A stretch of 59,387 bases of DNA. It comes from Prochlorococcus sp. AG-347-L20 (GTDB lineage: Bacteria > Cyanobacteriota > Cyanobacteriia > PCC-6307 > Cyanobiaceae). A program made the translations under genes and the position numbers. Under the pieces are notes generated by a model. That model ran no database searches. It saw nothing but the letters and a program-made list of their open reading frames with translations, and was not told where the DNA came from. Location: contig QCCP01000012.1 in the NCBI GenBank assembly GCA_003281225.1, positions 1 to 59,387 on the forward strand. Reading direction: 5' to 3'. Shown in pieces: positions 1-59,387 of the stretch (position 1 is its first letter; every line of letters starts with the position of its first letter).

Positions 1-408
1 TATGCAAGATTTAAAAATATTAAATGTCTAGGTCAAGTCTCATACGAAATTATTAGCAAATATGCAGCAAAATCTTATTTTGGTTTAATGCCTTATTCAG
101 AAAAAGATGATAGGTTTGCATATCATATGACTAATAAATTAGGAGAATATTTATCATTTGGAATTTTGCCATTAATCCCTGACCATTGTTTTGAAATGTG
201 TAATTTTGCAAGTAGATATTCTTGTGGACAAATTTACAAGAAAAAATATTTATTCAAATTTTTAGATAATTTAATTTCTGAAAACAAAAAATTTCCAGAA
301 GAAAATTTAAAATCAATTCATCAAAAGCATTTATCTTATGAGCATTTAAAATATTTAATTCAGAATATTACCGAAGAATTAAATGAAAAAGCTAATATTC
401 AGGATTAA
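1..408 (+). CDS. Glycosyltransferase, GT-B type, 3' end only (partial)
   Basis: The reading frame is open from the first base, so this is the C-terminal part (about 135 residues) of a gene that begins outside the window. The stretch around GLMPYSEKDDRF and the following NKLGEYLSFGILPLI resembles the C-terminal donor-binding lobe of family-4-like glycosyltransferases, where a conserved acidic residue is followed by 'NK..EY...G.P'. The likely role is sugar transfer in surface glycan synthesis, inferred from this motif and from the neighbouring initiating transferase and ligase. The stop codon overlaps the convergent WecA-like gene by 17 bp. The exact family is uncertain because the N-terminal half is missing. 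Confidence 0.6.
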   Translation, partial: YARFKNIKCLGQVSYEIISKYAAKSYFGLMPYSEKDDRFAYHMTNKLGEYLSFGILPLIPDHCFEMCNFASRYSCGQIYKKKYLFKFLDNLISENKKFPEENLKSIHQKHLSYEHLKYLIQNITEELNEKANIQD

Positions 409-1348
409 AATTTTTAGCTAAAGTTTTATCAATATATAAGCCGATAAAGAATTCTACTAAAACCATGCATAAAGCTGCCCTCAAACCAAATATAAGGAAT
501 AATATTGAGATAATTAAGCTTCCCAACATATAAAGTAATGAAACCTCCGAATGTTTGAAGCCTGATTGATGGAGTCGTTGATATGTATGTTTTTTATGCG
601 CTTGAAAAATATTTTCTCGATTTATTAATCTTCTTAATAAGCAAAAAGTAGAATCTAATAACAATGGAGCTGTTACAAGAATTAATCCAATCGCTTCATT
701 ATAGTTTTCTGATTGAAAAACGAATCCAATGAATAATGCTCCAAGATAAGTGCTTCCTGTATCACCCATAAAAACATAAGCAGGATTCCAATTCCACATA
801 AAGAATCCTAATAGAGCGCCTATAAGAATCCACAATGAGAAAAATTCCTTTTGTAAAATTGCAGCGGTTATAAAAGTAATCAACATACATCCTGCCAGTA
901 ATCCATCAATTCCATCCATAAAATTAGAGATATTTATAAAGGAAGTAGCTATAATTATCAACAATATAAACAATATAAAATTATTATCTAAATTAATTAA
1001 ATTAGAAAAGATTACAAGCAGAATAGATATTAATAATTGAAAAAAGAATCTAATTTTATTACTCAATCCCATAAAATCATCAATGAAACCGGTTACTGCG
1101 AGAGGTAAGCAAATAAAGGGTATTAATAAATATATATTTTTTACTCCAGAAAATAAAAGTAAAGAATTTAATATAATAAAGACGAGAATAAAAATTATAC
1201 CTCCACCTGTAGGCTTCTCAGTTATGTGAGAACTTCTATGACCAGGCTTATCAATTAAAAACTTTTTTAAAAAAGGTATTTTTTTCTTATATATTAACCA
1301 AGAAATTAAGAAGCTCGTAATGAATAAAAAAGTTTTTAAAATAGTCAT
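392..1348 (-). CDS. WecA/MraY-family polyprenyl-phosphate sugar-1-phosphate transferase
   Basis: This is a 318-residue polytopic membrane protein with about ten hydrophobic segments. It carries the family's cytoplasmic acidic motifs: DDFMGL near residue 90, NFMDGIDGL near residue 143 and MGDTGS near residue 195. Family members (GT4 PNPT: WecA, WbpL, MraY) transfer a HexNAc- or 6-deoxyhexose-1-phosphate from a UDP-sugar onto undecaprenyl phosphate and so start lipid-linked glycan assembly. The peptidoglycan enzyme MraY is normally encoded with murein genes. Here the context is an O-antigen ligase and glycosyltransferases, so a WecA/WbpL-like initiating role is more likely. The sugar it uses cannot be read from the sequence. 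It starts at ATG, 21 bp after the end of the next minus-strand gene. Confidence 0.85.
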   Translation of the reverse strand: MTILKTFLFITSFLISWLIYKKKIPFLKKFLIDKPGHRSSHITEKPTGGGIIFILVFIILNSLLLFSGVKNIYLLIPFICLPLAVTGFIDDFMGLSNKIRFFFQLLISILLVIFSNLINLDNNFILFILLIIIATSFINISNFMDGIDGLLAGCMLITFITAAILQKEFFSLWILIGALLGFFMWNWNPAYVFMGDTGSTYLGALFIGFVFQSENYNEAIGLILVTAPLLLDSTFCLLRRLINRENIFQAHKKHTYQRLHQSGFKHSEVSLLYMLGSLIISILFLIFGLRAALCMVLVEFFIGLYIDKTLAKNFNPEY

Positions 1349-1369
1349 TGAAACATAATCAATTAATTA

Positions 1370-2071
1370 CTAAAAAACCTTAACTTTATGGCTTAATCTT
1401 TTTAAAATTTCCCTATCAAAAACTATGTGACTTTTCCTTCCCAATTTCGGATAATCATATCTTTTATTATTGATATAACCATATTCCCTATCCAAGGAAA
1501 TACCTAAAGTATTAACAAATGTAGTTTTTGTAAGACAAGCTAAAATTGAGATAATACCGCTTGATGGAATCTTCAATCCAAACCTTTTTATCTTCTTATT
1601 AAAAATAAAACTTAAAAGTATATCTATTGAAGATCTTTTTTTATTATCTATAAATAATGAATTAATACCAAGAATTTTTAAAAAATCTAAAATAAAAAAT
1701 CGCATACTATATATTCTTATTTGACCTTTAAAACCACTTTTAGCTATTTTTTCATAAATAAATTTTTTATTAGAGAAAAGATTTTGAGTATGGAATATCC
1801 AAATCTCATCAGGAATAGCATAGTCTATTAAAAAACTAGCCTTTTGATTATATATTTGTTCTTCTTTTCTTTCTTTTGAAATATTACCCCAAAAATCTTT
1901 GCCACCTAATCTAGCTTCACTAAGGAACAAAATTCTTTTTGATATCTTCAAATTTTTAGATAAATTTATTGCAGCTCCACAAGCAAAACAATATTCATAT
2001 TTTTCTTTTTTAGCTTGCGATAATTGCTTTTCAGATACTTGACCTAGACCAATAACTAAACCTTTTTTCAT
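1370..2071 (-). CDS. Putative glycosyltransferase, possibly GT29 (sialyltransferase)-like
   Basis: A 233-residue soluble protein that I do not recognise with certainty. Two features recall the sialyl motifs of GT29-like bacterial proteins: PSSGIISILA at about residues 169-178 (compare the PSTG..A.. element) and, near the C-terminus, a histidine and a glutamate six residues apart (H215 and E221, within SHIVFDREIL). The N-terminal MKKGLVIGLG could be the start of a nucleotide-binding fold. If the assignment holds, the donor would be a CMP-sugar, which fits the neuA and neuB homologues further right. It sits between the initiating transferase and the O-antigen ligase on the same strand, which supports a role in chain assembly. 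The family call is tentative; 'unknown glycan protein' is the safe reading. Confidence 0.4.
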   Translation of the reverse strand: MKKGLVIGLGQVSEKQLSQAKKEKYEYCFACGAAINLSKNLKISKRILFLSEARLGGKDFWGNISKERKEEQIYNQKASFLIDYAIPDEIWIFHTQNLFSNKKFIYEKIAKSGFKGQIRIYSMRFFILDFLKILGINSLFIDNKKRSSIDILLSFIFNKKIKRFGLKIPSSGIISILACLTKTTFVNTLGISLDREYGYINNKRYDYPKLGRKSHIVFDREILKRLSHKVKVF

Positions 2072-2108
2072 TGAATTTATGATTAGGAAAAATTAATAAT
2101 GTAATTAT

Positions 2109-3374
2109 TCATAGAATCTTTTTGTTTGTTTCATTTTTAAATTTATAGCCAATGGATAGCATAAGTAATATTAATAAAAAATAATTCTTAGCAAAATGGT
2201 CATTAAAAAATCCATAAAAAACGTTGAAATATACTAGCAGTTTAAATGCAACATTTTCATAGTTATAAAAGTTCAAATTAATTGCACTCCTGCAAAATAA
2301 AATAATACAAATAAGAGCAATTATTCCAAATTGGTGAGAAATTGTAAGATAAGTATTATGTAATGCTCTAACCAGATCTTTAAATTTCGCATCATAATGA
2401 TATTCTGTAAAGGTTTTAAAAATATATACATGATTTCCACTCCCATTACCAAACAAAGGCTTATCTATAACATCTTTCATAGCATAACTCATTAGATAAA
2501 AACGTTTTCTATCACTTGCAATTCCTTTTTCTAATAATGTAGCCTTAGATTCATTATTTTTTTCAAAAAGATAATACCTTGATAAAGTATATTCATCAGA
2601 TATATTCAAAGTAAATACTGAAAAAAGGTAAATTAAAAAAGATACTATAAACAAACTAATAAACTTTAATGATTTTTTGGAAATAACAAATTTTAAAAAA
2701 AGATTTTTAATAAAATTAAAACCAAATATTATTATAGAACTAAGCAATAATGAAATTAACACTCCCCTTGATTCAGTGTTTATTAGAATTAATGAAGAGG
2801 TAAATATTAATAAAATATTTTTTTTGAGTGAAATTTCAAAGTTATACTTGGATTTTATTACAAATATAATTAGAACAATTGAAATATATGAGGATGCTAA
2901 AACATTTGAATTAACTTGAATAACATCATTAAAACCTAATTTATCTACAAATAAAATTGTAAATAAATATAAAGGAATCGAATTAATTAGATGAATAAAA
3001 ATAGTATTAATATCAATTTTTAAAGTAGTCACATATAATATACAAAAAAGTCTCAATAATATTCCAAAGTAGGAGAAATAGGAAGAATTATCATTTACTA
3101 AAACAGATATAGTCGTAAATGCAATTGAAAGAAAAAACCAAAATAAAATAGATTTATTTAATTGGAATTTTATATTTCTATAGCTTGATAAATATCCAAT
3201 TAGAAATGTAAAAGATAATAGATAAGCATAAGGAATCTTTGAAAGAGGAAGACCTTTTATATAAAAAAATGAAAAAGGTAGAAGATAAATTAAAAAAACA
3301 AAAAAATTAGTATAAGTAGGATTCTTTAGATAAAATTTACTCTTAATATTAATATCATTAGTCTCATTTGACAT
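2109..3374 (-). CDS. O-antigen ligase/polymerase-type membrane protein (WaaL/Wzy family)
   Basis: A 421-residue, strongly hydrophobic protein with roughly ten to twelve membrane segments. It has the SRGVLISLLLS segment near residue 203 and a large periplasmic loop holding GNGSGNHVY and HNTYLTISHQFG, the layout typical of O-antigen ligases and polymerases. Such proteins either polymerise the lipid-linked repeat unit (Wzy) or transfer the finished glycan to lipid A-core (WaaL). The two cannot be separated by sequence alone. It is in the same direction as the WecA-like gene, and a Wzz-type chain-length regulator lies at the far end of the island, which argues slightly for Wzy. Start is ATG. Confidence 0.8.
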   Translation of the reverse strand: MSNETNDINIKSKFYLKNPTYTNFFVFLIYLLPFSFFYIKGLPLSKIPYAYLLSFTFLIGYLSSYRNIKFQLNKSILFWFFLSIAFTTISVLVNDNSSYFSYFGILLRLFCILYVTTLKIDINTIFIHLINSIPLYLFTILFVDKLGFNDVIQVNSNVLASSYISIVLIIFVIKSKYNFEISLKKNILLIFTSSLILINTESRGVLISLLLSSIIIFGFNFIKNLFLKFVISKKSLKFISLFIVSFLIYLFSVFTLNISDEYTLSRYYLFEKNNESKATLLEKGIASDRKRFYLMSYAMKDVIDKPLFGNGSGNHVYIFKTFTEYHYDAKFKDLVRALHNTYLTISHQFGIIALICIILFCRSAINLNFYNYENVAFKLLVYFNVFYGFFNDHFAKNYFLLILLMLSIGYKFKNETNKKIL

Positions 3375-3437
3375 CTGAAATTAAGCCTGAAATTTTCAAA
3401 TTTATTAAATATTACTATTTTTGCAAGCGAAAAGTAA

Positions 3438-4091
3438 TTAATATGAAAAACTAGAAATTTTTATTATAGGTCTTATATCAACATTAGATTTATTATGGGC
3501 TATACCTAGAGACCAAGATTCAAATTCTAAATAACAAATATTTAATGAGATGTTTTTATCTATATGATGTGCTTTTTTAAAATTACTACTTATTAACCAT
3601 TTGGATAAATCAGAACAAATACTTCCTTTTTGCCACTTAATAGCTGCTTCTTTTAAAACCCAAAATTTTAAAGTCTTTGATCTTAACTCTTCTAAATTAA
3701 TAACTTCTAATTCTTTCTTTTCTTCTTGGAAATAAAATTTTTTAATTATAGAAAAAGGTTTAAAATTTCTTTGCTTTCTCTCAATATCTATTCCTAAATT
3801 AATATCTGACCATCCCAAAAAAAGAGCATCTTTGCAATGACTTAAAGATATATAACCTAAATTATTTTTTAAAACAGGTGGTTTACCTGGCTTTGCAATT
3901 AAGGGGATATCCAGTGCAGGTATTGCAAAATATTTAGATAAGACATCTCTTATGAGACCCCTACTCAATAAGAACTCTTTAGCTCTATGAGGTGGCATCA
4001 GCTTTGCTAAATCTTTCTCTAAATCAGTGACAGGTTTATATTCTTCCTTTAATGGAATAATCCAGAGTTGAATTATATTTAAGGAAACCAT
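3438..4091 (-). CDS. 4'-phosphopantetheinyl transferase, Sfp type
   Basis: Transfers phosphopantetheine from CoA to a serine of a carrier protein. Visible Sfp/AcpT motifs are a PxKPxL-like KPGKPPVL, SLSHCKDA, the Mg-binding GIDIE, and WVLKEAAIKW, which matches the W..KEA..K signature. I chose the ATG at 4091 (217 residues); an upstream in-frame TTG at 4127 would add 12 weakly conserved residues. The gene is divergent from a KAS III and an acyl carrier protein, which strongly suggests that this ACP is its substrate. A genome this small usually needs only one phosphopantetheinyl transferase for fatty-acid ACP, so an island copy points to a dedicated acyl pathway. It may also act on the ACP-like protein at 29492-29776. 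Confidence 0.85.
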   Translation of the reverse strand: MVSLNIIQLWIIPLKEEYKPVTDLEKDLAKLMPPHRAKEFLLSRGLIRDVLSKYFAIPALDIPLIAKPGKPPVLKNNLGYISLSHCKDALFLGWSDINLGIDIERKQRNFKPFSIIKKFYFQEEKKELEVINLEELRSKTLKFWVLKEAAIKWQKGSICSDLSKWLISSNFKKAHHIDKNISLNICYLEFESWSLGIAHNKSNVDIRPIIKISSFSY

Positions 4092-4204
4092 TTTAATTAA
4101 TAAAAAAAATTTTGTAGATATGTTCAATTAATTAATATGAGATAAATTTAAGAAAATATCTAATTTTTTAGTTTCTATAATAAAAAACTTAACATAAAAA
4201 TTTC

Positions 4205-5161
4205 ATGGCAAAAATCCTCAATATAGCCTCTCATTTTCCGAAAGCAAAAATCACTAATGAAGATCTCAATAAAAATTTTGAAAACTGGACTCCAGAAAAG
4301 ATCTTTAATAAGACAGGCATAAAAAATAGAGCAAAATCGGCAGATGGAGAAACAGCTGCTGATTTAGCAATTATCGCAGCTGAAAAGGTCTTCAAATTAT
4401 CTAATATTTCTAGAGATCAAATCGATATGTTGATATTTGTTACACAAACTCAAAATCAATGCTTGCCCACTAGTGCATGTGAAATCCATAATCACTTAGG
4501 TTTAAGAACAGGATGTGGTGCTTTTGATGTAAATCAAGGTTGTACAGGTTATATATATGGTTTATTCCTTGCAAAAAAAATATTAGACAATAAATCAATA
4601 AGAAATGTACTCCTGCTGACAGGAGACACTTATACAAAAATAATAGATGAAAATAATGCAAATGTAGCTACTCTTTTTGGTGATGGAGCATCTGCGACAA
4701 TAGTTTCTTCTAGTATCCCAAATGAATGTATTGGAGGATTCGAATTTGGTACTGATGGAAGCAAATCCAATCTTTTAAGATGTGATTACGCCGGTTTTAA
4801 AAAATCAATTAAGGATTGGGATTCACTTTTTATGGATGGGGCTAATATTTTAACATTTACATTAAGTGCGGTACCAAAAGCGATAAATACATATTTGGAA
4901 AATACAAACTCTTCCCTTGAAGATTATGATTTTGTAATAATGCATCAAGCAAATAAATTCATACTTGAAAGGCTTTATAAAAAGCTTGGAATAACTGATA
5001 AAGGAATAATTGACTTAGAGGAATATGGGAATACTGTTTCAAGTTCTATTCCTATTGCTTTAGAAAAATATATAAACAATGATAATAAAAAAGTTCTTAA
5101 TATACTTTTAGTAGGTTTTGGAGTTGGGTTATCATGGGGTGTAACTTCTATTAAAGTTTAA
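4205..5161 (+). CDS. 3-oxoacyl-ACP synthase III (KAS III/FabH-like)
   Basis: A 318-residue thiolase-fold condensing enzyme. The KAS III catalytic triad is complete: Cys113 (NQGCTGYIYG), His247 (IMHQANK) and Asn276 (EYGNTVSSS). FabH-type enzymes condense acetyl-CoA, or another acyl-CoA, with malonyl-ACP; relatives without elongation function act as acyl transferases. The ACP gene begins at the very next base after the stop codon, and an Sfp-type transferase is divergent to the left, so the three form a small acyl module. A housekeeping fabH would lie elsewhere with fatty-acid genes. This copy probably makes a short acyl group for sugar decoration, which is inferred from context only. Confidence 0.88.
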   Translation: MAKILNIASHFPKAKITNEDLNKNFENWTPEKIFNKTGIKNRAKSADGETAADLAIIAAEKVFKLSNISRDQIDMLIFVTQTQNQCLPTSACEIHNHLGLRTGCGAFDVNQGCTGYIYGLFLAKKILDNKSIRNVLLLTGDTYTKIIDENNANVATLFGDGASATIVSSSIPNECIGGFEFGTDGSKSNLLRCDYAGFKKSIKDWDSLFMDGANILTFTLSAVPKAINTYLENTNSSLEDYDFVIMHQANKFILERLYKKLGITDKGIIDLEEYGNTVSSSIPIALEKYINNDNKKVLNILLVGFGVGLSWGVTSIKV

Positions 5162-5386
5162 ATGTCCATAGAAAAAGATAATCAATTTTTAAAGAATTTT
5201 ATTGATGAGGCTGGTCTTGACGAAAAAACAAATCTTAATTCTAAGTTAGAAGATTTAGGTTGGGATTCTCTAGCAGTTATTACAGCAATCGCAGTATTTG
5301 ATGAAGTCTATTCAATAACTTTAAATGCTGAAGAATTGGAAGGATGTACAAATTTGCAAGACATCGTTAATTTATCTAAAAGATAA
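5162..5386 (+). CDS. Acyl carrier protein
   Basis: A 74-residue acidic protein with the ACP signature LEDLGWDSLAVITAI. The phosphopantetheine serine is Ser36 in the DSL motif. The length equals that of a free-standing ACP. It directly abuts the KAS III stop codon, so the two genes are almost certainly co-translated. The usual fatty-acid ACP has LGADSLD; the Trp before Asp here and the divergent sequence suggest a specialised ACP rather than the housekeeping one. Its likely loader is the Sfp-type transferase at 3438-4091, and a likely acceptor enzyme is the GNAT protein that follows on the opposite strand. Confidence 0.88.
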   Translation: MSIEKDNQFLKNFIDEAGLDEKTNLNSKLEDLGWDSLAVITAIAVFDEVYSITLNAEELEGCTNLQDIVNLSKR

Positions 5387-5404
5387 AATTAAACTAAATA
5401 AATT

Positions 5405-6304
5405 CTATTTAATACATAACTCGCTGCCAATTGGATAAACATATCCATCTACTAAGTCTTTATTTTTATTATCTATAAGAAAATATCGATCAACATGATT
5501 GACATTTTCTGCTAAATCAGCAGATAGAAAAACTGAATATATAAATAAGACTCTGAATTTAATATGAATTAATGTTCTAATCAAATTCCAATTTTGAAGA
5601 AATAAATCTTCCTTTTGTATCCAAAGAATTTGCAAAACGGGTAAATAAAATTTAATCCCAAGTCTTTTTGAATTAACAACTTTCTTAACAACTGCAAAAA
5701 CTGATTTTTTTTCTTTTATTTCTATTTCATAAACAGAAATATTTGAAAGATTTAAGTCTTTTGGAAGAACATCTAATTTTTTTATCTTTGATATAGATAA
5801 AAAAAGATATGGTCTAATTAATAACTTTAAGAAATTAGAAAATAACTTTAATGGAGATCTCCAAAAAGCATAATACCTTTGGTTAATTTTCATTTCAGAT
5901 AAACCATTTTTCTTGAAAATCTTCAAAGCGATAGGAGATGGAGTATAGTCAGTAATTAAGAAATCTTTTTCAATTAAATCATTTATTAGATATTTAGCGA
6001 ATAAGATAGATTTGATTCCTCGTTTAGAAGGGCTAACATACCAAGCACTTAAATTTATAATATTTTTATTACCATTATTGAGTGATTTAATAGTACCTTG
6101 AAAAATGGTTAATATTGCTCCGTAAACTTTTTCATCAGAAGTATCTATCATGAAATAACCGAAGAATACTATTTCTTTATTAGAGTTAATTATAAAATTT
6201 CTAATTTTTTTCGATTTATATTCACTCCATTTAAATCCATTTTTAAGAAAATTTATAGCAATTTCTAAATCTTCTTTTTTAATCTGACGTATAATTATGC
6301 TCAT
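5405..6304 (-). CDS. GNAT-family N-acyltransferase
   Basis: A 299-residue protein whose first half carries a GNAT-like layout. It begins IIRQIKKEDLEIAINF, has a strand LSAWYVSPSKRG followed by a helix that would hold the acyl-CoA or acyl-ACP pyrophosphate, and later FKKNGLSEM. The C-terminal half (about residues 150-299) is not recognised and may complete a double-GNAT arrangement. GNAT enzymes acylate amino groups, and the island context suggests an amino-sugar acceptor. The ATG start overlaps the stop of the upstream deacetylase by 4 bp (ATGA), so deacetylation followed by re-acylation is an attractive pairing. The donor could be the acyl group made by the adjacent KAS III/ACP, which is inference. 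Confidence 0.6.
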   Translation of the reverse strand: MSIIIRQIKKEDLEIAINFLKNGFKWSEYKSKKIRNFIINSNKEIVFFGYFMIDTSDEKVYGAILTIFQGTIKSLNNGNKNIINLSAWYVSPSKRGIKSILFAKYLINDLIEKDFLITDYTPSPIALKIFKKNGLSEMKINQRYYAFWRSPLKLFSNFLKLLIRPYLFLSISKIKKLDVLPKDLNLSNISVYEIEIKEKKSVFAVVKKVVNSKRLGIKFYLPVLQILWIQKEDLFLQNWNLIRTLIHIKFRVLFIYSVFLSADLAENVNHVDRYFLIDNKNKDLVDGYVYPIGSELCIK

Positions 6305-7077
6305 AATTTATTAGTTCTTGTTGAGAAAAAAAATAAATTAAATTTATATATGGGCTTAAAAACTATTTTTATAAAGTTCTTGATATCTCTTATTATTTTT
6401 AGTTTAAACAGACCTCTACCATTTATCCATTTTCTAATTAATTTTTTTGATGTTGTATTTTTAGGGCAAAACGCAGGATAACAATTTACTCCATATTTTA
6501 CCCAAATTTTTAGACCCGGTTCAGAAGTGAACAAATGCTTTATCCCAGATCTTGATGCAGATTCAATTGTTGAATCATTAATATCTCCTCCTGGAATAGA
6601 AGCCGTAATAATTTTCTGATCGAGAATGTCCTCTAATATTTTTTTACTCTTAGTCCATTCAAAAACTTTTTTTTCCATTGAGAGATCTCTAAACAACGTT
6701 GGATGAGTATGCGAGTGGGAACCTATTAAATGTCCTCTATTGGATAACTCTTTAATTTGTTTGGCAGTTAAAAAATTATTCTTGTTAATTAATGATGTAA
6801 CAATAAAAAAATGTCCCCTAGAATTAAGTTTTTCCAATTCTGATGCTATATACATTGCTGAATTACCACCATCATCAAAAGTTAAAATAAGATTTTCTTT
6901 TTTACTTTTTTTTATTTTATCTACAGTTCTACTTTTATAGAATTTAGAAATTATTATTTCTAAATCATCTTTGAATTGAAGTTTTGTATGTTTGTAAGGA
7001 TAAGCTCCTTTATTAGTAAAACCACTTTTATTAGGCTTGTCTGTGACCTCGTGATACTTGAAAACATATAAATCCAT
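6301..7077 (-). CDS. Polysaccharide deacetylase (NodB homology domain)
   Basis: A carbohydrate esterase 4-like protein of 258 residues from the ATG at 7077. An in-frame GTG at 7113 would add 12 residues and overlap the upstream gene. The catalytic motifs are clear: TFDDG (motif 1, base and metal Asp), HSHTHP (motif 2, metal histidines) and PGGD (motif 3). These enzymes remove N-acetyl groups from HexNAc residues. There is no obvious signal peptide, so it may act on a cytoplasmic lipid-linked or nucleotide-linked sugar. The N-terminal YVFKYHEVTD is typical of the family. It is translationally coupled to the downstream GNAT gene, which suggests that a deacetylated amine is then acylated. Confidence 0.85.
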   Translation of the reverse strand: MDLYVFKYHEVTDKPNKSGFTNKGAYPYKHTKLQFKDDLEIIISKFYKSRTVDKIKKSKKENLILTFDDGGNSAMYIASELEKLNSRGHFFIVTSLINKNNFLTAKQIKELSNRGHLIGSHSHTHPTLFRDLSMEKKVFEWTKSKKILEDILDQKIITASIPGGDINDSTIESASRSGIKHLFTSEPGLKIWVKYGVNCYPAFCPKNTTSKKLIRKWINGRGLFKLKIIRDIKNFIKIVFKPIYKFNLFFFSTRTNKL

Positions 7078-7090
7078 CTTAGAATAAACT

Positions 7091-8158
7091 TTATCGAGAT
7101 ACTTTATAGGCACTAAGAAAATAATTCTCTCTTAATTTTGAATGCTTAGTAATAATTTCTTTATAACCCATTTCCTTTAAAACTCCAATATGATTCGAGT
7201 GATTTTTACCAGCATTGGATGCTAATTGATTATATGAAAGTACAAATGTTTCATCAGCTGTATTTTTGAGATAAGTTCTTAATGATATTAAACTCATTTC
7301 AGGAAAAGAGTCCTGGTTAATTATCAACCTTTTCCCTTTTAATAAGGGCAACTTACCTACAAATACTTTATTATTTTTAAATTCATGTAATTTTTCGGGT
7401 AAGAAAATTCTTATATTTTCTATATTATTTCTTATTGCTGTTGCAATTGCAAAATGAAGAAAATCAATAATAACGTAAGAAGTAAGCTTAGAAGGATTAA
7501 AAAATTTATCTGACGAGGTAATTAACGGAGATAGAAATCCTGCTCCATCTCCTATAAAAACTATTTCATCAAAAAAGTGATTCTTTAAAAATTTAATAAT
7601 AAATAAAGCAAAATATAATTCATCTAAACACTCAATATTTAATGCAATATTTTTCTTAAAAATTAGTGGTCTTCCAAAATTATAAATTTCAGAATTAATT
7701 AATTTTATTAATTCTTCTAAAATTTCTTCATCAATTTCCTGGAACTCCTTTTTGATAATTTTGTATCTTCTATAGAATCTTGTCCCCTGAGATAATCTTG
7801 ATAATTTCGAAATTTTTGTCTCATGAGAAATAGCACCTTTCATCATGTCAGAAAGAAAAAGATTCTCATAAATATCCTTTAAGGCATCAATTTCTTTTAT
7901 CTTAATAAGATTAGATATTTTTTTTAATCTATTTTTTAAAGTGTTTCTCCAAACTACTGAAGCTAATAAAATTGATTTTTTTAAGTCAATTTGATTTTCA
8001 ACTTTATTTATGTAAACTAAAAAATTATCATTTGCTAATTTATATTTTTTCGCCCTTTTAATAGAAAAAGAGGTAATTAAAGCATATGGATTAAATAAAT
8101 CTCTTAAACTACCTTTAATACCTAAATGAAGCTTTATTAAATTTATAATCTTTCTCAT
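7091..8158 (-). CDS. Putative sugar O-methyltransferase
   Basis: A 355-residue protein with no membrane segment. The central part, FDEIVFIGDGAGFLSPL, looks like a SAM-binding motif I at the end of a beta strand, and NQDSFPEMS resembles the 'N..SF.EM' segment seen in putative sugar O-methyltransferases of polysaccharide loci. The N-terminal half is helical and rich in Lys and Arg. I infer methylation of a glycan hydroxyl; the acceptor is unknown. It lies immediately upstream of the deacetylase on the same strand. The family assignment rests on a few short motifs. Confidence 0.5.
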   Translation of the reverse strand: MRKIINLIKLHLGIKGSLRDLFNPYALITSFSIKRAKKYKLANDNFLVYINKVENQIDLKKSILLASVVWRNTLKNRLKKISNLIKIKEIDALKDIYENLFLSDMMKGAISHETKISKLSRLSQGTRFYRRYKIIKKEFQEIDEEILEELIKLINSEIYNFGRPLIFKKNIALNIECLDELYFALFIIKFLKNHFFDEIVFIGDGAGFLSPLITSSDKFFNPSKLTSYVIIDFLHFAIATAIRNNIENIRIFLPEKLHEFKNNKVFVGKLPLLKGKRLIINQDSFPEMSLISLRTYLKNTADETFVLSYNQLASNAGKNHSNHIGVLKEMGYKEIITKHSKLRENYFLSAYKVSR

Positions 8159-8232
8159 TTACTGATTGATAAAAATATTTGCTAATAATTACACAATTTT
8201 CTTATATATTTATTTTATTATATTTCTTAAAT

Positions 8233-9048
8233 TTAAAAATTTTTTTTTATAAATCTTATACAAAAAGGAAAGAATCTTGAAAATAATAAACTTTCAATAA
8301 TATTTATCAATTCAAATGCATCGTGTAACCTAATTCTATATTTTTCTTTTGCCATTACGAAACCCTTTCTTACTCTTTGTGTTTTTATATTATGGGGATA
8401 GATTTTAAATTTATGTTGTTTTAATACTTTTAAAGTTAAAAATTCTCCACAATAAAGAAAAGGATTAACTTTCTTTTTTTCTAAATTTAAATTTCTTAGT
8501 TTCTCATATTTATAAGTTAACCTGTGGAAAACATTTTTTGGACACATATAAAACCTATCATGTACTCCTCCCTCCCAATCCCAAATACTTGTTACATATC
8601 CTTTTTGCGAATCTTTTAAAAGATTTAAAAAGTTTCCATATTGCAAAAAAATAACATCATCCCTTAGCACAATAAAAGAAGAATATTCATTTATATCAAT
8701 ATTTTCTTCTAATTTTCTAAACATATATGTCTGATTGAGTAGGTTTCTAAATGATTTAAAGTTGTCTCCATGTACATCCTTTTTAAAGTGAGCTTGAAAA
8801 TTAACATGGAAATTTTCTGGCAAAACAACCTTTATTATTTTCTCAAAAGGTAAAGGTGCAAATTCGCTAGTTAAATTCTTTTCGTTGCTTCTTTTAGAAT
8901 TTTCATTATTAATTTCTCTAAATAAATAAAAAAATTCAAATTCAAAATTATTTATCTTAAAAATATCTTTATAAATAGTATTTTCAAGAAAAGGAAGAAC
9001 TTTCTTTGCCTCTCTTCCAACTCCATGCCTTATAACTGCAATCTTCAT
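8233..9048 (-). CDS. Unrecognised protein, possibly glycosyltransferase
   Basis: A 271-residue soluble protein that I do not firmly recognise. The segment YSSFIVLRDDVIFLQY places an Asp pair after a beta strand, as in GT-A glycosyltransferases that bind a divalent cation and NDP-sugar. The later SIWDWEGGVHDRFYMC could be an acceptor or catalytic loop. It is the first minus-strand gene left of the divergent intergenic region that also drives the CDP-hexose operon. The role in glycan synthesis is inferred mostly from position. Confidence 0.35.
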   Translation of the reverse strand: MKIAVIRHGVGREAKKVLPFLENTIYKDIFKINNFEFEFFYLFREINNENSKRSNEKNLTSEFAPLPFEKIIKVVLPENFHVNFQAHFKKDVHGDNFKSFRNLLNQTYMFRKLEENIDINEYSSFIVLRDDVIFLQYGNFLNLLKDSQKGYVTSIWDWEGGVHDRFYMCPKNVFHRLTYKYEKLRNLNLEKKKVNPFLYCGEFLTLKVLKQHKFKIYPHNIKTQRVRKGFVMAKEKYRIRLHDAFELINIIESLLFSRFFPFCIRFIKKNF

Positions 9049-9266
9049 AAACTTGAGAAAATGTCACAATTTAAAAATATCATATACTTAAAAAATTTTT
9101 ATAAAAAAAATTAAAAAAATCATTCTAAAATTTTAGTATTAAATTTTTGGTTATTTAATGAAATATTACTTAAATAATTTTTTTGGGATTTGCAAAAGTT
9201 ATTAATTTGCTCTAGAGATTTTCTCATTAGGTTAAAGTAAAATTAAATCTCTATATAACCCATAAA

Positions 9267-10037
9267 ATGAAAGCCATAATTCTTGCAGGTGGAAAGGGTA
9301 CAAGAATATCGGAGGAATCCCATACAAGACCAAAACCTATGGTTGAGATAGGAGGAAAACCAATTTTATGGCATATACTTAAGATATATTCTTCTGCAGG
9401 TATTAATCAATTTATTATTTGCTGCGGCTATAAAGGTTATTTGATTAAAGAGTATTTTGCCAATTATGCGCTTCATAATAGCGATGTAACTTTTAATTTA
9501 AAAGAAAACTCAGTTCAAGTTCATCAGAGTAAATGTGAGTCGTGGGAAATTACTTTAGTTGATACAGGATTGGATACCATGACAGGTGGAAGATTAAAAA
9601 GGCTTAAAAACTATTTAAAAAATGAAAGTGAATTTTGCTTCACATATGGAGATGGCTTAGCTGATATTGATTTAAAAAAATTGATTAAATATCATAAAAG
9701 TCATGGGAAATTAGCTACCCTTACAGCAGTTTCGCCACCTGCCCGATTTGGAGCTCTTGACTTAAAAGGGGATAATGTTCAAGATTTTATAGAAAAACCT
9801 TCAGGTCAATTTGGAATGGTTAATGGAGGTTTTTTTGTCCTATCCAATAAGGTTTTAGATTTTATTGAAGGAGATAAAACAAGTTGGGAAAATGAGCCAT
9901 TAAAAAACCTTTCTAAAAAAGGGGAATTAAAAGCCTTTTTTCATTATGGGTTTTGGCAACCTATGGATACACTTAGAGATAAAATAAATTTACAAAAACA
10001 ATGGGATGATGGAACAGCACCATGGAAAATTTGGTAA
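9267..10037 (+). CDS. rfbF: Glucose-1-phosphate cytidylyltransferase
   Basis: A 256-residue enzyme with the full RfbF/DdhA pattern: MKAIILAGGKGTRISEES at the N-terminus (nucleotide-binding loop), RPKPMVEIGGKPILWHI, FTYGDGLADID and MVNGGFFVLS. It makes CDP-glucose from glucose-1-phosphate and CTP. The family is well conserved and distinct from dTDP- and UDP-glucose pyrophosphorylases. It heads a five-gene plus-strand operon and overlaps the CDP-glucose dehydratase gene by 16 bp. Together they commit carbon to CDP-6-deoxyhexoses. The promoter probably lies in the 218-bp divergent spacer just upstream. Confidence 0.93.
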   Translation: MKAIILAGGKGTRISEESHTRPKPMVEIGGKPILWHILKIYSSAGINQFIICCGYKGYLIKEYFANYALHNSDVTFNLKENSVQVHQSKCESWEITLVDTGLDTMTGGRLKRLKNYLKNESEFCFTYGDGLADIDLKKLIKYHKSHGKLATLTAVSPPARFGALDLKGDNVQDFIEKPSGQFGMVNGGFFVLSNKVLDFIEGDKTSWENEPLKNLSKKGELKAFFHYGFWQPMDTLRDKINLQKQWDDGTAPWKIW

Positions 10038-11092
10038 ATTCAGAAAAATTAGATAGATTTTTTTGGAATAATAAAAAAATTTTAGTTACTGGGCACACTG
10101 GTTTCAAAGGCTCTTGGTTAACAATCTGTCTCAATGCTCTTGGTGCGGATGTGCATGGTATTTCACTTAAACCAACTCTATATCCTTCCCTTTTTGAATC
10201 TGCTTGTATTTTTAAATTATGTAATTCCATTTTCTGCGATATAAGAAATTATGACGAACTTCGTAAAAATATCAAAATAATCAATCCAGACGTAATTCTT
10301 CATCTAGCTGCTCAGCCATTAGTAAAAGAAAGTTATGAAGACCCATTAAAGACTTATTCAACTAATATTATGGGATCAATTAATATATTGAATATCTCTA
10401 GAGAAATTAAAAACCTTAAGTCTATTATTGTAATTACTACCGATAAAGTATATAAGAACAGAGAATGGTCATATGCTTACAGAGAAAATGATGAATTGGG
10501 AGGTTTCGATCCTTACAGTTCAAGCAAAGCAGCTCTTGAGATAATTATTAATTCTTATAGAGAATCATATTTTAAAAAGCAAGGAGTTAGTATCTATAGT
10601 GCTAGAGCAGGAAATGTAATTGGAGGCGGAGATTGGTCAAAATATAGATTAATCCCTGACTTAGTTAGAGCTTGGGAATCAAATGAATTGTTAGAAATAA
10701 GAAGACCATATTTTATTAGACCTTGGCAACATGTTTTAGAGTCTTTATATGGCTATCTCTTACTAACGCAGATTTCTTTCGAAAAAGATGACCTTAATAA
10801 TGCTTATAACTTTGGTCCCGACACTTCAGAATCTCTTTCTGTAAAAGAGGTTATTGAATTAACCTCTAAATTTTTTAAAAATACTAATTATAGATTTAAT
10901 GAGGCAGATTCATTTCATGAAACAGGTAAGCTCATTCTTGATAATTCTCTGGTTAAAAATGAATTAGGCTATTTACCGAGATGGAATATTAATAAAAGTA
11001 TTGAAAAAACAATAAATTGGTATAAAAATTTTTACCAAGGTATGGATGCTTATGAATTATGTCTATCAGATATCAAGGATTTTAATTTTTAA
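10022..11092 (+). CDS. rfbG: CDP-glucose 4,6-dehydratase
   Basis: A 356-residue extended SDR enzyme. It has GHTGFKGSW near residue 24 (the RfbG form of the GxxGxxG nucleotide loop), HLAAQPLV, ITTDKVYKN and the active-site YSSSKAALE. It converts CDP-glucose to CDP-4-keto-6-deoxyglucose. The start is an ATG inside the end of rfbF (16-bp overlap), and the next gene starts right after the stop, so co-translation is likely. It is the branch point for the 3/5-epimerase, C-methyltransferase and reductase that follow. The identification is strong from motifs and gene order. Confidence 0.93.
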   Translation: MENLVNSEKLDRFFWNNKKILVTGHTGFKGSWLTICLNALGADVHGISLKPTLYPSLFESACIFKLCNSIFCDIRNYDELRKNIKIINPDVILHLAAQPLVKESYEDPLKTYSTNIMGSINILNISREIKNLKSIIVITTDKVYKNREWSYAYRENDELGGFDPYSSSKAALEIIINSYRESYFKKQGVSIYSARAGNVIGGGDWSKYRLIPDLVRAWESNELLEIRRPYFIRPWQHVLESLYGYLLLTQISFEKDDLNNAYNFGPDTSESLSVKEVIELTSKFFKNTNYRFNEADSFHETGKLILDNSLVKNELGYLPRWNINKSIEKTINWYKNFYQGMDAYELCLSDIKDFNF

Positions 11093-11650
11093 ATGAATAG
11101 GTTTAACTTTAAAGAGCTTTCCATAAAAGATGTGTTTGAGATTTATCAATCGCCTATTAAAGATGAAAGAGGTACCTTCACAAGATTATTTTGCCTTAAT
11201 GAACTTAAGAAAATAGGCTGGCTTAATCAAATTTCTCAGATAAATAGAACATTTACAAAAACGATTGGATCTATTAGAGGTATGCATTTTCAATTACCGC
11301 CTGCATCCGAGTCAAAAATAATAGTTTGTACTAGAGGTAAAATTTTTGATGTTGCAGTTGATTTAAGAAAAGAATCCAAAACCTTTTTAAAATATACATC
11401 ACTAATTTTAAGTAGTAAGATTAATAATATGATTTTAATTCCTAAAGGTTTTGCTCATGGATTTCAAACATTAACTAAAGATGTTGAACTAATTTATTTT
11501 CATGATTATGAATATACTCCAAAATCAGAACAAGGAATCAATCCTTTGGATCCTTTAATAAATATAAATTGGCCAATAGATAATAAAATCATCTCCATAA
11601 AGGATAAGACTACTAAAATGCTCTCTGAAATTGACTTTAAGGGTATTTAA
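11093..11650 (+). CDS. dTDP-4-dehydrorhamnose 3,5-epimerase-like (RmlC family) cupin
   Basis: A 185-residue RmlC-type cupin with RGMHFQLPP near residue 63, followed by GKIFDVAVDLR and PKGFAHGFQTL. The family's catalytic His (in RGMHFQ) is present, as is the later Asp of DVAVDLR. RmlC epimerises C3 and/or C5 of 4-keto-6-deoxy nucleotide sugars. Because the operon starts with rfbF and rfbG, the substrate here is probably CDP-4-keto-6-deoxyglucose and not the dTDP sugar. No rmlA or rmlB is adjacent. It may act at C3, C5 or both, as in pathways to C-methyl deoxysugars. Confidence 0.85.
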   Translation: MNRFNFKELSIKDVFEIYQSPIKDERGTFTRLFCLNELKKIGWLNQISQINRTFTKTIGSIRGMHFQLPPASESKIIVCTRGKIFDVAVDLRKESKTFLKYTSLILSSKINNMILIPKGFAHGFQTLTKDVELIYFHDYEYTPKSEQGINPLDPLININWPIDNKIISIKDKTTKMLSEIDFKGI

Positions 11651-11654
11651 GAAT

Positions 11655-12878
11655 ATGTTTTGTAGGAATTGTAATTCTAAAATAAATAATACCTTTCTTG
11701 ATTTAGGGCATGCTCCTCCTTCAAATGCATATTTATCAAAAAATGATTTATTAAAAGTTGAAAGATATTTCCCATTAAAAGTAGGAGTTTGTAAAAACTG
11801 CTGGCTGGTCCAAACAGAAGATTTTATTGCAGCAGATAATTTATTTACGAAAGATTATGCATATTTATCAAGTGCCTCAGAAACATGGCTAAAACATTGT
11901 AAAAACTTTGTTGATTATTCTATAAGTGAATTTAATTTACATTCAAAAAGTTTAGTTTTAGAAGTCGCCTCTAATGATGGGTACTTGCTTCAATACTTTA
12001 AATTTAAGGACATTCCATGTCTTGGAATAGAACCAACAGAATATACCGCCAACATAGCTAAAGGGAAAGGTCTTAATATAATAAATGAATTTTTAACACG
12101 CAAATTAGCTAAAGAAATATCATTAAGCAAAGGAAAAGCTGATTTAATTATAGGCAACAATGTATATGCTCATGTTCCTGATATAAAAGACTTTACACAC
12201 TCGCTTAAAGTATTAATTAAAGAAAATGGAGTAATTTCTTTAGAATTTCCTCATTTAATGAATTTAATAAGCGGTAAACAATTTGATACTGTTTATCACG
12301 AACATTTTTCATATTTATCTTTCACTACGGTAGTAAGTATTTTTAAAGATGCAGGCTTAAGGATTTTTAATGTGCAAGAACTAGATACACACGGAGGAAG
12401 CCTAAGAATATTTGGATGCCTTAAAGATAGTATTCATAAAGAAAATATATCAGTAAAAAGAATGTTAGATAAGGAATTAATATTTGGAATAACTAATATA
12501 AAAACTTATGATTCATTTCAAGAACAGGCAGAATTAATTAAAAATAATCTTTTAGGATTACTTATAAAACTAAAAAAAGAAAATAAAGTTGTTATGGCTT
12601 ATGGAGCAGCGGCTAAAGGTAATACTTTGTTAAATTTTGCAGGAATAAAGAGCGATCTAATTAGATTTGTTTTTGATAATGCAACATCAAAACAAAATAA
12701 ATATCTTCCTGGAAGTCACATAAAAATATTAAATCCAAGCGAAATAAAAAGGAGTAATCCTGATTACTTATTAATATTACCCTGGAATATTTCTAATGAA
12801 ATTATTGAAAGCCTATCTAAATTTAAGGAAAGTGGTATGAAATTCATAATTGCAGTTCCAAATATAAAGATAATATAG
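11655..12878 (+). CDS. Nucleotide-sugar C-methyltransferase with zinc-binding N-domain
   Basis: A protein of about 407 residues from the ATG at 11655; an upstream TTG at 11631 overlaps the previous gene and is less likely. The architecture matches the TylC3/NovU-type sugar C-methyltransferases. An N-terminal Cys cluster (CRNCNSK then CKNCW) would bind zinc, then comes a SAM-binding LEVASNDGYLLQYF, a YHEHFSYLS active-site segment, and a C-terminal domain with GAAAKGNTLLN. These enzymes add a methyl group at a carbon next to the keto group. With rfbF, rfbG and an epimerase directly upstream, the product is probably a CDP-linked 3-C- or 5-C-methyl-6-deoxyhexose. A paralogue is at 32373-33662. 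Confidence 0.85.
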   Translation: MFCRNCNSKINNTFLDLGHAPPSNAYLSKNDLLKVERYFPLKVGVCKNCWLVQTEDFIAADNLFTKDYAYLSSASETWLKHCKNFVDYSISEFNLHSKSLVLEVASNDGYLLQYFKFKDIPCLGIEPTEYTANIAKGKGLNIINEFLTRKLAKEISLSKGKADLIIGNNVYAHVPDIKDFTHSLKVLIKENGVISLEFPHLMNLISGKQFDTVYHEHFSYLSFTTVVSIFKDAGLRIFNVQELDTHGGSLRIFGCLKDSIHKENISVKRMLDKELIFGITNIKTYDSFQEQAELIKNNLLGLLIKLKKENKVVMAYGAAAKGNTLLNFAGIKSDLIRFVFDNATSKQNKYLPGSHIKILNPSEIKRSNPDYLLILPWNISNEIIESLSKFKESGMKFIIAVPNIKII

Positions 12879-12881
12879 CTA

Positions 12882-13730
12882 ATGAGAATTTTAATTACTG
12901 GATCATCGGGTTTTGTTGGAAGATATATTTTAAAGGAATTACTTAAAAAAAAAGCAGCTATTACATTGCTTATTAGGAATAATTCGGAAAAAAAATTTTC
13001 TTTTAATATTGATGATGTTAATAAAATATTCATAGATGATTTATTTAATAAAGATGTAAATTGGTGGTTAAAGATATTAAGAAATATTGATTGCGTTGTT
13101 CATGCTGCATGGTATGTAGTTCCGAAAAATTATATAAATTCAGAAAAAAATTATGAATGTTTAAATGGTTCTCTTAATATGCTTAAAGCTATGCAAATAT
13201 TAAAAATAAATTACTTTGTAGGATTAGGAACCTGCTATGAATATGACTTTAGATTTTCTAATAATATTATTAAAACTTCCACCCCATTAAACCCTAAAAG
13301 CCCATATACAATTGCAAAGGTTTCTTTATTAAATTATTTAAAAAAACTTGAAAAAACTTCTGATTTTAAATTTGCTTGGTGTAGGATTTTTTATATATTT
13401 GGAGAGGGAGAAGATGAAAGAAGACTTATACCTTATATTCACAGAAATCTCATAAGATCAAAAAAAGTAAAGATAAAAAATGGAAACTTTATTAGAGACT
13501 ATATTTCTGTAGAAAAAGCAGGTAAATTAATTGCAGAGATAGCATATAACAGTAATTTTGGTGAATTTAATATTTGTTCTGGCGAAGGTAAACTTATAAA
13601 AAATATAGCATTAGATTTAGCCACAAAATATAATAAGACACATTTAATTGAATTTGAAGATTCAAAAAAAATTGAAAGTGAACCATTAAAAATAGTTGGA
13701 GATCCACCAAAAATTATGATTTCAAATTAA
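12882..13730 (+). CDS. NAD(P)-dependent nucleotide-sugar epimerase/reductase (SDR)
   Basis: A 282-residue extended SDR. It starts with the nucleotide loop TGSSGFVGRYI and keeps a partial active site around GLGTCYEYD and SPYTIAKVSLLNYL (Y..K). As the last gene of the CDP-hexose operon it most likely reduces the C4 ketone of the C-methylated intermediate and so finishes the sugar, by analogy with other C-methyl deoxysugar pathways. It begins 3 bp after the methyltransferase stop. Its C-terminus is somewhat short, and the final product's stereochemistry cannot be predicted. Confidence 0.75.
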   Translation: MRILITGSSGFVGRYILKELLKKKAAITLLIRNNSEKKFSFNIDDVNKIFIDDLFNKDVNWWLKILRNIDCVVHAAWYVVPKNYINSEKNYECLNGSLNMLKAMQILKINYFVGLGTCYEYDFRFSNNIIKTSTPLNPKSPYTIAKVSLLNYLKKLEKTSDFKFAWCRIFYIFGEGEDERRLIPYIHRNLIRSKKVKIKNGNFIRDYISVEKAGKLIAEIAYNSNFGEFNICSGEGKLIKNIALDLATKYNKTHLIEFEDSKKIESEPLKIVGDPPKIMISN

Positions 13731-13758
13731 AAAATATTAAAAAATATAAAATTAAAAA

Positions 13759-14331
13759 CTAAAAATCATTTACAGAATAAATCGTATTACCAATAATTAA
13801 ATCTATTATTAATGTAATTAAAATTGTATGAAAAGACTCAGTTATATTGTAGGCCTCACTATCAACCCATAATGAACAATCAGAATTTACTTTCAGAAAG
13901 TTATTCGGTTTAGAACCAGTTAAAGATCCAGTAGTTATTTTCTTGCTTTTGGCATACTTTAATCCATTAACTAAATTGGGAGAATTTCCACTTACGCTTA
14001 TAAATATAACCATATCATTTGGATTAACAAAATATTCGATAGCCTTTGAAACCCAATTTTCATATCCATAATCATTCGAAAAAGCTGTTATCAGATTATG
14101 ATCATTAAAAGCATGGGCCTCTATTTTTGTCTGCTTAGTAAAGTCAGTAGCAGCATGGCTAGAAAGAGAAGCACTTGCTCCATTGCCTACAAAAAATAAC
14201 TTTCCTTGTCTTTTGGTCGTATCTTTTATAATTTCTTTAAAAGATATAATATTAGAATTTTTTTTCTGTTGATTAATCAAATTCTCAAATTCTTTCCAAT
14301 ATTTATTCAAAAATTCTATATCTTTATCCAT
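13759..14331 (-). CDS. gmhA: Phosphoheptose isomerase-like SIS-domain protein
   Basis: A 190-residue SIS-domain sugar-phosphate isomerase. It has VGNGASASLSSHAATDF near residue 40 and the phosphate-binding ISVSGNSPNLVNGL near residue 107, the two hallmark regions of GmhA. GmhA converts sedoheptulose-7-phosphate to D-glycero-D-manno-heptose-7-phosphate. The usual 'GGSA..A.H' is changed to GASASLSSH, so the exact substrate may differ. The other expected heptose steps (kinase, phosphatase, nucleotidyltransferase) are about 27 kb to the right. It is convergent with the CDP-hexose operon and borders a decayed region. The gene symbol is given for the family, with moderate certainty. Confidence 0.75.
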   Translation of the reverse strand: MDKDIEFLNKYWKEFENLINQQKKNSNIISFKEIIKDTTKRQGKLFFVGNGASASLSSHAATDFTKQTKIEAHAFNDHNLITAFSNDYGYENWVSKAIEYFVNPNDMVIFISVSGNSPNLVNGLKYAKSKKITTGSLTGSKPNNFLKVNSDCSLWVDSEAYNITESFHTILITLIIDLIIGNTIYSVNDF

Positions 14332-14385
14332 AGTATTTTTTAGTATATAGTTTAAATTTCAGAAATGAAGTTTGAATTAAATTCC

Positions 14386-14544
14386 TCAAGTTTTATTATT
14401 GCACATTCCACACATATCCAACTTATAATCTAAATCATGGTTTGAATAAGTAACATCAAGAGTGCGAGGGCAGAGGTAGGTGCAGTCATTATAAGACAAA
14501 TTTAACCAAAATAACTCATCATTATAAATTATAAAAATAGTCTT
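14386..14544 (-). pseudogene. Small Cys-containing ORF without a standard start codon
   Basis: On the minus strand 52 codons are open from after a TAA to a TGA. The peptide reads plausibly as protein, ending with CTYLCPRTLDV and DMCGMCNN, four cysteines in two CxxC-like pairs that could bind a metal. There is no ATG, GTG or TTG in the open part, and only an ATT at about 14538 could serve. It is therefore either a small gene that has lost its start, the tail of a longer decayed gene, or a gene using a rare start. It lies in a 700-bp region with another broken gene. I do not know the family. Confidence 0.4.
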
Positions 14545-14674
14545 TTAAAATTATATTTTGTAAGAAAAGATAGAACTTAAAATTTTCTATAAAGTGCAAA
14601 ATCGCAATGATAGTAATAATTTTTTATGCTTAAATAATATAAATAGGTTATATTATCTGTTTATTTAAAAGAGA

Positions 14675-14925
14675 GTGACTAAACAAGAAACTGAATTAAG
14701 AATTGCACATGCGGCTGAACTAGTTGCAGAAGGTTAATCCTATTAATCTATTACCTCACTTGTCGCAAAATATGGAATCTCAAGAAGAAGAGAGCAAGAC
14801 AGATCATTTCAGATGCTTATCTTTTACTTAAATATGATATTGAGAAAGGGGATCTAAATCGTCCTAAAATAGCATTAAAATTAGTATTTACTTTAGAAAA
14901 TGCTATGCAAAGAGCAATTCAATAA
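14675..14925 (+). pseudogene. Decayed small helix-turn-helix-like gene
   Basis: A GTG-started frame reads TKQETELRIAHAAELVAEG, then meets TAA at 14735 and TAA at 14744, continues SITSLVAKYGISR, and after a frame change near 14785 runs on as RARQIISDAYLLLKYDIEKG to TAA at 14923. Joined, this is about 80 residues with a helix-turn-helix look ('S.TSLVAKYGISRR.ARQI', as in small phage or regulatory DNA-binding proteins). Two stops and one frameshift show that the gene is broken. The DNA-binding role is inferred from the pattern only. Its position at a seam between sugar modules suggests a remnant of past gene exchange. Confidence 0.6.
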
Positions 14926-15037
14926 AAATAATATTCAGCAGTTGCAAGTAATAAGAAAATTCAAAAATCTTTTTTTCATTAGAAAATAATTAACATATAA
15001 TTAAATAAATTTTTATGTTTAATGATATATATAAATT

Positions 15038-15811
15038 ATGTATAAAATAAAAAAATTAGCTTCTTATTTTGGAGCATTATCAATAGCACTTTTAAAAGGC
15101 AACAAAAAAATTAATGCTCGTGGTGTTAATCATCTATTATATTATCCTGAAGAGAATTTAATTTATAATCGAATCCCAAAAAGCGGGAATTCTACAGTTT
15201 CTTTATTTTTATATGATTCTTTAACAAAAAAAAATAATAATTATTCAAAAAAAGAAACCTATTTTGAGGCAAAATCTAGAGCTTTAAAATTAGCCAGCAA
15301 AACTTCAAAGATTCTTTATAAACCTAATCTCTTTTTAAAAATTCATAAAGCGAAAATCTTTACAGTAATAAGAAATCCATATGAAAGAATTCTATCTGCC
15401 TTCTTACAAAAAATAGCAACTGGAAAATTCAAAAAATACAAATATATTCCTGGGTATGGGGAATATTCACCTAAAGGATTTAAAAGTTTTGTTGACTATA
15501 TTTCTGATGGTGGATTATTTTCTGATTATCATTGGACTCCACAAATTGAAATGATGGTTTTTTCAAAAGATTTGTATCAAAAAATAATTAAAATTGAAGA
15601 ATTGTCAAAGGAGTTTAATGAACTTATAAAAAATAAAGGCAATCCAATACCAACTAAACTATTGGAAAAGCCTCATCCTAAAGAGCAAACAGATCCAATA
15701 AAGATAACAAATGCAAAGGAAAAATTGAATTATTTTTATAATGAATCAACAAAAGAAAAGATTAAATTTATTTATGAAAAAGATTTTAAATTAGGTAACT
15801 ATCATTTTTAA
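15038..15811 (+). CDS. Carbohydrate sulfotransferase family protein
   Basis: A 257-residue protein of the sulfotransferase-2 (heparan/chondroitin type) group. The 5'-phosphosulfate loop is IPKSGNSTVSLFL near residue 47, and the 3'-phosphate motif is VIRNPYERILSAFLQ near residue 107. The later DYHWTPQIEMM also fits the family, where His and Gln follow the 'RNPY.R' helix. It would move sulfate from PAPS to a glycan hydroxyl or amine. There is no clear signal peptide, so a cytoplasmic acceptor such as a lipid-linked glycan is likely. It starts a new plus-strand group after the decayed region. Sulfated surface glycans are a reasonable inference for a marine bacterium. Confidence 0.8.
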   Translation: MYKIKKLASYFGALSIALLKGNKKINARGVNHLLYYPEENLIYNRIPKSGNSTVSLFLYDSLTKKNNNYSKKETYFEAKSRALKLASKTSKILYKPNLFLKIHKAKIFTVIRNPYERILSAFLQKIATGKFKKYKYIPGYGEYSPKGFKSFVDYISDGGLFSDYHWTPQIEMMVFSKDLYQKIIKIEELSKEFNELIKNKGNPIPTKLLEKPHPKEQTDPIKITNAKEKLNYFYNESTKEKIKFIYEKDFKLGNYHF

Positions 15812-15992
15812 AATTGCCTATATATTTTGGGATTCAATTAATTTCATACAGTAATTTGAATTGGACAATTTCTGCTCTTAGTTCTAATCTAAGCTAATTT
15901 TATATGCTTATTGCTATATACCTTAATAAATCAATAGCTTTACTTAATTTTGCTTGTAATATAATCAAGTAATTACAAAGTTAAAGTTTAAG

Positions 15993-16760
15993 ATGAGAAA
16001 TCATCTAAAAAAATTATATAAAAAACACAAAGGTGAATTCAGAAAGGCAAGCCCTTTCCCTCATTTAGTAATTGATAATTTTCTTCCAATAAATTTAGCT
16101 AAAGATTTATCCAATTCTATATCATTAAAAAATGCTGAGAAAGATGAAGGATGGGTTGTTGATAATAACAAAGAAAACAATTACAAACGCTTTAGGTTAG
16201 AAAATACAACTTATATGAGATCAAGCCTTAATGAATTTGCTTCATATGTGAATTCAAGAGATTTTGTTTTGTTTATGGAAAAGATAAGTGAAAATGAAAG
16301 TTTAATAGTCGATCCATATTTTATAGGAGGTGGTGCAATGATCACAGAAAAAGGAGGATTTTTAAATATGCATATTGATTTCAATTGGCATCACAAACTT
16401 CAATTATGGAGAAAAATAAATTGTATTTTTTATTTAACTGAAGATTGGGATCCATCCTGGGGAGGAGAACTTTTCTTAAATGATTCAAATAATTATGATC
16501 AAAATACAAAAAAAATAATACCTATTTTTAACCGAGCAATAATCTTTCAAACAGATGGTGATTCATGGCACGGTCATCCCTTCCCTCTTCAATGCCCAAA
16601 GGAAGTTCAAAGAAAAGTTTTTTCTGTTTTTTATTATTCCACGGATAAAAATACTTCTCATAATGACGAAGCTCATTTCACAAAATATGAACAAAATAGT
16701 AATCTTTGTGAAGGGAAGAAAGTAGAGAATAGTCCTTATTGCTCAAATCTTGATCTTTAA
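15993..16760 (+). CDS. 2-oxoglutarate/Fe(II)-dependent oxygenase (prolyl-4-hydroxylase-like)
   Basis: A 255-residue double-stranded beta-helix oxygenase. The iron triad is visible as His127-x-Asp129 (NMHIDFNWH) and a distal His193 (DSWHGHPFPL), followed by basic residues around QRKVFSVFYY for 2-oxoglutarate. The segment TEDWDPSWGGELFLND between them is typical of P4H-like members found in bacterial sugar loci. It probably hydroxylates or oxidises a sugar or a glycan-linked group. It lies 5 bp before an aldo/keto reductase, with which it may form an oxidation-reduction pair. The substrate is unknown. Confidence 0.83.
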   Translation: MRNHLKKLYKKHKGEFRKASPFPHLVIDNFLPINLAKDLSNSISLKNAEKDEGWVVDNNKENNYKRFRLENTTYMRSSLNEFASYVNSRDFVLFMEKISENESLIVDPYFIGGGAMITEKGGFLNMHIDFNWHHKLQLWRKINCIFYLTEDWDPSWGGELFLNDSNNYDQNTKKIIPIFNRAIIFQTDGDSWHGHPFPLQCPKEVQRKVFSVFYYSTDKNTSHNDEAHFTKYEQNSNLCEGKKVENSPYCSNLDL

Positions 16761-16765
16761 AGTTT

Positions 16766-17680
16766 ATGGTACTCGATACCAATAAAGTTTGGCTTGGTGC
16801 AATGATGAATGGTTTAAGATGCAACTATTCAGAATTTTCAAATATATTGGCAAAAAGTTATGAATTAGGAATAAAACAAATTGACACTTCTCCTTCTTAT
16901 ATTGGTGGAGAAGCTGATAATATAATTTCGAAATCAATCAGGAAATCTAAAAATAAAGAATTTATTATTAATACGAAAATTGGCCGTGCTTATAAAAGAG
17001 GTTTAGATAAAAAAAAAGCTTATCTAGATAAAAATGATATTAAAGAATGCTTATCAATTATCTATAAAAAATTTGATCAAATAAATATAGGCTCTATTCA
17101 ACTGCATATTAATTGTGAAAAAAAAATAATGGAAGAAGCGATTATATGCCTAATTAATGAAATCTCAAAAAAGCAAATTCAAAGAATTGGATTTTGTAAT
17201 ATTAATGATTCAAGGATATTAGAATTAATAAGTAATAAATCAATCTCACTAAATGAAGTTTCATGTCAAAGAAGATTTTGTCTTGGTATTATTAATTCAA
17301 GTATGACTCTACCAATTAAATATATAGCTTACGGTTTATTGAATGCAGGAAGTATCTTAAATGAATTAAAAGGAAGCAGGATTTTGCAAGCTAAAGATAG
17401 TGAAGAGATATTAAAAAGAGATCTATTTATTAAATCTGCGCACAAATATAAAGTCATTAACGAAAATTGTAAAAAATACGATGTAAGTATAAAAGATTTT
17501 GCATTGGCTTTACCTCAATTATTAAATTATGAGAATTATATAATAGGTCCTACAAAATTAGTTCACTTAAATGCAATAGAAAAACTGCAAAATAAAGAAT
17601 ATTGGGAAAGGATTCTTTTAGTAAAAAAGGAAATAGATTCTAATTCTTTACAATCCCAAAAATGGCAAAACATAAAATAA
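16766..17680 (+). CDS. Aldo/keto reductase family protein
   Basis: A 304-residue TIM-barrel-type protein with the AKR N-terminal pattern (WLGAMMNG, then IKQIDTSPSYIGGEADNIISKSI). This includes the Asp of 'IDTSPSY' and the catalytic Tyr of that motif. A Lys in FIINTKIGR matches the next catalytic residue, and a His in LHINC the following one. The tetrad therefore looks intact. It would reduce a carbonyl with NADPH, possibly a keto-sugar. The gene begins 5 bp after the oxygenase and overlaps the next gene by 19 bp. Confidence 0.75.
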   Translation: MVLDTNKVWLGAMMNGLRCNYSEFSNILAKSYELGIKQIDTSPSYIGGEADNIISKSIRKSKNKEFIINTKIGRAYKRGLDKKKAYLDKNDIKECLSIIYKKFDQINIGSIQLHINCEKKIMEEAIICLINEISKKQIQRIGFCNINDSRILELISNKSISLNEVSCQRRFCLGIINSSMTLPIKYIAYGLLNAGSILNELKGSRILQAKDSEEILKRDLFIKSAHKYKVINENCKKYDVSIKDFALALPQLLNYENYIIGPTKLVHLNAIEKLQNKEYWERILLVKKEIDSNSLQSQKWQNIK

Positions 17681-18501
17681 TAATTTATTCAGTAAATACG
17701 AATAATTATGATGATTTCATTATGGATGATTCAATAGCATCAATATTTACTCAAAATGTTGACTTGAAATACTATTTATTTACAGATAAAAAAATAATAA
17801 ATAATCACTACTCATTTCTCGAACAAATACTTATTAAGAAGGGAATGGAATCAAACTCTTATGACATTATCTATAAATCATTTATAAAAAAAATTAAAGT
17901 ACCTAATGGGATCTCCATTGATAGATATCTTAAATTTAATCCTATTAAATTTCTGCCAAAACATGATATTTCTATTTATCATGATGCTCGAATAATTATA
18001 TTTCCACATATTCTCAATGAAATAAAAAAATTTAAATGTGATTTTGACTGGCTTTCAGTAAGACATAGATATCGCAAATCTTTTAAATCTGAATTATTAA
18101 TATGTTTCGCGTACATGAAAATTAATATTATTGATTTTATAAAAATAAAAAAATTTTCAAAAAAATTAGGATTTAACTCAAAAAATAAAGAATACTTTAA
18201 ACTTGCTGAAAATGGTCTGCTAATCAGAAAAAGTAATAAAAATGTTTTAAAGGCATCTAAAACTTGGACTTCAATTTCAAAATTAACAATTAGAGATCAA
18301 CTATCTCTACCGATAACATTTTTCTATTTAAGAGGAATCAATATCAAAAGAAAATTCTGGAAAGAAAATTTTATCGATTCTAATTTTGCCAAGGTTAGAG
18401 TTAGAAAAAATAATTATTCAAATTTGAAAAATTTCTATATGAAATTTATTTGCTCATTAAGATTTATAATCATTTTTACTTTAGACTTAATTTTATTTTA
18501 G
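17662..18501 (+). CDS. DUF616-like glycosyltransferase domain protein
   Basis: A 279-residue protein resembling the DUF616 (TOD1/MUCI70) group of glycosyltransferase-like proteins. It shows an R..KFNP.KFLP motif (SIDRYLKFNPIKFLP), ISIYHDARIII in place of the usual 'S.Y.D.N', VRHRYRKSF, and near the C-terminus ENGLLIRK followed by TIRDQLSLPITFFYL. The order of these motifs matches the family. It is likely to transfer a sugar during glycan assembly, though no DUF616 member in a bacterial locus has a known acceptor that I can cite. Its start lies 19 bp inside the preceding gene. Confidence 0.6.
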   Translation: MAKHKIIIYSVNTNNYDDFIMDDSIASIFTQNVDLKYYLFTDKKIINNHYSFLEQILIKKGMESNSYDIIYKSFIKKIKVPNGISIDRYLKFNPIKFLPKHDISIYHDARIIIFPHILNEIKKFKCDFDWLSVRHRYRKSFKSELLICFAYMKINIIDFIKIKKFSKKLGFNSKNKEYFKLAENGLLIRKSNKNVLKASKTWTSISKLTIRDQLSLPITFFYLRGINIKRKFWKENFIDSNFAKVRVRKNNYSNLKNFYMKFICSLRFIIIFTLDLILF

Positions 18502-18688
18502 TTGACTTTATGCTCATATAAAATAACAAGAATTTAGAAGAATAGTTACCTAATTAAAAAACATAGAAAGAACTAAAAATCTTATAGGATTCCAGCTAAA
18601 TATAAAAAATTTAAAATTAAATAAGAGATACTTTATTTTTAGCAAATACTTTGTGTAACATATTCATACTCAACATGCTTAATTAATT

Positions 18689-19360
18689 ATGCAAGAAATT
18701 GATTTTATGAGTAACCTTCATAAAAAAACAAAAAGGGACTACTTATCGCGAGTTAATGATAAAGAATATCCAAAATATAAGGCTGCCGAATTAGCTAAAA
18801 AATTTGATTATGATTATTGGGATGGTGATAGAAGAATTTGTTATGGAGGTTACAAATATATTGAAGGAAGATGGGAAAAAGTCGCAAAGAATTTAATTAA
18901 TCATTATAAACTTAAGCAAGATGCTAAAATTTTAGATATAGGTTGCGGTAAGGGATTTTTATTATTTGAAATACAAAAGCTCCTTCCAAAGGCCCAAATA
19001 TACGGTATTGATATATCTTCTTATGCGATAAAAAATAGTAAAGAAGAAATTAAAAATAAATTAGTAGTAGGAAATGCCACAAAACTTCCTTGGCCAGATA
19101 GTAATTTTGATCTTGTTTACTCATTAATGTCTCTTCATTGCTTACATGCATATGATCTAATAAAGGCATTAAGAGAAATGCAAAGAGTTGCCAAAGACCA
19201 TAAATATCTTTGCGTAGAAAGCTACAGAAATGAAAAAGAAAAAGCTAATCTTCTATATTGGCAAGTTACTTGTGAAGCCTTTAATACGCCAGAAGAATGG
19301 AAATGGTGGTTTGACCTTGCAGAATATAATGGCGATTATTCATTTAATTACTTTGAATAA
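18689..19360 (+). CDS. SAM-dependent methyltransferase (class I)
   Basis: A 223-residue class I methyltransferase. Motif I is ILDIGCGKGFLLFEI, followed by the acidic strand-2 end in IYGIDISSYAI and PWPDSNFDLVYSLMSLHCL (motif post-II). The C-terminal FNTPEEWKWWFDLAEYNGDYSF is unusual and may shape the acceptor pocket. A role in sugar or glycan methylation is inferred from the island. It stands alone after a 187-bp gap in which I see no gene. Confidence 0.8.
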   Translation: MQEIDFMSNLHKKTKRDYLSRVNDKEYPKYKAAELAKKFDYDYWDGDRRICYGGYKYIEGRWEKVAKNLINHYKLKQDAKILDIGCGKGFLLFEIQKLLPKAQIYGIDISSYAIKNSKEEIKNKLVVGNATKLPWPDSNFDLVYSLMSLHCLHAYDLIKALREMQRVAKDHKYLCVESYRNEKEKANLLYWQVTCEAFNTPEEWKWWFDLAEYNGDYSFNYFE

Positions 19361-19537
19361 ATAAAATATAATTTACATTTATTAAGTATAAAAAAAATAA
19401 CTTTATAAAAATATTTAAAAAAATGAAGGTATTAAATCTTATAAGAGAAGTTGGAAAAGTTCAAAAATTGAATTTTAAAAATTACTGTAATTTATTTTTA
19501 ATTTTCTACTTAAGAGAATGAGTTTTAACTAAAGTTA

Positions 19538-20608
19538 TTATGAAAACATTTTGTATAATTCAATTTCCAATTTTGTTTTATTAAATTTAGTATTCTTTTT
19601 TATTTTTTTAAAAACTTGATTATCCATTTGCCAAAAAGAAAATTTATTTCTTAAGAATAATTTCTCTAGAACTGGTGAGCCAAATATAATGAATCTAACA
19701 TTAGAAAAAACTGCAACAGTTGCCGATGCACCACCATGAATTTGATAATGAAATTTTGAATTTAATATTAATAACGCATCTTCTATAAAACTTTTAGTAA
19801 AGTCCTTAGAAAAAGTTAAAGAAAAATTATTTTTTTCAGAAATCTTTTTGAAATATTCTGTACCTGCATTATCTGAAATTACTATAATTTCATTACCTGG
19901 AAAAAATTTCAATAATAATTTATAAGTTTCAATAAATTCAGTTTCTGAATTATTTCTATTATTCCCATAAAACTTATTAAATCGCAGACCCCAAGTAATA
20001 AATTTTTTTTTAAAATCGAAATTTATTTTTTTCAGAAAATCTTTTTTAAAATTTTTATCTAAAATAATATCTCTTACTTTTTTTTGTGAAGTATTTTTTA
20101 ATAAGTAATTAAGCATCTTAAAAGAGAAAAAATGTATGCTTTTTCTATTAAATACTCTTTCTTTAAAAAGGGTAATTTTATCTTTATAAATACATTTATA
20201 GGATTTAAGGAATTCTTCCCAAGAACAAAAAACTATTGAACTATTATTATGATTTAGTAATTCTAAAGAAATATTTTTTAGCTCTTTTATAATGAAATTT
20301 ATATTGTTAAGATCTGATTTTTTGATATCTTTATTTGCTTGAGGAAAAAAATATTTGATATCTTTATTTTTTTTTACATCATCGATTAAAATAAAATTTA
20401 ATTTAAAACCTTCAAAGATAAAATATCTTCCAAGGAAGAGAAAAGTATATAAATCACCATAAGTAAAAGGAGCACATGATAAATCATAAACTAAATTTAT
20501 TTCATTATTTTTAAAATTTGTTAGTAATTTAATTCTGATTATTTCAAGATTTATTAAAAAAATTGAATAAAAATTTAAGAAGATTTCCTTTTTTAATATT
20601 GTAAGCAT
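19538..20608 (-). CDS. Putative GT-B-fold glycosyltransferase
   Basis: A 356-residue, Lys/Asn-rich protein that I do not firmly recognise. The N-terminal region DLSCAPFTYGDLYTFLFLG and the later FKLNFILIDD look like the first Rossmann half of a GT-B enzyme. The C-terminal part, GNEIIVISDNAGTEYFKKI then FHYQIHGGASATVAVFSNVRFIIFG, resembles the second, donor-binding half of fucosyltransferase-like or similar enzymes. It is the only minus-strand gene between 14.3 and 47 kb, and it is divergent from the Zn dehydrogenase. The function is inferred from fold hints and context. Confidence 0.45.
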   Translation of the reverse strand: MLTILKKEIFLNFYSIFLINLEIIRIKLLTNFKNNEINLVYDLSCAPFTYGDLYTFLFLGRYFIFEGFKLNFILIDDVKKNKDIKYFFPQANKDIKKSDLNNINFIIKELKNISLELLNHNNSSIVFCSWEEFLKSYKCIYKDKITLFKERVFNRKSIHFFSFKMLNYLLKNTSQKKVRDIILDKNFKKDFLKKINFDFKKKFITWGLRFNKFYGNNRNNSETEFIETYKLLLKFFPGNEIIVISDNAGTEYFKKISEKNNFSLTFSKDFTKSFIEDALLILNSKFHYQIHGGASATVAVFSNVRFIIFGSPVLEKLFLRNKFSFWQMDNQVFKKIKKNTKFNKTKLEIELYKMFS

Positions 20609-20687
20609 TACTATTCTTACAAAAAATTTCTACTTAACATATTAACTAATAATCGGTCTTTTATATATTTTTTTTTCAATAAAAGAG

Positions 20688-20693
20688 TATAAT
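20688..20693 (+). promoter_or_regulatory. Candidate -10 element for the dehydrogenase/transketolase operon
   Basis: A perfect TATAAT lies 20 bp upstream of the ATG at 20714 in the 105-bp divergent spacer. No good -35 is visible, only a T-run at the expected distance. In such AT-rich DNA chance matches are common, so this is a candidate only. Confidence 0.4.
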
Positions 20694-20713
20694 TTTCATA
20701 CTATCCAATTCTT

Positions 20714-21775
20714 ATGAACAAAGAAATAAATATAGATAATCAAGAAGTAACTGCAGCAATATTAGTAAATCAGAATCAACCTTTACTAATTGAAAAAATT
20801 AACCTCCCAAAGCAATTAGAGTTAGGTCAAGTTTTTGTAAAATTGCATTCCAGTAGTATTTGTGGCTCTCAAATAGGAGAAATTACTGGAGTAAAAGGTG
20901 AAGATAAATTTTTACCTCATCTCATGGGTCATGAGGGATGTGGAACTGTTATTGCAAAAGGAAATGGTGTTACTACGGTAAAAGAAGGAGATTTAGTTGT
21001 CCTCCATTGGAGAAAAGGTTCAGGAATTCAGGCTGCTACTCCAAAGTATTCTTGGTTAGGTAATACACTTAATGCTGGTTGGGTTACTACATTCAACACT
21101 CATGCAATTATTAGTGAAAATAGATGCACAACAATTCCAAAATCTACAAATAGATACCATGCATCTCTTTTCGGATGTGCAATAACAACTGGTTTTGGGG
21201 TGATAGAAAATAATGCAAAACTAAAAATGGGTGAATCAATTGTTGTTTATGGAGCAGGAGGAGTTGGCTTAAATATCATTCAAGCCGCTAAATTAACTTC
21301 TGCTTATCCAATAATTGCTGTGGATTTATATGAGAGCAGATTAGAAATAGCAAAAAAAGCAGGCGCCACACACTTAATAAAGGGAGAATTATCAGAAGTT
21401 GAAAAAGAGATAAAAAGAATATCCAATAAAGTTGATGTATTCGTTGATAATACTGGTCTCTCAAAAATAATGAAATCTGGTTATGAATTAATTTCAAACA
21501 ATGGGAGACTTGTATTAGTTGGGGTTCCAAATAAAAATGATAATTTACTCATACATACTTTGCCTTTACACTTTGGAAAGAAAATTTTAGGTTCACATGG
21601 TGGAGAAAGCAATCCAGAAAAAGATATCCCAAGATTTCTCAAACTATATAATCAAAACAAGCTTAATCTTGATGATTTAATTAGTACAAGTTATCCCTTA
21701 TCAAAAATAAATGTTGCAATCGATGATATGAGGCAGGGTCTTTCAGCAGGTAGAATAATCATTGATTTTGATTAG
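20714..21775 (+). CDS. Zinc-dependent alcohol dehydrogenase (MDR superfamily)
   Basis: A 353-residue MDR enzyme. The catalytic zinc ligands appear as Cys in SSSICGSQIG, His-Glu in MGHEGCG, and Cys in LFGCAITTG. The coenzyme loop is VYGAGGVGLNII. The four-cysteine structural-zinc lobe is missing; the region contains WRKGSGIQAATPKYSWLG instead. It probably oxidises or reduces a sugar or polyol hydroxyl with NAD(P). It is followed by a small ORF and a two-subunit transketolase, so it may supply or use the ketose made by that enzyme. Confidence 0.85.
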   Translation: MNKEINIDNQEVTAAILVNQNQPLLIEKINLPKQLELGQVFVKLHSSSICGSQIGEITGVKGEDKFLPHLMGHEGCGTVIAKGNGVTTVKEGDLVVLHWRKGSGIQAATPKYSWLGNTLNAGWVTTFNTHAIISENRCTTIPKSTNRYHASLFGCAITTGFGVIENNAKLKMGESIVVYGAGGVGLNIIQAAKLTSAYPIIAVDLYESRLEIAKKAGATHLIKGELSEVEKEIKRISNKVDVFVDNTGLSKIMKSGYELISNNGRLVLVGVPNKNDNLLIHTLPLHFGKKILGSHGGESNPEKDIPRFLKLYNQNKLNLDDLISTSYPLSKINVAIDDMRQGLSAGRIIIDFD

Positions 21776-21820
21776 AATCAAATTATTTAAATTAAAAATT
21801 CAAAAGTAAAAAATAATCAT

Positions 21821-22081
21821 ATGGAAAACTTTACATTTTTAATTATTCTAAGTAATGTTTTAAATGTATCTAAATTTATAAATTTTGTTATTAAAAAAGG
21901 ATATAAATTAATAGGTACATACCTCCAAGATTCAATAAAATTAATTGAAACAGGTTTTAAAAAACTATACGTAATAGATAATTCTATTTATGAAATAATT
22001 AATGCCTTAAAATCAAGAGATCTAAAAGATGCCCCAAAAAGCTATCCGATTAAATGGATGAAAGAATTAGATTTAAATTAG
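21821..22081 (+). CDS. Small protein of unknown function
   Basis: An 86-residue protein that I do not recognise. It has an N-terminal hydrophobic strand (FTFLIILSNV), a second strand-helix region (YKLIGTYLQDSIKLIETG) and a C-terminus YPIKWMKELDLN. The last part resembles the end of the SDR protein at 46172-47119 (YTVKWMKKLKLE). The stop is 1 bp before the transketolase ATG, so it is co-translated with it and probably belongs to the same pathway. It might be a partner of the transketolase pair. No function is assigned. Confidence 0.6.
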   Translation: MENFTFLIILSNVLNVSKFINFVIKKGYKLIGTYLQDSIKLIETGFKKLYVIDNSIYEIINALKSRDLKDAPKSYPIKWMKELDLN

Positions 22082-22082
22082 A

Positions 22083-22937
22083 ATGTCAACTTCCCATCAA
22101 AATAAACACTCAATAACCCTTGACGAGTTAGAAAATATTGCCTTAAAACTGAGAAAGTCTACTATTTTTACATCTTCAAAAGCAAAAATACCTCATTTAG
22201 GTTCATGTTTATCCTGCATGGATATATTAGTTTATTTATATTGGAAAGAATTGAATATTAATCCTCAAAATTTTCGTGCCCATGATAGAGATAGATTTAT
22301 ATTAAGCAAAGGTCATGGAGCTCCTGCTCTTTACCAAGTTCTTGGGGAAATAGGTTTTTTTGATAAAGAATTGCTTAAAAGTTTTGGGGAAAATGATAGT
22401 TTCTTTCATGAACATCCACCTAAGCCAGGTAGTATTCCAGGAATAGAAGCTGCTACAGGATCGCTAGGACATGGCCTACCTATGGCTTTAGGGATGGCGC
22501 TCTCATCAAAAATAAGGGGGTTGAATTTCAAATGCTATGCACTCCTTAGTGATGGAGAATGTAATGAAGGGACTATTTGGGAAGCAGCTATGTTAGCTTC
22601 TTCTCTAAGAGTCAATAACTTAGTAGCAATAATCGACTTTAATAAATGGCAAGCTACTGGTAGAAGCCAAGAAATAATGTCACTAGATCCATTAGTAGAT
22701 AAATGGATTTCTTTTGGCTGGCAAACATTAGAAGTAGATGGTCATAATTTTAATCAACTAGAACAAGCCTTTATAAAAACCAAAAAATCAACTCAAAAAC
22801 CAACTGTTATAGTAGCTCATACTATAAAAGGTAAAGGTATAAGTTTTATGGAGGATAATAATAATTGGCATTATCGAACTCCAAATGAAAGCGAACTAGA
22901 AGCTGCTTTTACTGAATTAAATAATAATGCATTATGA
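22083..22937 (+). CDS. Transketolase, N-terminal (thiamine diphosphate-binding) subunit
   Basis: A 284-residue protein equal to the first part of transketolase. It shows SKGHGAPALYQVL, a GSLGHGLPMALGMAL core and the ThDP/Mg motif GDGECNEGTIWEAA...IDFNKWQATG (GDG with Asn about 28 residues on). Cyanobacteria carry a full-length transketolase for the Calvin cycle; split pairs like this usually act in special sugar pathways. It overlaps the C-terminal subunit gene by 4 bp (ATGA). It may move a two-carbon ketol unit onto an aldose to make a longer or branched ketose, which is inference. Confidence 0.9.
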   Translation: MSTSHQNKHSITLDELENIALKLRKSTIFTSSKAKIPHLGSCLSCMDILVYLYWKELNINPQNFRAHDRDRFILSKGHGAPALYQVLGEIGFFDKELLKSFGENDSFFHEHPPKPGSIPGIEAATGSLGHGLPMALGMALSSKIRGLNFKCYALLSDGECNEGTIWEAAMLASSLRVNNLVAIIDFNKWQATGRSQEIMSLDPLVDKWISFGWQTLEVDGHNFNQLEQAFIKTKKSTQKPTVIVAHTIKGKGISFMEDNNNWHYRTPNESELEAAFTELNNNAL

Positions 22938-23851
22938 GAAATACGTTTGCTAAAGCCATAACTAATTTAGCTAAAAAAAGAGAGGATATTGTTTTACTTT
23001 CAGGAGATATTGGAAACAGAATGTTCGATGAATTTAAAAAAGTTGCTCCAAATCGTTTTTTTAATTGTGGGATAGCCGAAGCTAATATGATGAGTATGGC
23101 AGCAGGTATGGGGATATCAAATTTAAGACCTTTTGTCTATACAATTACACCCTTTACAACTTCAAGATGTTTTGAACAAATTAAAATAGGCGTTGCATAT
23201 CATCAATCTAAAGTAACAATTGTAGGGACTGGCAGTGGATTGTCTTATGCAGAATTAGGACCAACTCATCATTCCTTAGATGATTTAGGAATTTTACGTA
23301 CTATTCCTTCACTAAATATTTATACTCCATGTGATAGCCAAGAATTAGAGTATTGCATAAACCAATCAATTTTAAATAATGGTCCGAATTATATAAGAAT
23401 TGGCAAAAAAGGTGAGAAAAATTTATCCGAATTTGAACCTCTTTCATCTCCAATTGACATTAATTGGATCTCAAGAGGAGGCGAAATTGCAATTATTGGA
23501 TATGGTCCAATTTTATCTGAAGCGGCATCTATAAAAAATGATTTAAAAAAAATAAATAAAGAAATTTCTATACTCAGTGTTATAAAATTTAGTCCTTTCG
23601 ATACAAAGGTGCTTAAAAGCCTAACCAAAAATGGAATTAAGCATCTAATAGTTCTAGAGGAACATTATTCATCTAGTGGCTTATTTTCTAAAATCTCTGA
23701 AATAGTTTTAAAGGAAAACTTAAAATTCGAATCTATAAAGCCCTTCGGTCTAGAAGATAAATTTATAAATAGACTAGGTAAACAAAATTATATGCGAGAA
23801 AAATTTAAAATTGATAGCAGAAGTTTATACAACTACATTGTTTCAATATGA
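22934..23851 (+). CDS. Transketolase, C-terminal (pyrimidine-binding) subunit
   Basis: A 305-residue partner subunit. It contains LSGDIGNRMFDEF, the pyrimidine-domain FNCGIAEANMMSMAAGM with the conserved Glu that activates ThDP, GTGSGLSYAELGPTHHSLDDLG with the expected His, and a C-terminal transketolase domain (VLEEHYSSSGLFSKI). The ATGA overlap with the N-terminal subunit and with the next gene indicates tight co-translation. Together the two subunits rebuild a complete transketolase active site. Confidence 0.9.
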   Translation: MRNTFAKAITNLAKKREDIVLLSGDIGNRMFDEFKKVAPNRFFNCGIAEANMMSMAAGMGISNLRPFVYTITPFTTSRCFEQIKIGVAYHQSKVTIVGTGSGLSYAELGPTHHSLDDLGILRTIPSLNIYTPCDSQELEYCINQSILNNGPNYIRIGKKGEKNLSEFEPLSSPIDINWISRGGEIAIIGYGPILSEAASIKNDLKKINKEISILSVIKFSPFDTKVLKSLTKNGIKHLIVLEEHYSSSGLFSKISEIVLKENLKFESIKPFGLEDKFINRLGKQNYMREKFKIDSRSLYNYIVSI

Positions 23852-24453
23852 GAAATATACACTTGGGAATTGACTTTGATAATACTTTGGTGATTTATGA
23901 CGAAATTTTCTATAATTTAGCCTTAGAGAGAGGATTTATTCACAAAAATATTCAAGCAAACAAGGTTAGCATTAGGGAGGAAATGATCCTCAATGGCAAG
24001 GAAAATGAATTTACTGAAATGCAGGGTGAAGTTTATGGGAATTTAATTAAAAATGCAAAACTACAAAAAGACTTATCACAAACACTAAACTTTTTACTCA
24101 AAAAAGGGATAAAAATTTCTATTGTTAGCCATAAAACTAAATTTCCAATCAAAGGAAAAAAATACGATTTACATCAAGCAGCATTAAATTGGTTAAAAAC
24201 AAATAATTTTTTTGAAGAAAATTTTATTGGGATAGAATTAGAAAATGTATTTTTTGAAGAAACTATTGATCAAAAGATACAAAGGATTAAGGATATTAAT
24301 TGTACCCACTTTATTGATGACTTAGAAAAAGTTCTTGAAAAATTAGATAACGGTATAATAAAAATTCTTTTTACAAAAAAAAATTTTAAAACAAGCGAAA
24401 ACAAAAACTTTCTAACGTTAAATAATTGGAATGAAATTTATGATATTATTTAA
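23848..24453 (+). CDS. HAD-superfamily hydrolase-like protein
   Basis: A 201-residue protein with HAD motif I at the N-terminus (GIDFDNTLVIYDE, DxDxT form), motif II-like SIVSHKTK and an acidic motif IV (HFIDDLEKVLEKL). It is probably a phosphatase for a sugar phosphate, perhaps the product of the upstream transketolase. It overlaps the transketolase gene by 4 bp. The substrate cannot be read from sequence. Confidence 0.75.
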   Translation: MRNIHLGIDFDNTLVIYDEIFYNLALERGFIHKNIQANKVSIREEMILNGKENEFTEMQGEVYGNLIKNAKLQKDLSQTLNFLLKKGIKISIVSHKTKFPIKGKKYDLHQAALNWLKTNNFFEENFIGIELENVFFEETIDQKIQRIKDINCTHFIDDLEKVLEKLDNGIIKILFTKKNFKTSENKNFLTLNNWNEIYDII

Positions 24454-24471
24454 AAATTTATATTTAGATAT

Positions 24472-25140
24472 ATGAAAACTTTAGATGAGCAATATAGTTA
24501 CATGTTTGATGAGAATTATGACCCAACCAGATTAGGTAAAGTAGCATTTTCAAGATGGCGTAAAGATCCAAATTCATTATTGTTTTCTTTATCAAGATAT
24601 AAATTTGTATCTAAATTCTTAGACGGTAAGAATAACATTCTTGAAGCAGGTTGTGGTGATGGTTGGTGTAGCAGGGTTGTTGCAAAAAAATTTAAAAGTT
24701 TAACGTTATCTGATTACGACCCTCAATTCGTAAAAGAAGCTACTAAGGTTAATAGTGATCTTAAAAATATTGAATTCAAAATTAACGATTTCACAAAAGA
24801 TCATATAATTGGAAATGATTATGATGGGTTTTATTGTTTGGATGTTTTAGAACATATCGCAAAAGAAAAAGAGAATAAATTTATTAAAAACATTATTAAA
24901 AGTTGTAGAAAGAATGCTGTTTTTATCTTTGGTATGCCCACTATAGAATCTCAAAAATTAATTAGCCCAGAGAATAGGGATCCAGGTCATATAAACTGTA
25001 AAACAAAAGATGAACTTAAAAAAAGTTTAGAATTAAATTTTGAAATTGTTTTCACTTTATCTATGAACGATGAGCTTATTCATACTGGTAATGGAGATAT
25101 GGCATATTATATTTTTGGAATCTGCTGCATGCCAAAATAG
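24472..25140 (+). CDS. SAM-dependent methyltransferase (class I)
   Basis: A 222-residue methyltransferase. Motif I is ILEAGCGDGWCSRVVAKKF, with an acidic residue in LTLSDYDPQF at the end of strand 2 and YDGFYCLDVLEHIAKEKE in the UbiE/Methyltransf_11-like position. It follows the HAD gene by 18 bp and is likely the last gene of the transketolase operon. The acceptor may be a sugar or a glycan terminus. Confidence 0.82.
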   Translation: MKTLDEQYSYMFDENYDPTRLGKVAFSRWRKDPNSLLFSLSRYKFVSKFLDGKNNILEAGCGDGWCSRVVAKKFKSLTLSDYDPQFVKEATKVNSDLKNIEFKINDFTKDHIIGNDYDGFYCLDVLEHIAKEKENKFIKNIIKSCRKNAVFIFGMPTIESQKLISPENRDPGHINCKTKDELKKSLELNFEIVFTLSMNDELIHTGNGDMAYYIFGICCMPK

Positions 25141-25149
25141 CTCTAATAA

Positions 25150-25302
25150 TTCAAAATCAGATTAGTAAACTATAAAAACTATTTTTTGGGATTTAAAGAT
25201 AATGAGTATTCAGAGTTTATTATAAACATTAATCTAGATTTGTTAAATAAAGGATATAAATTTCGGTACTATAAAAACCCTTTTTATATGTTATATTTTT
25301 AA
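25150..25302 (+). pseudogene. Possible remnant of a protein C-terminus
   Basis: Fifty codons are open with no start codon in the first half. The conceptual peptide ends GYKFRYYKNPFYMLYF and looks protein-like. It occupies most of the 186-bp gap between the methyltransferase and the next oxygenase. It may be the tail of a gene lost by recombination. In DNA this AT-rich a 50-codon open frame could also occur by chance. Confidence 0.25.
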
Positions 25303-25326
25303 ACGTTTTAAATCAATCTGTCTTTA

Positions 25327-26121
25327 ATGGATTATCTTAGTTCACTTAAATCTAATTATGAGAGATTTGGATATCTCAATTTAGATTTTTGTGATTCAGC
25401 TAGAATGCAAAATTTAAAATCTGAGGTTGATAATTTAATTGAGGAAACCTTTTTTATTAGTAAAGAATGGGAATTTATGCATACAAAAGATTTTCACAAA
25501 TATGCTTATGATTGTCAGGTGAAAATAAACAAATTGGATTATCAGAAAATTGTCCTAGAAGAAAATTATGAAATGATTTCCTACATAACAGGAATGAAGA
25601 ATATTTGTCACGAGTCAGTAGTTTTTCTTAGGGCTGTTCGACCTAATAAGAAAACAAAATCTAATGACAATATTGGGTTTCATCGAGAAACAATGTATAG
25701 TGATTCGCCCCAACAAACTGCAAGGGCGCATAATATGTGGATACCTTTAACAATTCCAACAGAAGAAACTGCAGTTAGATACTTTCCTACTTCACATTTA
25801 ATACCTGATGAACTATTAAGTTGGAACGTTGACGAGACTCCTAATTCAATTACTAAAGGTTCATATGGTCATAAGTTAGGAAGTGCATACAAGCCTAAAT
25901 CCATAACCAAAGGTCTTGAAAATTTGGATGAATTCAAAATGTTACCAACCCTTAATCAATTTGCATTATTTAGTGCAATGACTGTTCATGGTGCAGGAGT
26001 TAATAATTCTGACAAGATAAGACTCTCATTAAGCATGGCAATGATTGACTCAAACCAAATAACATACAATAAACCATATACTGCAGCTAATGGAAGACCT
26101 CATTACTCCAAATTGAATTAA
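25327..26121 (+). CDS. Phytanoyl-CoA dioxygenase-like 2OG/Fe(II) oxygenase
   Basis: A 264-residue protein of the PhyH-type oxygenase fold. The iron ligands are probably His119-x-Glu121 (GFHRETMY) and His221 (TVHGAGVNNSDKIRLSLS), the latter followed by an Arg that would bind 2-oxoglutarate. A Glu in place of Asp in the HxD motif is unusual but known in the fold. The SPQQTARAHNMWIPL stretch also fits. It may hydroxylate a sugar, an acyl group or a lipid-linked intermediate. It is next to a second, differently folded oxygenase. Confidence 0.75.
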   Translation: MDYLSSLKSNYERFGYLNLDFCDSARMQNLKSEVDNLIEETFFISKEWEFMHTKDFHKYAYDCQVKINKLDYQKIVLEENYEMISYITGMKNICHESVVFLRAVRPNKKTKSNDNIGFHRETMYSDSPQQTARAHNMWIPLTIPTEETAVRYFPTSHLIPDELLSWNVDETPNSITKGSYGHKLGSAYKPKSITKGLENLDEFKMLPTLNQFALFSAMTVHGAGVNNSDKIRLSLSMAMIDSNQITYNKPYTAANGRPHYSKLN

Positions 26122-26180
26122 AAATAAATTTTTATTTACTCATTAATTTATGTTATCTTGACTATAAATTATAAAAAAAG

Positions 26181-26909
26181 TTGAATATTCTTAAGTACAA
26201 TTATCAAAGTCTTGAAGAGTTAAATTATTCAGACATAAAAAAAGCGTTAAATAATAAATCTTTATCATCTATTGCAATTGTCTCAAATTTTGCAACTAAA
26301 AGTGAGGTTTTAAAGTTAAAAGAATTATTTTATAGTTCCCCTTCTAAACTTTATAACGGATGGCAAAAAGCTGAAGATAATTCTAAGCATTTTTATAGAC
26401 AAATTCAAATTAATCCACAATCTATAGTTAAGCAAATTACTGCAAGAGCTCAGTTTTTCCTTTGGAACAAACCACCTAAATTAATTACAGAAATTGCACA
26501 AAGACTTTTTCATTTAAAGGAATTATTTGATCAAAGGGAAAAAATAGACATACTTTCAAAACCATCAAATGGAATCTATTCCATGGCATCTTTGCAACAT
26601 TATCCTATAGGAGGAGGTATGCTTGGAGAGCACTCTGACCCCGACAATGCTATTGGAGGTTTACATTGTTTATTGTGTCTTTCAGACCGCAAAAAAGATT
26701 ATGTAAAGGGAGGTTTATTTCTGCGAGACAACGGAACTAATAAATTAATTGATGTAGAAGATTATTGGCATAGTGGTGATGTAATAGTTTTCAATTCAAC
26801 TCAACTAAGACATGGAGTTAATCCCATCGATCCTGAAAAAAAATTTAGTTGGGAGCAATCTAAAGGCAGATTAATATTTTCTCCTGTAATTGTAAAAGAA
26901 ACTATTTGA
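26181..26909 (+). CDS. 2OG/Fe(II) oxygenase-like protein
   Basis: A 242-residue protein beginning at a TTG codon (26181). Iron ligands appear as His151-x-Asp153 (GEHSDPDNAIGG) and His211 (QLRHGVNPID), with a basic residue in SKGRLIFSPV for 2-oxoglutarate. The segment YVKGGLFLRDNG lies between them, as in P4H-like oxygenases. Sequence similarity to its neighbour is low, so the pair did not arise by a recent duplication. The substrate is unknown, and sugar modification is inferred from the island. Confidence 0.75.
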   Translation: MNILKYNYQSLEELNYSDIKKALNNKSLSSIAIVSNFATKSEVLKLKELFYSSPSKLYNGWQKAEDNSKHFYRQIQINPQSIVKQITARAQFFLWNKPPKLITEIAQRLFHLKELFDQREKIDILSKPSNGIYSMASLQHYPIGGGMLGEHSDPDNAIGGLHCLLCLSDRKKDYVKGGLFLRDNGTNKLIDVEDYWHSGDVIVFNSTQLRHGVNPIDPEKKFSWEQSKGRLIFSPVIVKETI

Positions 26910-26937
26910 AAATCTTTTTATTGTTAAAAAATAATTT

Positions 26938-26958
26938 GTTGAAATCATTTTTTTCAAC
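26938..26958 (+). terminator. Possible weak terminator hairpin
   Basis: GTTGAAA and TTTCAAC form a 7-bp stem around a 7-nt T-rich loop, 28 bp after the oxygenase stop, followed by a T-rich stretch. The stem is AT-rich, so termination strength is doubtful. Confidence 0.3.
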
Positions 26959-27031
26959 TTGTTTTCTATTTAATAGATTCTAAAATTAAATAAATATTCA
27001 ATAAAATCTTATGAAAAATCTAAAATAAATT

Positions 27032-28768
27032 ATGGAATATAAAATATCTCCTCCAGCAGAATGGATAAGAACTTCATCGGATTCTAGTAAAATTGATATT
27101 TATGAATTCATAACAAGTAAATATAAAGACAACGATATACTTTTCAAAGTAATAAAAAATAATGGCAAGATTAAAGAATTAACTAAAGAAAAGTGTCAAA
27201 ATTATTCTCTAAATTTAGCAAAGCAAATTCAAGATGATTGCTCTTCAAAAAATTCAAAAAAACAGCTCAAAATTTTTGGAGTGATTGGAGCATCTGAAGA
27301 ATCAATTATTCTTATGCTTAGCAGTCTTTTATTGGGAGCGCATCATTGCATTTGCTTCGAAGACCTTTCAGAAGAAGCAATAATCCAAAGAATAAATATA
27401 TTCAAACCTGATATAATTTTATCTAGAAAAACTTTAAGTAAAAAAATTCAAAAAGTACTTGATTTATCAAAGAAGAAAAATTTAAAAGCATTAACAATAA
27501 ACTTAGATTCAAAAAAAATTATAGTTAAAGATTTTGAAAAAAAATTTTACTACTCAAAACATAATCTGTTCAGTCTTTTCACTTCTGGTTCAACTGGCTT
27601 ACCAAAAGCAATAACTCACGGAGTATGGGATTATTTAAAATATGCTGAGTATACGACAAACTATTTTTTTGGGATTAGGAAAGGATCCATAATCTTTACA
27701 TCAGTTGATGCAGGATGGATAAATGGGCACACATATGCTTTTTATGGCCCTCTTTTATTAGGAGCCATTTCCATTATTAACGAAAATCCAATATCTATAT
27801 CTGTCCCAAAATTACTTGGTAAATATTTAGGTAAAATCAAACCTGATTGTTTCTATACATCAGTAACAATGTTTAGACTTATAAAAAGTCTTGTAGATCA
27901 AGATAAATCTATAATTGATTATGCAAATCAAGAAATAGGACTTGATAGGATTGGATCATGCGGGGAACCCTTAGCAAATAATGTTGGGGATTGGGCTAGA
28001 ACATTTTTCAAACCGAAAAGAGAATCTATCGTTAATACATATTTTCAAACAGAGACAGGAGGAGTTCTTGTAGCTCCTCGTGATGAAGACAATCCACCAA
28101 AAAATTATGCATGCGTTGGCAAACCAAGATTAGAATTAGGTATGGCTATTGCAAAAGATATATTGGACAAAACTGAAATTGAAAGAGATAGAATTGACCC
28201 AAATGAGATATTAGTTTGTAATCATTGGGATGGGATCTTCAAAGAGATAATATCAGATAAAAAATCTAAATATTTCACTCAATCTGGTTTTTTCAGATTG
28301 CATGATGTTGGATTCTTCGATGAGGATGGGTATCTATTTATTGGTGGCCGAAGCGATGATGTAATTAATGTTTCTGGCCATAGGATATCAACTTCCGAAA
28401 TAGAAAGTATTAGTATTTCATTAGAAGGAGTTATTGAAGCATGTGCAGTTGCAACAGAAGATAAAATTTGTGGATCAAGAGTAATTCTATATTTCTCTTC
28501 AAAAGTAACTGAGGAAGATTATTTAGAAAATTTGAAAAAGGAAATTAATAATATAATTAAAACTAAACTTACCAAATACCATATCCCTAAAGATATATTT
28601 CATTTTCAAAACTTACCAAAGACTAAAAGCGGTAAAATAATGAGAAGAATCATGAGAGAATTACAAGATAATGATTTATCTGACAAAAAGAGAGATTATT
28701 CTACATTGGCAAATAAAGAAGAATTTTTAATTTGTAGAAAAAATTATCTAAAGTATCAAAAGAATTAA
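27032..28768 (+). CDS. AMP-forming acyl-CoA synthetase/ligase
   Basis: A 578-residue full-length ANL-superfamily enzyme. The phosphate loop is FTSGSTGLPKAITHG near residue 186, followed by YFQTETGG (A5), HDVGFFDEDGYLFIGGRSDDVIN (A7-A8) and the catalytic Lys in KTKSGKIMRR (A10). It activates a carboxylic acid as an acyl-adenylate and transfers it to CoA or a carrier thiol. Overall it looks like the acetyl-CoA synthetase branch, which suggests a small acid. A hexapeptide acyltransferase and an ACP-like protein follow, so the activated acyl group is probably loaded on that carrier and then placed on a sugar. This is inference from gene order. Confidence 0.87.
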   Translation: MEYKISPPAEWIRTSSDSSKIDIYEFITSKYKDNDILFKVIKNNGKIKELTKEKCQNYSLNLAKQIQDDCSSKNSKKQLKIFGVIGASEESIILMLSSLLLGAHHCICFEDLSEEAIIQRINIFKPDIILSRKTLSKKIQKVLDLSKKKNLKALTINLDSKKIIVKDFEKKFYYSKHNLFSLFTSGSTGLPKAITHGVWDYLKYAEYTTNYFFGIRKGSIIFTSVDAGWINGHTYAFYGPLLLGAISIINENPISISVPKLLGKYLGKIKPDCFYTSVTMFRLIKSLVDQDKSIIDYANQEIGLDRIGSCGEPLANNVGDWARTFFKPKRESIVNTYFQTETGGVLVAPRDEDNPPKNYACVGKPRLELGMAIAKDILDKTEIERDRIDPNEILVCNHWDGIFKEIISDKKSKYFTQSGFFRLHDVGFFDEDGYLFIGGRSDDVINVSGHRISTSEIESISISLEGVIEACAVATEDKICGSRVILYFSSKVTEEDYLENLKKEINNIIKTKLTKYHIPKDIFHFQNLPKTKSGKIMRRIMRELQDNDLSDKKRDYSTLANKEEFLICRKNYLKYQKN

Positions 28769-28862
28769 CAATCATCAGTTAAGCAATGTCAAATATGTTT
28801 TATCCTCCAATTGGTTTATTTTGTAATTTACAATTATCAAGCTTCCATATAATTTTTAGTAA

Positions 28863-29495
28863 ATGACTTTAAAATTATTAATAGCTGGAACAGGATATTT
28901 AGAGCTTCTTGATATTGCAAATAATGGAATTGCTCCAACTGGAGAAGAATTTGAAGTACTAGGCTTCCTTGATGACAATCCTGAAAATTTAAAGAGAGAT
29001 TTACAAGGTTACAAAATAATTGGGGGTTTTTCTGACCTATGTAAATATCCAGATGCTTATGTTATCAACTCTATTAGTAGATCTACTTCTTTAAGAGAAG
29101 AAACTACTAAAATTCTTGCGAATTATGGCGCTAAATTCACATCAATTATACACAAAACATCTATTCTTAATAATTGCCATATTGGGAATAATTCATTTAT
29201 TGGTCCATATGTAGTAATTGAACCCAATGTACAGATCAAAGAAAATAACTGCATATTATCTTTTTCGGTTATAGCCCATGACTCTATTATCAAAGAAACA
29301 TGTTTTATAGGTTATAACTGTTCAATTTTGGGATATGTAGAACTAGAAAAAAAATCATATATAGGATCTTCAAGTGTGATCTTACCTAATTCAAAAATTG
29401 GTGAAGGTTCAGTGATAGGAGCTAATTCAACTATAATTAGGGACGTTAAACCATACTCTACTTTTTCTCCTCCATTATCAAAAAGAATAAGATGA
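28863..29495 (+). CDS. NeuD/PglD-like sugar O/N-acyltransferase (left-handed beta helix)
   Basis: A 210-residue protein with a nucleotide-binding-like N-terminal domain (LLIAGTGYLELLDIA, then VLGFLDDNPENL) and a C-terminal hexapeptide-repeat beta helix: residues about 95-205 have I/V every six residues (NNCHIGNNSFIGPYVVIEPN, ending IIRDVKPYSTFSPP). This is the NeuD/PglD layout, enzymes that acetylate an amino sugar or sialic acid. The catalytic His is likely in FSVIAHDS. It overlaps the ACP-like gene by 4 bp (ATGA), so the acyl donor may be the carrier protein instead of free acetyl-CoA. Confidence 0.83.
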   Translation: MTLKLLIAGTGYLELLDIANNGIAPTGEEFEVLGFLDDNPENLKRDLQGYKIIGGFSDLCKYPDAYVINSISRSTSLREETTKILANYGAKFTSIIHKTSILNNCHIGNNSFIGPYVVIEPNVQIKENNCILSFSVIAHDSIIKETCFIGYNCSILGYVELEKKSYIGSSSVILPNSKIGEGSVIGANSTIIRDVKPYSTFSPPLSKRIR

Positions 29496-29776
29496 TTAAA
29501 TTAAAAATAATTGAAAGTATAGTGCATAAATCTGTTAAGGAAATTTTAAAATCAAAATTTGATAAAATTGAGAATTTAGAAAATTTTATTGGAATAGAAT
29601 CAGAATATGAGAGTATCGAAATAATTCAGATACTTTCTCTTATTGAAGAAGAAATGGAGCATGAAGGTCTTCAAAATTATGACCTTTTAGAGATAGTTGC
29701 TACTTATGAGACTCTTACTTTAGAAGAATTAATAAGAGTAATCGTATCAAGAATTAATTCAAAAATTACTAAATAA
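29492..29776 (+). CDS. Acyl-carrier-protein-like protein
   Basis: A 94-residue acidic, helical protein. The segment FIGIESEYESIEIIQILSLI aligns with the ACP helix II region, with Ser41 in the position of the phosphopantetheine serine. The usual D-S-L is E-S-I here, so modification needs testing. The gene is translationally coupled to the NeuD-like acyltransferase and downstream of an AMP-ligase, which is the arrangement expected for an acyl-loading carrier. The Sfp-type transferase at 3438-4091 could prime it. Confidence 0.65.
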   Translation: MIKLKIIESIVHKSVKEILKSKFDKIENLENFIGIESEYESIEIIQILSLIEEEMEHEGLQNYDLLEIVATYETLTLEELIRVIVSRINSKITK

Positions 29777-29949
29777 TAATGTTAAATATTTAATTTATTA
29801 ATTTAATAAAATAAGCCTTTTTTTGATTTATTTAAATTAACAAATTAGATTAGTAAAAATAAAAAATATTTATAATAAAAATTAGTAATAATAAAAAGTC
29901 TTTTTTACAAAGATTGATAATATATAATAACTTTTTATTTATAAAAAAT

Positions 29950-30876
29950 ATGGGACTTAATGCACAAGGACTTAAACTAATATTGGAAGAAGATAAGCAT
30001 AAAAAAATTAATGGAAGAGTTTTATGCCTTGGCCAAAATACTGTTCATGTTAAACCTAATTTATTACAAGAATTAGCAGATGAATACAAAAAAGATTTAC
30101 CTTCAAAATGGTTTGAGGACCAAAATCATGTTGATAAAGAAACCAAAACTGCTAAAAGAGTTGAATATCCCTGTATAAAACAATCATCTCTTTTTAAAAT
30201 ATTTTTTCCTGATATCAAAGAGTTTGCTGTTCTAGATTGTTCGAATTATGAAGGAGCTTCAGTAATTGCAGATTTAAATCTGCCTTTTTCTAAAGAATTG
30301 TCTAGTCAAGAGAATATGTGGGATTTTATATTTGATGGTTCAGTTCTAGATAATATATTCAACCCAACGGAAGCACTAATAACAATCCATAGATTCTTAA
30401 AACCATTTGGAAGAGTTGTAAGTGTCAATTCTTTCAACTTTTTACCTGGTGCTATGCTTTCAATTTCTTGTGAATGGTTTTACTCATTTTTCGCACAGAA
30501 TAATTATTTAAGTAACAAGGTATACCTTAATGCTCTAAGAGTAAGTCCTGAAGTGAACGCCTACAATAATATATTTGACTGGTTTATATATTCCCCGGTA
30601 TTTACCCCTAAAAAAACTTTTGATGCAGGTAAAGCAGCAAATGATACTTATAAAAGATATTCATCTATGAATGTTCTTGTTGCTGCTGAAAAAGGTTCAG
30701 ACAATAATCAAATTAAGTTTCCCCAAAATCTCCAATATTGCTTTGATCAAACTCAAATTTGGCATAAAGAGGAATTAATTACAAAATCAAGAGATTTACC
30801 AAATTTATATGAACCTAGATCAGCAGATATTGAAGTATTTGATTCTGATCATTATAAATATATCGGTAGATTCTAG
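29950..30876 (+). CDS. SAM-dependent methyltransferase-like protein
   Basis: A 308-residue protein from the ATG at 29950; an upstream TTG at 29914 would add 12 residues that look less natural. The part FDGSVLDNIFNPTEALITIHRFLKPFGRVVSV matches the post-motif region of class I methyltransferases, and RVLCLGQNTVHV could be part of strand 1. Motif I (GxGxG) is not obvious, so the SAM pocket may be altered. FAVLDCSNYEG fits strand 2. It belongs to the aminotransferase module by position. Confidence 0.5.
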   Translation: MGLNAQGLKLILEEDKHKKINGRVLCLGQNTVHVKPNLLQELADEYKKDLPSKWFEDQNHVDKETKTAKRVEYPCIKQSSLFKIFFPDIKEFAVLDCSNYEGASVIADLNLPFSKELSSQENMWDFIFDGSVLDNIFNPTEALITIHRFLKPFGRVVSVNSFNFLPGAMLSISCEWFYSFFAQNNYLSNKVYLNALRVSPEVNAYNNIFDWFIYSPVFTPKKTFDAGKAANDTYKRYSSMNVLVAAEKGSDNNQIKFPQNLQYCFDQTQIWHKEELITKSRDLPNLYEPRSADIEVFDSDHYKYIGRF

Positions 30877-31032
30877 AGAATCATAGTATTACTAATAACT
30901 TTTATTTGGGCAATTCGTACTATTTTTTATATTGTATTAATACATGAGATTTAAAAATTAACTAAAATCACATGATTTCATCCAAAAGATTTATAAAAAT
31001 AGTAATATTTATTAAATAATTTAATTAAAGTC

Positions 31033-32367
31033 TTGTTTGAAATATTAAGAACCTTCCCTAATGACCCTATACCTGAAAAGATTGTTTCAGGTGAAGGAAT
31101 GTACTTAAATACAAAATCAGGAAAAAAATATTTTGACATGACAGGTGGCTTTACTGCTCATGCAGTTCTTGGATGGGGTAATAAACAAATAATAGATTCA
31201 ATACACAGACAACTTTGTAAAGTTCCACATATCGACTACAAAACTTTTATTGATGAAAACAGGACTAAATTAGCATCAAAGTTACTTGAAAAAAGTATTC
31301 ACGGACTTGACAGGCTTTTTTTGTGCGGAGGCTCTGGAGGAGAAGCGTGCGAAGCGGCTATGCATTTGAGTTATCAAGCTCACTTTTTAAATGGGTTAAC
31401 CGAAAAACAATGGTTTATAAGTAGAACTCAAAGTTATCATGGTGCAACTACTGATTGCATGGCAATTGGGGAAAGGCCTAATTTAGACTTTTATAATCCT
31501 TTATTTCCCAGAAAAAGGGCTAAAGTTGAGGAACATAATAAATTTAGACATTTAAAAAAAGGTGAAACAGAAAAAGAATATGGGGTGAGATGTGCTTTAG
31601 AGTTAGAAAAAAAGATTCTTGAAATCGGTCAGGAAAAAGTATGTGCTTTTATTGGAGAAACAATTATGGGAGGACTTGTTGGTGATGTACCACCAACTGA
31701 TAATTATTGGCTTGAAATAAGAAAAGTTTGCGATAAATATAATATACATTTGATTGTTGATGAAGTATGGTGTGGTTGTGGTGTATCAGGTAAAAACTTT
31801 TGTATTGATTGGGACAGGGTTAAACCAGATTTCATATTTCTGGGTAAAACCTTTGCAGCAGGATACATGCCAATAAGTGGAGTTGTAACTAGTTCAGACA
31901 TTGAGAATATAATAAAGTCCACATCAGGCAGGGTAGAAAACTCAACCACTTTTCAAGGTCATTCAGCATGTGTCGCCGCAGCATTAGCATGCCAAGAAAT
32001 CATTAATCAAGAGGGATTTCTAGAAGAAGTTTCTAATAAAGGTAAAAAGCTGAGAGATTCACTTAATCAGATTTTAAAAGATCATGATTTTTATAAAAAT
32101 GTTCGAGGGAGAGGTATGAGAAATTCACTTGAATACTCATGCAAAGAACAAAACTTATTTGGTATTGCTGTATCGGATTATATGAAGGAGAAATTTTCGA
32201 CTCTAATTAACGGGAAATGGCATAGATTCACTTTTTCAAATTCAATGCTCATATCTGATGAGGAATTAGATAGTTTTATTGATCAATTTTCATATTCATT
32301 TAAAAAAATCGCAAGAGATTGGGATGATAAGTTTATAGAGCAAGTATCAAATAAAAACTTTTTCTAA
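31033..32367 (+). CDS. Class III (glutamate-1-semialdehyde/ornithine type) aminotransferase
   Basis: A 444-residue fold-type I PLP enzyme. It shows LCGGSGGEACEAAMHL (phosphate-binding), QSYHGATTDCMA, the cofactor Asp in LIVDEVWCGCGVSG and the Schiff-base Lys in FLGKTFAAGYMPISG. It starts at a TTG codon, since the first ATG is at residue 23 and would cut the fold. Sugar aminotransferases of polysaccharide loci usually belong to the DegT group, so a class III enzyme here suggests an unusual amine, possibly on an acyclic or terminal carbon. It is followed 5 bp later by a C-methyltransferase. Confidence 0.87.
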   Translation: MFEILRTFPNDPIPEKIVSGEGMYLNTKSGKKYFDMTGGFTAHAVLGWGNKQIIDSIHRQLCKVPHIDYKTFIDENRTKLASKLLEKSIHGLDRLFLCGGSGGEACEAAMHLSYQAHFLNGLTEKQWFISRTQSYHGATTDCMAIGERPNLDFYNPLFPRKRAKVEEHNKFRHLKKGETEKEYGVRCALELEKKILEIGQEKVCAFIGETIMGGLVGDVPPTDNYWLEIRKVCDKYNIHLIVDEVWCGCGVSGKNFCIDWDRVKPDFIFLGKTFAAGYMPISGVVTSSDIENIIKSTSGRVENSTTFQGHSACVAAALACQEIINQEGFLEEVSNKGKKLRDSLNQILKDHDFYKNVRGRGMRNSLEYSCKEQNLFGIAVSDYMKEKFSTLINGKWHRFTFSNSMLISDEELDSFIDQFSYSFKKIARDWDDKFIEQVSNKNFF

Positions 32368-32372
32368 AATAA

Positions 32373-33662
32373 ATGTTAAATCAAACAATTAAAAATATTC
32401 ATAAGAAACATTTAGGTTGTCGTTTATGTGGATCTTCGCTAATAAGTGCAGTAATCCCAATGCATCCAATTCCAATTGGAGAACATTACTCAAAAGAAAA
32501 TCTCATCACAGATGCACCAAGATACCCAATAGATATATATCAATGCTCTGTTTGTAAAGCAGTACAAACTAATGACGATATTGATAGTGACTTTTTATGG
32601 AAGGACTATACTTACTTCTCTGGACAAACCGATAAAATCGTAAAGCATTTTGATGAATTTTCTAATTACATAACTAAAACCTACGATATTCAAGATAAAA
32701 ATGTTTTAGATATTGGAAGTAATGATGGTTCTTTATTAAAACAATTTAAATATAAGGGTTACAAAGTGCAGGGAATAGATCCAGCCCAAACAGTAGTTGA
32801 AGAAGCAAGAAGAAATGGAATCCCTACCGAATTAGGACTTTTTAATAACGTAAACAGCGAAAAATTTTTTAAAAACAAAAAATATTCAATAATAACTGCC
32901 TTTAATGTTTTTGCTCATTCCCATGAAATGCAAAATATGGGAGAAACTGTGAGTAAGCTTTTATCCGATGAGGGTATATTTTGCTTTGAGGTTCAATACT
33001 TAGTAGACATAGTAAATAAAAATATACTAGGAACCTTTTTTCACGAACACATGGTTCATTACTCTTATGAGAGTGCAAGTCATTTTTTAAAACAATTTAA
33101 TCTTGAGATTATAGATTATGAAAGAAATAATATTCAACATGGGAGTATTATATTCATAGCGGTTAAAAAGGAATCTTCAAAATGTTTAACTAAAAAAAAT
33201 CAATCAAAAATAAATATTTTAATTAGTGAAGAAAAAATTATTGGATTATCAAATACCAATTGGGCGGCAAACTTCAACAGAAATATAGCATTAACAAGAT
33301 CAAAGGTTTTAGATTTTATTTCAGGAAACAAAATAAAAGACAATAGCTTAGCTGGTTACGGAGCCGCAAGATCGGGTCCAACTATTGCAATTCAATATGA
33401 GATTGACAAATATATTGGAGTTTTATTAGATGATCATAAGCAAAAAAAAGGCATGTACGCACCTTTCAAATCTTTAATGGTTTTAGGAACAGAAAATTTA
33501 AACTATAAAAAATATCCTATTACTGTAATTTTAGCCTATATACATTTCAAACCAATTATTAAAAAGCATATTAACTACTTAAATGATGGAGGGACATTCA
33601 TAATATTATGGCCTTCTTTTAATATCATAAATAAAGAAAATTTTGTGGAATTTATAAATTAA
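32373..33662 (+). CDS. Nucleotide-sugar C-methyltransferase with zinc-binding N-domain (second copy)
   Basis: A 429-residue protein of the same architecture as that at 11655-12878. It has an N-terminal zinc cluster (CRLCGSS then CSVCKAVQ), the SAM motif LDIGSNDGSLLKQFKYKG, HEHMVHYSYESAS, and a C-terminal domain with GYGAARSGPTIA. It would C-methylate a keto-sugar. The two copies differ clearly in sequence, so they serve different sugars. Its stop overlaps the next gene's ATG by 1 bp (TAATG). Confidence 0.85.
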   Translation: MLNQTIKNIHKKHLGCRLCGSSLISAVIPMHPIPIGEHYSKENLITDAPRYPIDIYQCSVCKAVQTNDDIDSDFLWKDYTYFSGQTDKIVKHFDEFSNYITKTYDIQDKNVLDIGSNDGSLLKQFKYKGYKVQGIDPAQTVVEEARRNGIPTELGLFNNVNSEKFFKNKKYSIITAFNVFAHSHEMQNMGETVSKLLSDEGIFCFEVQYLVDIVNKNILGTFFHEHMVHYSYESASHFLKQFNLEIIDYERNNIQHGSIIFIAVKKESSKCLTKKNQSKINILISEEKIIGLSNTNWAANFNRNIALTRSKVLDFISGNKIKDNSLAGYGAARSGPTIAIQYEIDKYIGVLLDDHKQKKGMYAPFKSLMVLGTENLNYKKYPITVILAYIHFKPIIKKHINYLNDGGTFIILWPSFNIINKENFVEFIN

Positions 33663-34699
33663 TGAATAAGATAAATTTAGCTTTTATTGGTTGTGGTTTT
33701 GTAGCTCAACAATGTCATCTCCCTTGTTATGTTTCTCTTGATTATGTAAATATTCATACTTTATGCGACCCCATAGCAGATTTAAGAGATAAATTAGCTA
33801 ACCAATACGCTGCGAAGTTCCAATATAATTCTCATGAAGAAATTAAAAATATTGAAGATATTGATGCTTTCATAGTTACATTGCCTAGGAAACTAAGCTT
33901 TCATGTTCTCAAGTATTTAATAAAATTTAGAAAGCCTATTTTTACGGAAAAACCATTATGCCTTGATACCAAAAATGCATTAATACTTAAAGATTTAGCG
34001 ATTAAATATTCAACATATTTAAAAATTGGTTATATGAAATCTCATGATAATTCAATAAATCATTTAAAAGAAATAATTAATGATTCATATATGACAAACC
34101 AAAAAATAAAGTTAATTAATGCTTATTCATTTATGGGCGATTCTTACTGTAGTCCATTCGGTGATTTTAAAGGTAAAGATTCTCCTAAAATAAATTTTAA
34201 AGAAGAATCCCTTCCAGATTGGTTGGATTCAAATAATTTTTATGGCTATGAACAGTTTATTAACGTTTTCTCACATATAACTCACATAATAGAGGATATC
34301 TTTAAAAAAGATATTAATATAATTTCTTGCAAAGTTAACGAATATGGTGAAGGAATCATTTTGAGCGAGATCAATGGTATACCTCTTTCACTCTCTCTCT
34401 GTAGGGGGGAACAAAATAAATGGGAAGAAGGAATAGATATTAAATTTAACAAAAAAATAATATCAATAAAATTTGCCGCTCCATTTTTAAGAAATATTCC
34501 CGCCACTATATACATAAATGAAGGTACAGAATTTAATAGAAATATTGAAATTAGGCCCACTTGGAGTTGGGCATTCAAAAATCAAGCAATTGATTTCTGT
34601 AAAAAAGTTAACGACGGTCATTTTGACTACTCCGAACTTAATCAAGCAATAAGACAAATAGAATTTGCAGAAAAAATCTTTAAAAATTATATAAATTAA
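33662..34699 (+). CDS. Gfo/Idh/MocA-family oxidoreductase
   Basis: A 345-residue NAD(P)-dependent oxidoreductase. The Rossmann motif FIGCGFVAQQCHLP is at the N-terminus, followed by TEKPLCLDTKNA (the EKP motif) near residue 98. Family members oxidise or reduce sugar carbons (C2, C3 or C5) or amino-sugar ketones. Located between a C-methyltransferase and an RmlD-like reductase, it probably acts on a nucleotide sugar of this module. The specific reaction is unknown. Confidence 0.82.
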   Translation: MNKINLAFIGCGFVAQQCHLPCYVSLDYVNIHTLCDPIADLRDKLANQYAAKFQYNSHEEIKNIEDIDAFIVTLPRKLSFHVLKYLIKFRKPIFTEKPLCLDTKNALILKDLAIKYSTYLKIGYMKSHDNSINHLKEIINDSYMTNQKIKLINAYSFMGDSYCSPFGDFKGKDSPKINFKEESLPDWLDSNNFYGYEQFINVFSHITHIIEDIFKKDINIISCKVNEYGEGIILSEINGIPLSLSLCRGEQNKWEEGIDIKFNKKIISIKFAAPFLRNIPATIYINEGTEFNRNIEIRPTWSWAFKNQAIDFCKKVNDGHFDYSELNQAIRQIEFAEKIFKNYIN

Positions 34700-34703
34700 A
34701 TCT

Positions 34704-35531
34704 ATGTCTCTTTTACTAATTGGTGGAAAAAGTTCCCTGGCAAAAAGTCTAAAAGAATTATTGAACAAAAAAAAAATATCTTTTACTGAAACACAAAAAG
34801 AGCGTAATTCAAAATTATACCTAGATCTAAGCGATATAAATTCTTTTGATAATATTCCTGCTAGTACAAAAAAAGCCATCTTATTCGCTGGTATTACCAA
34901 TATAAAAAATTGTGAAAAGAATAAGTCCCTGGCTTACAAAATAAACTATGAAAATTCAAAAATTCTTATTAATAAGCTAAATAATCTAGGGGTAAGTTGT
35001 TTATTCATTTCATCAAGTTCTGTCTTTAGTAATAAAACGTTTAAAAATGGTGAAACAGATATTAAAGATCCAGATACTTACTATGGAATATTAAAAGCTA
35101 AACTAGAAGACAAAATTATTGATCAAAATCTAAATACTATTTTAAGACTAACTAAAGTAATAATGCCTGATATGGCATTGCTATCAAATTGGATTAAAGA
35201 TTTAAAAAATAATAAACAGATAAGCGCCTACAAAGATTTATATTTATCACCCATATCTAATATTTCATTCAATGCAATGATATATAAGTGGATCAGTTTA
35301 GGCTTCTCGGGTGTACTGCATCTTTCTTCAGATCAACAAATTTCTTATTTTGAATTTATAAAATTTATAGCAAATAACTTAGGATTAAATATTTCTCTAA
35401 TAAATCCAGAGAATTCAACCAAAAATATAAAATTTAATCCAATAAAGTCTTATCTAGAATGCAATTCAGAGAATAGTAAATTATTGTTATTAGAAGAAGA
35501 ATTAAAAATAATAAGTAAATATTATGAATAA
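34704..35531 (+). CDS. RmlD-like SDR (dTDP-4-dehydrorhamnose reductase-like)
   Basis: A 275-residue short-chain reductase with an N-terminal loop LLIGGKSSLAKSL in place of the strict GxxGxxG. It also has FAGITNIKNCEKNKSLAYKIN, FISSSSVFSNKT and the active-site tyrosine-lysine pair in DTYYGILKAKLE. It reads like RmlD or a related 4-keto-reductase. The stop overlaps the following gene by 8 bp. It may reduce a keto sugar of the aminotransferase module. Confidence 0.75.
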   Translation: MSLLLIGGKSSLAKSLKELLNKKKISFTETQKERNSKLYLDLSDINSFDNIPASTKKAILFAGITNIKNCEKNKSLAYKINYENSKILINKLNNLGVSCLFISSSSVFSNKTFKNGETDIKDPDTYYGILKAKLEDKIIDQNLNTILRLTKVIMPDMALLSNWIKDLKNNKQISAYKDLYLSPISNISFNAMIYKWISLGFSGVLHLSSDQQISYFEFIKFIANNLGLNISLINPENSTKNIKFNPIKSYLECNSENSKLLLLEEELKIISKYYE

Positions 35532-36519
35532 AACAGAAAGATTTAATAAAGTTATTGAGCTAATTAATAATCAATATTCTTATATTAAAGATATCGAAAT
35601 ATGTAACGAGGGGAATAACAGTCAAGTTTTCCAATTAATTCACGAAAGTGGAGAAAAGCATGCACTAAAACTATTTCCCGAAAAACGAAGCGAAGATCAT
35701 CGATTAAAAAGAGAAGTTTTATTCCTAAATTTTCTTAGAAAAATAAATTACAAATATTGTCCATTAATAAAAACTTGTGATGAAAAACTGAATTTTATCC
35801 TTTTATCTTGGATTGAAGGTGAGAAAGTAAAAAGACCTCTTCAACATGACTTTAATGAATTCACTTATTTTTATCAAATATTAAATAAAAATAAAAACTT
35901 TGGATCTAATATACCTAGAGCATCTGAAGCTATATTCACTCTTAACAAACTCTATAGTCATGTATCTAATTTGATATGTGATTATAAATTTATTTTTAAA
36001 AAAAAATCTAAATATTTTGAAATTGAATTCAACATAATTAAACAATTAAAAGCTGATCTTTATTTTGCGAAGAGAACCTTATCAAAAAAACAAAAACAAG
36101 TCACTAATTTTTCAAATCATAAAATCCTAAGTCAATCAGATATTGGATTTCATAATATTTTAAAAAATAATAATAAACTATATTTTATAGATTTCGAGTA
36201 TGCTGGTTGGGACAGCCCAATGAAACTTTATAGTGATTTCATATTACAACCAAGTGGTTATTACACATTTAAAAAACCAGTTATTTTTTTCACAAAAATT
36301 CTTAGAGAAATAATATATACAAGACATATCAAAGATGAATTATATGAGTATTTATTATTGTATAGATTAAGATGGATATTAATAAAAATGAATTTATTAA
36401 GAAATAAACGAACCAAAACAAATAACAATGAAAAAAAAATGCTAGATGATACTATCAATTACTCAAAATCAAGCCTTATTTACATTGATAAAAATAAAGA
36501 AAATTTTTTTAAATTTTAG
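35524..36519 (+). CDS. Aminoglycoside-phosphotransferase-like kinase
   Basis: A 331-residue protein of the APH/choline-kinase fold. The catalytic loop is SQSDIGFHNIL (the family form is HxDxxxxN; here Gln-Ser replaces His-x before Asp), and the metal-binding Asp is in YFIDFEYAGWDSP. The N-lobe has HALKLFPEKR, with the nucleotide-binding Lys. It could phosphorylate a sugar, an amino alcohol or a lipid-linked group. It is the last gene of the module. The altered loop residue is modest and does not remove the catalytic Asp. Confidence 0.72.
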   Translation: MNKTERFNKVIELINNQYSYIKDIEICNEGNNSQVFQLIHESGEKHALKLFPEKRSEDHRLKREVLFLNFLRKINYKYCPLIKTCDEKLNFILLSWIEGEKVKRPLQHDFNEFTYFYQILNKNKNFGSNIPRASEAIFTLNKLYSHVSNLICDYKFIFKKKSKYFEIEFNIIKQLKADLYFAKRTLSKKQKQVTNFSNHKILSQSDIGFHNILKNNNKLYFIDFEYAGWDSPMKLYSDFILQPSGYYTFKKPVIFFTKILREIIYTRHIKDELYEYLLLYRLRWILIKMNLLRNKRTKTNNNEKKMLDDTINYSKSSLIYIDKNKENFFKF

Positions 36520-36555
36520 CTTTGAGATTTAGAGTTATACGAGAATCATTTTTCT

Positions 36556-36703
36556 CTAGCAAATCTCTTCCTCAACAGCTTTTAATATCTCACCATGTTT
36601 AACCAAAGTTGCTTCATTATCATAAAAAAAAGCCTAGATGTGCAGTATGTAAAGCACTTTTAGACGTTTTTAATAAGCTGATACAACCATAAATTTTATT
36701 CAT
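36556..36703 (-). pseudogene. Frameshifted small gene of about 48 residues
   Basis: From an ATG at 36703 the minus strand reads a plausible peptide with KSALHTAHLGFF. A run of eight T then shifts the frame, and the other frame continues YDNEATLVKHGEILKAVEEEIC to a TAG at 36556. Removing one T restores a single 48-residue ORF. This is either a decayed gene, a real slippage site or an assembly error in a homopolymer. The family is not known to me. Confidence 0.5.
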
Positions 36704-36905
36704 AAAATAAAACAGGATCTTATACTAAAGAAAAAAAGATCCAAATTCATAATTTATTAGGTATTTTTTTAAAACTGGATTGAAACTGAAATAAATTACA
36801 TAAGTCATATTTATAAAAAGTTCTCAATTTTTAAATAATTTATAAAAACATATATTTTGGATATTAATATTTGATTGTAATATCAAATAGGTTAATAATT
36901 ATAAA
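36704..36905. other. Gene-poor spacer
   Basis: The 386-bp interval after 36519 contains, besides the frameshifted small gene, very AT-rich DNA with no coding frame that I can support. A 7-bp inverted repeat (GGATCTT/AAGATCC, 36715-36742) is the only structure seen. It is a likely home for the promoter of the plus-strand gene at 36906. Confidence 0.5.
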
Positions 36906-37931
36906 ATGAGAGTACTTGTTACTGGAGCTGCTGGGTTTATAGGTTTTCATCTATGTAAAACTCTAATTGAAAGAGGAATAATTTGTATTGGATTGGATAA
37001 TTATAATACTTATTATGATCCTTCTTTAAAGAAAGCAAGAACTAAAGAATTAGAAATTCTTGCTAATAAAAAAAATACTAAATTCAAAATTCATAATATT
37101 GAGCTGGAAAATATAAAAGAAATTGAAAATTTATTTAACGAGTTCAAACCAAATATTGTTGTAAATTTAGCAGCCCAAGCAGGTGTTAGGCATTCAATAG
37201 AGAATCCTAAATCTTACATAAAATCAAATCTTGAAGGCTTTGGAAATATCTTAGAGGCATGCAGAAATATAAAAGTAAAACATTTAATTTATGCTAGTAG
37301 CAGTTCTGTTTATGGTGGAAATACTAATATGCCATTTTCAGAAGCTAAAGGAGTTGATCATCCTGTAAGTCTATATGCAGCAAGTAAAAGAGCAAATGAA
37401 CTCATGGCTCATTCATATAGTCACTTATATGGAATTCCATCAACTGGTTTAAGGTTTTTTACAGTTTACGGTCCTTGGGGTAGACCAGATATGGCTCTAT
37501 TCCTTTTTACAGATGCAATTATTAATAATCAAAAAATTAAGGTTTTCAATAATGGAGAAATGAAAAGAGATTTTACATATATAGATGATGTTATTGAAAG
37601 TATTTTTAAATTATTATCTAAAGCACCAGAGGAAAATAATAGTTTTGACAAGAAAAATCCAAAAGCAGATTCTAGTTGGGCGCCATTTAGAATTTTCAAT
37701 ATTGGCAATTCTAAACCCACAGGCTTGATGAAATATATAGATGCCATTGAAAAATGTCTCAAAAAAAAAGCAATAAAAGAATTTTTACCAATGCAACCAG
37801 GTGACGTAAAAGAAACACATTGTGATGCATCAAATTTACAAAATTATATAAATTTTAGTCCTTCTACATCTATTGAAATTGGAGTAAGAAACTTTGTAAG
37901 TTGGTATAAAGATTATTATGGTGTTCAATAA
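36906..37931 (+). CDS. UDP-glucuronate 4-epimerase-like NAD-dependent epimerase
   Basis: A 341-residue extended SDR. It shows TGAAGFIGFHLC, LDNYNTYYDPSLKKAR (typical of the LpsL/CapI UDP-glucuronate epimerase group), YASSSSVYGGN, the catalytic LYAASKRANELMAH (Y..K) and FFTVYGPWGRPDMA. It interconverts UDP-glucuronate and UDP-galacturonate in close relatives. The UDP-sugar 6-dehydrogenase 15 bp downstream could supply the uronate. Together they would make an acidic sugar. GalE-type substrates remain possible. Confidence 0.85.
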   Translation: MRVLVTGAAGFIGFHLCKTLIERGIICIGLDNYNTYYDPSLKKARTKELEILANKKNTKFKIHNIELENIKEIENLFNEFKPNIVVNLAAQAGVRHSIENPKSYIKSNLEGFGNILEACRNIKVKHLIYASSSSVYGGNTNMPFSEAKGVDHPVSLYAASKRANELMAHSYSHLYGIPSTGLRFFTVYGPWGRPDMALFLFTDAIINNQKIKVFNNGEMKRDFTYIDDVIESIFKLLSKAPEENNSFDKKNPKADSSWAPFRIFNIGNSKPTGLMKYIDAIEKCLKKKAIKEFLPMQPGDVKETHCDASNLQNYINFSPSTSIEIGVRNFVSWYKDYYGVQ

Positions 37932-37946
37932 TCAAAATTTAAATTA

Positions 37947-39302
37947 ATGACTAGAAAAATACCTGACATAGAAAAATGTAAGATTTGCATAATAGGCTTA
38001 GGTTATGTTGGATTGCCTTTGGCAATCGAATTTTCGAAGCAAAAAAAAGATGATGAATTTATAAGCAAAAATATTAATAGAAAAGTAATTGGATTTGATA
38101 TCGATATAGAGAGAGTTACCGAATTAAATAATTTTACTGATAGAACGAGAGAAGTAAAAGTAAGTCTTCTTAAAAATCTTAAAAATCTTCAATTTTCATC
38201 CAAAGAAGATGAAATAGCTGATTCAGATGTTTTTATAGTTACTGTTCCAAGTCCAATAGATGAGAGTAAGAACCCAGATCTTAGTTTCCTAAAATCAGCG
38301 ATATATTTAATAACAAGAGCATTAAAAAGTGAAAAAGGGAAGAATAATAAAAACTCTAAATTTATAATTGTTGAAAGTACAGTTTATCCTGGATTTACTC
38401 AAGAAATTTGTGTTCCTATAATTGAAAAAGAAACTAATTTGATATTAAATAAAGATTTTTTTATGGGTTATAGTCCTGAAAGAATTAACCCAGGTGATAA
38501 AGAACATAGAATTGACACTATTGTAAAAATAACAAGCGGTAGTGATTCTTTAAGTAGTGATTGGATAGATAAACTTTATAAAACAATTATTAAAGTTGGT
38601 ACATGCAAAGCAGAAAATATCAAAGTAGCAGAAGCAGCGAAAGTAATTGAAAATATACAAAGGGATATAAACATATCTTTAATGAATGAATTAAATATTC
38701 TTTTTAATAAATTGAATATAAACACTCTCGATGTTTTAAGATGCTCCGGTACAAAGTGGAATTTTCTTCCTTTTAAGCCTGGACTAGTTGGTGGACATTG
38801 TATAAGTGTTGATCCCTATTATCTCACATATAAAGCGAAACAAGTTAATCATAATCCTGAGGTTATACTTTCTGGTAGAAGAATAAATGATTATATGGCT
38901 TCATGGTATTCTCAACAAATCATAAGAAAGGTGGCAAAAAATGGTTTAGTTATAAAAAATTTAAAAATACTTTTAATGGGGTTTACGTTTAAAGAAAACT
39001 GTCCTGATTTCAGAAATACAAAAATTTTAGATTTATATAATGATCTTTCAACTTTTGGAGCAAAACCTATAGTTTACGACCCAAATATTAATCCAATTAA
39101 AATCAAAGAAAATCTAAAAATAAATATTCAAAGTAAAAAAGAAGTTTTCGAGAATAAATACGAAGTAATTGTTGTTGCTTTAGCCCATAATCAATTTAAG
39201 GAAATGAGTTTGAATGATTGGAAGAAAATCACTTCTTCAGATTGCTTAATATTTGATCTTAAAGGATTTATTCCTAAAAATCTTAAGCCTATAATTTTAT
39301 AA
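37947..39302 (+). CDS. UDP-sugar 6-dehydrogenase (WbpA/TviB-like)
   Basis: A 451-residue enzyme with IIGLGYVGLPLAIEFS (NAD loop), a TVPSPIDESKNPD segment, FIIVESTVYPGFT, and the catalytic Cys in GGHCISVDPYYLTYKA. The last motif in this form is characteristic of the TviB/WbpA/WbpO subgroup that oxidises C6 of UDP-GlcNAc or UDP-GalNAc. UDP-glucose dehydrogenases usually have a slightly different pattern. The context with an epimerase suggests a UDP-HexNAc uronate or glucuronate. I favour the HexNAc version, at moderate certainty. Confidence 0.87.
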   Translation: MTRKIPDIEKCKICIIGLGYVGLPLAIEFSKQKKDDEFISKNINRKVIGFDIDIERVTELNNFTDRTREVKVSLLKNLKNLQFSSKEDEIADSDVFIVTVPSPIDESKNPDLSFLKSAIYLITRALKSEKGKNNKNSKFIIVESTVYPGFTQEICVPIIEKETNLILNKDFFMGYSPERINPGDKEHRIDTIVKITSGSDSLSSDWIDKLYKTIIKVGTCKAENIKVAEAAKVIENIQRDINISLMNELNILFNKLNINTLDVLRCSGTKWNFLPFKPGLVGGHCISVDPYYLTYKAKQVNHNPEVILSGRRINDYMASWYSQQIIRKVAKNGLVIKNLKILLMGFTFKENCPDFRNTKILDLYNDLSTFGAKPIVYDPNINPIKIKENLKINIQSKKEVFENKYEVIVVALAHNQFKEMSLNDWKKITSSDCLIFDLKGFIPKNLKPIIL

Positions 39303-39307
39303 TTTTT

Positions 39308-41083
39308 ATGGAAAAAAAAAACATTAACAATAGTCAATATGAGGACAACAATAAAACAAAAACTTTGGAAATTATTTACTTTGTATGGAATCATATAAAA
39401 CTGAAAAGAAAATTACAATTTATAGCTTTATTACTTCTTATGATTATTTCAGGAATACTTGAAATAAATATATTGAAGTACATAATTCCTCTAGTAAGAA
39501 ATTTTGTAAACTTAGAAAACACGACAAGCACAATAATTAAATTTTCTTTATTTATTTTAATTTCGACCATAATAAGATTATTAACGATTTGGTTTAACGA
39601 AAAATATACCGCAATTATAGGTAATGATATTAGCTCTAAAGCCTTTTCAATCGCAATTAGGATTCCATATTCAGAACAAATAGATAGAAATAGTAGTGAT
39701 TTAATTGCAATAATGCTCAAATATATAGATGATACAACACAAGTATTAAAGCACTTAATAAGAAGTATATATTTCATAATATATTCTATTTCTTTAAGTA
39801 TTGGATTATTTTTAATAAATTTCAAAATCACATTTGCAATAATATTTGCAATTAGTTTTATATATTTAATCCTTATTTTTTATTCAAAAAACAATCTAAT
39901 TTTAAATGGGAAGAAAATAACCTTTTCATATAAAGTGCAGGCCAAGTTAGTTCAAGAAAGTTTAGGCTCTATTAAAGATTTAATAATAAATAAAAGCTTC
40001 AATATTTATGAATCTAACTTTTTAAAAACTGATATCGTTAAGAGAAGATCATTAGCAATTAATAACTTTATTTCAGCTTACCCAAAGATAGTTTTAGAAG
40101 GTTTAGGTATAATTTCTGTCTTAATAATTATCTATTTTCTAAATTATTTTAATCCCAATAAGATTGGCCAAACTTTAGGTTTAATAAGTGCATTTGCACT
40201 AGGTTTCCAAAAACTATTGCCTGCAGTTCAGTCATTATATTTATCAATAAGTAGATTCAGATCAGAAAAAGAAAGCGTTTTAAAAGTAATGGGCCTATTT
40301 AAATACAAAACAAGTAATATTATTAAAAATAAAACAAAAAACCTTCAATTTGAATTTAAAAAAATTGAATTAAAAGATATTTTTTTCAAATATAAAAAAT
40401 CCAATAACTGGATCATTGAATCATTAAATCTAACTATTAAAAAAGGAGAAAAAATTGGGATTATAGGTTCTACAGGCTCAGGGAAAAGTACATTGATAGA
40501 TATTATTACAGGTCTTTTAAAACCAAATAAAGGTTTAATTCATTTAAATGGAATCCCTTTAAAAGACAATATTTTTAATGAGAAAATTGCAGAACTGCAG
40601 GATATTATTTCTTATGTTCCTCAAAATATTTTCATAACTGACGCCTCAGTAGAAGAAAATATAGCTTTTGGAATTACAAGTAAATTCATAAATAAAACAA
40701 AAGTTATTCAATCAGCTAAAAAAGCAAGAATACATAATTTCATAAAAACTAAACCAGAAGAATATAAAACTAAATTAGGAGAAAGAGGTATTAATCTAAG
40801 TGGTGGCCAAATTCAAAGGATTGGTATAGCAAGAGCTTTATATAAGGAGCCAAAATTTATAATCTTTGATGAGGCCTCTAGTGCTCTAGATAGTAATACT
40901 GAAAAAAAGGTTCTTGATTCTATTTACTCTCTAAAAGAAGATATAACTATAATAATGATTGCTCATAGACTTAATACAATTATTAATTGTGACAGAGTAA
41001 TAGAATTAGAGAATGGAAAAATTAAATCAATATTAAATAAAAAACAAATTTTAGAAAAAATAAACAATGAAGCAAACGCATAA
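39308..41083 (+). CDS. ABC half-transporter, lipid/glycan flippase type (MsbA/PglK-like)
   Basis: A 591-residue fusion of a six-helix membrane domain (about residues 25-330) and an ATPase domain (about 345-590). The nucleotide domain has Walker A GSTGSGKSTL, Q-loop SYVPQNIF, signature LSGGQIQR and Walker B FIIFDEASSALD with the H-loop AHRL. Homologues such as MsbA and PglK flip lipid-linked sugars. No Wzx is seen in the window, so this is a good candidate flippase for the island's glycan. It overlaps the next gene by 17 bp. Export of other substrates cannot be excluded. Confidence 0.85.
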   Translation: MEKKNINNSQYEDNNKTKTLEIIYFVWNHIKLKRKLQFIALLLLMIISGILEINILKYIIPLVRNFVNLENTTSTIIKFSLFILISTIIRLLTIWFNEKYTAIIGNDISSKAFSIAIRIPYSEQIDRNSSDLIAIMLKYIDDTTQVLKHLIRSIYFIIYSISLSIGLFLINFKITFAIIFAISFIYLILIFYSKNNLILNGKKITFSYKVQAKLVQESLGSIKDLIINKSFNIYESNFLKTDIVKRRSLAINNFISAYPKIVLEGLGIISVLIIIYFLNYFNPNKIGQTLGLISAFALGFQKLLPAVQSLYLSISRFRSEKESVLKVMGLFKYKTSNIIKNKTKNLQFEFKKIELKDIFFKYKKSNNWIIESLNLTIKKGEKIGIIGSTGSGKSTLIDIITGLLKPNKGLIHLNGIPLKDNIFNEKIAELQDIISYVPQNIFITDASVEENIAFGITSKFINKTKVIQSAKKARIHNFIKTKPEEYKTKLGERGINLSGGQIQRIGIARALYKEPKFIIFDEASSALDSNTEKKVLDSIYSLKEDITIIMIAHRLNTIINCDRVIELENGKIKSILNKKQILEKINNEANA

Positions 41084-41708
41084 AATCATAAACACTTTTT
41101 TTAAAAAAAAATATTATCACAACGTTAAAATTAAACCTGCAGTTTTTTTTGATAGAGATGGTGTATTAATTAAAGATTGCCATTATTTAAAAGATCCTAG
41201 CTCCGTGCAATTAGAAGATTATGCTTTTGAATTGGTTAAATTTTTTAGTATGAAGGGATTTATTATCATAGTGGTTACTAATCAATCTGGAATATCAAAA
41301 AAACTATTTGATTGGGATGATTATCTATTAGTTACAAAAAAAATGATTTCTTTATTTGGAGAGCAAAATCCATTTGCAGGAATTTATGCTAATAGTTTTG
41401 CAAATGATATATTTGATTTAAATAATTGGAGAAAACCTAGCCCGAAAATGTTAATCGAAGCTTCAAAGGACTTTCCAATAGATTTAAAAAAATCTATTAT
41501 AGTTGGAGATAGAATTAGTGACATAGAGGCTGGTGCAAGAGCAGGTTTATCACTGGCTTATCATACTTTAACTGGACATGGTCAGAAGGAAAGAAAATTA
41601 GTTAAATCGAAAATTAATTCTGAAGGAAAGTTTGAAATTTCTAATTATATTATTGACCTAAAATTAATAGATTCTTTAAAAGATTTCCAATTAAAAGTTC
41701 CTGTTTAA
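41067..41708 (+). CDS. GmhB/HisB-N-type HAD phosphatase
   Basis: A 213-residue protein with HAD motifs FFDRDGVLIKD (DxDG), VVTNQSGI (the loop typical of GmhB/HisB-N), RKPSPKMLIEA and GDRISDIEAGARAG. GmhB removes the C7 phosphate of heptose-1,7-bisphosphate. The zinc-binding Cys/His loop of standard GmhB is absent (the loop reads YANSFANDIFDLNNW). The heptose context, with an HldE-like protein and a nucleotidyltransferase nearby, supports the role. Its start overlaps the ABC gene by 17 bp. Confidence 0.75.
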   Translation: MKQTHKIINTFFKKKYYHNVKIKPAVFFDRDGVLIKDCHYLKDPSSVQLEDYAFELVKFFSMKGFIIIVVTNQSGISKKLFDWDDYLLVTKKMISLFGEQNPFAGIYANSFANDIFDLNNWRKPSPKMLIEASKDFPIDLKKSIIVGDRISDIEAGARAGLSLAYHTLTGHGQKERKLVKSKINSEGKFEISNYIIDLKLIDSLKDFQLKVPV

Positions 41709-41711
41709 TTA

Positions 41712-42941
41712 ATGTCAATATTTAAAAATAAAGTCTATGATTTTGTAATTATTGGTGGTGGGATGGTTGGCTTATCATTAGCCAGACAAATCCTTGAAAG
41801 AGGAATAAGTAAATCTATTTGCATTTTAGATAAAGAAAAGGAACTTGGATTACATAGTTCTGGTAGAAATAGTGGAGTACTTCATGCAGGAATTTATTAC
41901 AAGCCAAACTCAATAAAGGCTAAAGTATGCATCTCAGGCTCAAAAAGGCTAAAAGAATGGATAAAAGACAAAAAATTACCCATAAATAATTGCGGTAAAT
42001 TAATCATCCCACAATCAGAAGATCTTGATTGCCAGCTAGATGAATTACTCAAACGAGGCAAAGCAAATGGAGCAAAAGTTGAACTTATTAATGAAAAAGA
42101 AATTTATCGTTTGTGCCCACATGCAAAATCTGCAACAGGCAGAGCTATATGGAGTGAATACACGTCGGTGGTCAATCCGCGAAATATTTTAAATCATTTA
42201 GAAAAAGAACTAATTGAAAAAGGGGTTACAATTCTAAAAGATCAGAGAATTTTAGATTTCCAGATTTATAAAAAATATATCAGTACATCAAAATTTAAGA
42301 TTAATTACGGACATTTAATTAATTGTTCAGGAGTTGAAGCTGCTCAAATTGCACATAAATTTGATGTTGGTAAAGAACTTTACATAATTCCTTTCAAAGG
42401 AATTTATTGGCAGTTGAAAAAAGTTTCCTTAATAAAAATATCAACAAATTTGTATCCCGTTCCAGATTTAAATATGCCTTTTTTAGGAGTTCATTTCACA
42501 CCTGATTCGAACCTCTCTGGCAATGTTTCGATTGGACCCACAGCAACATTCTCCTTAGGCAGAGAAAATTACAATGGACTTAAAGGAGTTGAATTCGCAA
42601 GATCTTTAAGAAATTTTACAACTATAGCTAGGCTTTATTATTCCAATAGTGGTGGTTTCAGAGGTTATATACATAAACAATCCCTTCAAAATATTCCATT
42701 ATTGATGATAAAAGAAGCAAAAAAGATTATTCCAAAAATAAAACTTAATGATATTGAGCCAAGTAAAAAAGTAGGAATTAGGTCCCAACTTTATGATAGT
42801 CTCAATAACAAATTTGAAGATGATTTCATTTGCAAAAATGGATATCATAGTACACATTTAATGAATGCTATCTCACCAGCCTTTACTTCTAGTTTTGAGT
42901 TAGCAGATCTCATTATAGACAACTCATTTTTAAGTAAATGA
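41712..42941 (+). CDS. lhgO: L-2-hydroxyglutarate oxidase-like FAD enzyme
   Basis: A 409-residue DAO-type flavoenzyme. The FAD loop is FVIIGGGMVGLSLARQ, followed by LGLHSSGRNSGVLHAGIYY, which is characteristic of the LhgO/L2HGDH group. It oxidises L-2-hydroxyglutarate to 2-oxoglutarate in relatives. Why it sits between sugar-phosphate enzymes is unclear. One idea is that it removes L-2-hydroxyglutarate arising as a by-product; another is that it acts on a related sugar acid. The ATGA overlap with the nucleotidyltransferase shows that it belongs to the same transcript. Confidence 0.85.
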   Translation: MSIFKNKVYDFVIIGGGMVGLSLARQILERGISKSICILDKEKELGLHSSGRNSGVLHAGIYYKPNSIKAKVCISGSKRLKEWIKDKKLPINNCGKLIIPQSEDLDCQLDELLKRGKANGAKVELINEKEIYRLCPHAKSATGRAIWSEYTSVVNPRNILNHLEKELIEKGVTILKDQRILDFQIYKKYISTSKFKINYGHLINCSGVEAAQIAHKFDVGKELYIIPFKGIYWQLKKVSLIKISTNLYPVPDLNMPFLGVHFTPDSNLSGNVSIGPTATFSLGRENYNGLKGVEFARSLRNFTTIARLYYSNSGGFRGYIHKQSLQNIPLLMIKEAKKIIPKIKLNDIEPSKKVGIRSQLYDSLNNKFEDDFICKNGYHSTHLMNAISPAFTSSFELADLIIDNSFLSK

Positions 42942-43654
42942 ATATTGAATATAGGGCTTTACTTCTTGCTGCTGGATTAGGTACTAGACTTAAACCATTT
43001 ACCGATTCCAAACCAAAATGTCTAATAGATATTGGAGGTAAACCTTTGCTAGAGTATTGGCTTGAAAGTTTAGAAAATAGTAATTGCCAAGAAGTTTTAA
43101 TAAATACTCATTATTTATCCGAACAAGTTTTTGACTTTCTTCAAAAAAGACCCAAAAAAAAGATGAAAATAAAAACGACTTACGAAAAAGATTTGTTGGG
43201 TACAGCAGGAACGTTAATGAAAAATATTACTTTTTTCAAAAAAGACTTAGGACTTCTGATTCATGCAGATAACTTTACCAAATTAGATTTAAATAAATTT
43301 ATTAAAGCTCATTTGAAAAGAACAAAAAATACAATCTTATCTATGGTAACTTTCTTAAGTGATAACCCCTCATCTTGTGGAATTGTAGACATAGACCACA
43401 ATGAAGTTTTATTAGACTTTAAGGAGAAGCCAGCGAATCCCAAATCTTCATTGGCTAATGCGGCAATATATGCATTTGGAGACGAATTTTTAAAAGAATT
43501 TATCAAACTAGATCATCCATACGACTTTAGCAAAGATGTTATTGATAAATTTAAAGGGAAAATTCAAACTTGGAAAACCAATGAAATTCTTATTGATATT
43601 GGCACACCTAAATCTCTAGCAAAATCACAAACTTATAGCTTTCTTAAAGATTAA
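42938..43654 (+). CDS. Sugar-1-phosphate nucleotidyltransferase (HddC/ManC-like)
   Basis: A 238-residue enzyme with LLLAAGLGTRLKPFTDSKPKCLIDIGGKPLLEYW (nucleotide loop and PK motif), LGTAGTLMKN, and HADNFTKLD for the metal. It activates a sugar-1-phosphate with NTP. In a heptose context an HddC-like GDP-heptose pyrophosphorylase is possible, as is a mannose- or glucose-1-phosphate enzyme. It overlaps the LhgO-like gene by 4 bp and lies 21 bp before the HldE-like fusion. Confidence 0.8.
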   Translation: MNIEYRALLLAAGLGTRLKPFTDSKPKCLIDIGGKPLLEYWLESLENSNCQEVLINTHYLSEQVFDFLQKRPKKKMKIKTTYEKDLLGTAGTLMKNITFFKKDLGLLIHADNFTKLDLNKFIKAHLKRTKNTILSMVTFLSDNPSSCGIVDIDHNEVLLDFKEKPANPKSSLANAAIYAFGDEFLKEFIKLDHPYDFSKDVIDKFKGKIQTWKTNEILIDIGTPKSLAKSQTYSFLKD

Positions 43655-43675
43655 ATTATTGAAAATAAGAGACTT

Positions 43676-45163
43676 ATGACTACTAATATTGTAAAAATCA
43701 ACCAAGTATTTGAAGACGTAGAAAGCACCTTAGCATATGGACATTTCAGTACTATTCACCCAGGTCATATAAGATATTTAAAACATGCTAAACAAATTGG
43801 GGGGAAACTAATTATTGCCCTTATAGGCAACGTTGATAATAATCCACTTGAATATTCTCAAAAAGAAAGATCAGAAGCGCTTAAATTACTTTCGTTAGGA
43901 GATCTAATCGTTCTTTTAAATAATGATGAACTAAGTATCGCCATAAAAAAAATAAATCCCAAAATACTTGTTTTAGGAAATGAATATAAACAATCTAAAG
44001 TGGAAGCAGTTAAAGAAGCCATAAAAATACAAAGATCGCATAGAAGAAAAGTAATTTTTCACTCAGGTGATATACAGTATGCCTCAACTGAGTTACTTTT
44101 AAATTCGGGCGAACAAATTTCGAAAAGAAGGAAAGAAGAATTTGTAAATGCGTGCAAAAGAAATAATTTAACAAAAGAAAAACTTCTAAGGTCAATTAAT
44201 GCTTGGAGTTCATCAAAAATAGTTGTAATAGGTGATACCATTGTTGACCAGTATGCCGCTTGCGAAGCAATAGGTATGAGTGCAGAAGCTCCAGTTGTTG
44301 TTGTAAAAGAATTAGAGACAAAAAATTTTATTGGAGGAGCAGGAATTGTTGCTTCCCACATAAAAGCTTTAGGAGCAAATTGTCATTACATAAGTGTTGT
44401 TGGTAAAGATGACATTTCTGGTACAGTAAAAAGTGAATTAAAAAATAGAAATATAGACAATAGCTTAATTAGAGATAAGTCTAGACCTACTACTTTTAAA
44501 AAAAGATATTTAGTAGAAAATCAAAAACTTTTTAGGGTTAGTAAGTTGGAAGAACATAATTTAGATAAAAATATTGAAAAAAAAATTATTAGCGAAATTG
44601 AAAAAACAGCCTCTAATGCAGATGGGATCGTGATTTCTGATTTTGTTTACGGTGTTATAACTGAAAAAGTTTTAGCAAAAATAGTGCAAATTTCAAAATC
44701 CCATAATATATTAATATTTGGTGATTTACAGTGCAGCAGTCAGGTCGGCTCAATTAGTAAGTTTAAAGAATTTTCTTTACTTTGTCCAAATGAAAGAGAG
44801 GCCAGAATAGCTCTCCAAGATAAAGATTCAGGTCTTGAAGAACTTAGCAAAAAGTTAATCAAAAAAACTTCAGTCAAAAATCTCATTATGAAATTAGGCT
44901 CAAAAGGATTTATAACTTACGAAGAAATCAATGAAAAAGAGCAGAAAAGTCAGGCTTTCCCCGCACTTTGTGTAAATCCATTAGATGTTTCTGGTGCTGG
45001 AGACGCACTTCTCTCAGTAATGTCAATAGGTATGTCTAGTAAGCAAAGTGTGATGATTACTTCAGCACTCGCTTGTTGCATTTCTTGCTTAGCGGTAGAG
45101 AATATGGGCAATAAACCCATCAGTAAAGATGCTCTAATTGACTTCATAAACCGTATCTTATAA
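43676..45163 (+). CDS. HldE-like bifunctional protein with inverted domain order (cytidylyltransferase-like then PfkB kinase)
   Basis: A 495-residue two-domain protein. Residues about 18-150 are a nucleotidyltransferase of the cytidylyltransferase superfamily, with the HxGH motif at His28-Pro-Gly-His31 (GHFSTIHPGHIRYL). Residues about 180-495 are a PfkB-type sugar kinase, with FIGGAGIVASHIKALGA and the catalytic LDVSGAGDALLS (Asp about 443). E. coli HldE has the kinase first and the nucleotidyltransferase second, so this order is reversed. The expected reactions are phosphorylation of heptose-7-phosphate at C1 and later NDP activation after GmhB. The actual sugar could differ. Confidence 0.85.
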   Translation: MTTNIVKINQVFEDVESTLAYGHFSTIHPGHIRYLKHAKQIGGKLIIALIGNVDNNPLEYSQKERSEALKLLSLGDLIVLLNNDELSIAIKKINPKILVLGNEYKQSKVEAVKEAIKIQRSHRRKVIFHSGDIQYASTELLLNSGEQISKRRKEEFVNACKRNNLTKEKLLRSINAWSSSKIVVIGDTIVDQYAACEAIGMSAEAPVVVVKELETKNFIGGAGIVASHIKALGANCHYISVVGKDDISGTVKSELKNRNIDNSLIRDKSRPTTFKKRYLVENQKLFRVSKLEEHNLDKNIEKKIISEIEKTASNADGIVISDFVYGVITEKVLAKIVQISKSHNILIFGDLQCSSQVGSISKFKEFSLLCPNEREARIALQDKDSGLEELSKKLIKKTSVKNLIMKLGSKGFITYEEINEKEQKSQAFPALCVNPLDVSGAGDALLSVMSIGMSSKQSVMITSALACCISCLAVENMGNKPISKDALIDFINRIL

Positions 45164-45170
45164 AAGAAAT

Positions 45171-46169
45171 ATGAAATTACTTGTTATTGGGAGTAATAGT
45201 TTTAGTGGTTCAAATTTTGTTCTTCATGCTTTGGAAGAGGGCTATGAAGTTTTAGGAGTCAGTAGATCTCAAAATCTAAATAAAATATTTTTACCTTTCA
45301 AATGGGATAATTCAAAAAAATTTTCTGACAACTTTAAATTCATTCAAATTGACCTTAATAAAGATATTGATAGATTAATAAATATAATTGACCAAGAGAA
45401 ACCAAGTTACATTTTTAATTTCGCTGCCCAAGGAATGGTAGCTGAAAGTTGGCTAAATCCAATTCACTGGTATCAGACTAATTTACTATCTCAAGTTTCT
45501 CTTCATGATCAACTTAGAAAAAGAAAATTTATAAAAAAATATATACATGTAACTACTCCTGAAGTTTACGGCTCAACAAATAATAATTGGCTGGATGAAA
45601 ATACTCTTTTTGCTCCATCAACTCCTTATGCAGTTAGCAGAGCAGCTTGTGATTTACATCTTAAAAGTTTTTTTAAGGCATATGATTTTCCAGTTGTCTT
45701 CACTAGATCAGCAAATGTTTATGGCCCCGGGCAACAATTATTCAGAATAATTCCAAGAACAATAATTAGTTGTAAAACAAAAGTGCCTATGCAATTACAT
45801 GGAGGAGGAACCTCAGTTAGATCTTTTATTCATATCAAAGATGTAGTTTCTGCAACACTAACTCTAGGGCTAGAAGCAGAAAATGGGACTACTTGGCATC
45901 TATCAACAAATCACGCTTTGAGCATAAAAGAATTAGTTTCAGAAATTTGTAATATCACCAATACAAACTTTGAAGAGATTGTACAGATAAGTAGTGAAAG
46001 ATTAGGTAAGGATCAAACTTATCTACTAAATAGTAATGCTATTAGAGAGAAGTTTGGTTGGAAAGATACCATAAATTTAAGAGAAGGTTTGTTTGACACT
46101 ATTTCTTGGATTGAAAAAAATATTGAGGTCATAAAAATGTTAAGTTGGGAATACCAACATAAAGAATAG
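45171..46169 (+). CDS. NDP-sugar 4,6-dehydratase/epimerase-like SDR
   Basis: A 332-residue extended SDR. It shows VIGSNSFSGSNFVLHA at the N-terminus, FNFAAQGMVAESW, HVTTPEVYGSTNN and the active-site TPYAVSRAACDLHL, where Arg replaces the usual Lys of Y..K. In dehydratases the motif is 'T-D-E-VYG'; here it is T-P-E, so the Asp is missing and the Glu kept. It may be an epimerase or dehydratase for the NDP-heptose made upstream. The altered residues lower confidence in a standard activity. Confidence 0.75.
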   Translation: MKLLVIGSNSFSGSNFVLHALEEGYEVLGVSRSQNLNKIFLPFKWDNSKKFSDNFKFIQIDLNKDIDRLINIIDQEKPSYIFNFAAQGMVAESWLNPIHWYQTNLLSQVSLHDQLRKRKFIKKYIHVTTPEVYGSTNNNWLDENTLFAPSTPYAVSRAACDLHLKSFFKAYDFPVVFTRSANVYGPGQQLFRIIPRTIISCKTKVPMQLHGGGTSVRSFIHIKDVVSATLTLGLEAENGTTWHLSTNHALSIKELVSEICNITNTNFEEIVQISSERLGKDQTYLLNSNAIREKFGWKDTINLREGLFDTISWIEKNIEVIKMLSWEYQHKE

Positions 46170-46171
46170 AT

Positions 46172-47119
46172 ATGAAAATACTCATAACGGGTGGATCTGG
46201 ATATGTAGGATCAGTTCTTATTCCGCTTTTACTAAATGAAGGTCATAATATTATTTCAGTAGATACTCAATGGTTTGGGAACTATTTACCTAAACATCCC
46301 AATTTACAAAACCTCAAGATAGATATAAGGGAAACCGATCTTATACCCCTAGAAGGCGTGCATACAGTAATTCACCTTGCAAATATTGCGAATGATCCAG
46401 CCGTTGAACTTAATCCAACATTAAGCTGGGAAATAAATGTTCTTTCCAGCCTCCAATTAATCGAAAAGGCTGTAAAAAATGGTGTTGAGAAATTTATTTT
46501 TGCCAGTTCTGGTAGTGTATACGGAATTAAAGATGAGCCAAAAGTTACTGAAGATTTACCATTAGTGCCTATTTCTGTTTACAATAAAACCAAAATGATT
46601 GCGGAAAGAGTTTTCCTCTCTTATCTAGACAGAATTAAAATTTACAATATAAGACCAGCAACAGTTTGTGGCTTTTCACCAAGGATGAGACTTGATGTGA
46701 GTGTTAATATGTTAACTTTCCAAGCACTGAAAAATAAGAAGATTACTGTTTTTGGAGGAAGTCAAATAAGACCTAATATAAATATCAAAGATATGATTAG
46801 AGTATACAAATTCTTTATAGATAATGAAGCTAAACCAGGAAATTACAATGCAGGATTTGAAAATATCTCCATTCTAGAAATCGCAAAGTTAGTTAGAGAA
46901 GAAATCCCTGCGGAAATTGTGGTTACGGAGTCTAATGATCCAAGATCCTATAGACAAGATTCTTCGAAACTCATAGAAATTGGATTTCAACCAAAATTTG
47001 GAGTTAAAGAGGCCATTAATGAGATTAAAGAAATGTTTGATTTAGGAAAACTTGAAGATAAAGAGAATTATTACACTGTAAAATGGATGAAAAAACTCAA
47101 ACTTGAACAAATTCAATAA
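46172..47119 (+). CDS. NAD-dependent nucleotide-sugar epimerase (SDR)
   Basis: A 315-residue extended SDR with TGGSGYVGSVLIPLL, IHLANIANDPAVEL, FASSGSVYGI and the active-site SVYNKTKMIAERV (Y...K). It follows the previous SDR by 2 bp and is probably the last gene of the plus-strand heptose group. A C4 or C6 epimerase or a reductase function on an NDP-sugar is likely. Its last residues, YYTVKWMKKLKLE, resemble the end of the unknown protein at 21821-22081. Confidence 0.8.
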   Translation: MKILITGGSGYVGSVLIPLLLNEGHNIISVDTQWFGNYLPKHPNLQNLKIDIRETDLIPLEGVHTVIHLANIANDPAVELNPTLSWEINVLSSLQLIEKAVKNGVEKFIFASSGSVYGIKDEPKVTEDLPLVPISVYNKTKMIAERVFLSYLDRIKIYNIRPATVCGFSPRMRLDVSVNMLTFQALKNKKITVFGGSQIRPNINIKDMIRVYKFFIDNEAKPGNYNAGFENISILEIAKLVREEIPAEIVVTESNDPRSYRQDSSKLIEIGFQPKFGVKEAINEIKEMFDLGKLEDKENYYTVKWMKKLKLEQIQ

Positions 47120-47217
47120 TTTAGATGTATGTACGATAATTAAATTCTAGAAAATAATTAACATGATTAGAATAACTGTAGTCTTAAAGACTCAATAATT
47201 TTAAGGTAATTGTTTTA

Positions 47218-47922
47218 CTATCCCTTCTTAATATTCTTATTGATGTAGTATTCAGCCATCAAAAAATCTGCTTCAGAATCAATATTAACTGACTCTTCTT
47301 GAGTCATAATATATGGTATACACTCTGGATTGCTAAAAGTAGATAGGGAAATTACATCATCAATTTTAGAAAGATATATCGCACCATTTCTGATATAAAC
47401 CTTGGGTAATTTTTGTCTTGGCCTCATATCTTCGTATCCAGTATCTATGTAATTTATTAATTTATCATTGTGAATCTTTTTCATTCTTAGAGGATGATAA
47501 GATTCAACCTCAACAACAGAAATAAGACTATTTCCATTACGCTCTTCTAATTTTCTAATACATTCATCAATGTGAATTGCTTTCCTTAAAGGGCAAGTAG
47601 GTTGTAATAACATTATGTGTGTATATTGATTTATTAAATCATTAAATTTATTGAGTTCATATTTAACAACATCAATTGTTAAAGCTGTATCGTTTGCGAG
47701 ATGTGCGGGTCTTAAACAATTGGGAATAGCCCCATAACTCTCTCCAAGTTCAGTAATGAACTCCGAATCAGAACTCACTATAAAGTCATCTATTAGATTT
47801 GATTTTTTTACTTCTTCAAATGTATATTCTATTAATGTTTTGCCAGATATTTTTTTAATATTTTTTTGTTTTACCCCCCTTGATCCTATTCTTGCTGGAA
47901 TAATCCCAATTACTTTTAACAT
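47218..47922 (-). CDS. neuA: Acylneuraminate cytidylyltransferase (CMP-nonulosonate synthetase)
   Basis: A 234-residue enzyme with the full N-terminal CTP loop IIPARIGSRGVKQKNIK, SGKTLIEYTFEE, IVSSDSEFI, RPAHLANDTALTIDVVKYEL, LLQPTCPLR and YIRNGAIYL. It activates a nonulosonic acid (sialic, legionaminic or pseudaminic type) as the CMP-sugar. A NeuB-type synthase is encoded about 4 kb to the right. It is cotranscribed with the hydroxyacid dehydrogenase that starts upstream (2-bp gap). The exact nonulosonate is not determined by sequence. Confidence 0.87.
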   Translation of the reverse strand: MLKVIGIIPARIGSRGVKQKNIKKISGKTLIEYTFEEVKKSNLIDDFIVSSDSEFITELGESYGAIPNCLRPAHLANDTALTIDVVKYELNKFNDLINQYTHIMLLQPTCPLRKAIHIDECIRKLEERNGNSLISVVEVESYHPLRMKKIHNDKLINYIDTGYEDMRPRQKLPKVYIRNGAIYLSKIDDVISLSTFSNPECIPYIMTQEESVNIDSEADFLMAEYYINKNIKKG

Positions 47923-47924
47923 AA

Positions 47925-48902
47925 TTAAAAATAGATATTACAAATATTTTGCATTTTCTCAATCTTATTTCCCAAGAAACATTTCAAATTATATTCAAAC
48001 AATTTTATTTGCTCTGGCCAATAAGATGGATCAAAAGCTCCTATATGAGGTGTTATGAGTAAATTTTCTTGATTCAAAAGATTAGATTTTTCAGAAGTCT
48101 CATCATGATAATAAACATCTAATGCGGCACCAGCCAAGTTTTTATTTAGTGCCTCATAAAGATGCATCTGATTCACATGTAAAGACCTTCCATTATTTAT
48201 AAAATATGAATTGCTAGGCATATTATCAAATATTTCTTCACTAAAAATATTTTTTAATTTAATATTATATGGGAGAAGTCCGATAACAAAATTATGAGAC
48301 TTAACCAAGTCTTTTAATTTGTCTATGGTAAAAACATTGATACCAGTACTTGAGACTCTCTCTTTAGAAGCAATCGCAGTAACTTCAGCACCCATTTGCT
48401 TTAAAGAATTAGCTATTTTGCTTCCAATATTTCCAAATCCAACTATTAAAAATTTCAACTCATTTAAATTAAGAATTTTTTGAGAATTTAAATCATAGTT
48501 TTCTCTTGATAAAGAATTTGATTGCCTCATTCTGTCTACAATAAAACCTTGCCTTAGTAAATAAAAAACTTGAAACATTGTATGTGCATACATCCCATCT
48601 GTTACTGAATTTGGACTATTAGTAACTAAGATTTTTCTTTTTTTATTATCCTTTATTGACTCAAATCTATCAATTCCTACTGAACCAAAATGTATCCACT
48701 CCAATTTAGGAAACCTATCTAGAAAATCATTGGGAAGTCTATTTCCCCAATAGATTCTAAAATCTTTAGTATCTATATTCTTGCAATCTGACTTGTAAAC
48801 GAAATTAGAAGACTTGAAATTATTTGAAAGTTTCGTTCTATATATCTCAGGTACATTGTACATTTTCAAATTAAGGTCTAAATCACAAAATATTAATTCC
48901 AT
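47925..48902 (-). CDS. D-2-hydroxyacid dehydrogenase family protein
   Basis: A 325-residue NAD-dependent dehydrogenase with the Rossmann loop LIVGFGNIGSKIANSL. The catalytic Arg is in INNGRSLHVNQ, Glu in DVYYHDETSEKSN, and His in LITPHIGAF. It may act on a keto or hydroxy acid related to nonulosonate or serine metabolism. Its 5' end is only 49 bp from the glycosyltransferase start that I prefer on the other strand. The substrate is unknown. Confidence 0.8.
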   Translation of the reverse strand: MELIFCDLDLNLKMYNVPEIYRTKLSNNFKSSNFVYKSDCKNIDTKDFRIYWGNRLPNDFLDRFPKLEWIHFGSVGIDRFESIKDNKKRKILVTNSPNSVTDGMYAHTMFQVFYLLRQGFIVDRMRQSNSLSRENYDLNSQKILNLNELKFLIVGFGNIGSKIANSLKQMGAEVTAIASKERVSSTGINVFTIDKLKDLVKSHNFVIGLLPYNIKLKNIFSEEIFDNMPSNSYFINNGRSLHVNQMHLYEALNKNLAGAALDVYYHDETSEKSNLLNQENLLITPHIGAFDPSYWPEQIKLFEYNLKCFLGNKIEKMQNICNIYF

Positions 48903-48951
48903 AATTCATTTGGCTTATAATAATATTAATAAATTTCTCTCATCAATTCTA

Positions 48952-50265
48952 TTGTCAACTATATCTATTGTAATAAGAACGTATAATGAAGAAAAATGGA
49001 TTCGACATTGCTTGAGTGCCATATTCTCTCAAGATTTCGAACATTTTGATGTAGTTATTGTTGATAATAATAGTACTGATAAAACTCTTTCTATTGTAAA
49101 TAGCTTTCCTGTAAAAAAAATTATAAAAATTGAAAAATATTTACCTGGTTTAGCTTTGAATATGGGTGTACAGGCAAATAATGCAAAATACTATGTTTTC
49201 TTGTCTGCTCATTGTATTCCTTGCGACAAATATTGGCTTAAAAATTTACTGCAACACATTAATCAAAATAAATTTATCATGGGCGCATATGGAAGGCAAG
49301 TCCCTTTGCCATCCTCAGAACCTATAGACAAAAGGGACTTATGGATGACTTTTAGTTGCGAAAGTAGAGTAAGCAAATTAGATGGTTTTTTTCATAATGC
49401 CAATAGCATTGTGAGGGCAAGTTATTTTGATAATAATCTTTTTGATCAAAAAGTTACAAATGCAGAAGATCATCTTTGGGGTAAGAAAGTAATAAATTCT
49501 GGATTCCAATTAGCATATTGCGCAGATGCAAAAGTATTTCATCATCATGGCCTTCATCAGGGGAGTCCTCCCAAAAGAGTTTCAGGTGTTGTTAAACAAT
49601 TGGAAAAAAATATGAAAGATGAAAATATTCAAATTCCTGATTCATTAACCATTTCAGGGAGTTTAATTTATACGATAATAATTATGCCTAAATATTTAGG
49701 TGACAAGATAGGATCACAAATTAAATCATATATTCAGATAATTAGCCAAATAGAAAGTTTAAAAAAAATTTTTTTTATTATTCCTGAGAAGATAAATCAT
49801 ACTAATGAATTTTCGGACTCAGCTAAAGAAATATATTTTTTAGAAAGGGACTTTTTTAAAACTTCACTGGAGTCTGACACCAAATTACTACTTCAAGAAA
49901 TATTAAACTACATAGAGACAAAATATATGGTGCCTGATCATATTCTTTACCTAAATGCTTCCTATATAAATAAGAAATCTAATTTAATTAATTTAATAAA
50001 TACTCATTTATCAACTAACTTTTCTATTACATTAATAGGCCAAAAAACATATCAATGTATTTGGGCTAACAATGATAAATTAGGCTATCAACCAGTAAGC
50101 CCTGATTTATTAAAACCAAAAAATTCCCGTAAACCGCTTTACAATGTATTTTATGGGTTAGGGACTATTTATTTAACGTGCGATTTAAGAGATACTGTGA
50201 ATTCAGAATTGATTACAGGGATTCTTGAGATTGAGGAAAATCAATCTATCAATAGATTAAAATAA
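48952..50265 (+). CDS. Family 2 glycosyltransferase fused to a degenerate cytidylyltransferase-like domain
   Basis: A protein of 437 residues from the TTG at 48952. Upstream in-frame TTG codons at 48814, 48856 and 48910 exist, but the family starts as STISIVIRTYNE. Residues about 3-210 are a GT2 domain with VVIVDNNSTDKTL, the acidic triad region, and NAEDHLWGKKV. The last 200 residues resemble NeuA: IYFLERDFFKTSLESD, PDHILYLNASYI and YGLGTIYLTCD match its middle and end, but the CTP loop (R.GSKG..KN) is not conserved. It could be a fused, possibly inactive partner or a binding domain. The ATG of the next gene overlaps its stop (TAATG). Confidence 0.65.
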   Translation: MSTISIVIRTYNEEKWIRHCLSAIFSQDFEHFDVVIVDNNSTDKTLSIVNSFPVKKIIKIEKYLPGLALNMGVQANNAKYYVFLSAHCIPCDKYWLKNLLQHINQNKFIMGAYGRQVPLPSSEPIDKRDLWMTFSCESRVSKLDGFFHNANSIVRASYFDNNLFDQKVTNAEDHLWGKKVINSGFQLAYCADAKVFHHHGLHQGSPPKRVSGVVKQLEKNMKDENIQIPDSLTISGSLIYTIIIMPKYLGDKIGSQIKSYIQIISQIESLKKIFFIIPEKINHTNEFSDSAKEIYFLERDFFKTSLESDTKLLLQEILNYIETKYMVPDHILYLNASYINKKSNLINLINTHLSTNFSITLIGQKTYQCIWANNDKLGYQPVSPDLLKPKNSRKPLYNVFYGLGTIYLTCDLRDTVNSELITGILEIEENQSINRLK

Positions 50266-51407
50266 TGCACATTATTGATTCAATAACTCCAATATTAATT
50301 TCTAGTGATTATGGCGATAATAATATACTAGGCCAACCATTAGGTTTAAAAACTATTGGGATAATAAAAATAACAACTAATGCAGGAGAATATGGTTTTG
50401 GAGAATCATATATAGCTATATACATTCCTGAATTATTTGAAACTTTGGTTAATTACATTGCCAAATATCTTACGAATAAATCTTTTAAAGATCCTAGGGA
50501 AATTTACGAATCTTTTTTCATACCATTTTGCTCAAGCAATGGATTGTTAGCATCTATATATTCAGCTATTGATATAGCGTTATGGGACATAACATGTAAA
50601 AGTTCTAAGAAATCATTAAATGATTTTCTTAAATTGGAAAATAATAATAATTTTAATTTTTACTTTAGCGGTGGAAGTGCAGCTTTTAATCCTAATGAAA
50701 TTACAGATGAAATTGAAACAGTTAATAAGAAAATATTTAAAGGGTACAAAATGAGAATAGGTAAAGCTAATTGGGCTTATGATTTAAAAAGAATCGAATC
50801 TGCACGAAAAAAATGGGATCAATTTTTAATGTTAGATTCAATAATGGGAACAATTAGACCACCATTAGAAGCCCATGAATGGTCTACAAAACTTAGCTCA
50901 TTAGAAGAATTCAACCCACTATGGTTAGAGGAACCACTTGACCCGGAAAATATAGAAGGAATTAATAAAATTAAAAGCTTTAATTTCAGAATATCATTAG
51001 CATTAGGCGAGTCATTAACAGGTAAATTAGGAATTAGAGCATATTTAAAAAATGAAAATTTAGATTTCCTCCAATTAGACGTAACAAACTGTGGAGGGAT
51101 TTCAATGCTTATCTCTATGCTCCAGGAAATTAGACTTAGCAAGAAAAGGATTACTATGCATGTATGGGGCTCACCTTTAGCTTTTTCAGCAAATTTAAAG
51201 TTTGCTTCCATCTTACAAAACGTAGAGTGGGTGGAATATCCAGGTGTTAAATTGCATTGCTTCGATGAATTAGATAAAAACTATTATTCCAACTCTCCTA
51301 ATTTTGAAAAATACTTATACGAATATCAATTTACCTCTATTGACTTTACAGAAGTTAAAAAGAAACATCCATATGTTGATGGAACTGGATTCGTTATGCC
51401 TAACTAA
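50265..51407 (+). CDS. Enolase-superfamily enzyme (mandelate racemase/sugar-acid dehydratase type)
   Basis: A 380-residue protein with the metal ligands in order: Asp in FLMLDSIMG, Glu in LWLEEPLDPE, Glu in ALGESLTG. A His acid-base is in RITMHVWGSP, as in mandelate racemase relatives. The 'KxK' base motif reads YKMRIGK, so the second Lys is Arg. Homologues dehydrate or racemise sugar acids and other carboxylates. Its place before neuB suggests that it prepares or modifies a sugar acid. The true substrate is unknown. Confidence 0.8.
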   Translation: MHIIDSITPILISSDYGDNNILGQPLGLKTIGIIKITTNAGEYGFGESYIAIYIPELFETLVNYIAKYLTNKSFKDPREIYESFFIPFCSSNGLLASIYSAIDIALWDITCKSSKKSLNDFLKLENNNNFNFYFSGGSAAFNPNEITDEIETVNKKIFKGYKMRIGKANWAYDLKRIESARKKWDQFLMLDSIMGTIRPPLEAHEWSTKLSSLEEFNPLWLEEPLDPENIEGINKIKSFNFRISLALGESLTGKLGIRAYLKNENLDFLQLDVTNCGGISMLISMLQEIRLSKKRITMHVWGSPLAFSANLKFASILQNVEWVEYPGVKLHCFDELDKNYYSNSPNFEKYLYEYQFTSIDFTEVKKKHPYVDGTGFVMPN

Positions 51408-51484
51408 AATTAAATTATTAATTTATTTATTAACTCAATAAAAAAGAAATGTTAGATTAATTAAATTATAGAAATTAATAGAAC

Positions 51485-52543
51485 ATGCTTTATCCAGGAA
51501 TTAAAAATTCAACTGTCGATTTCTCAAACTATAGCTACTGTCATATTATTGCCGAAATTGGTCTTAACCATAATGGCTCAATTGAATTAGCCAAAGAAAA
51601 TATAAGAAAATCAGTTATCGCTGGATGTACTTACGTAAAAATACAAAAAAGGTCTCCCTTAGATTTATCTTCTAAAGGAATGCTAATTGATAAATTTGAT
51701 AAATGCCCAGCATTTGGAAGTAATCAACTACAGGTCCGAGATAGGCATGAATTCACCAAAAAACAATATTTAGAATTAGCTAATTATGCAGAAAGTTATG
51801 GTGCCTTATTATTTACATCTGTTTTCGATATTCCTAGTCTTGAATTTGCATTAGATTGCAATTGTAAGATAATTAAAATAGCCTCACATTCAAATACTAA
51901 TAGTCAATTACTTAATAAAATTAACGAGTATAAATTACCTTCAATAATGAGCACTGGAGGAGCATCTATTCAAGAAATAGATGAAGCTGTTAATCTTCTA
52001 AGTGATTGCAATTTATCTCTTATGCACTGCGTATCAGCATATCCCACGCCAAAAGAATTAGCTTCCTTAGGAACTATTCCTTTTCTGCATGAAAGATATT
52101 CCCTCCCAGTGGGATTTTCATCTCACGAAAATGGTATTTCTCAATCAATTGCTTCAGCAGCATTGGGTGCGTGCATGATTGAAAGACACGTTACGCTTTC
52201 GCAAACGATGGAAGGTTTAGATCATAAAATCTCTCTAAATTTTGAAGAGCTTTCATCTCTTAGGAATCACATAAATAATATAGTGGGGACCATAAACATA
52301 AAGAAAGAGATTTTTGAACAAGAATTTAGCGCAAGAAATAACTATCATGTTGGGATATATGCTTTGAGGGATATTCAAAAAGGAGAAATACTTAAAACTG
52401 GAGAAAATATAAGACTATGCCAACCAGCAGGTGATTTCAGAATAAATTTAACAGGACTAGAAGTGAACTCCTCAAATAAACCTGTTGAAGTCATTTCCAA
52501 TATAAAAGAAGGTGAACAGATCAAAAAAAATCAAGTTAGCTAA
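51485..52543 (+). CDS. neuB: N-acetylneuraminate synthase-like (NeuB family) with SAF domain
   Basis: A 352-residue protein. The NeuB domain has IIAEIGLNHNGSIELAK, YVKIQKRSPLDL (usual 'VKFQ' changed to VKIQKR), HCVSAYPTP and GFSSHENGISQ, then IERHVTLSQTMEGLDHKISL. The C-terminal SAF domain is YALRDIQKGEILKTGENIRLC. NeuB condenses phosphoenolpyruvate with a hexosamine such as ManNAc to form a nonulosonate. With neuA in the same region, the island can probably make a CMP-activated nonulosonate. No NeuC-type epimerase was seen, so the precursor source is uncertain. Confidence 0.87.
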   Translation: MLYPGIKNSTVDFSNYSYCHIIAEIGLNHNGSIELAKENIRKSVIAGCTYVKIQKRSPLDLSSKGMLIDKFDKCPAFGSNQLQVRDRHEFTKKQYLELANYAESYGALLFTSVFDIPSLEFALDCNCKIIKIASHSNTNSQLLNKINEYKLPSIMSTGGASIQEIDEAVNLLSDCNLSLMHCVSAYPTPKELASLGTIPFLHERYSLPVGFSSHENGISQSIASAALGACMIERHVTLSQTMEGLDHKISLNFEELSSLRNHINNIVGTINIKKEIFEQEFSARNNYHVGIYALRDIQKGEILKTGENIRLCQPAGDFRINLTGLEVNSSNKPVEVISNIKEGEQIKKNQVS

Positions 52544-52575
52544 AATTACAAATTTAAAAATTTCTTTTACCTAAT

Positions 52576-52618
52576 TAATCAAAAAAACAAACCACCGAAA
52601 TTTACTTTTTTTTGATTA
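52576..52618. terminator. Long A/T hairpin, possible bidirectional terminator
   Basis: TAATCAAAAAAA and TTTTTTTGATTA form a perfect 12-bp stem around a 19-nt loop, 33 bp after the neuB stop. The stem is mostly A-T, and the T-run on the 3' side could serve as the release tract. Confidence 0.4.
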
Positions 52619-52733
52619 TTTTGTATTATAAAAAATAATTAAATATAAAACTTTTTAAAAATACTTGAACTTATTTCTACTTAAGATTAATTTTAATTAG
52701 TAGCAACAATTATTAATAATAAAATTTAAATTT

Positions 52734-54464
52734 ATGGCAAGTCAAAACTTTAGTATTAATAATAATCCTAGGCAAGTTGATGAGATTGATTTAAAGTTAA
52801 TTATTGTTTTTTTTTATAGAAATAAAAAGTTAATATTAATTTCGTCATTAATCTTTTTTATTGGAGCATGCATATATGGTTTACTTCAGAAAAGAGTTTG
52901 GGAAGGACAATTTGAGATAGTAGTAGATAATAAACAAGAACAATCACTACAATCTAATCTTTTAAGTTCAAATTTAGCCTCAAATATACTGAATTTTACC
53001 GCTAATTCTAACTTAGAGACAGAAGTTGGTATTTTAAAAAGCCCTTCTGTTCTTCTTCCAGTATTTAATTATGTAAATACAGAAAGAAAAAAAAATAACC
53101 CTAATTTTGAACCAATTCCTTTCATAAAATGGAAGGAGAACAATTTAAAATTCGAATTAAAACCTAGAACATCAATATTAAATATTAAGTATAAGGACTC
53201 TAACAGAGAAATTATTCTTGATGTCCTCTCAAAAATAAGTTCTGCTTATCAAGAATATTCAGGAAGAAGTACGGAAAGAAATATCACAATGGGGATAAAT
53301 TATTTATCACAACAAATTTCTTTTTACAAAGAAAAAACCTCAAATTCACTTAAAGAAGTACAAGAATTTGCATTAGAGCAAGATCTTACATTTAATGAGA
53401 TCGATAGATCACAATTTATCGATCAACCAAAAACTCAATCAAATCAACTTTACTTATTAAGTAATTTAAGGAATATAGATATAGAAAGAATTAGGATTAA
53501 TTCTCTTAATAATATTAGAAATATCGATAAACAGATTGATAAAATAATTGATCTTAAAGATGATTACGAACAACTACGGTATATAGGTGGAAATATTCCA
53601 GGTCTAAAACGTGAAACTGCAGAACTAAATAAAGTAGAGAGAAATTTACTAGAACTTAAAGATAAATATAATGATGAAGATATTTTAATAAGGAATTTAA
53701 ATGAGAAAAAAGGATTTTTGATTAATCTTATAAAAAAAAGAGCACTTGGATACCTTAAAGCACAACGAATTGTTGAAGAAGCTAGGATGGAATCTGCCAC
53801 GAGACCTAAAGAAGTAGTTGTTAAATATAAGGAACTTATTAGGACTGCGGGGAGAGATGAAAGTACTTTAATAAAATTAGAGGATCAACTCAGAATCTTA
53901 ACTCTAGAGAAGGAAAAATCTAAAGATCCATGGCAATTGATAACTGAGCCCACCTTAAAAAATGAAGCGATAGCTCCAAGAAAAAAAGTAATAGGAATTG
54001 TAGGTATTATTATTGGTTTATTCTCGGGTACAGGATTAGCTCTGTTAAAAGACTTAACTTCAAATAAAGTTTTCTCCAAAAGAGAAATTGAAAAATTATT
54101 TCAAAGTCCTATTTTAAAAACATTCAATATTAGTGATGAAGTAATTAAAGAAGAAAAAGAATTTTTATCTATTAAAGAAATAATTAATTTGAATGAAGGC
54201 AATATTTCTTTTCTTTCAAACAATCTTGAAAATAATAAGTTGTCACTAATAAAAAATTATTTTCATGAAAAATTAAAAACCACAGATAAAAATTCTTCAA
54301 GAAAAATACTTTTTATTGATAATGATTTTTCAACTATCAATTCTGAAGAAAATTGCTTTGTATTGATTGATATGAAAAATTTAACTTTTTCTGAGCTAGA
54401 AAAATTGAAGCAAAGATTTGATTATCTTAATATTAAGATAAAAGGTATTATTGTTTTTAATTAA
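52734..54464 (+). CDS. Polysaccharide chain-length regulator (Wzz/GumC family)
   Basis: A 576-residue membrane protein. An N-terminal helix (KLILISSLIFFIGACIYGLL) and a second helix near residue 425 (VIGIVGIIIGLFSGTGLALL) bracket a large coiled-coil periplasmic domain. This is the Wzz/GumC layout that controls polymer length. After helix 2 there is a cytoplasmic tail of about 130 residues resembling a tyrosine-kinase domain, with SPILKTFN and, at the end, VLIDMKNLTFSELEKLK and IKGIIVFN, but with no Walker A. It is therefore likely a regulator without kinase activity. It is the last island gene before lexA. Confidence 0.8.
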   Translation: MASQNFSINNNPRQVDEIDLKLIIVFFYRNKKLILISSLIFFIGACIYGLLQKRVWEGQFEIVVDNKQEQSLQSNLLSSNLASNILNFTANSNLETEVGILKSPSVLLPVFNYVNTERKKNNPNFEPIPFIKWKENNLKFELKPRTSILNIKYKDSNREIILDVLSKISSAYQEYSGRSTERNITMGINYLSQQISFYKEKTSNSLKEVQEFALEQDLTFNEIDRSQFIDQPKTQSNQLYLLSNLRNIDIERIRINSLNNIRNIDKQIDKIIDLKDDYEQLRYIGGNIPGLKRETAELNKVERNLLELKDKYNDEDILIRNLNEKKGFLINLIKKRALGYLKAQRIVEEARMESATRPKEVVVKYKELIRTAGRDESTLIKLEDQLRILTLEKEKSKDPWQLITEPTLKNEAIAPRKKVIGIVGIIIGLFSGTGLALLKDLTSNKVFSKREIEKLFQSPILKTFNISDEVIKEEKEFLSIKEIINLNEGNISFLSNNLENNKLSLIKNYFHEKLKTTDKNSSRKILFIDNDFSTINSEENCFVLIDMKNLTFSELEKLKQRFDYLNIKIKGIIVFN

Positions 54465-54511
54465 TATTTTTGAATATTTTTATACTTAAATTGAAAAACT
54501 ATTTAGAAATT

Positions 54512-55129
54512 TTATATTTTCCTCCAAACTGCCAATAATTTTCCTTGAAAAACCACTTCGTCAGGGTTTAATTCTATAGGTTCATAAGCTGAATTAGCCG
54601 CTTCTAAATAAATTTTTTGGCCTTTTTTTATAAAATATTTTAAGGTCGTACCAAGTCCTGGTACCATCGCACTTACAATCATTCCATTTCTAAGATAATA
54701 AGAATCTTTAATAGGTTCCATCAAGACCATATCTCCATGAGCAATACAAGCATCTTTCATTGAATCACCATTAACTGTTAAGGCGAAAACATCCTTTTTT
54801 TGTAACACTTCAGATAAATCCAAATTCTCATTAACATCAGAATAAGTTTCAATTAAACCTCCTGCAGCAACAGAACCCATAATTGGAACTACTCCAGTTA
54901 TTTCATTTACTATTTGCAAAGTTCTAGCTTTGCCTTCTTGCCACGATATATACCCTTTCTCTTGTAAGTGTTTTAAACGGCTTTGAATTGGAGCAGGAGA
55001 TTTAAGTCCCATAGCTTGCATCATTTGCCTAATCGAAGGACTATGTTGAAAATCCCTCATATAGTTTTTTATCCATGAGTAAAGCTCATTCTGAGCATCT
55101 GTGAGGTTATCATCCTCAGAAGTTTTCAT
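54512..55129 (-). CDS. lexA: LexA repressor
   Basis: A 205-residue SOS repressor. The N-terminal winged-helix has SPSIRQMMQAMGLKSPAPIQSRLKHLQEKG. The self-cleavage site is Ala89-Gly90 (VAAGG), and the catalytic dyad is Ser123 (NGDSMKDA) and Lys164 (TTLKYF), the same spacing as in E. coli. The protein can therefore be cleaved under RecA control. Two direct-repeat sequences similar to the cyanobacterial SOS box lie immediately upstream, so it probably regulates itself. It is the first backbone gene after the glycan island. Confidence 0.95.
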   Translation of the reverse strand: MKTSEDDNLTDAQNELYSWIKNYMRDFQHSPSIRQMMQAMGLKSPAPIQSRLKHLQEKGYISWQEGKARTLQIVNEITGVVPIMGSVAAGGLIETYSDVNENLDLSEVLQKKDVFALTVNGDSMKDACIAHGDMVLMEPIKDSYYLRNGMIVSAMVPGLGTTLKYFIKKGQKIYLEAANSAYEPIELNPDEVVFQGKLLAVWRKI

Positions 55130-55130
55130 A

Positions 55131-55143
55131 AAACATTTGTACT
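55131..55143 (-). promoter_or_regulatory. LexA-box-like site, proximal
   Basis: On the minus strand AGTACAAATGTTT matches the known cyanobacterial SOS box RGTACNNNDGTWCB with one mismatch. It ends 1 bp before the lexA ATG, so a bound repressor would cover the translation start as well as transcribed DNA. Confidence 0.6.
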
Positions 55144-55146
55144 CTA

Positions 55147-55159
55147 ATACATTTGTACC
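55147..55159 (-). promoter_or_regulatory. LexA-box-like site, distal
   Basis: On the minus strand GGTACAAATGTAT is a second match with one mismatch. It is a direct repeat of the proximal box at a 16-bp step (shared core GTACAAATGT), so two LexA dimers could sit about one and a half helix turns apart. Confidence 0.6.
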
Positions 55160-55185
55160 TCTTTAAAAGATAAATGGCAATCTTT

Positions 55186-56112
55186 TTATGAAAGAAGGGA
55201 TGACAGGAGAGCTTGTTGAACATGCATTCTGTTTTCTGCTTGTTCAAAGATTCTACTTTTATTACTTTCAATTACTTCATCAGTTATTTCTTTAGCTCTA
55301 TAGGCAGGAAGACAATGAAGAATAATTGCATCTTTATCTGCATTGTTTACTAAATTCTGATCAATAGTAAATCCAAGAAAGTCTTTATCTTTTTCTTCTT
55401 TTTGATTTTCTTCCCCCATAGATGACCAAACATCTGTATATAAAACATTTGCACCCTGAACTGCAGTAATAGGGTCATTTGTAATCTTTAATAAACTTTT
55501 ATCCCTATAAATTTCTCTTGCCTTATCAATTATTGATGATTTTGGTTCGTATCCTCTAGGGCATGCAATTCTAACTTCAACATCTAATAATGCCCCACAA
55601 AGAATAAGAGAATTAGCAACATTGTTACCATCACCAATAAATGTCAAAACTACATTCTTAAAATCAATAAATTCCTCTTTAATTGTCATGAAATCAGCCA
55701 AAGCTTGGCAGGGATGTTCGTTATCTGTAAGAGCGTTAATAACTGGCTTAGAAGACCATTTTGCATACTCTTCCAAATCAGATTGTTTAAAGGTTCTTAT
55801 CGCTAACACATCACAATATCTACTTAAAACTCTCGCTGTATCTCTAATTGGTTCTCCTCTTTCAATTTGCGATGTTGTGGGATTTAGATCAACTGTAGTG
55901 CCACCAAGTCTTGACATTGCAACTTGAAAACTAACCCTTGTACGTGTAGAGGACTTATCAAAAATGAGACCTAAAACTTTATCTTTGAGTTCAATGTTTA
56001 AATCTTTATTCTTAAAATCTTTTGCGATCTCTAGAATATGAAATATTTCTTCAGCTGACATATCCAAGCTTGATAAAAAATTTTTATTTAAAAGCTTGAT
56101 TGGGTTTAGCAT
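55186..56112 (-). CDS. argF: Ornithine carbamoyltransferase
   Basis: A 308-residue arginine-pathway enzyme that makes citrulline from ornithine and carbamoyl phosphate. It has the carbamoyl-phosphate motif SSTRTRVSF, HPCQALADF, and the ornithine-binding HCLPAYR near the C-terminus. The length is standard. It sits between ftsH and lexA on the minus strand as part of the chromosomal backbone. Confidence 0.95.
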   Translation of the reverse strand: MLNPIKLLNKNFLSSLDMSAEEIFHILEIAKDFKNKDLNIELKDKVLGLIFDKSSTRTRVSFQVAMSRLGGTTVDLNPTTSQIERGEPIRDTARVLSRYCDVLAIRTFKQSDLEEYAKWSSKPVINALTDNEHPCQALADFMTIKEEFIDFKNVVLTFIGDGNNVANSLILCGALLDVEVRIACPRGYEPKSSIIDKAREIYRDKSLLKITNDPITAVQGANVLYTDVWSSMGEENQKEEKDKDFLGFTIDQNLVNNADKDAIILHCLPAYRAKEITDEVIESNKSRIFEQAENRMHVQQALLSSLLS

Positions 56113-56140
56113 CTAATTTTACGGTAAAAAGTAAATTCTA

Positions 56141-58003
56141 CTATGCAGGCATTTTACTTTCCGCCAATAGATTTTTGAGTTCTTCTCCTTCTATAACTTC
56201 TTCTTGGAGAATTTTTTGAGAAATTGATTCAAGAAGAGATAAATTATTCCTTAAAATATTAAGTGCAGTTTCATGAGCATCATCTACTAGATCTCTTACT
56301 TCTTTATCTATTGCTTGAGCTGTAGCATCACTAACTGATCTTCTTGGATTATTTCCATTACCTAAGAATTGTCCTCCGCCTTGTTTGTCGTAAGCTAATG
56401 GGCCCAGGATATCGCTCATACCAAATGTACCTACCATTTGTTCTGCAATATCAGTAGCTCTTTGTAGGTCATTAGAAGCTCCTGTAGTGATTTTCCCAAA
56501 AACCACTTCTTCTGCAGAACGGCCTCCTAAAAGGGTTGCAATCTGTCCTTTTAATTCTTCTTTTGAATTAAGAAATCTTTCCTCAGTAGGTAACTGAAGA
56601 GTATATCCAAGTGCACTCATTCCCCTTGGCACTATTGAAATCTTTGCAACTTTAGATCCACCTGGCATTAAGTGACCGACTATTGCATGACCTACTTCAT
56701 GATAAGCAACAACTTTCTTTTCATCATCTTGGAGAACTCTACTTTTCTTCTCAAGACCAGCTACAACCCTTTCTATCGCTTCACTTAAGTCTTGTTGCTC
56801 AACACTTTTCCTCTTAGCTCTAGCTGCCAGCAAAGCAGCCTCATTAACCATATTCGCCAAGTCTGCTCCAGCAAATCCACTTGTTGCTTGCGCAATTGAG
56901 TCTAAGTCAATGGAATCAGCTAGTTTTACTTTTTTTGTATAAATTTCAAGAATTGTCTTTCTACCAGATAGATCAGGCCTATCGACTAAAACTTGCCTAT
57001 CAAATCTCCCGGGTCTTAAAAGTGCTGCATCAAGCACTTCGGGTTGGTTCGTAGCAGCAAGTACTATTACTGGCTTATCGGCCGAGGCAAAGCCATCCAT
57101 TTCGGTAAGGAGTTGATTTAAAGTTTGCTCTCTTTCATCATTTCCACCAACTACTCCCATAGATCCTGAGCGACTTTTGCCAATAGCGTCTAATTCATCA
57201 ATAAAAATTATACATGGCGCTTTTTTCTTTGCTTGTTCAAATAAATCTCTAACTCTTGCTGCACCTGCACCTACAAAAAGTTCAACAAATTCTGAACCTG
57301 AGATAATGAAGAAAGGAACTTCTGCTTCTCCAGCTACTGCTTTAGAGAGAAGAGTTTTTCCTGTCCCTGGTGGTCCTACAAGAAGTACTCCTTTAGGTAT
57401 TCGTGCACCGATATCAGTATATCTCTCGGGTCTTTTTAAAAAATCAACTATTTCAGTTAATTCGTCCTTTGCTTCATCAACTCCAGCCACATCAGCAAAT
57501 GTTACCTTTGATTCATCATCAGGAACGTAAACTTTTGCTTTACTTTTAGTAAAGCTAAGAGCCCCTTGAGCACCTCCACCTCCCATACTTCTTCTAGCAA
57601 AGAATTGTAAAACGAGAATAAAAATTAAAGGAGGGACAACCCAGCTCAAGATGGTTGAAAAGAAATTAGGTTTCTTTGGCGGAGCAGCAGCGAATTCTAC
57701 CCCTTTACTTTCTAACCTTTGTGGAAGATCCATATCAAATATTGGGGTTGTTGCCAAAACAGAAGGCGCACCTTCTTCGGCTCCATTTAACTCATATCTA
57801 ATTTGTTCTTGAGTGATATATGCACGCTTAACTTCCCCATCATTAACTTGATCTATGAATAATGAGTAAGGGACCCTAGGGATTTGCATATTTTGATTTG
57901 GGAAAAGACTACTGAATAGAAGTAATGCCCCAACTCCTATCAAAATAATATTTACAATTCCAAAACGTCTATTAGGCTGATTATCGTCTTGTCTTATTGG
58001 CAT
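56141..58003 (-). CDS. ftsH: ATP-dependent zinc metalloprotease FtsH
   Basis: A membrane AAA+ protease of 620 residues from the ATG at 58003; a TTG at 58015 would add four residues. Two N-terminal helices flank a small lumenal/periplasmic domain. The AAA domain has Walker A GPPGTGKT, Walker [13 protein letters not shown] and the second-region-of-homology Args (LRPGRFDR). The protease motif is HEVGH (HExxH). Cyanobacterial FtsH proteins maintain photosystem II and other membrane proteins. It belongs to the backbone. Confidence 0.96.
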
Positions 58004-58078
58004 GGTAGTTATCAAATTTGAACTTATTATAAACTAAACGATCAATTTCCGTACCAGTATTGTTTTTTTTGGTTAAGA

Positions 58079-58088
58079 ACCGTACGGT
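58079..58088. repeat. 10-bp perfect palindrome ACCGTACGGT
   Basis: A GC-rich perfect palindrome in the 102-bp spacer between the end of ribD and the ftsH start. It stands out in very AT-rich DNA and could be a regulator site for ftsH. Confidence 0.4.
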
Positions 58089-58105
58089 ATTTTGACCCAT
58101 GTAAA

Positions 58106-59200
58106 TTAATTTTCAAATGAACTCTTAACGCATATATCATTCCCAATAAAACTAAACTGAGAATCTGTTAATTTTATAATTTCATTCATTTCTTTAAATT
58201 TAAAATCCCCAAAGGGATTCATATTATTTTCCCCACCTAAAATTTTTGGAGCAATGAAGGTAATAATTTCCTGAATACAATTAGATTGGATAGCGGCAGT
58301 TGCCAATCCAGGTCCACATTCCCAGAGAACTTTATTACACCCTCTTTTAGCAAGTATTTTTGAAATCAACTCTGGATTATCTGATGATACCTTTTCAATC
58401 TCAACACATTTCGGAATCCTATTGAGATAGGTTTCATTTGCTGTAGAAGAATCATAAATAAGTAAAGTTTTTGCCTTACTACAATCCCAAAGATTAGATT
58501 TTGAAGGGAGATCTAAACTTTTTGTAAATACAACTCGCAAAGGCTCAGGATTTTTGGAACCTCTAGTAGTCAAAAGTGGGTTATCTCTTCTTAATGTATT
58601 TCCCCCAATGATTATTGCATCAAATTCTGCTCTAAGAGAATGAACTAATGATCTTGATTCATCATTTGTAATCCATTTACTTTTTCCATTTTTTAAAGCT
58701 ATTCTTCCATCAAAACTCATTGCCCATTTAAAAACACCAAATGCCTTATTAGTAATATTCCTATGAATGAAAGCCTTATTTAGATCTAAGGATTCTTTTT
58801 TACATAATCCTAAATGAACTTCTATTCCAGCTTCTTTTAGAAGCTTAATACCTTTACCAGAAACTCTTTTGTCAGGATCTTGAATAGATATATATACCTT
58901 TCTTATACCGGAGGATATTACCTTATCTACACATGGAGGTGTTTTACCTTGATGGCAACAAGGTTCAAGATTCACATACAATGTTCCACCTTTAGCATCC
59001 TTTTTTAAATTATTAAAAGCCATTGCCTCTGCATGAGGCATACCTGCCTTAAAATGAAACCCTTCTGAAATAAGGCTTCCATTCTTATCAAGTATCACTG
59101 CTCCCACACTAGGATTAGGACTATTTGTATTTTTACCTAAGGAAGCCAAAAAAATTGCTCTTTTCATCCATTTTCTATGGTTTACATTTTTTTCAGACAT
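58106..59200 (-). CDS. ribD: Bifunctional riboflavin biosynthesis protein RibD (deaminase/reductase)
   Basis: A two-domain enzyme of riboflavin synthesis. The N-terminal cytidine-deaminase-like domain has HAEAMAFNNL and the zinc site PCCHQGKTPPC. The C-terminal reductase domain has GGNTLRRDNPLLTTRG. I chose the ATG at 59200 (364 residues), because the GTG at 59233 overlaps the preceding gene. The protein deaminates and then reduces the pyrimidine intermediate. It is part of the conserved backbone. Confidence 0.94.
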   Translation of the reverse strand: MSEKNVNHRKWMKRAIFLASLGKNTNSPNPSVGAVILDKNGSLISEGFHFKAGMPHAEAMAFNNLKKDAKGGTLYVNLEPCCHQGKTPPCVDKVISSGIRKVYISIQDPDKRVSGKGIKLLKEAGIEVHLGLCKKESLDLNKAFIHRNITNKAFGVFKWAMSFDGRIALKNGKSKWITNDESRSLVHSLRAEFDAIIIGGNTLRRDNPLLTTRGSKNPEPLRVVFTKSLDLPSKSNLWDCSKAKTLLIYDSSTANETYLNRIPKCVEIEKVSSDNPELISKILAKRGCNKVLWECGPGLATAAIQSNCIQEIITFIAPKILGGENNMNPFGDFKFKEMNEIIKLTDSQFSFIGNDICVKSSFEN

Positions 59201-59214
59201 CTCCAAAATAAAAT

Positions 59215-59387
59215 TCAGTTTATTGATCTCCACTCTTTAACTACGAAAGGAGGAACAGGTAACTCAGAAAAAACTCCTGACAAAGATAATCTTAATGGTC
59301 TATTTTTATCTAAATTTTTAATCAATTCATCAAGATCGAATTCTGCGGCAGCTTGTCTTCCATCATTTGCTAATTCCGCATTAAGTA
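59215..59387 (-). CDS. DUF3122-like protein, C-terminal end (partial)
   Basis: The minus strand is open from the window edge to a TGA at 59215, giving about 57 residues. The end LSGVFSELPVPPFVVKEWRS resembles the C-terminus of the cyanobacterial DUF3122 family ('..L..PPFVV.EW'). The start lies outside the window. It is 14 bp before the ribD ATG, so both may be on one transcript. The function of the family is not known to me. Confidence 0.55.
   Translation of the reverse strand, partial: LNAELANDGRQAAAEFDLDELIKNLDKNRPLRLSLSGVFSELPVPPFVVKEWRSIN

Follow-up and report, generated by a model that had tools for sequence, protein, structure and literature searches.

The window, that is, the whole stretch of 59,387 nucleotides of DNA from Prochlorococcus sp. 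AG-347-L20 analysed here, corresponds to contig C12 in a 1.65 Mb assembly (0.8-1.8 Mb in relatives of the same genus) and has a G + C content of 27.9%; size, G + C and genes fit this genus. The region is a surface-polysaccharide island (Table 1), and inside it a ligase gene, a carrier gene and a transferase gene lie together, as in gene sets of the RfbK/RfbL/RfbO type. The three plus-strand open reading frames that the preliminary description had reported, a ligase followed by ATGA-coupled NeuD-like and carrier-like genes, are all present: the NeuD-like and carrier genes overlap via ATGA, while the ligase and NeuD-like genes are uncoupled, with 94 bp separating them; no terminator-like site was found in this gap. 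The distance from the ligase to the carrier gene is 0.7 kb, with the NeuD-like gene in between.

Table 1. Genes of the carrier-linked set and of the surrounding polysaccharide island (positions in the window).
Feature	Position	Strand	Details
Acetyl-CoA-synthetase-like AMP-forming ligase	27032-28768	+	578 aa; AMP-binding, AMP-binding_C
NeuD/PglD-like left-handed beta-helix acyltransferase	28863-29495	+	210 aa; TIGR03570, PglD structures
Small carrier-like protein	29492-29776	+	94 aa; Ser41 codon 29612-29614, proposed phosphopantetheine site
Phosphopantetheinyl transferase (PPTase)	3438-4127	-	PF01648 34.4 bits
NeuB	51485-52543		PF03102 198.6 bits
Cytidylyltransferase	47218-47922
UDP-sugar dehydrogenase	37947-39302
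ABC transporter	39308-41083
Sugar kinase/nucleotidyltransferase	43676-45163
Nucleotide-sugar pathway	9267-11092
ACP	5162-5386
2OG oxygenases	25327-26909
Aminotransferase	31033-32367

The ligase matches AMP-binding at 93 bits and AMP-binding_C at 47.5 bits, in both cases above cut-off, and its best NCBIfam match is acetate--CoA ligase (TIGR02188), at 290.1 bits far below the cut-off of 724.95. It is nearer to acetyl-CoA synthetase (Acs) than to DltA (290 versus 71-72 bits) and shorter than Acs, which has about 660 residues. The Acs of the same genome is 35% identical to the window ligase over residues 168-559; since it lies on another contig (G000:C2) and the tree separates both proteins, the reading of the ligase as a housekeeping Acs that has been displaced was rejected. 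A family-wide search of 400 genomes (E ≤ 1e-70) recovered eight ligase loci in seven genomes, the window included. The relatives are 61% (locus L035) and 43% (L037) identical to the window ligase, both in genome G124, 58% (L036, in G227), 50% (L027, in G004), 38% (L039 and L040, in G292 and G383) and 34% (L038, in G280). In the tree these eight ligases cluster together (97/91), and 19 Acs lie outside the cluster (98/95). Some terminal branches are long, and joins of this kind may be false. In a search of the phylum (244 genomes, E ≤ 1e-80), in which 124 match, the best 14 besides the window's own all carry WWQTETG, the ordinary Acs motif. Among the plasmid matches listed (10 of 1024), identity is 30.0-31.6%, nine being acetate--CoA ligases and one lacking annotation; two scans of viral contigs gave no matches, and of two scans of genome contigs with carrier and ligase, one gave none and the other one remote locus (L028).

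The ligase group departs from Acs in the acid pocket and in the CoA site (residue numbers are those of Salmonella enterica Acs; eight ligases of the group are compared with 13 cyanobacterial Acs). T311N, W413Y and W414F, the change of V386 to C or M, and the replacement of G164-G165 are each found in 8/8 of the group and 0/13 of the Acs. R191, an Arg in every one of the 13 Acs, is replaced in all eight ligases (K, E, E, S, K, I, L, F; Lys in the window), in a stretch where the alignment is gap-rich and has basic residues nearby. The segment from S167 to the TSGSTG motif is also shorter, with 70-87 residues versus 95-96 in Acs. D500, R515, G524 and the catalytic K609 are kept throughout the group, and R526 in seven of eight. 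R584, a CoA contact in Acs, varies in the group and does not discriminate, the 13 cyanobacterial Acs likewise having V or G at this position. According to passages of PMC10455477, R191 touches the CoA phosphates in Acs, and the change of its equivalent in an archaeal Acs to Lys or Gln lowers the catalytic efficiency for CoA about 3000- and 12000-fold; Trp414 is described there as almost completely conserved in Acs and as setting the acyl range, while other CoA ligases (MACS, CBAL) bind CoA through other residues. Taken with these reports, the altered pocket and R191 site suggest that the substrate of these ligases is most likely some acid different from acetate and that CoA is not used in the manner of Acs.

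A clear carrier gene is found within about 1.3 kb of the ligase at six of the eight loci. Besides the window, it lies 1 bp downstream of the ligase at L039 and L040, overlaps or abuts it at L037 (the start is uncertain), and is 1.0-1.3 kb from the ligase, across one intervening gene, at L035 and L038. At L037 a DltB-like gene comes after the carrier (37.7 bits with TIGR04091, far below the cut-off of 375), with a weakly SGNH-like gene beyond it. The seventh case is weak: at L027 the ligase is overlapped by a gene that fuses a carrier-like stretch (6.3 and 11.6 bits) to a PPTase (PF01648 44.2 bits, above cut-off; TIGR00556 43.1, just below). No carrier was found at L036, where the gene starts 208 bp from the contig end. 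PF00550 gives 25.8 bits for the L037 carrier, above its cut-off of 20.8, values just below it for L039 (20.7) and L038 (20.3), and 15.2, below it, for L035. With leave-one-out profiles, which omit the tested carrier and include those of the other loci, the scores are 35.7 bits for the window, 24.7 for L035 (scored on the whole locus, beyond the 1.4 kb flanks), 16.7 for L037, 37.8 for L038, 21.0 for L039 and 21.9 for L040. The best carrier-profile score among 620 ORFs of 33 control Acs loci, all with WWQTETG, is 4.7 bits, in flanks of 0.4-1.5 kb that are partly shorter than the carrier distances at L035 and L038. With a first, less sensitive profile, only the window's carrier had passed E < 0.01 among the eight loci; the carriers of the other loci are mostly of an EWDS type, and that of the window belongs to a different subfamily.

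The exact trio of ligase, NeuD-like and carrier genes is absent from the other genomes examined. A different row in genome G438 (L051) combines a carrier with a FabG-like SDR, a MenE-like ligase and a NeuD-type gene (TIGR03570, 137.7 bits), and elsewhere in the window's own genome (L053) a carrier stands with an SDR and a related ligase, no NeuD being seen beside them. The ligases of both loci fall outside the Acs-like group, and the pairing of two different ligase branches with a carrier and a NeuD-like protein argues for a functional link. Considered together, the carrier-linked loci and the altered acid pocket and CoA site make carrier loading the likely function of the ligase group.

The carrier of the window has no match to Pfam, NCBIfam or PHROGs at E ≤ 0.01, and PF00550 matches neither it nor its relatives at L004 and L005 at E ≤ 1. 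Its designation as an ACP had thus rested on the motif alone, with no family match behind it, and it is the relatives that place it in a carrier family. A first search of 98 genomes found it in two others (G007 and G042), and a three-sequence profile run on 400 genomes added one further strong match (G423, 107 bits) and five weak ones of 17-25 bits (contig C2 of the own genome, G438, G333, G437 and a second in G042); at the G437 locus (L054), the carrier profile scan gave no clear match. The close relatives (L004, L005 and L050) are 35-37% identical to the window carrier and each overlaps an FkbH gene (TIGR01686 209.9, 210.3 and 212 bits; cut-off 146.65), via ATGA in L005 and with a mechanically chosen TTG start in L004 and L050. 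Across the four carriers 17 columns are invariant, E40-S41-I42 among them (4/4), with an open frame, and in a profile comparison with ten other carriers the ES aligns to DS (E 2.1e-5, probability 76.9). The ESI in place of DSL, singled out earlier as unusual, is indeed there and contains the conserved serine, Ser41, but it is normal for this family: all three closest relatives have ESI in front of FkbH genes, and its reading as a degenerate, dead motif was therefore rejected. Single-sequence structure prediction of the carrier (mean pLDDT 43) was too low for use.

The known job of FkbH is carrier loading. The search that found FkbH in G007, G042 and G423 detected none in the genome of the window and, since the close relatives of the carrier are FkbH-linked, the window carrier seems to have been taken over from a system of the FkbH type. 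Within the genome PF01648 matches one transferase, that of the window, and this sole detected PPTase would have to modify the window carrier. The same search finds none in two of ten genomes (own included), one of them rated 100% complete, so that "only one" is not certain. The PPTase named in the preliminary description is thus present (as an ORF slightly longer than the 3438-4091 given there) and, being the only one detected, it is probably a housekeeping enzyme and not specific to the module.

The NeuD-like protein scores 142.4 bits with TIGR03570, just under the cut-off of 160.8 (next family, 65.9 bits), and its best PDB matches are PglD structures (E about 6e-13). It was compared with a background of NeuD proteins from the 29 best-scoring loci, which is not a random draw, 24 of the 29 giving an aligned row. 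It shares with PglD and the other NeuD N-acetyltransferases the family and the catalytic His, which is present in 24/24 background rows, and differs from them at three positions, for which we take the PglD residue numbers to be N118, the residue before the catalytic His, and H134. The first is Leu in the window and Asn in 23/24 background NeuDs, the second Ala as against Asp or Glu in 23/24, and the third Phe as against His or Ser in 23/24. The change of Asn118 to Leu is confined to the window among 26 rows, the NeuD of L051 keeping Asn. The closest of the 24 background proteins (L081/L100, in G228, beside an aminotransferase) has Ser, Ala and Phe at the three positions, and the carrier profile finds nothing in the 15 kb around it. 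The Ala-His-Asp of the window protein matches that of LpxA, an acyl-carrier-dependent enzyme (alignment with 7okc). It does not serve to mark carrier use, since the same Ala occurs in the carrier-less L081 and in PDB 4m9c; with Ala and Phe both present at a locus lacking a carrier, the active site, judged by its residues, is not diagnostic of the acyl donor. The earlier proposal that the three genes are the set needed to activate an acid, hold it and place it on a sugar is supported in part: a partnership of ligase and carrier is backed by six clear loci, a weak seventh, an altered CoA site and the conserved Ser41, while the transfer from carrier to NeuD-like enzyme stays a proposal, the unusual residues of this enzyme occurring also in a NeuD with no carrier nearby.

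The reading that we favour, at a probability of roughly 55%, is that of a carrier-dependent acylation module for surface polysaccharide, running from ligase to carrier to NeuD-like enzyme to sugar. The ligase would adenylate with ATP a small, probably polar (e.g., hydroxy-) acid, as suggested by N311 and the still bulky F414; the acid would go not to CoA but to a phosphopantetheine arm that the carrier bears on Ser41; and a sugar, probably a nucleotide-sugar at an amino or hydroxyl group, would receive the acyl group from the NeuD-like enzyme. Comparison of the loci speaks for the pairing of ligase with carrier and for a ligase that has lost both the acetate pocket and the CoA arginine of Acs, while the modification of Ser41, the identity of the acid and the hand-over from carrier to NeuD are what we infer from them. 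Counting against such a module are the carrier subfamily, which differs from that of the other loci, and the NeuD-like gene separating carrier from ligase. The lack of a PF00550 match to the carrier, the absence of the trio from the other genomes examined, the negative result at L036, the recurrence of the NeuD residues at a locus without a carrier, and the gap-rich alignment at R191 together with the other CoA-binding modes of MACS and CBAL weigh on the same side.

A less probable alternative is that ligase and carrier cooperate, the acyl-carrier feeding other enzymes of the island or another product, and that the NeuD-like enzyme separately uses acetyl-CoA. The solved NeuD relatives among the matches listed are mostly named acetyltransferases, which agrees with this alternative as does the undiagnostic active site, and there are candidates for the other enzymes in the 2OG oxygenases, the methyltransferases and the aminotransferase of the island (Table 1); a PhyH-type oxygenase lies upstream of the module (29 bits, cut-off 22), and carrier-bound substrates are known for relatives of such oxygenases. 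Against it stand the ATGA overlap of the NeuD-like and carrier genes and the separate cassette of carrier, ligase and NeuD in G438, and we consider it unlikely. Still more doubtful is the view that the ligase, a member of the CoA-ligase superfamily, makes free acyl-CoA for the NeuD-like enzyme and that the carrier, after loss of the FkbH partner with which its close relatives pair and which was not detected in this genome, survives as a relic or has some unrelated role, because the frame is open with Ser41 and 16 other columns invariant in four carriers, the CoA-site arginine is gone throughout the ligase group, and carriers recur beside it.

Beyond the window, the module reading can be extended, more tentatively, to the branch as a whole. 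A branch of Acs in marine picocyanobacteria may have swapped CoA for dedicated carriers and, as a small-acid:carrier synthetase, may feed interchangeable acyltransferases, NeuD-like in the cytosol and a DltB-like MBOAT at the membrane; a carrier of the FkbH type, from a glyceryl-type system, may have been rewired and the NeuD-like enzyme made carrier-dependent, the glycans being varied in hypervariable islands. This extension is a possibility to which we give somewhat less than even odds.

Systems of this general kind are known. In the Dlt system, a ligase (DltA) loads a small carrier (DltC) for the decoration of a surface polymer, with the MBOAT protein DltB and DltD. The likeness to Dlt is seen at L037, where a carrier and a DltB-like gene accompany one of the relatives of the window ligase. 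In the window the transferase is NeuD-like, and the genes of at least 150 aa scanned at 19538-36519 give no Pfam match to MBOAT. With Acs the window ligase has in common the sequence motifs, the catalytic Lys609 and Asp500, and it differs in scoring below the equivalog cut-off, in its altered acid pocket and Arg191 site, in its shorter length and in the adjoining carrier genes. The likeness to the FkbH-linked carriers consists in the identity of 35-37% and the ESI motif; the window carrier adjoins instead a NeuD-like gene and an Acs-like ligase, in a genome where no FkbH was found.

A further parallel is the tetronate (wbe) module of Vibrio cholerae O1, of which RfbO is the transferase. In this system RfbL is said to activate the acid and putatively to attach it to CoA or to the carrier RfbK, the carrier step still being termed putative in a paper of 2025; the acid is finally joined to the perosamine amino group, and a wbeL deletion strain is without O1 antigen (both from passages of PMC3441752). 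The two modules are alike in having a ligase, a carrier and a transferase, and they differ in the ligase, RfbL being grouped with V. harveyi AasS in the tree of the 2025 paper and that of the window belonging to the Acs branch. Carrier-bound acyl donors, expected earlier to be new here, are not new in kind: a similar mode of action has been proposed for RfbL and RfbK, and Dlt offers an analogy. Among the matches listed from the open-licence literature, no paper was found that describes, for polysaccharide islands, an Acs branch linked to carriers, which is a weak negative, and passages of PMC11898729 contain nothing on acyl genes. As far as this literature shows, the kind of system is known and what is new is an Acs-derived, carrier-linked ligase branch, paired with a NeuD-like enzyme here and with a DltB-like protein elsewhere.

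If this is true, the textbook CoA enzyme, acetyl-CoA synthetase, would have given rise to a carrier-loading branch, whose signature (N311, Y413, F414 and no R191) makes it both testable and searchable, and the tetronate proposal for V. cholerae would extend to a second ligase family. The module would also explain in concrete terms how ocean cyanobacteria could come by unusual acyl groups on their surface sugars, which phages can see.

Members of a family of proteins of 290-300 amino acids lie near carrier genes in several islands, and the five encoded in L004, L005 and L050 (loci of other genomes with close relatives of the window carrier) and in L053 (a locus on contig C2 of the window's own genome) match the window member with E values of 1e-14 to 2e-32 (phmmer). 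A Pfam scan of the window member returned nothing over the cut-off. The five others have, as judged by eye, a GNAT-like appearance. The family could be another carrier-dependent acyltransferase.

In L053, away from the window, a member of this family (the 299-aa family) and a gene that looks deacetylase-like by eye adjoin a second set of carrier, SDR and MenE-like ligase (4439-6697). In the first module of the window, the WDSL carrier matches PF00550 with 32.9 bits. Directly 3' of the other carrier gene (29492-29776), a 320-aa protein (29914-30876) has a methyltransferase as its only match, under the cut-off at 16.8 bits.

Features of the window and of related loci
Feature	Location	Strand
KAS III and WDSL carrier (first module), adjoining the phosphopantetheinyl transferase	window 4205-5386	
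290-300-aa family, window	window 5405-6304	-
Zinc alcohol dehydrogenase, 86-aa protein, two-gene transketolase	window 20714-23851	
290-300-aa family, L004	8345-9220	
290-300-aa family, L005	5779-6684 and 8324-9223	
290-300-aa family, L050	9611-10498	
290-300-aa family, L053	2602-3477	

The alcohol dehydrogenase-transketolase gene set resembles the NCBI "sporadic carbohydrate cluster", for which TIGR04324 gives only a match of 21 bits (25327-26121); its transketolase is split between 22083-22937 and 22934-23851, and its 86-aa protein is without family.

Among relatives of the window ligase in other genomes, that of L027 (8331-10766) carries about 235 additional C-terminal residues, finishing in a CxxC...CxxC pattern, for which a family scan gave none over the cut-off. 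The ligase and carrier of L037 (9439-15797) are grouped with two further genes, one DltB-like and the other weakly SGNH-like; in this cyanobacterium they make up a Dlt-like set whose ligase is of the Acs type.
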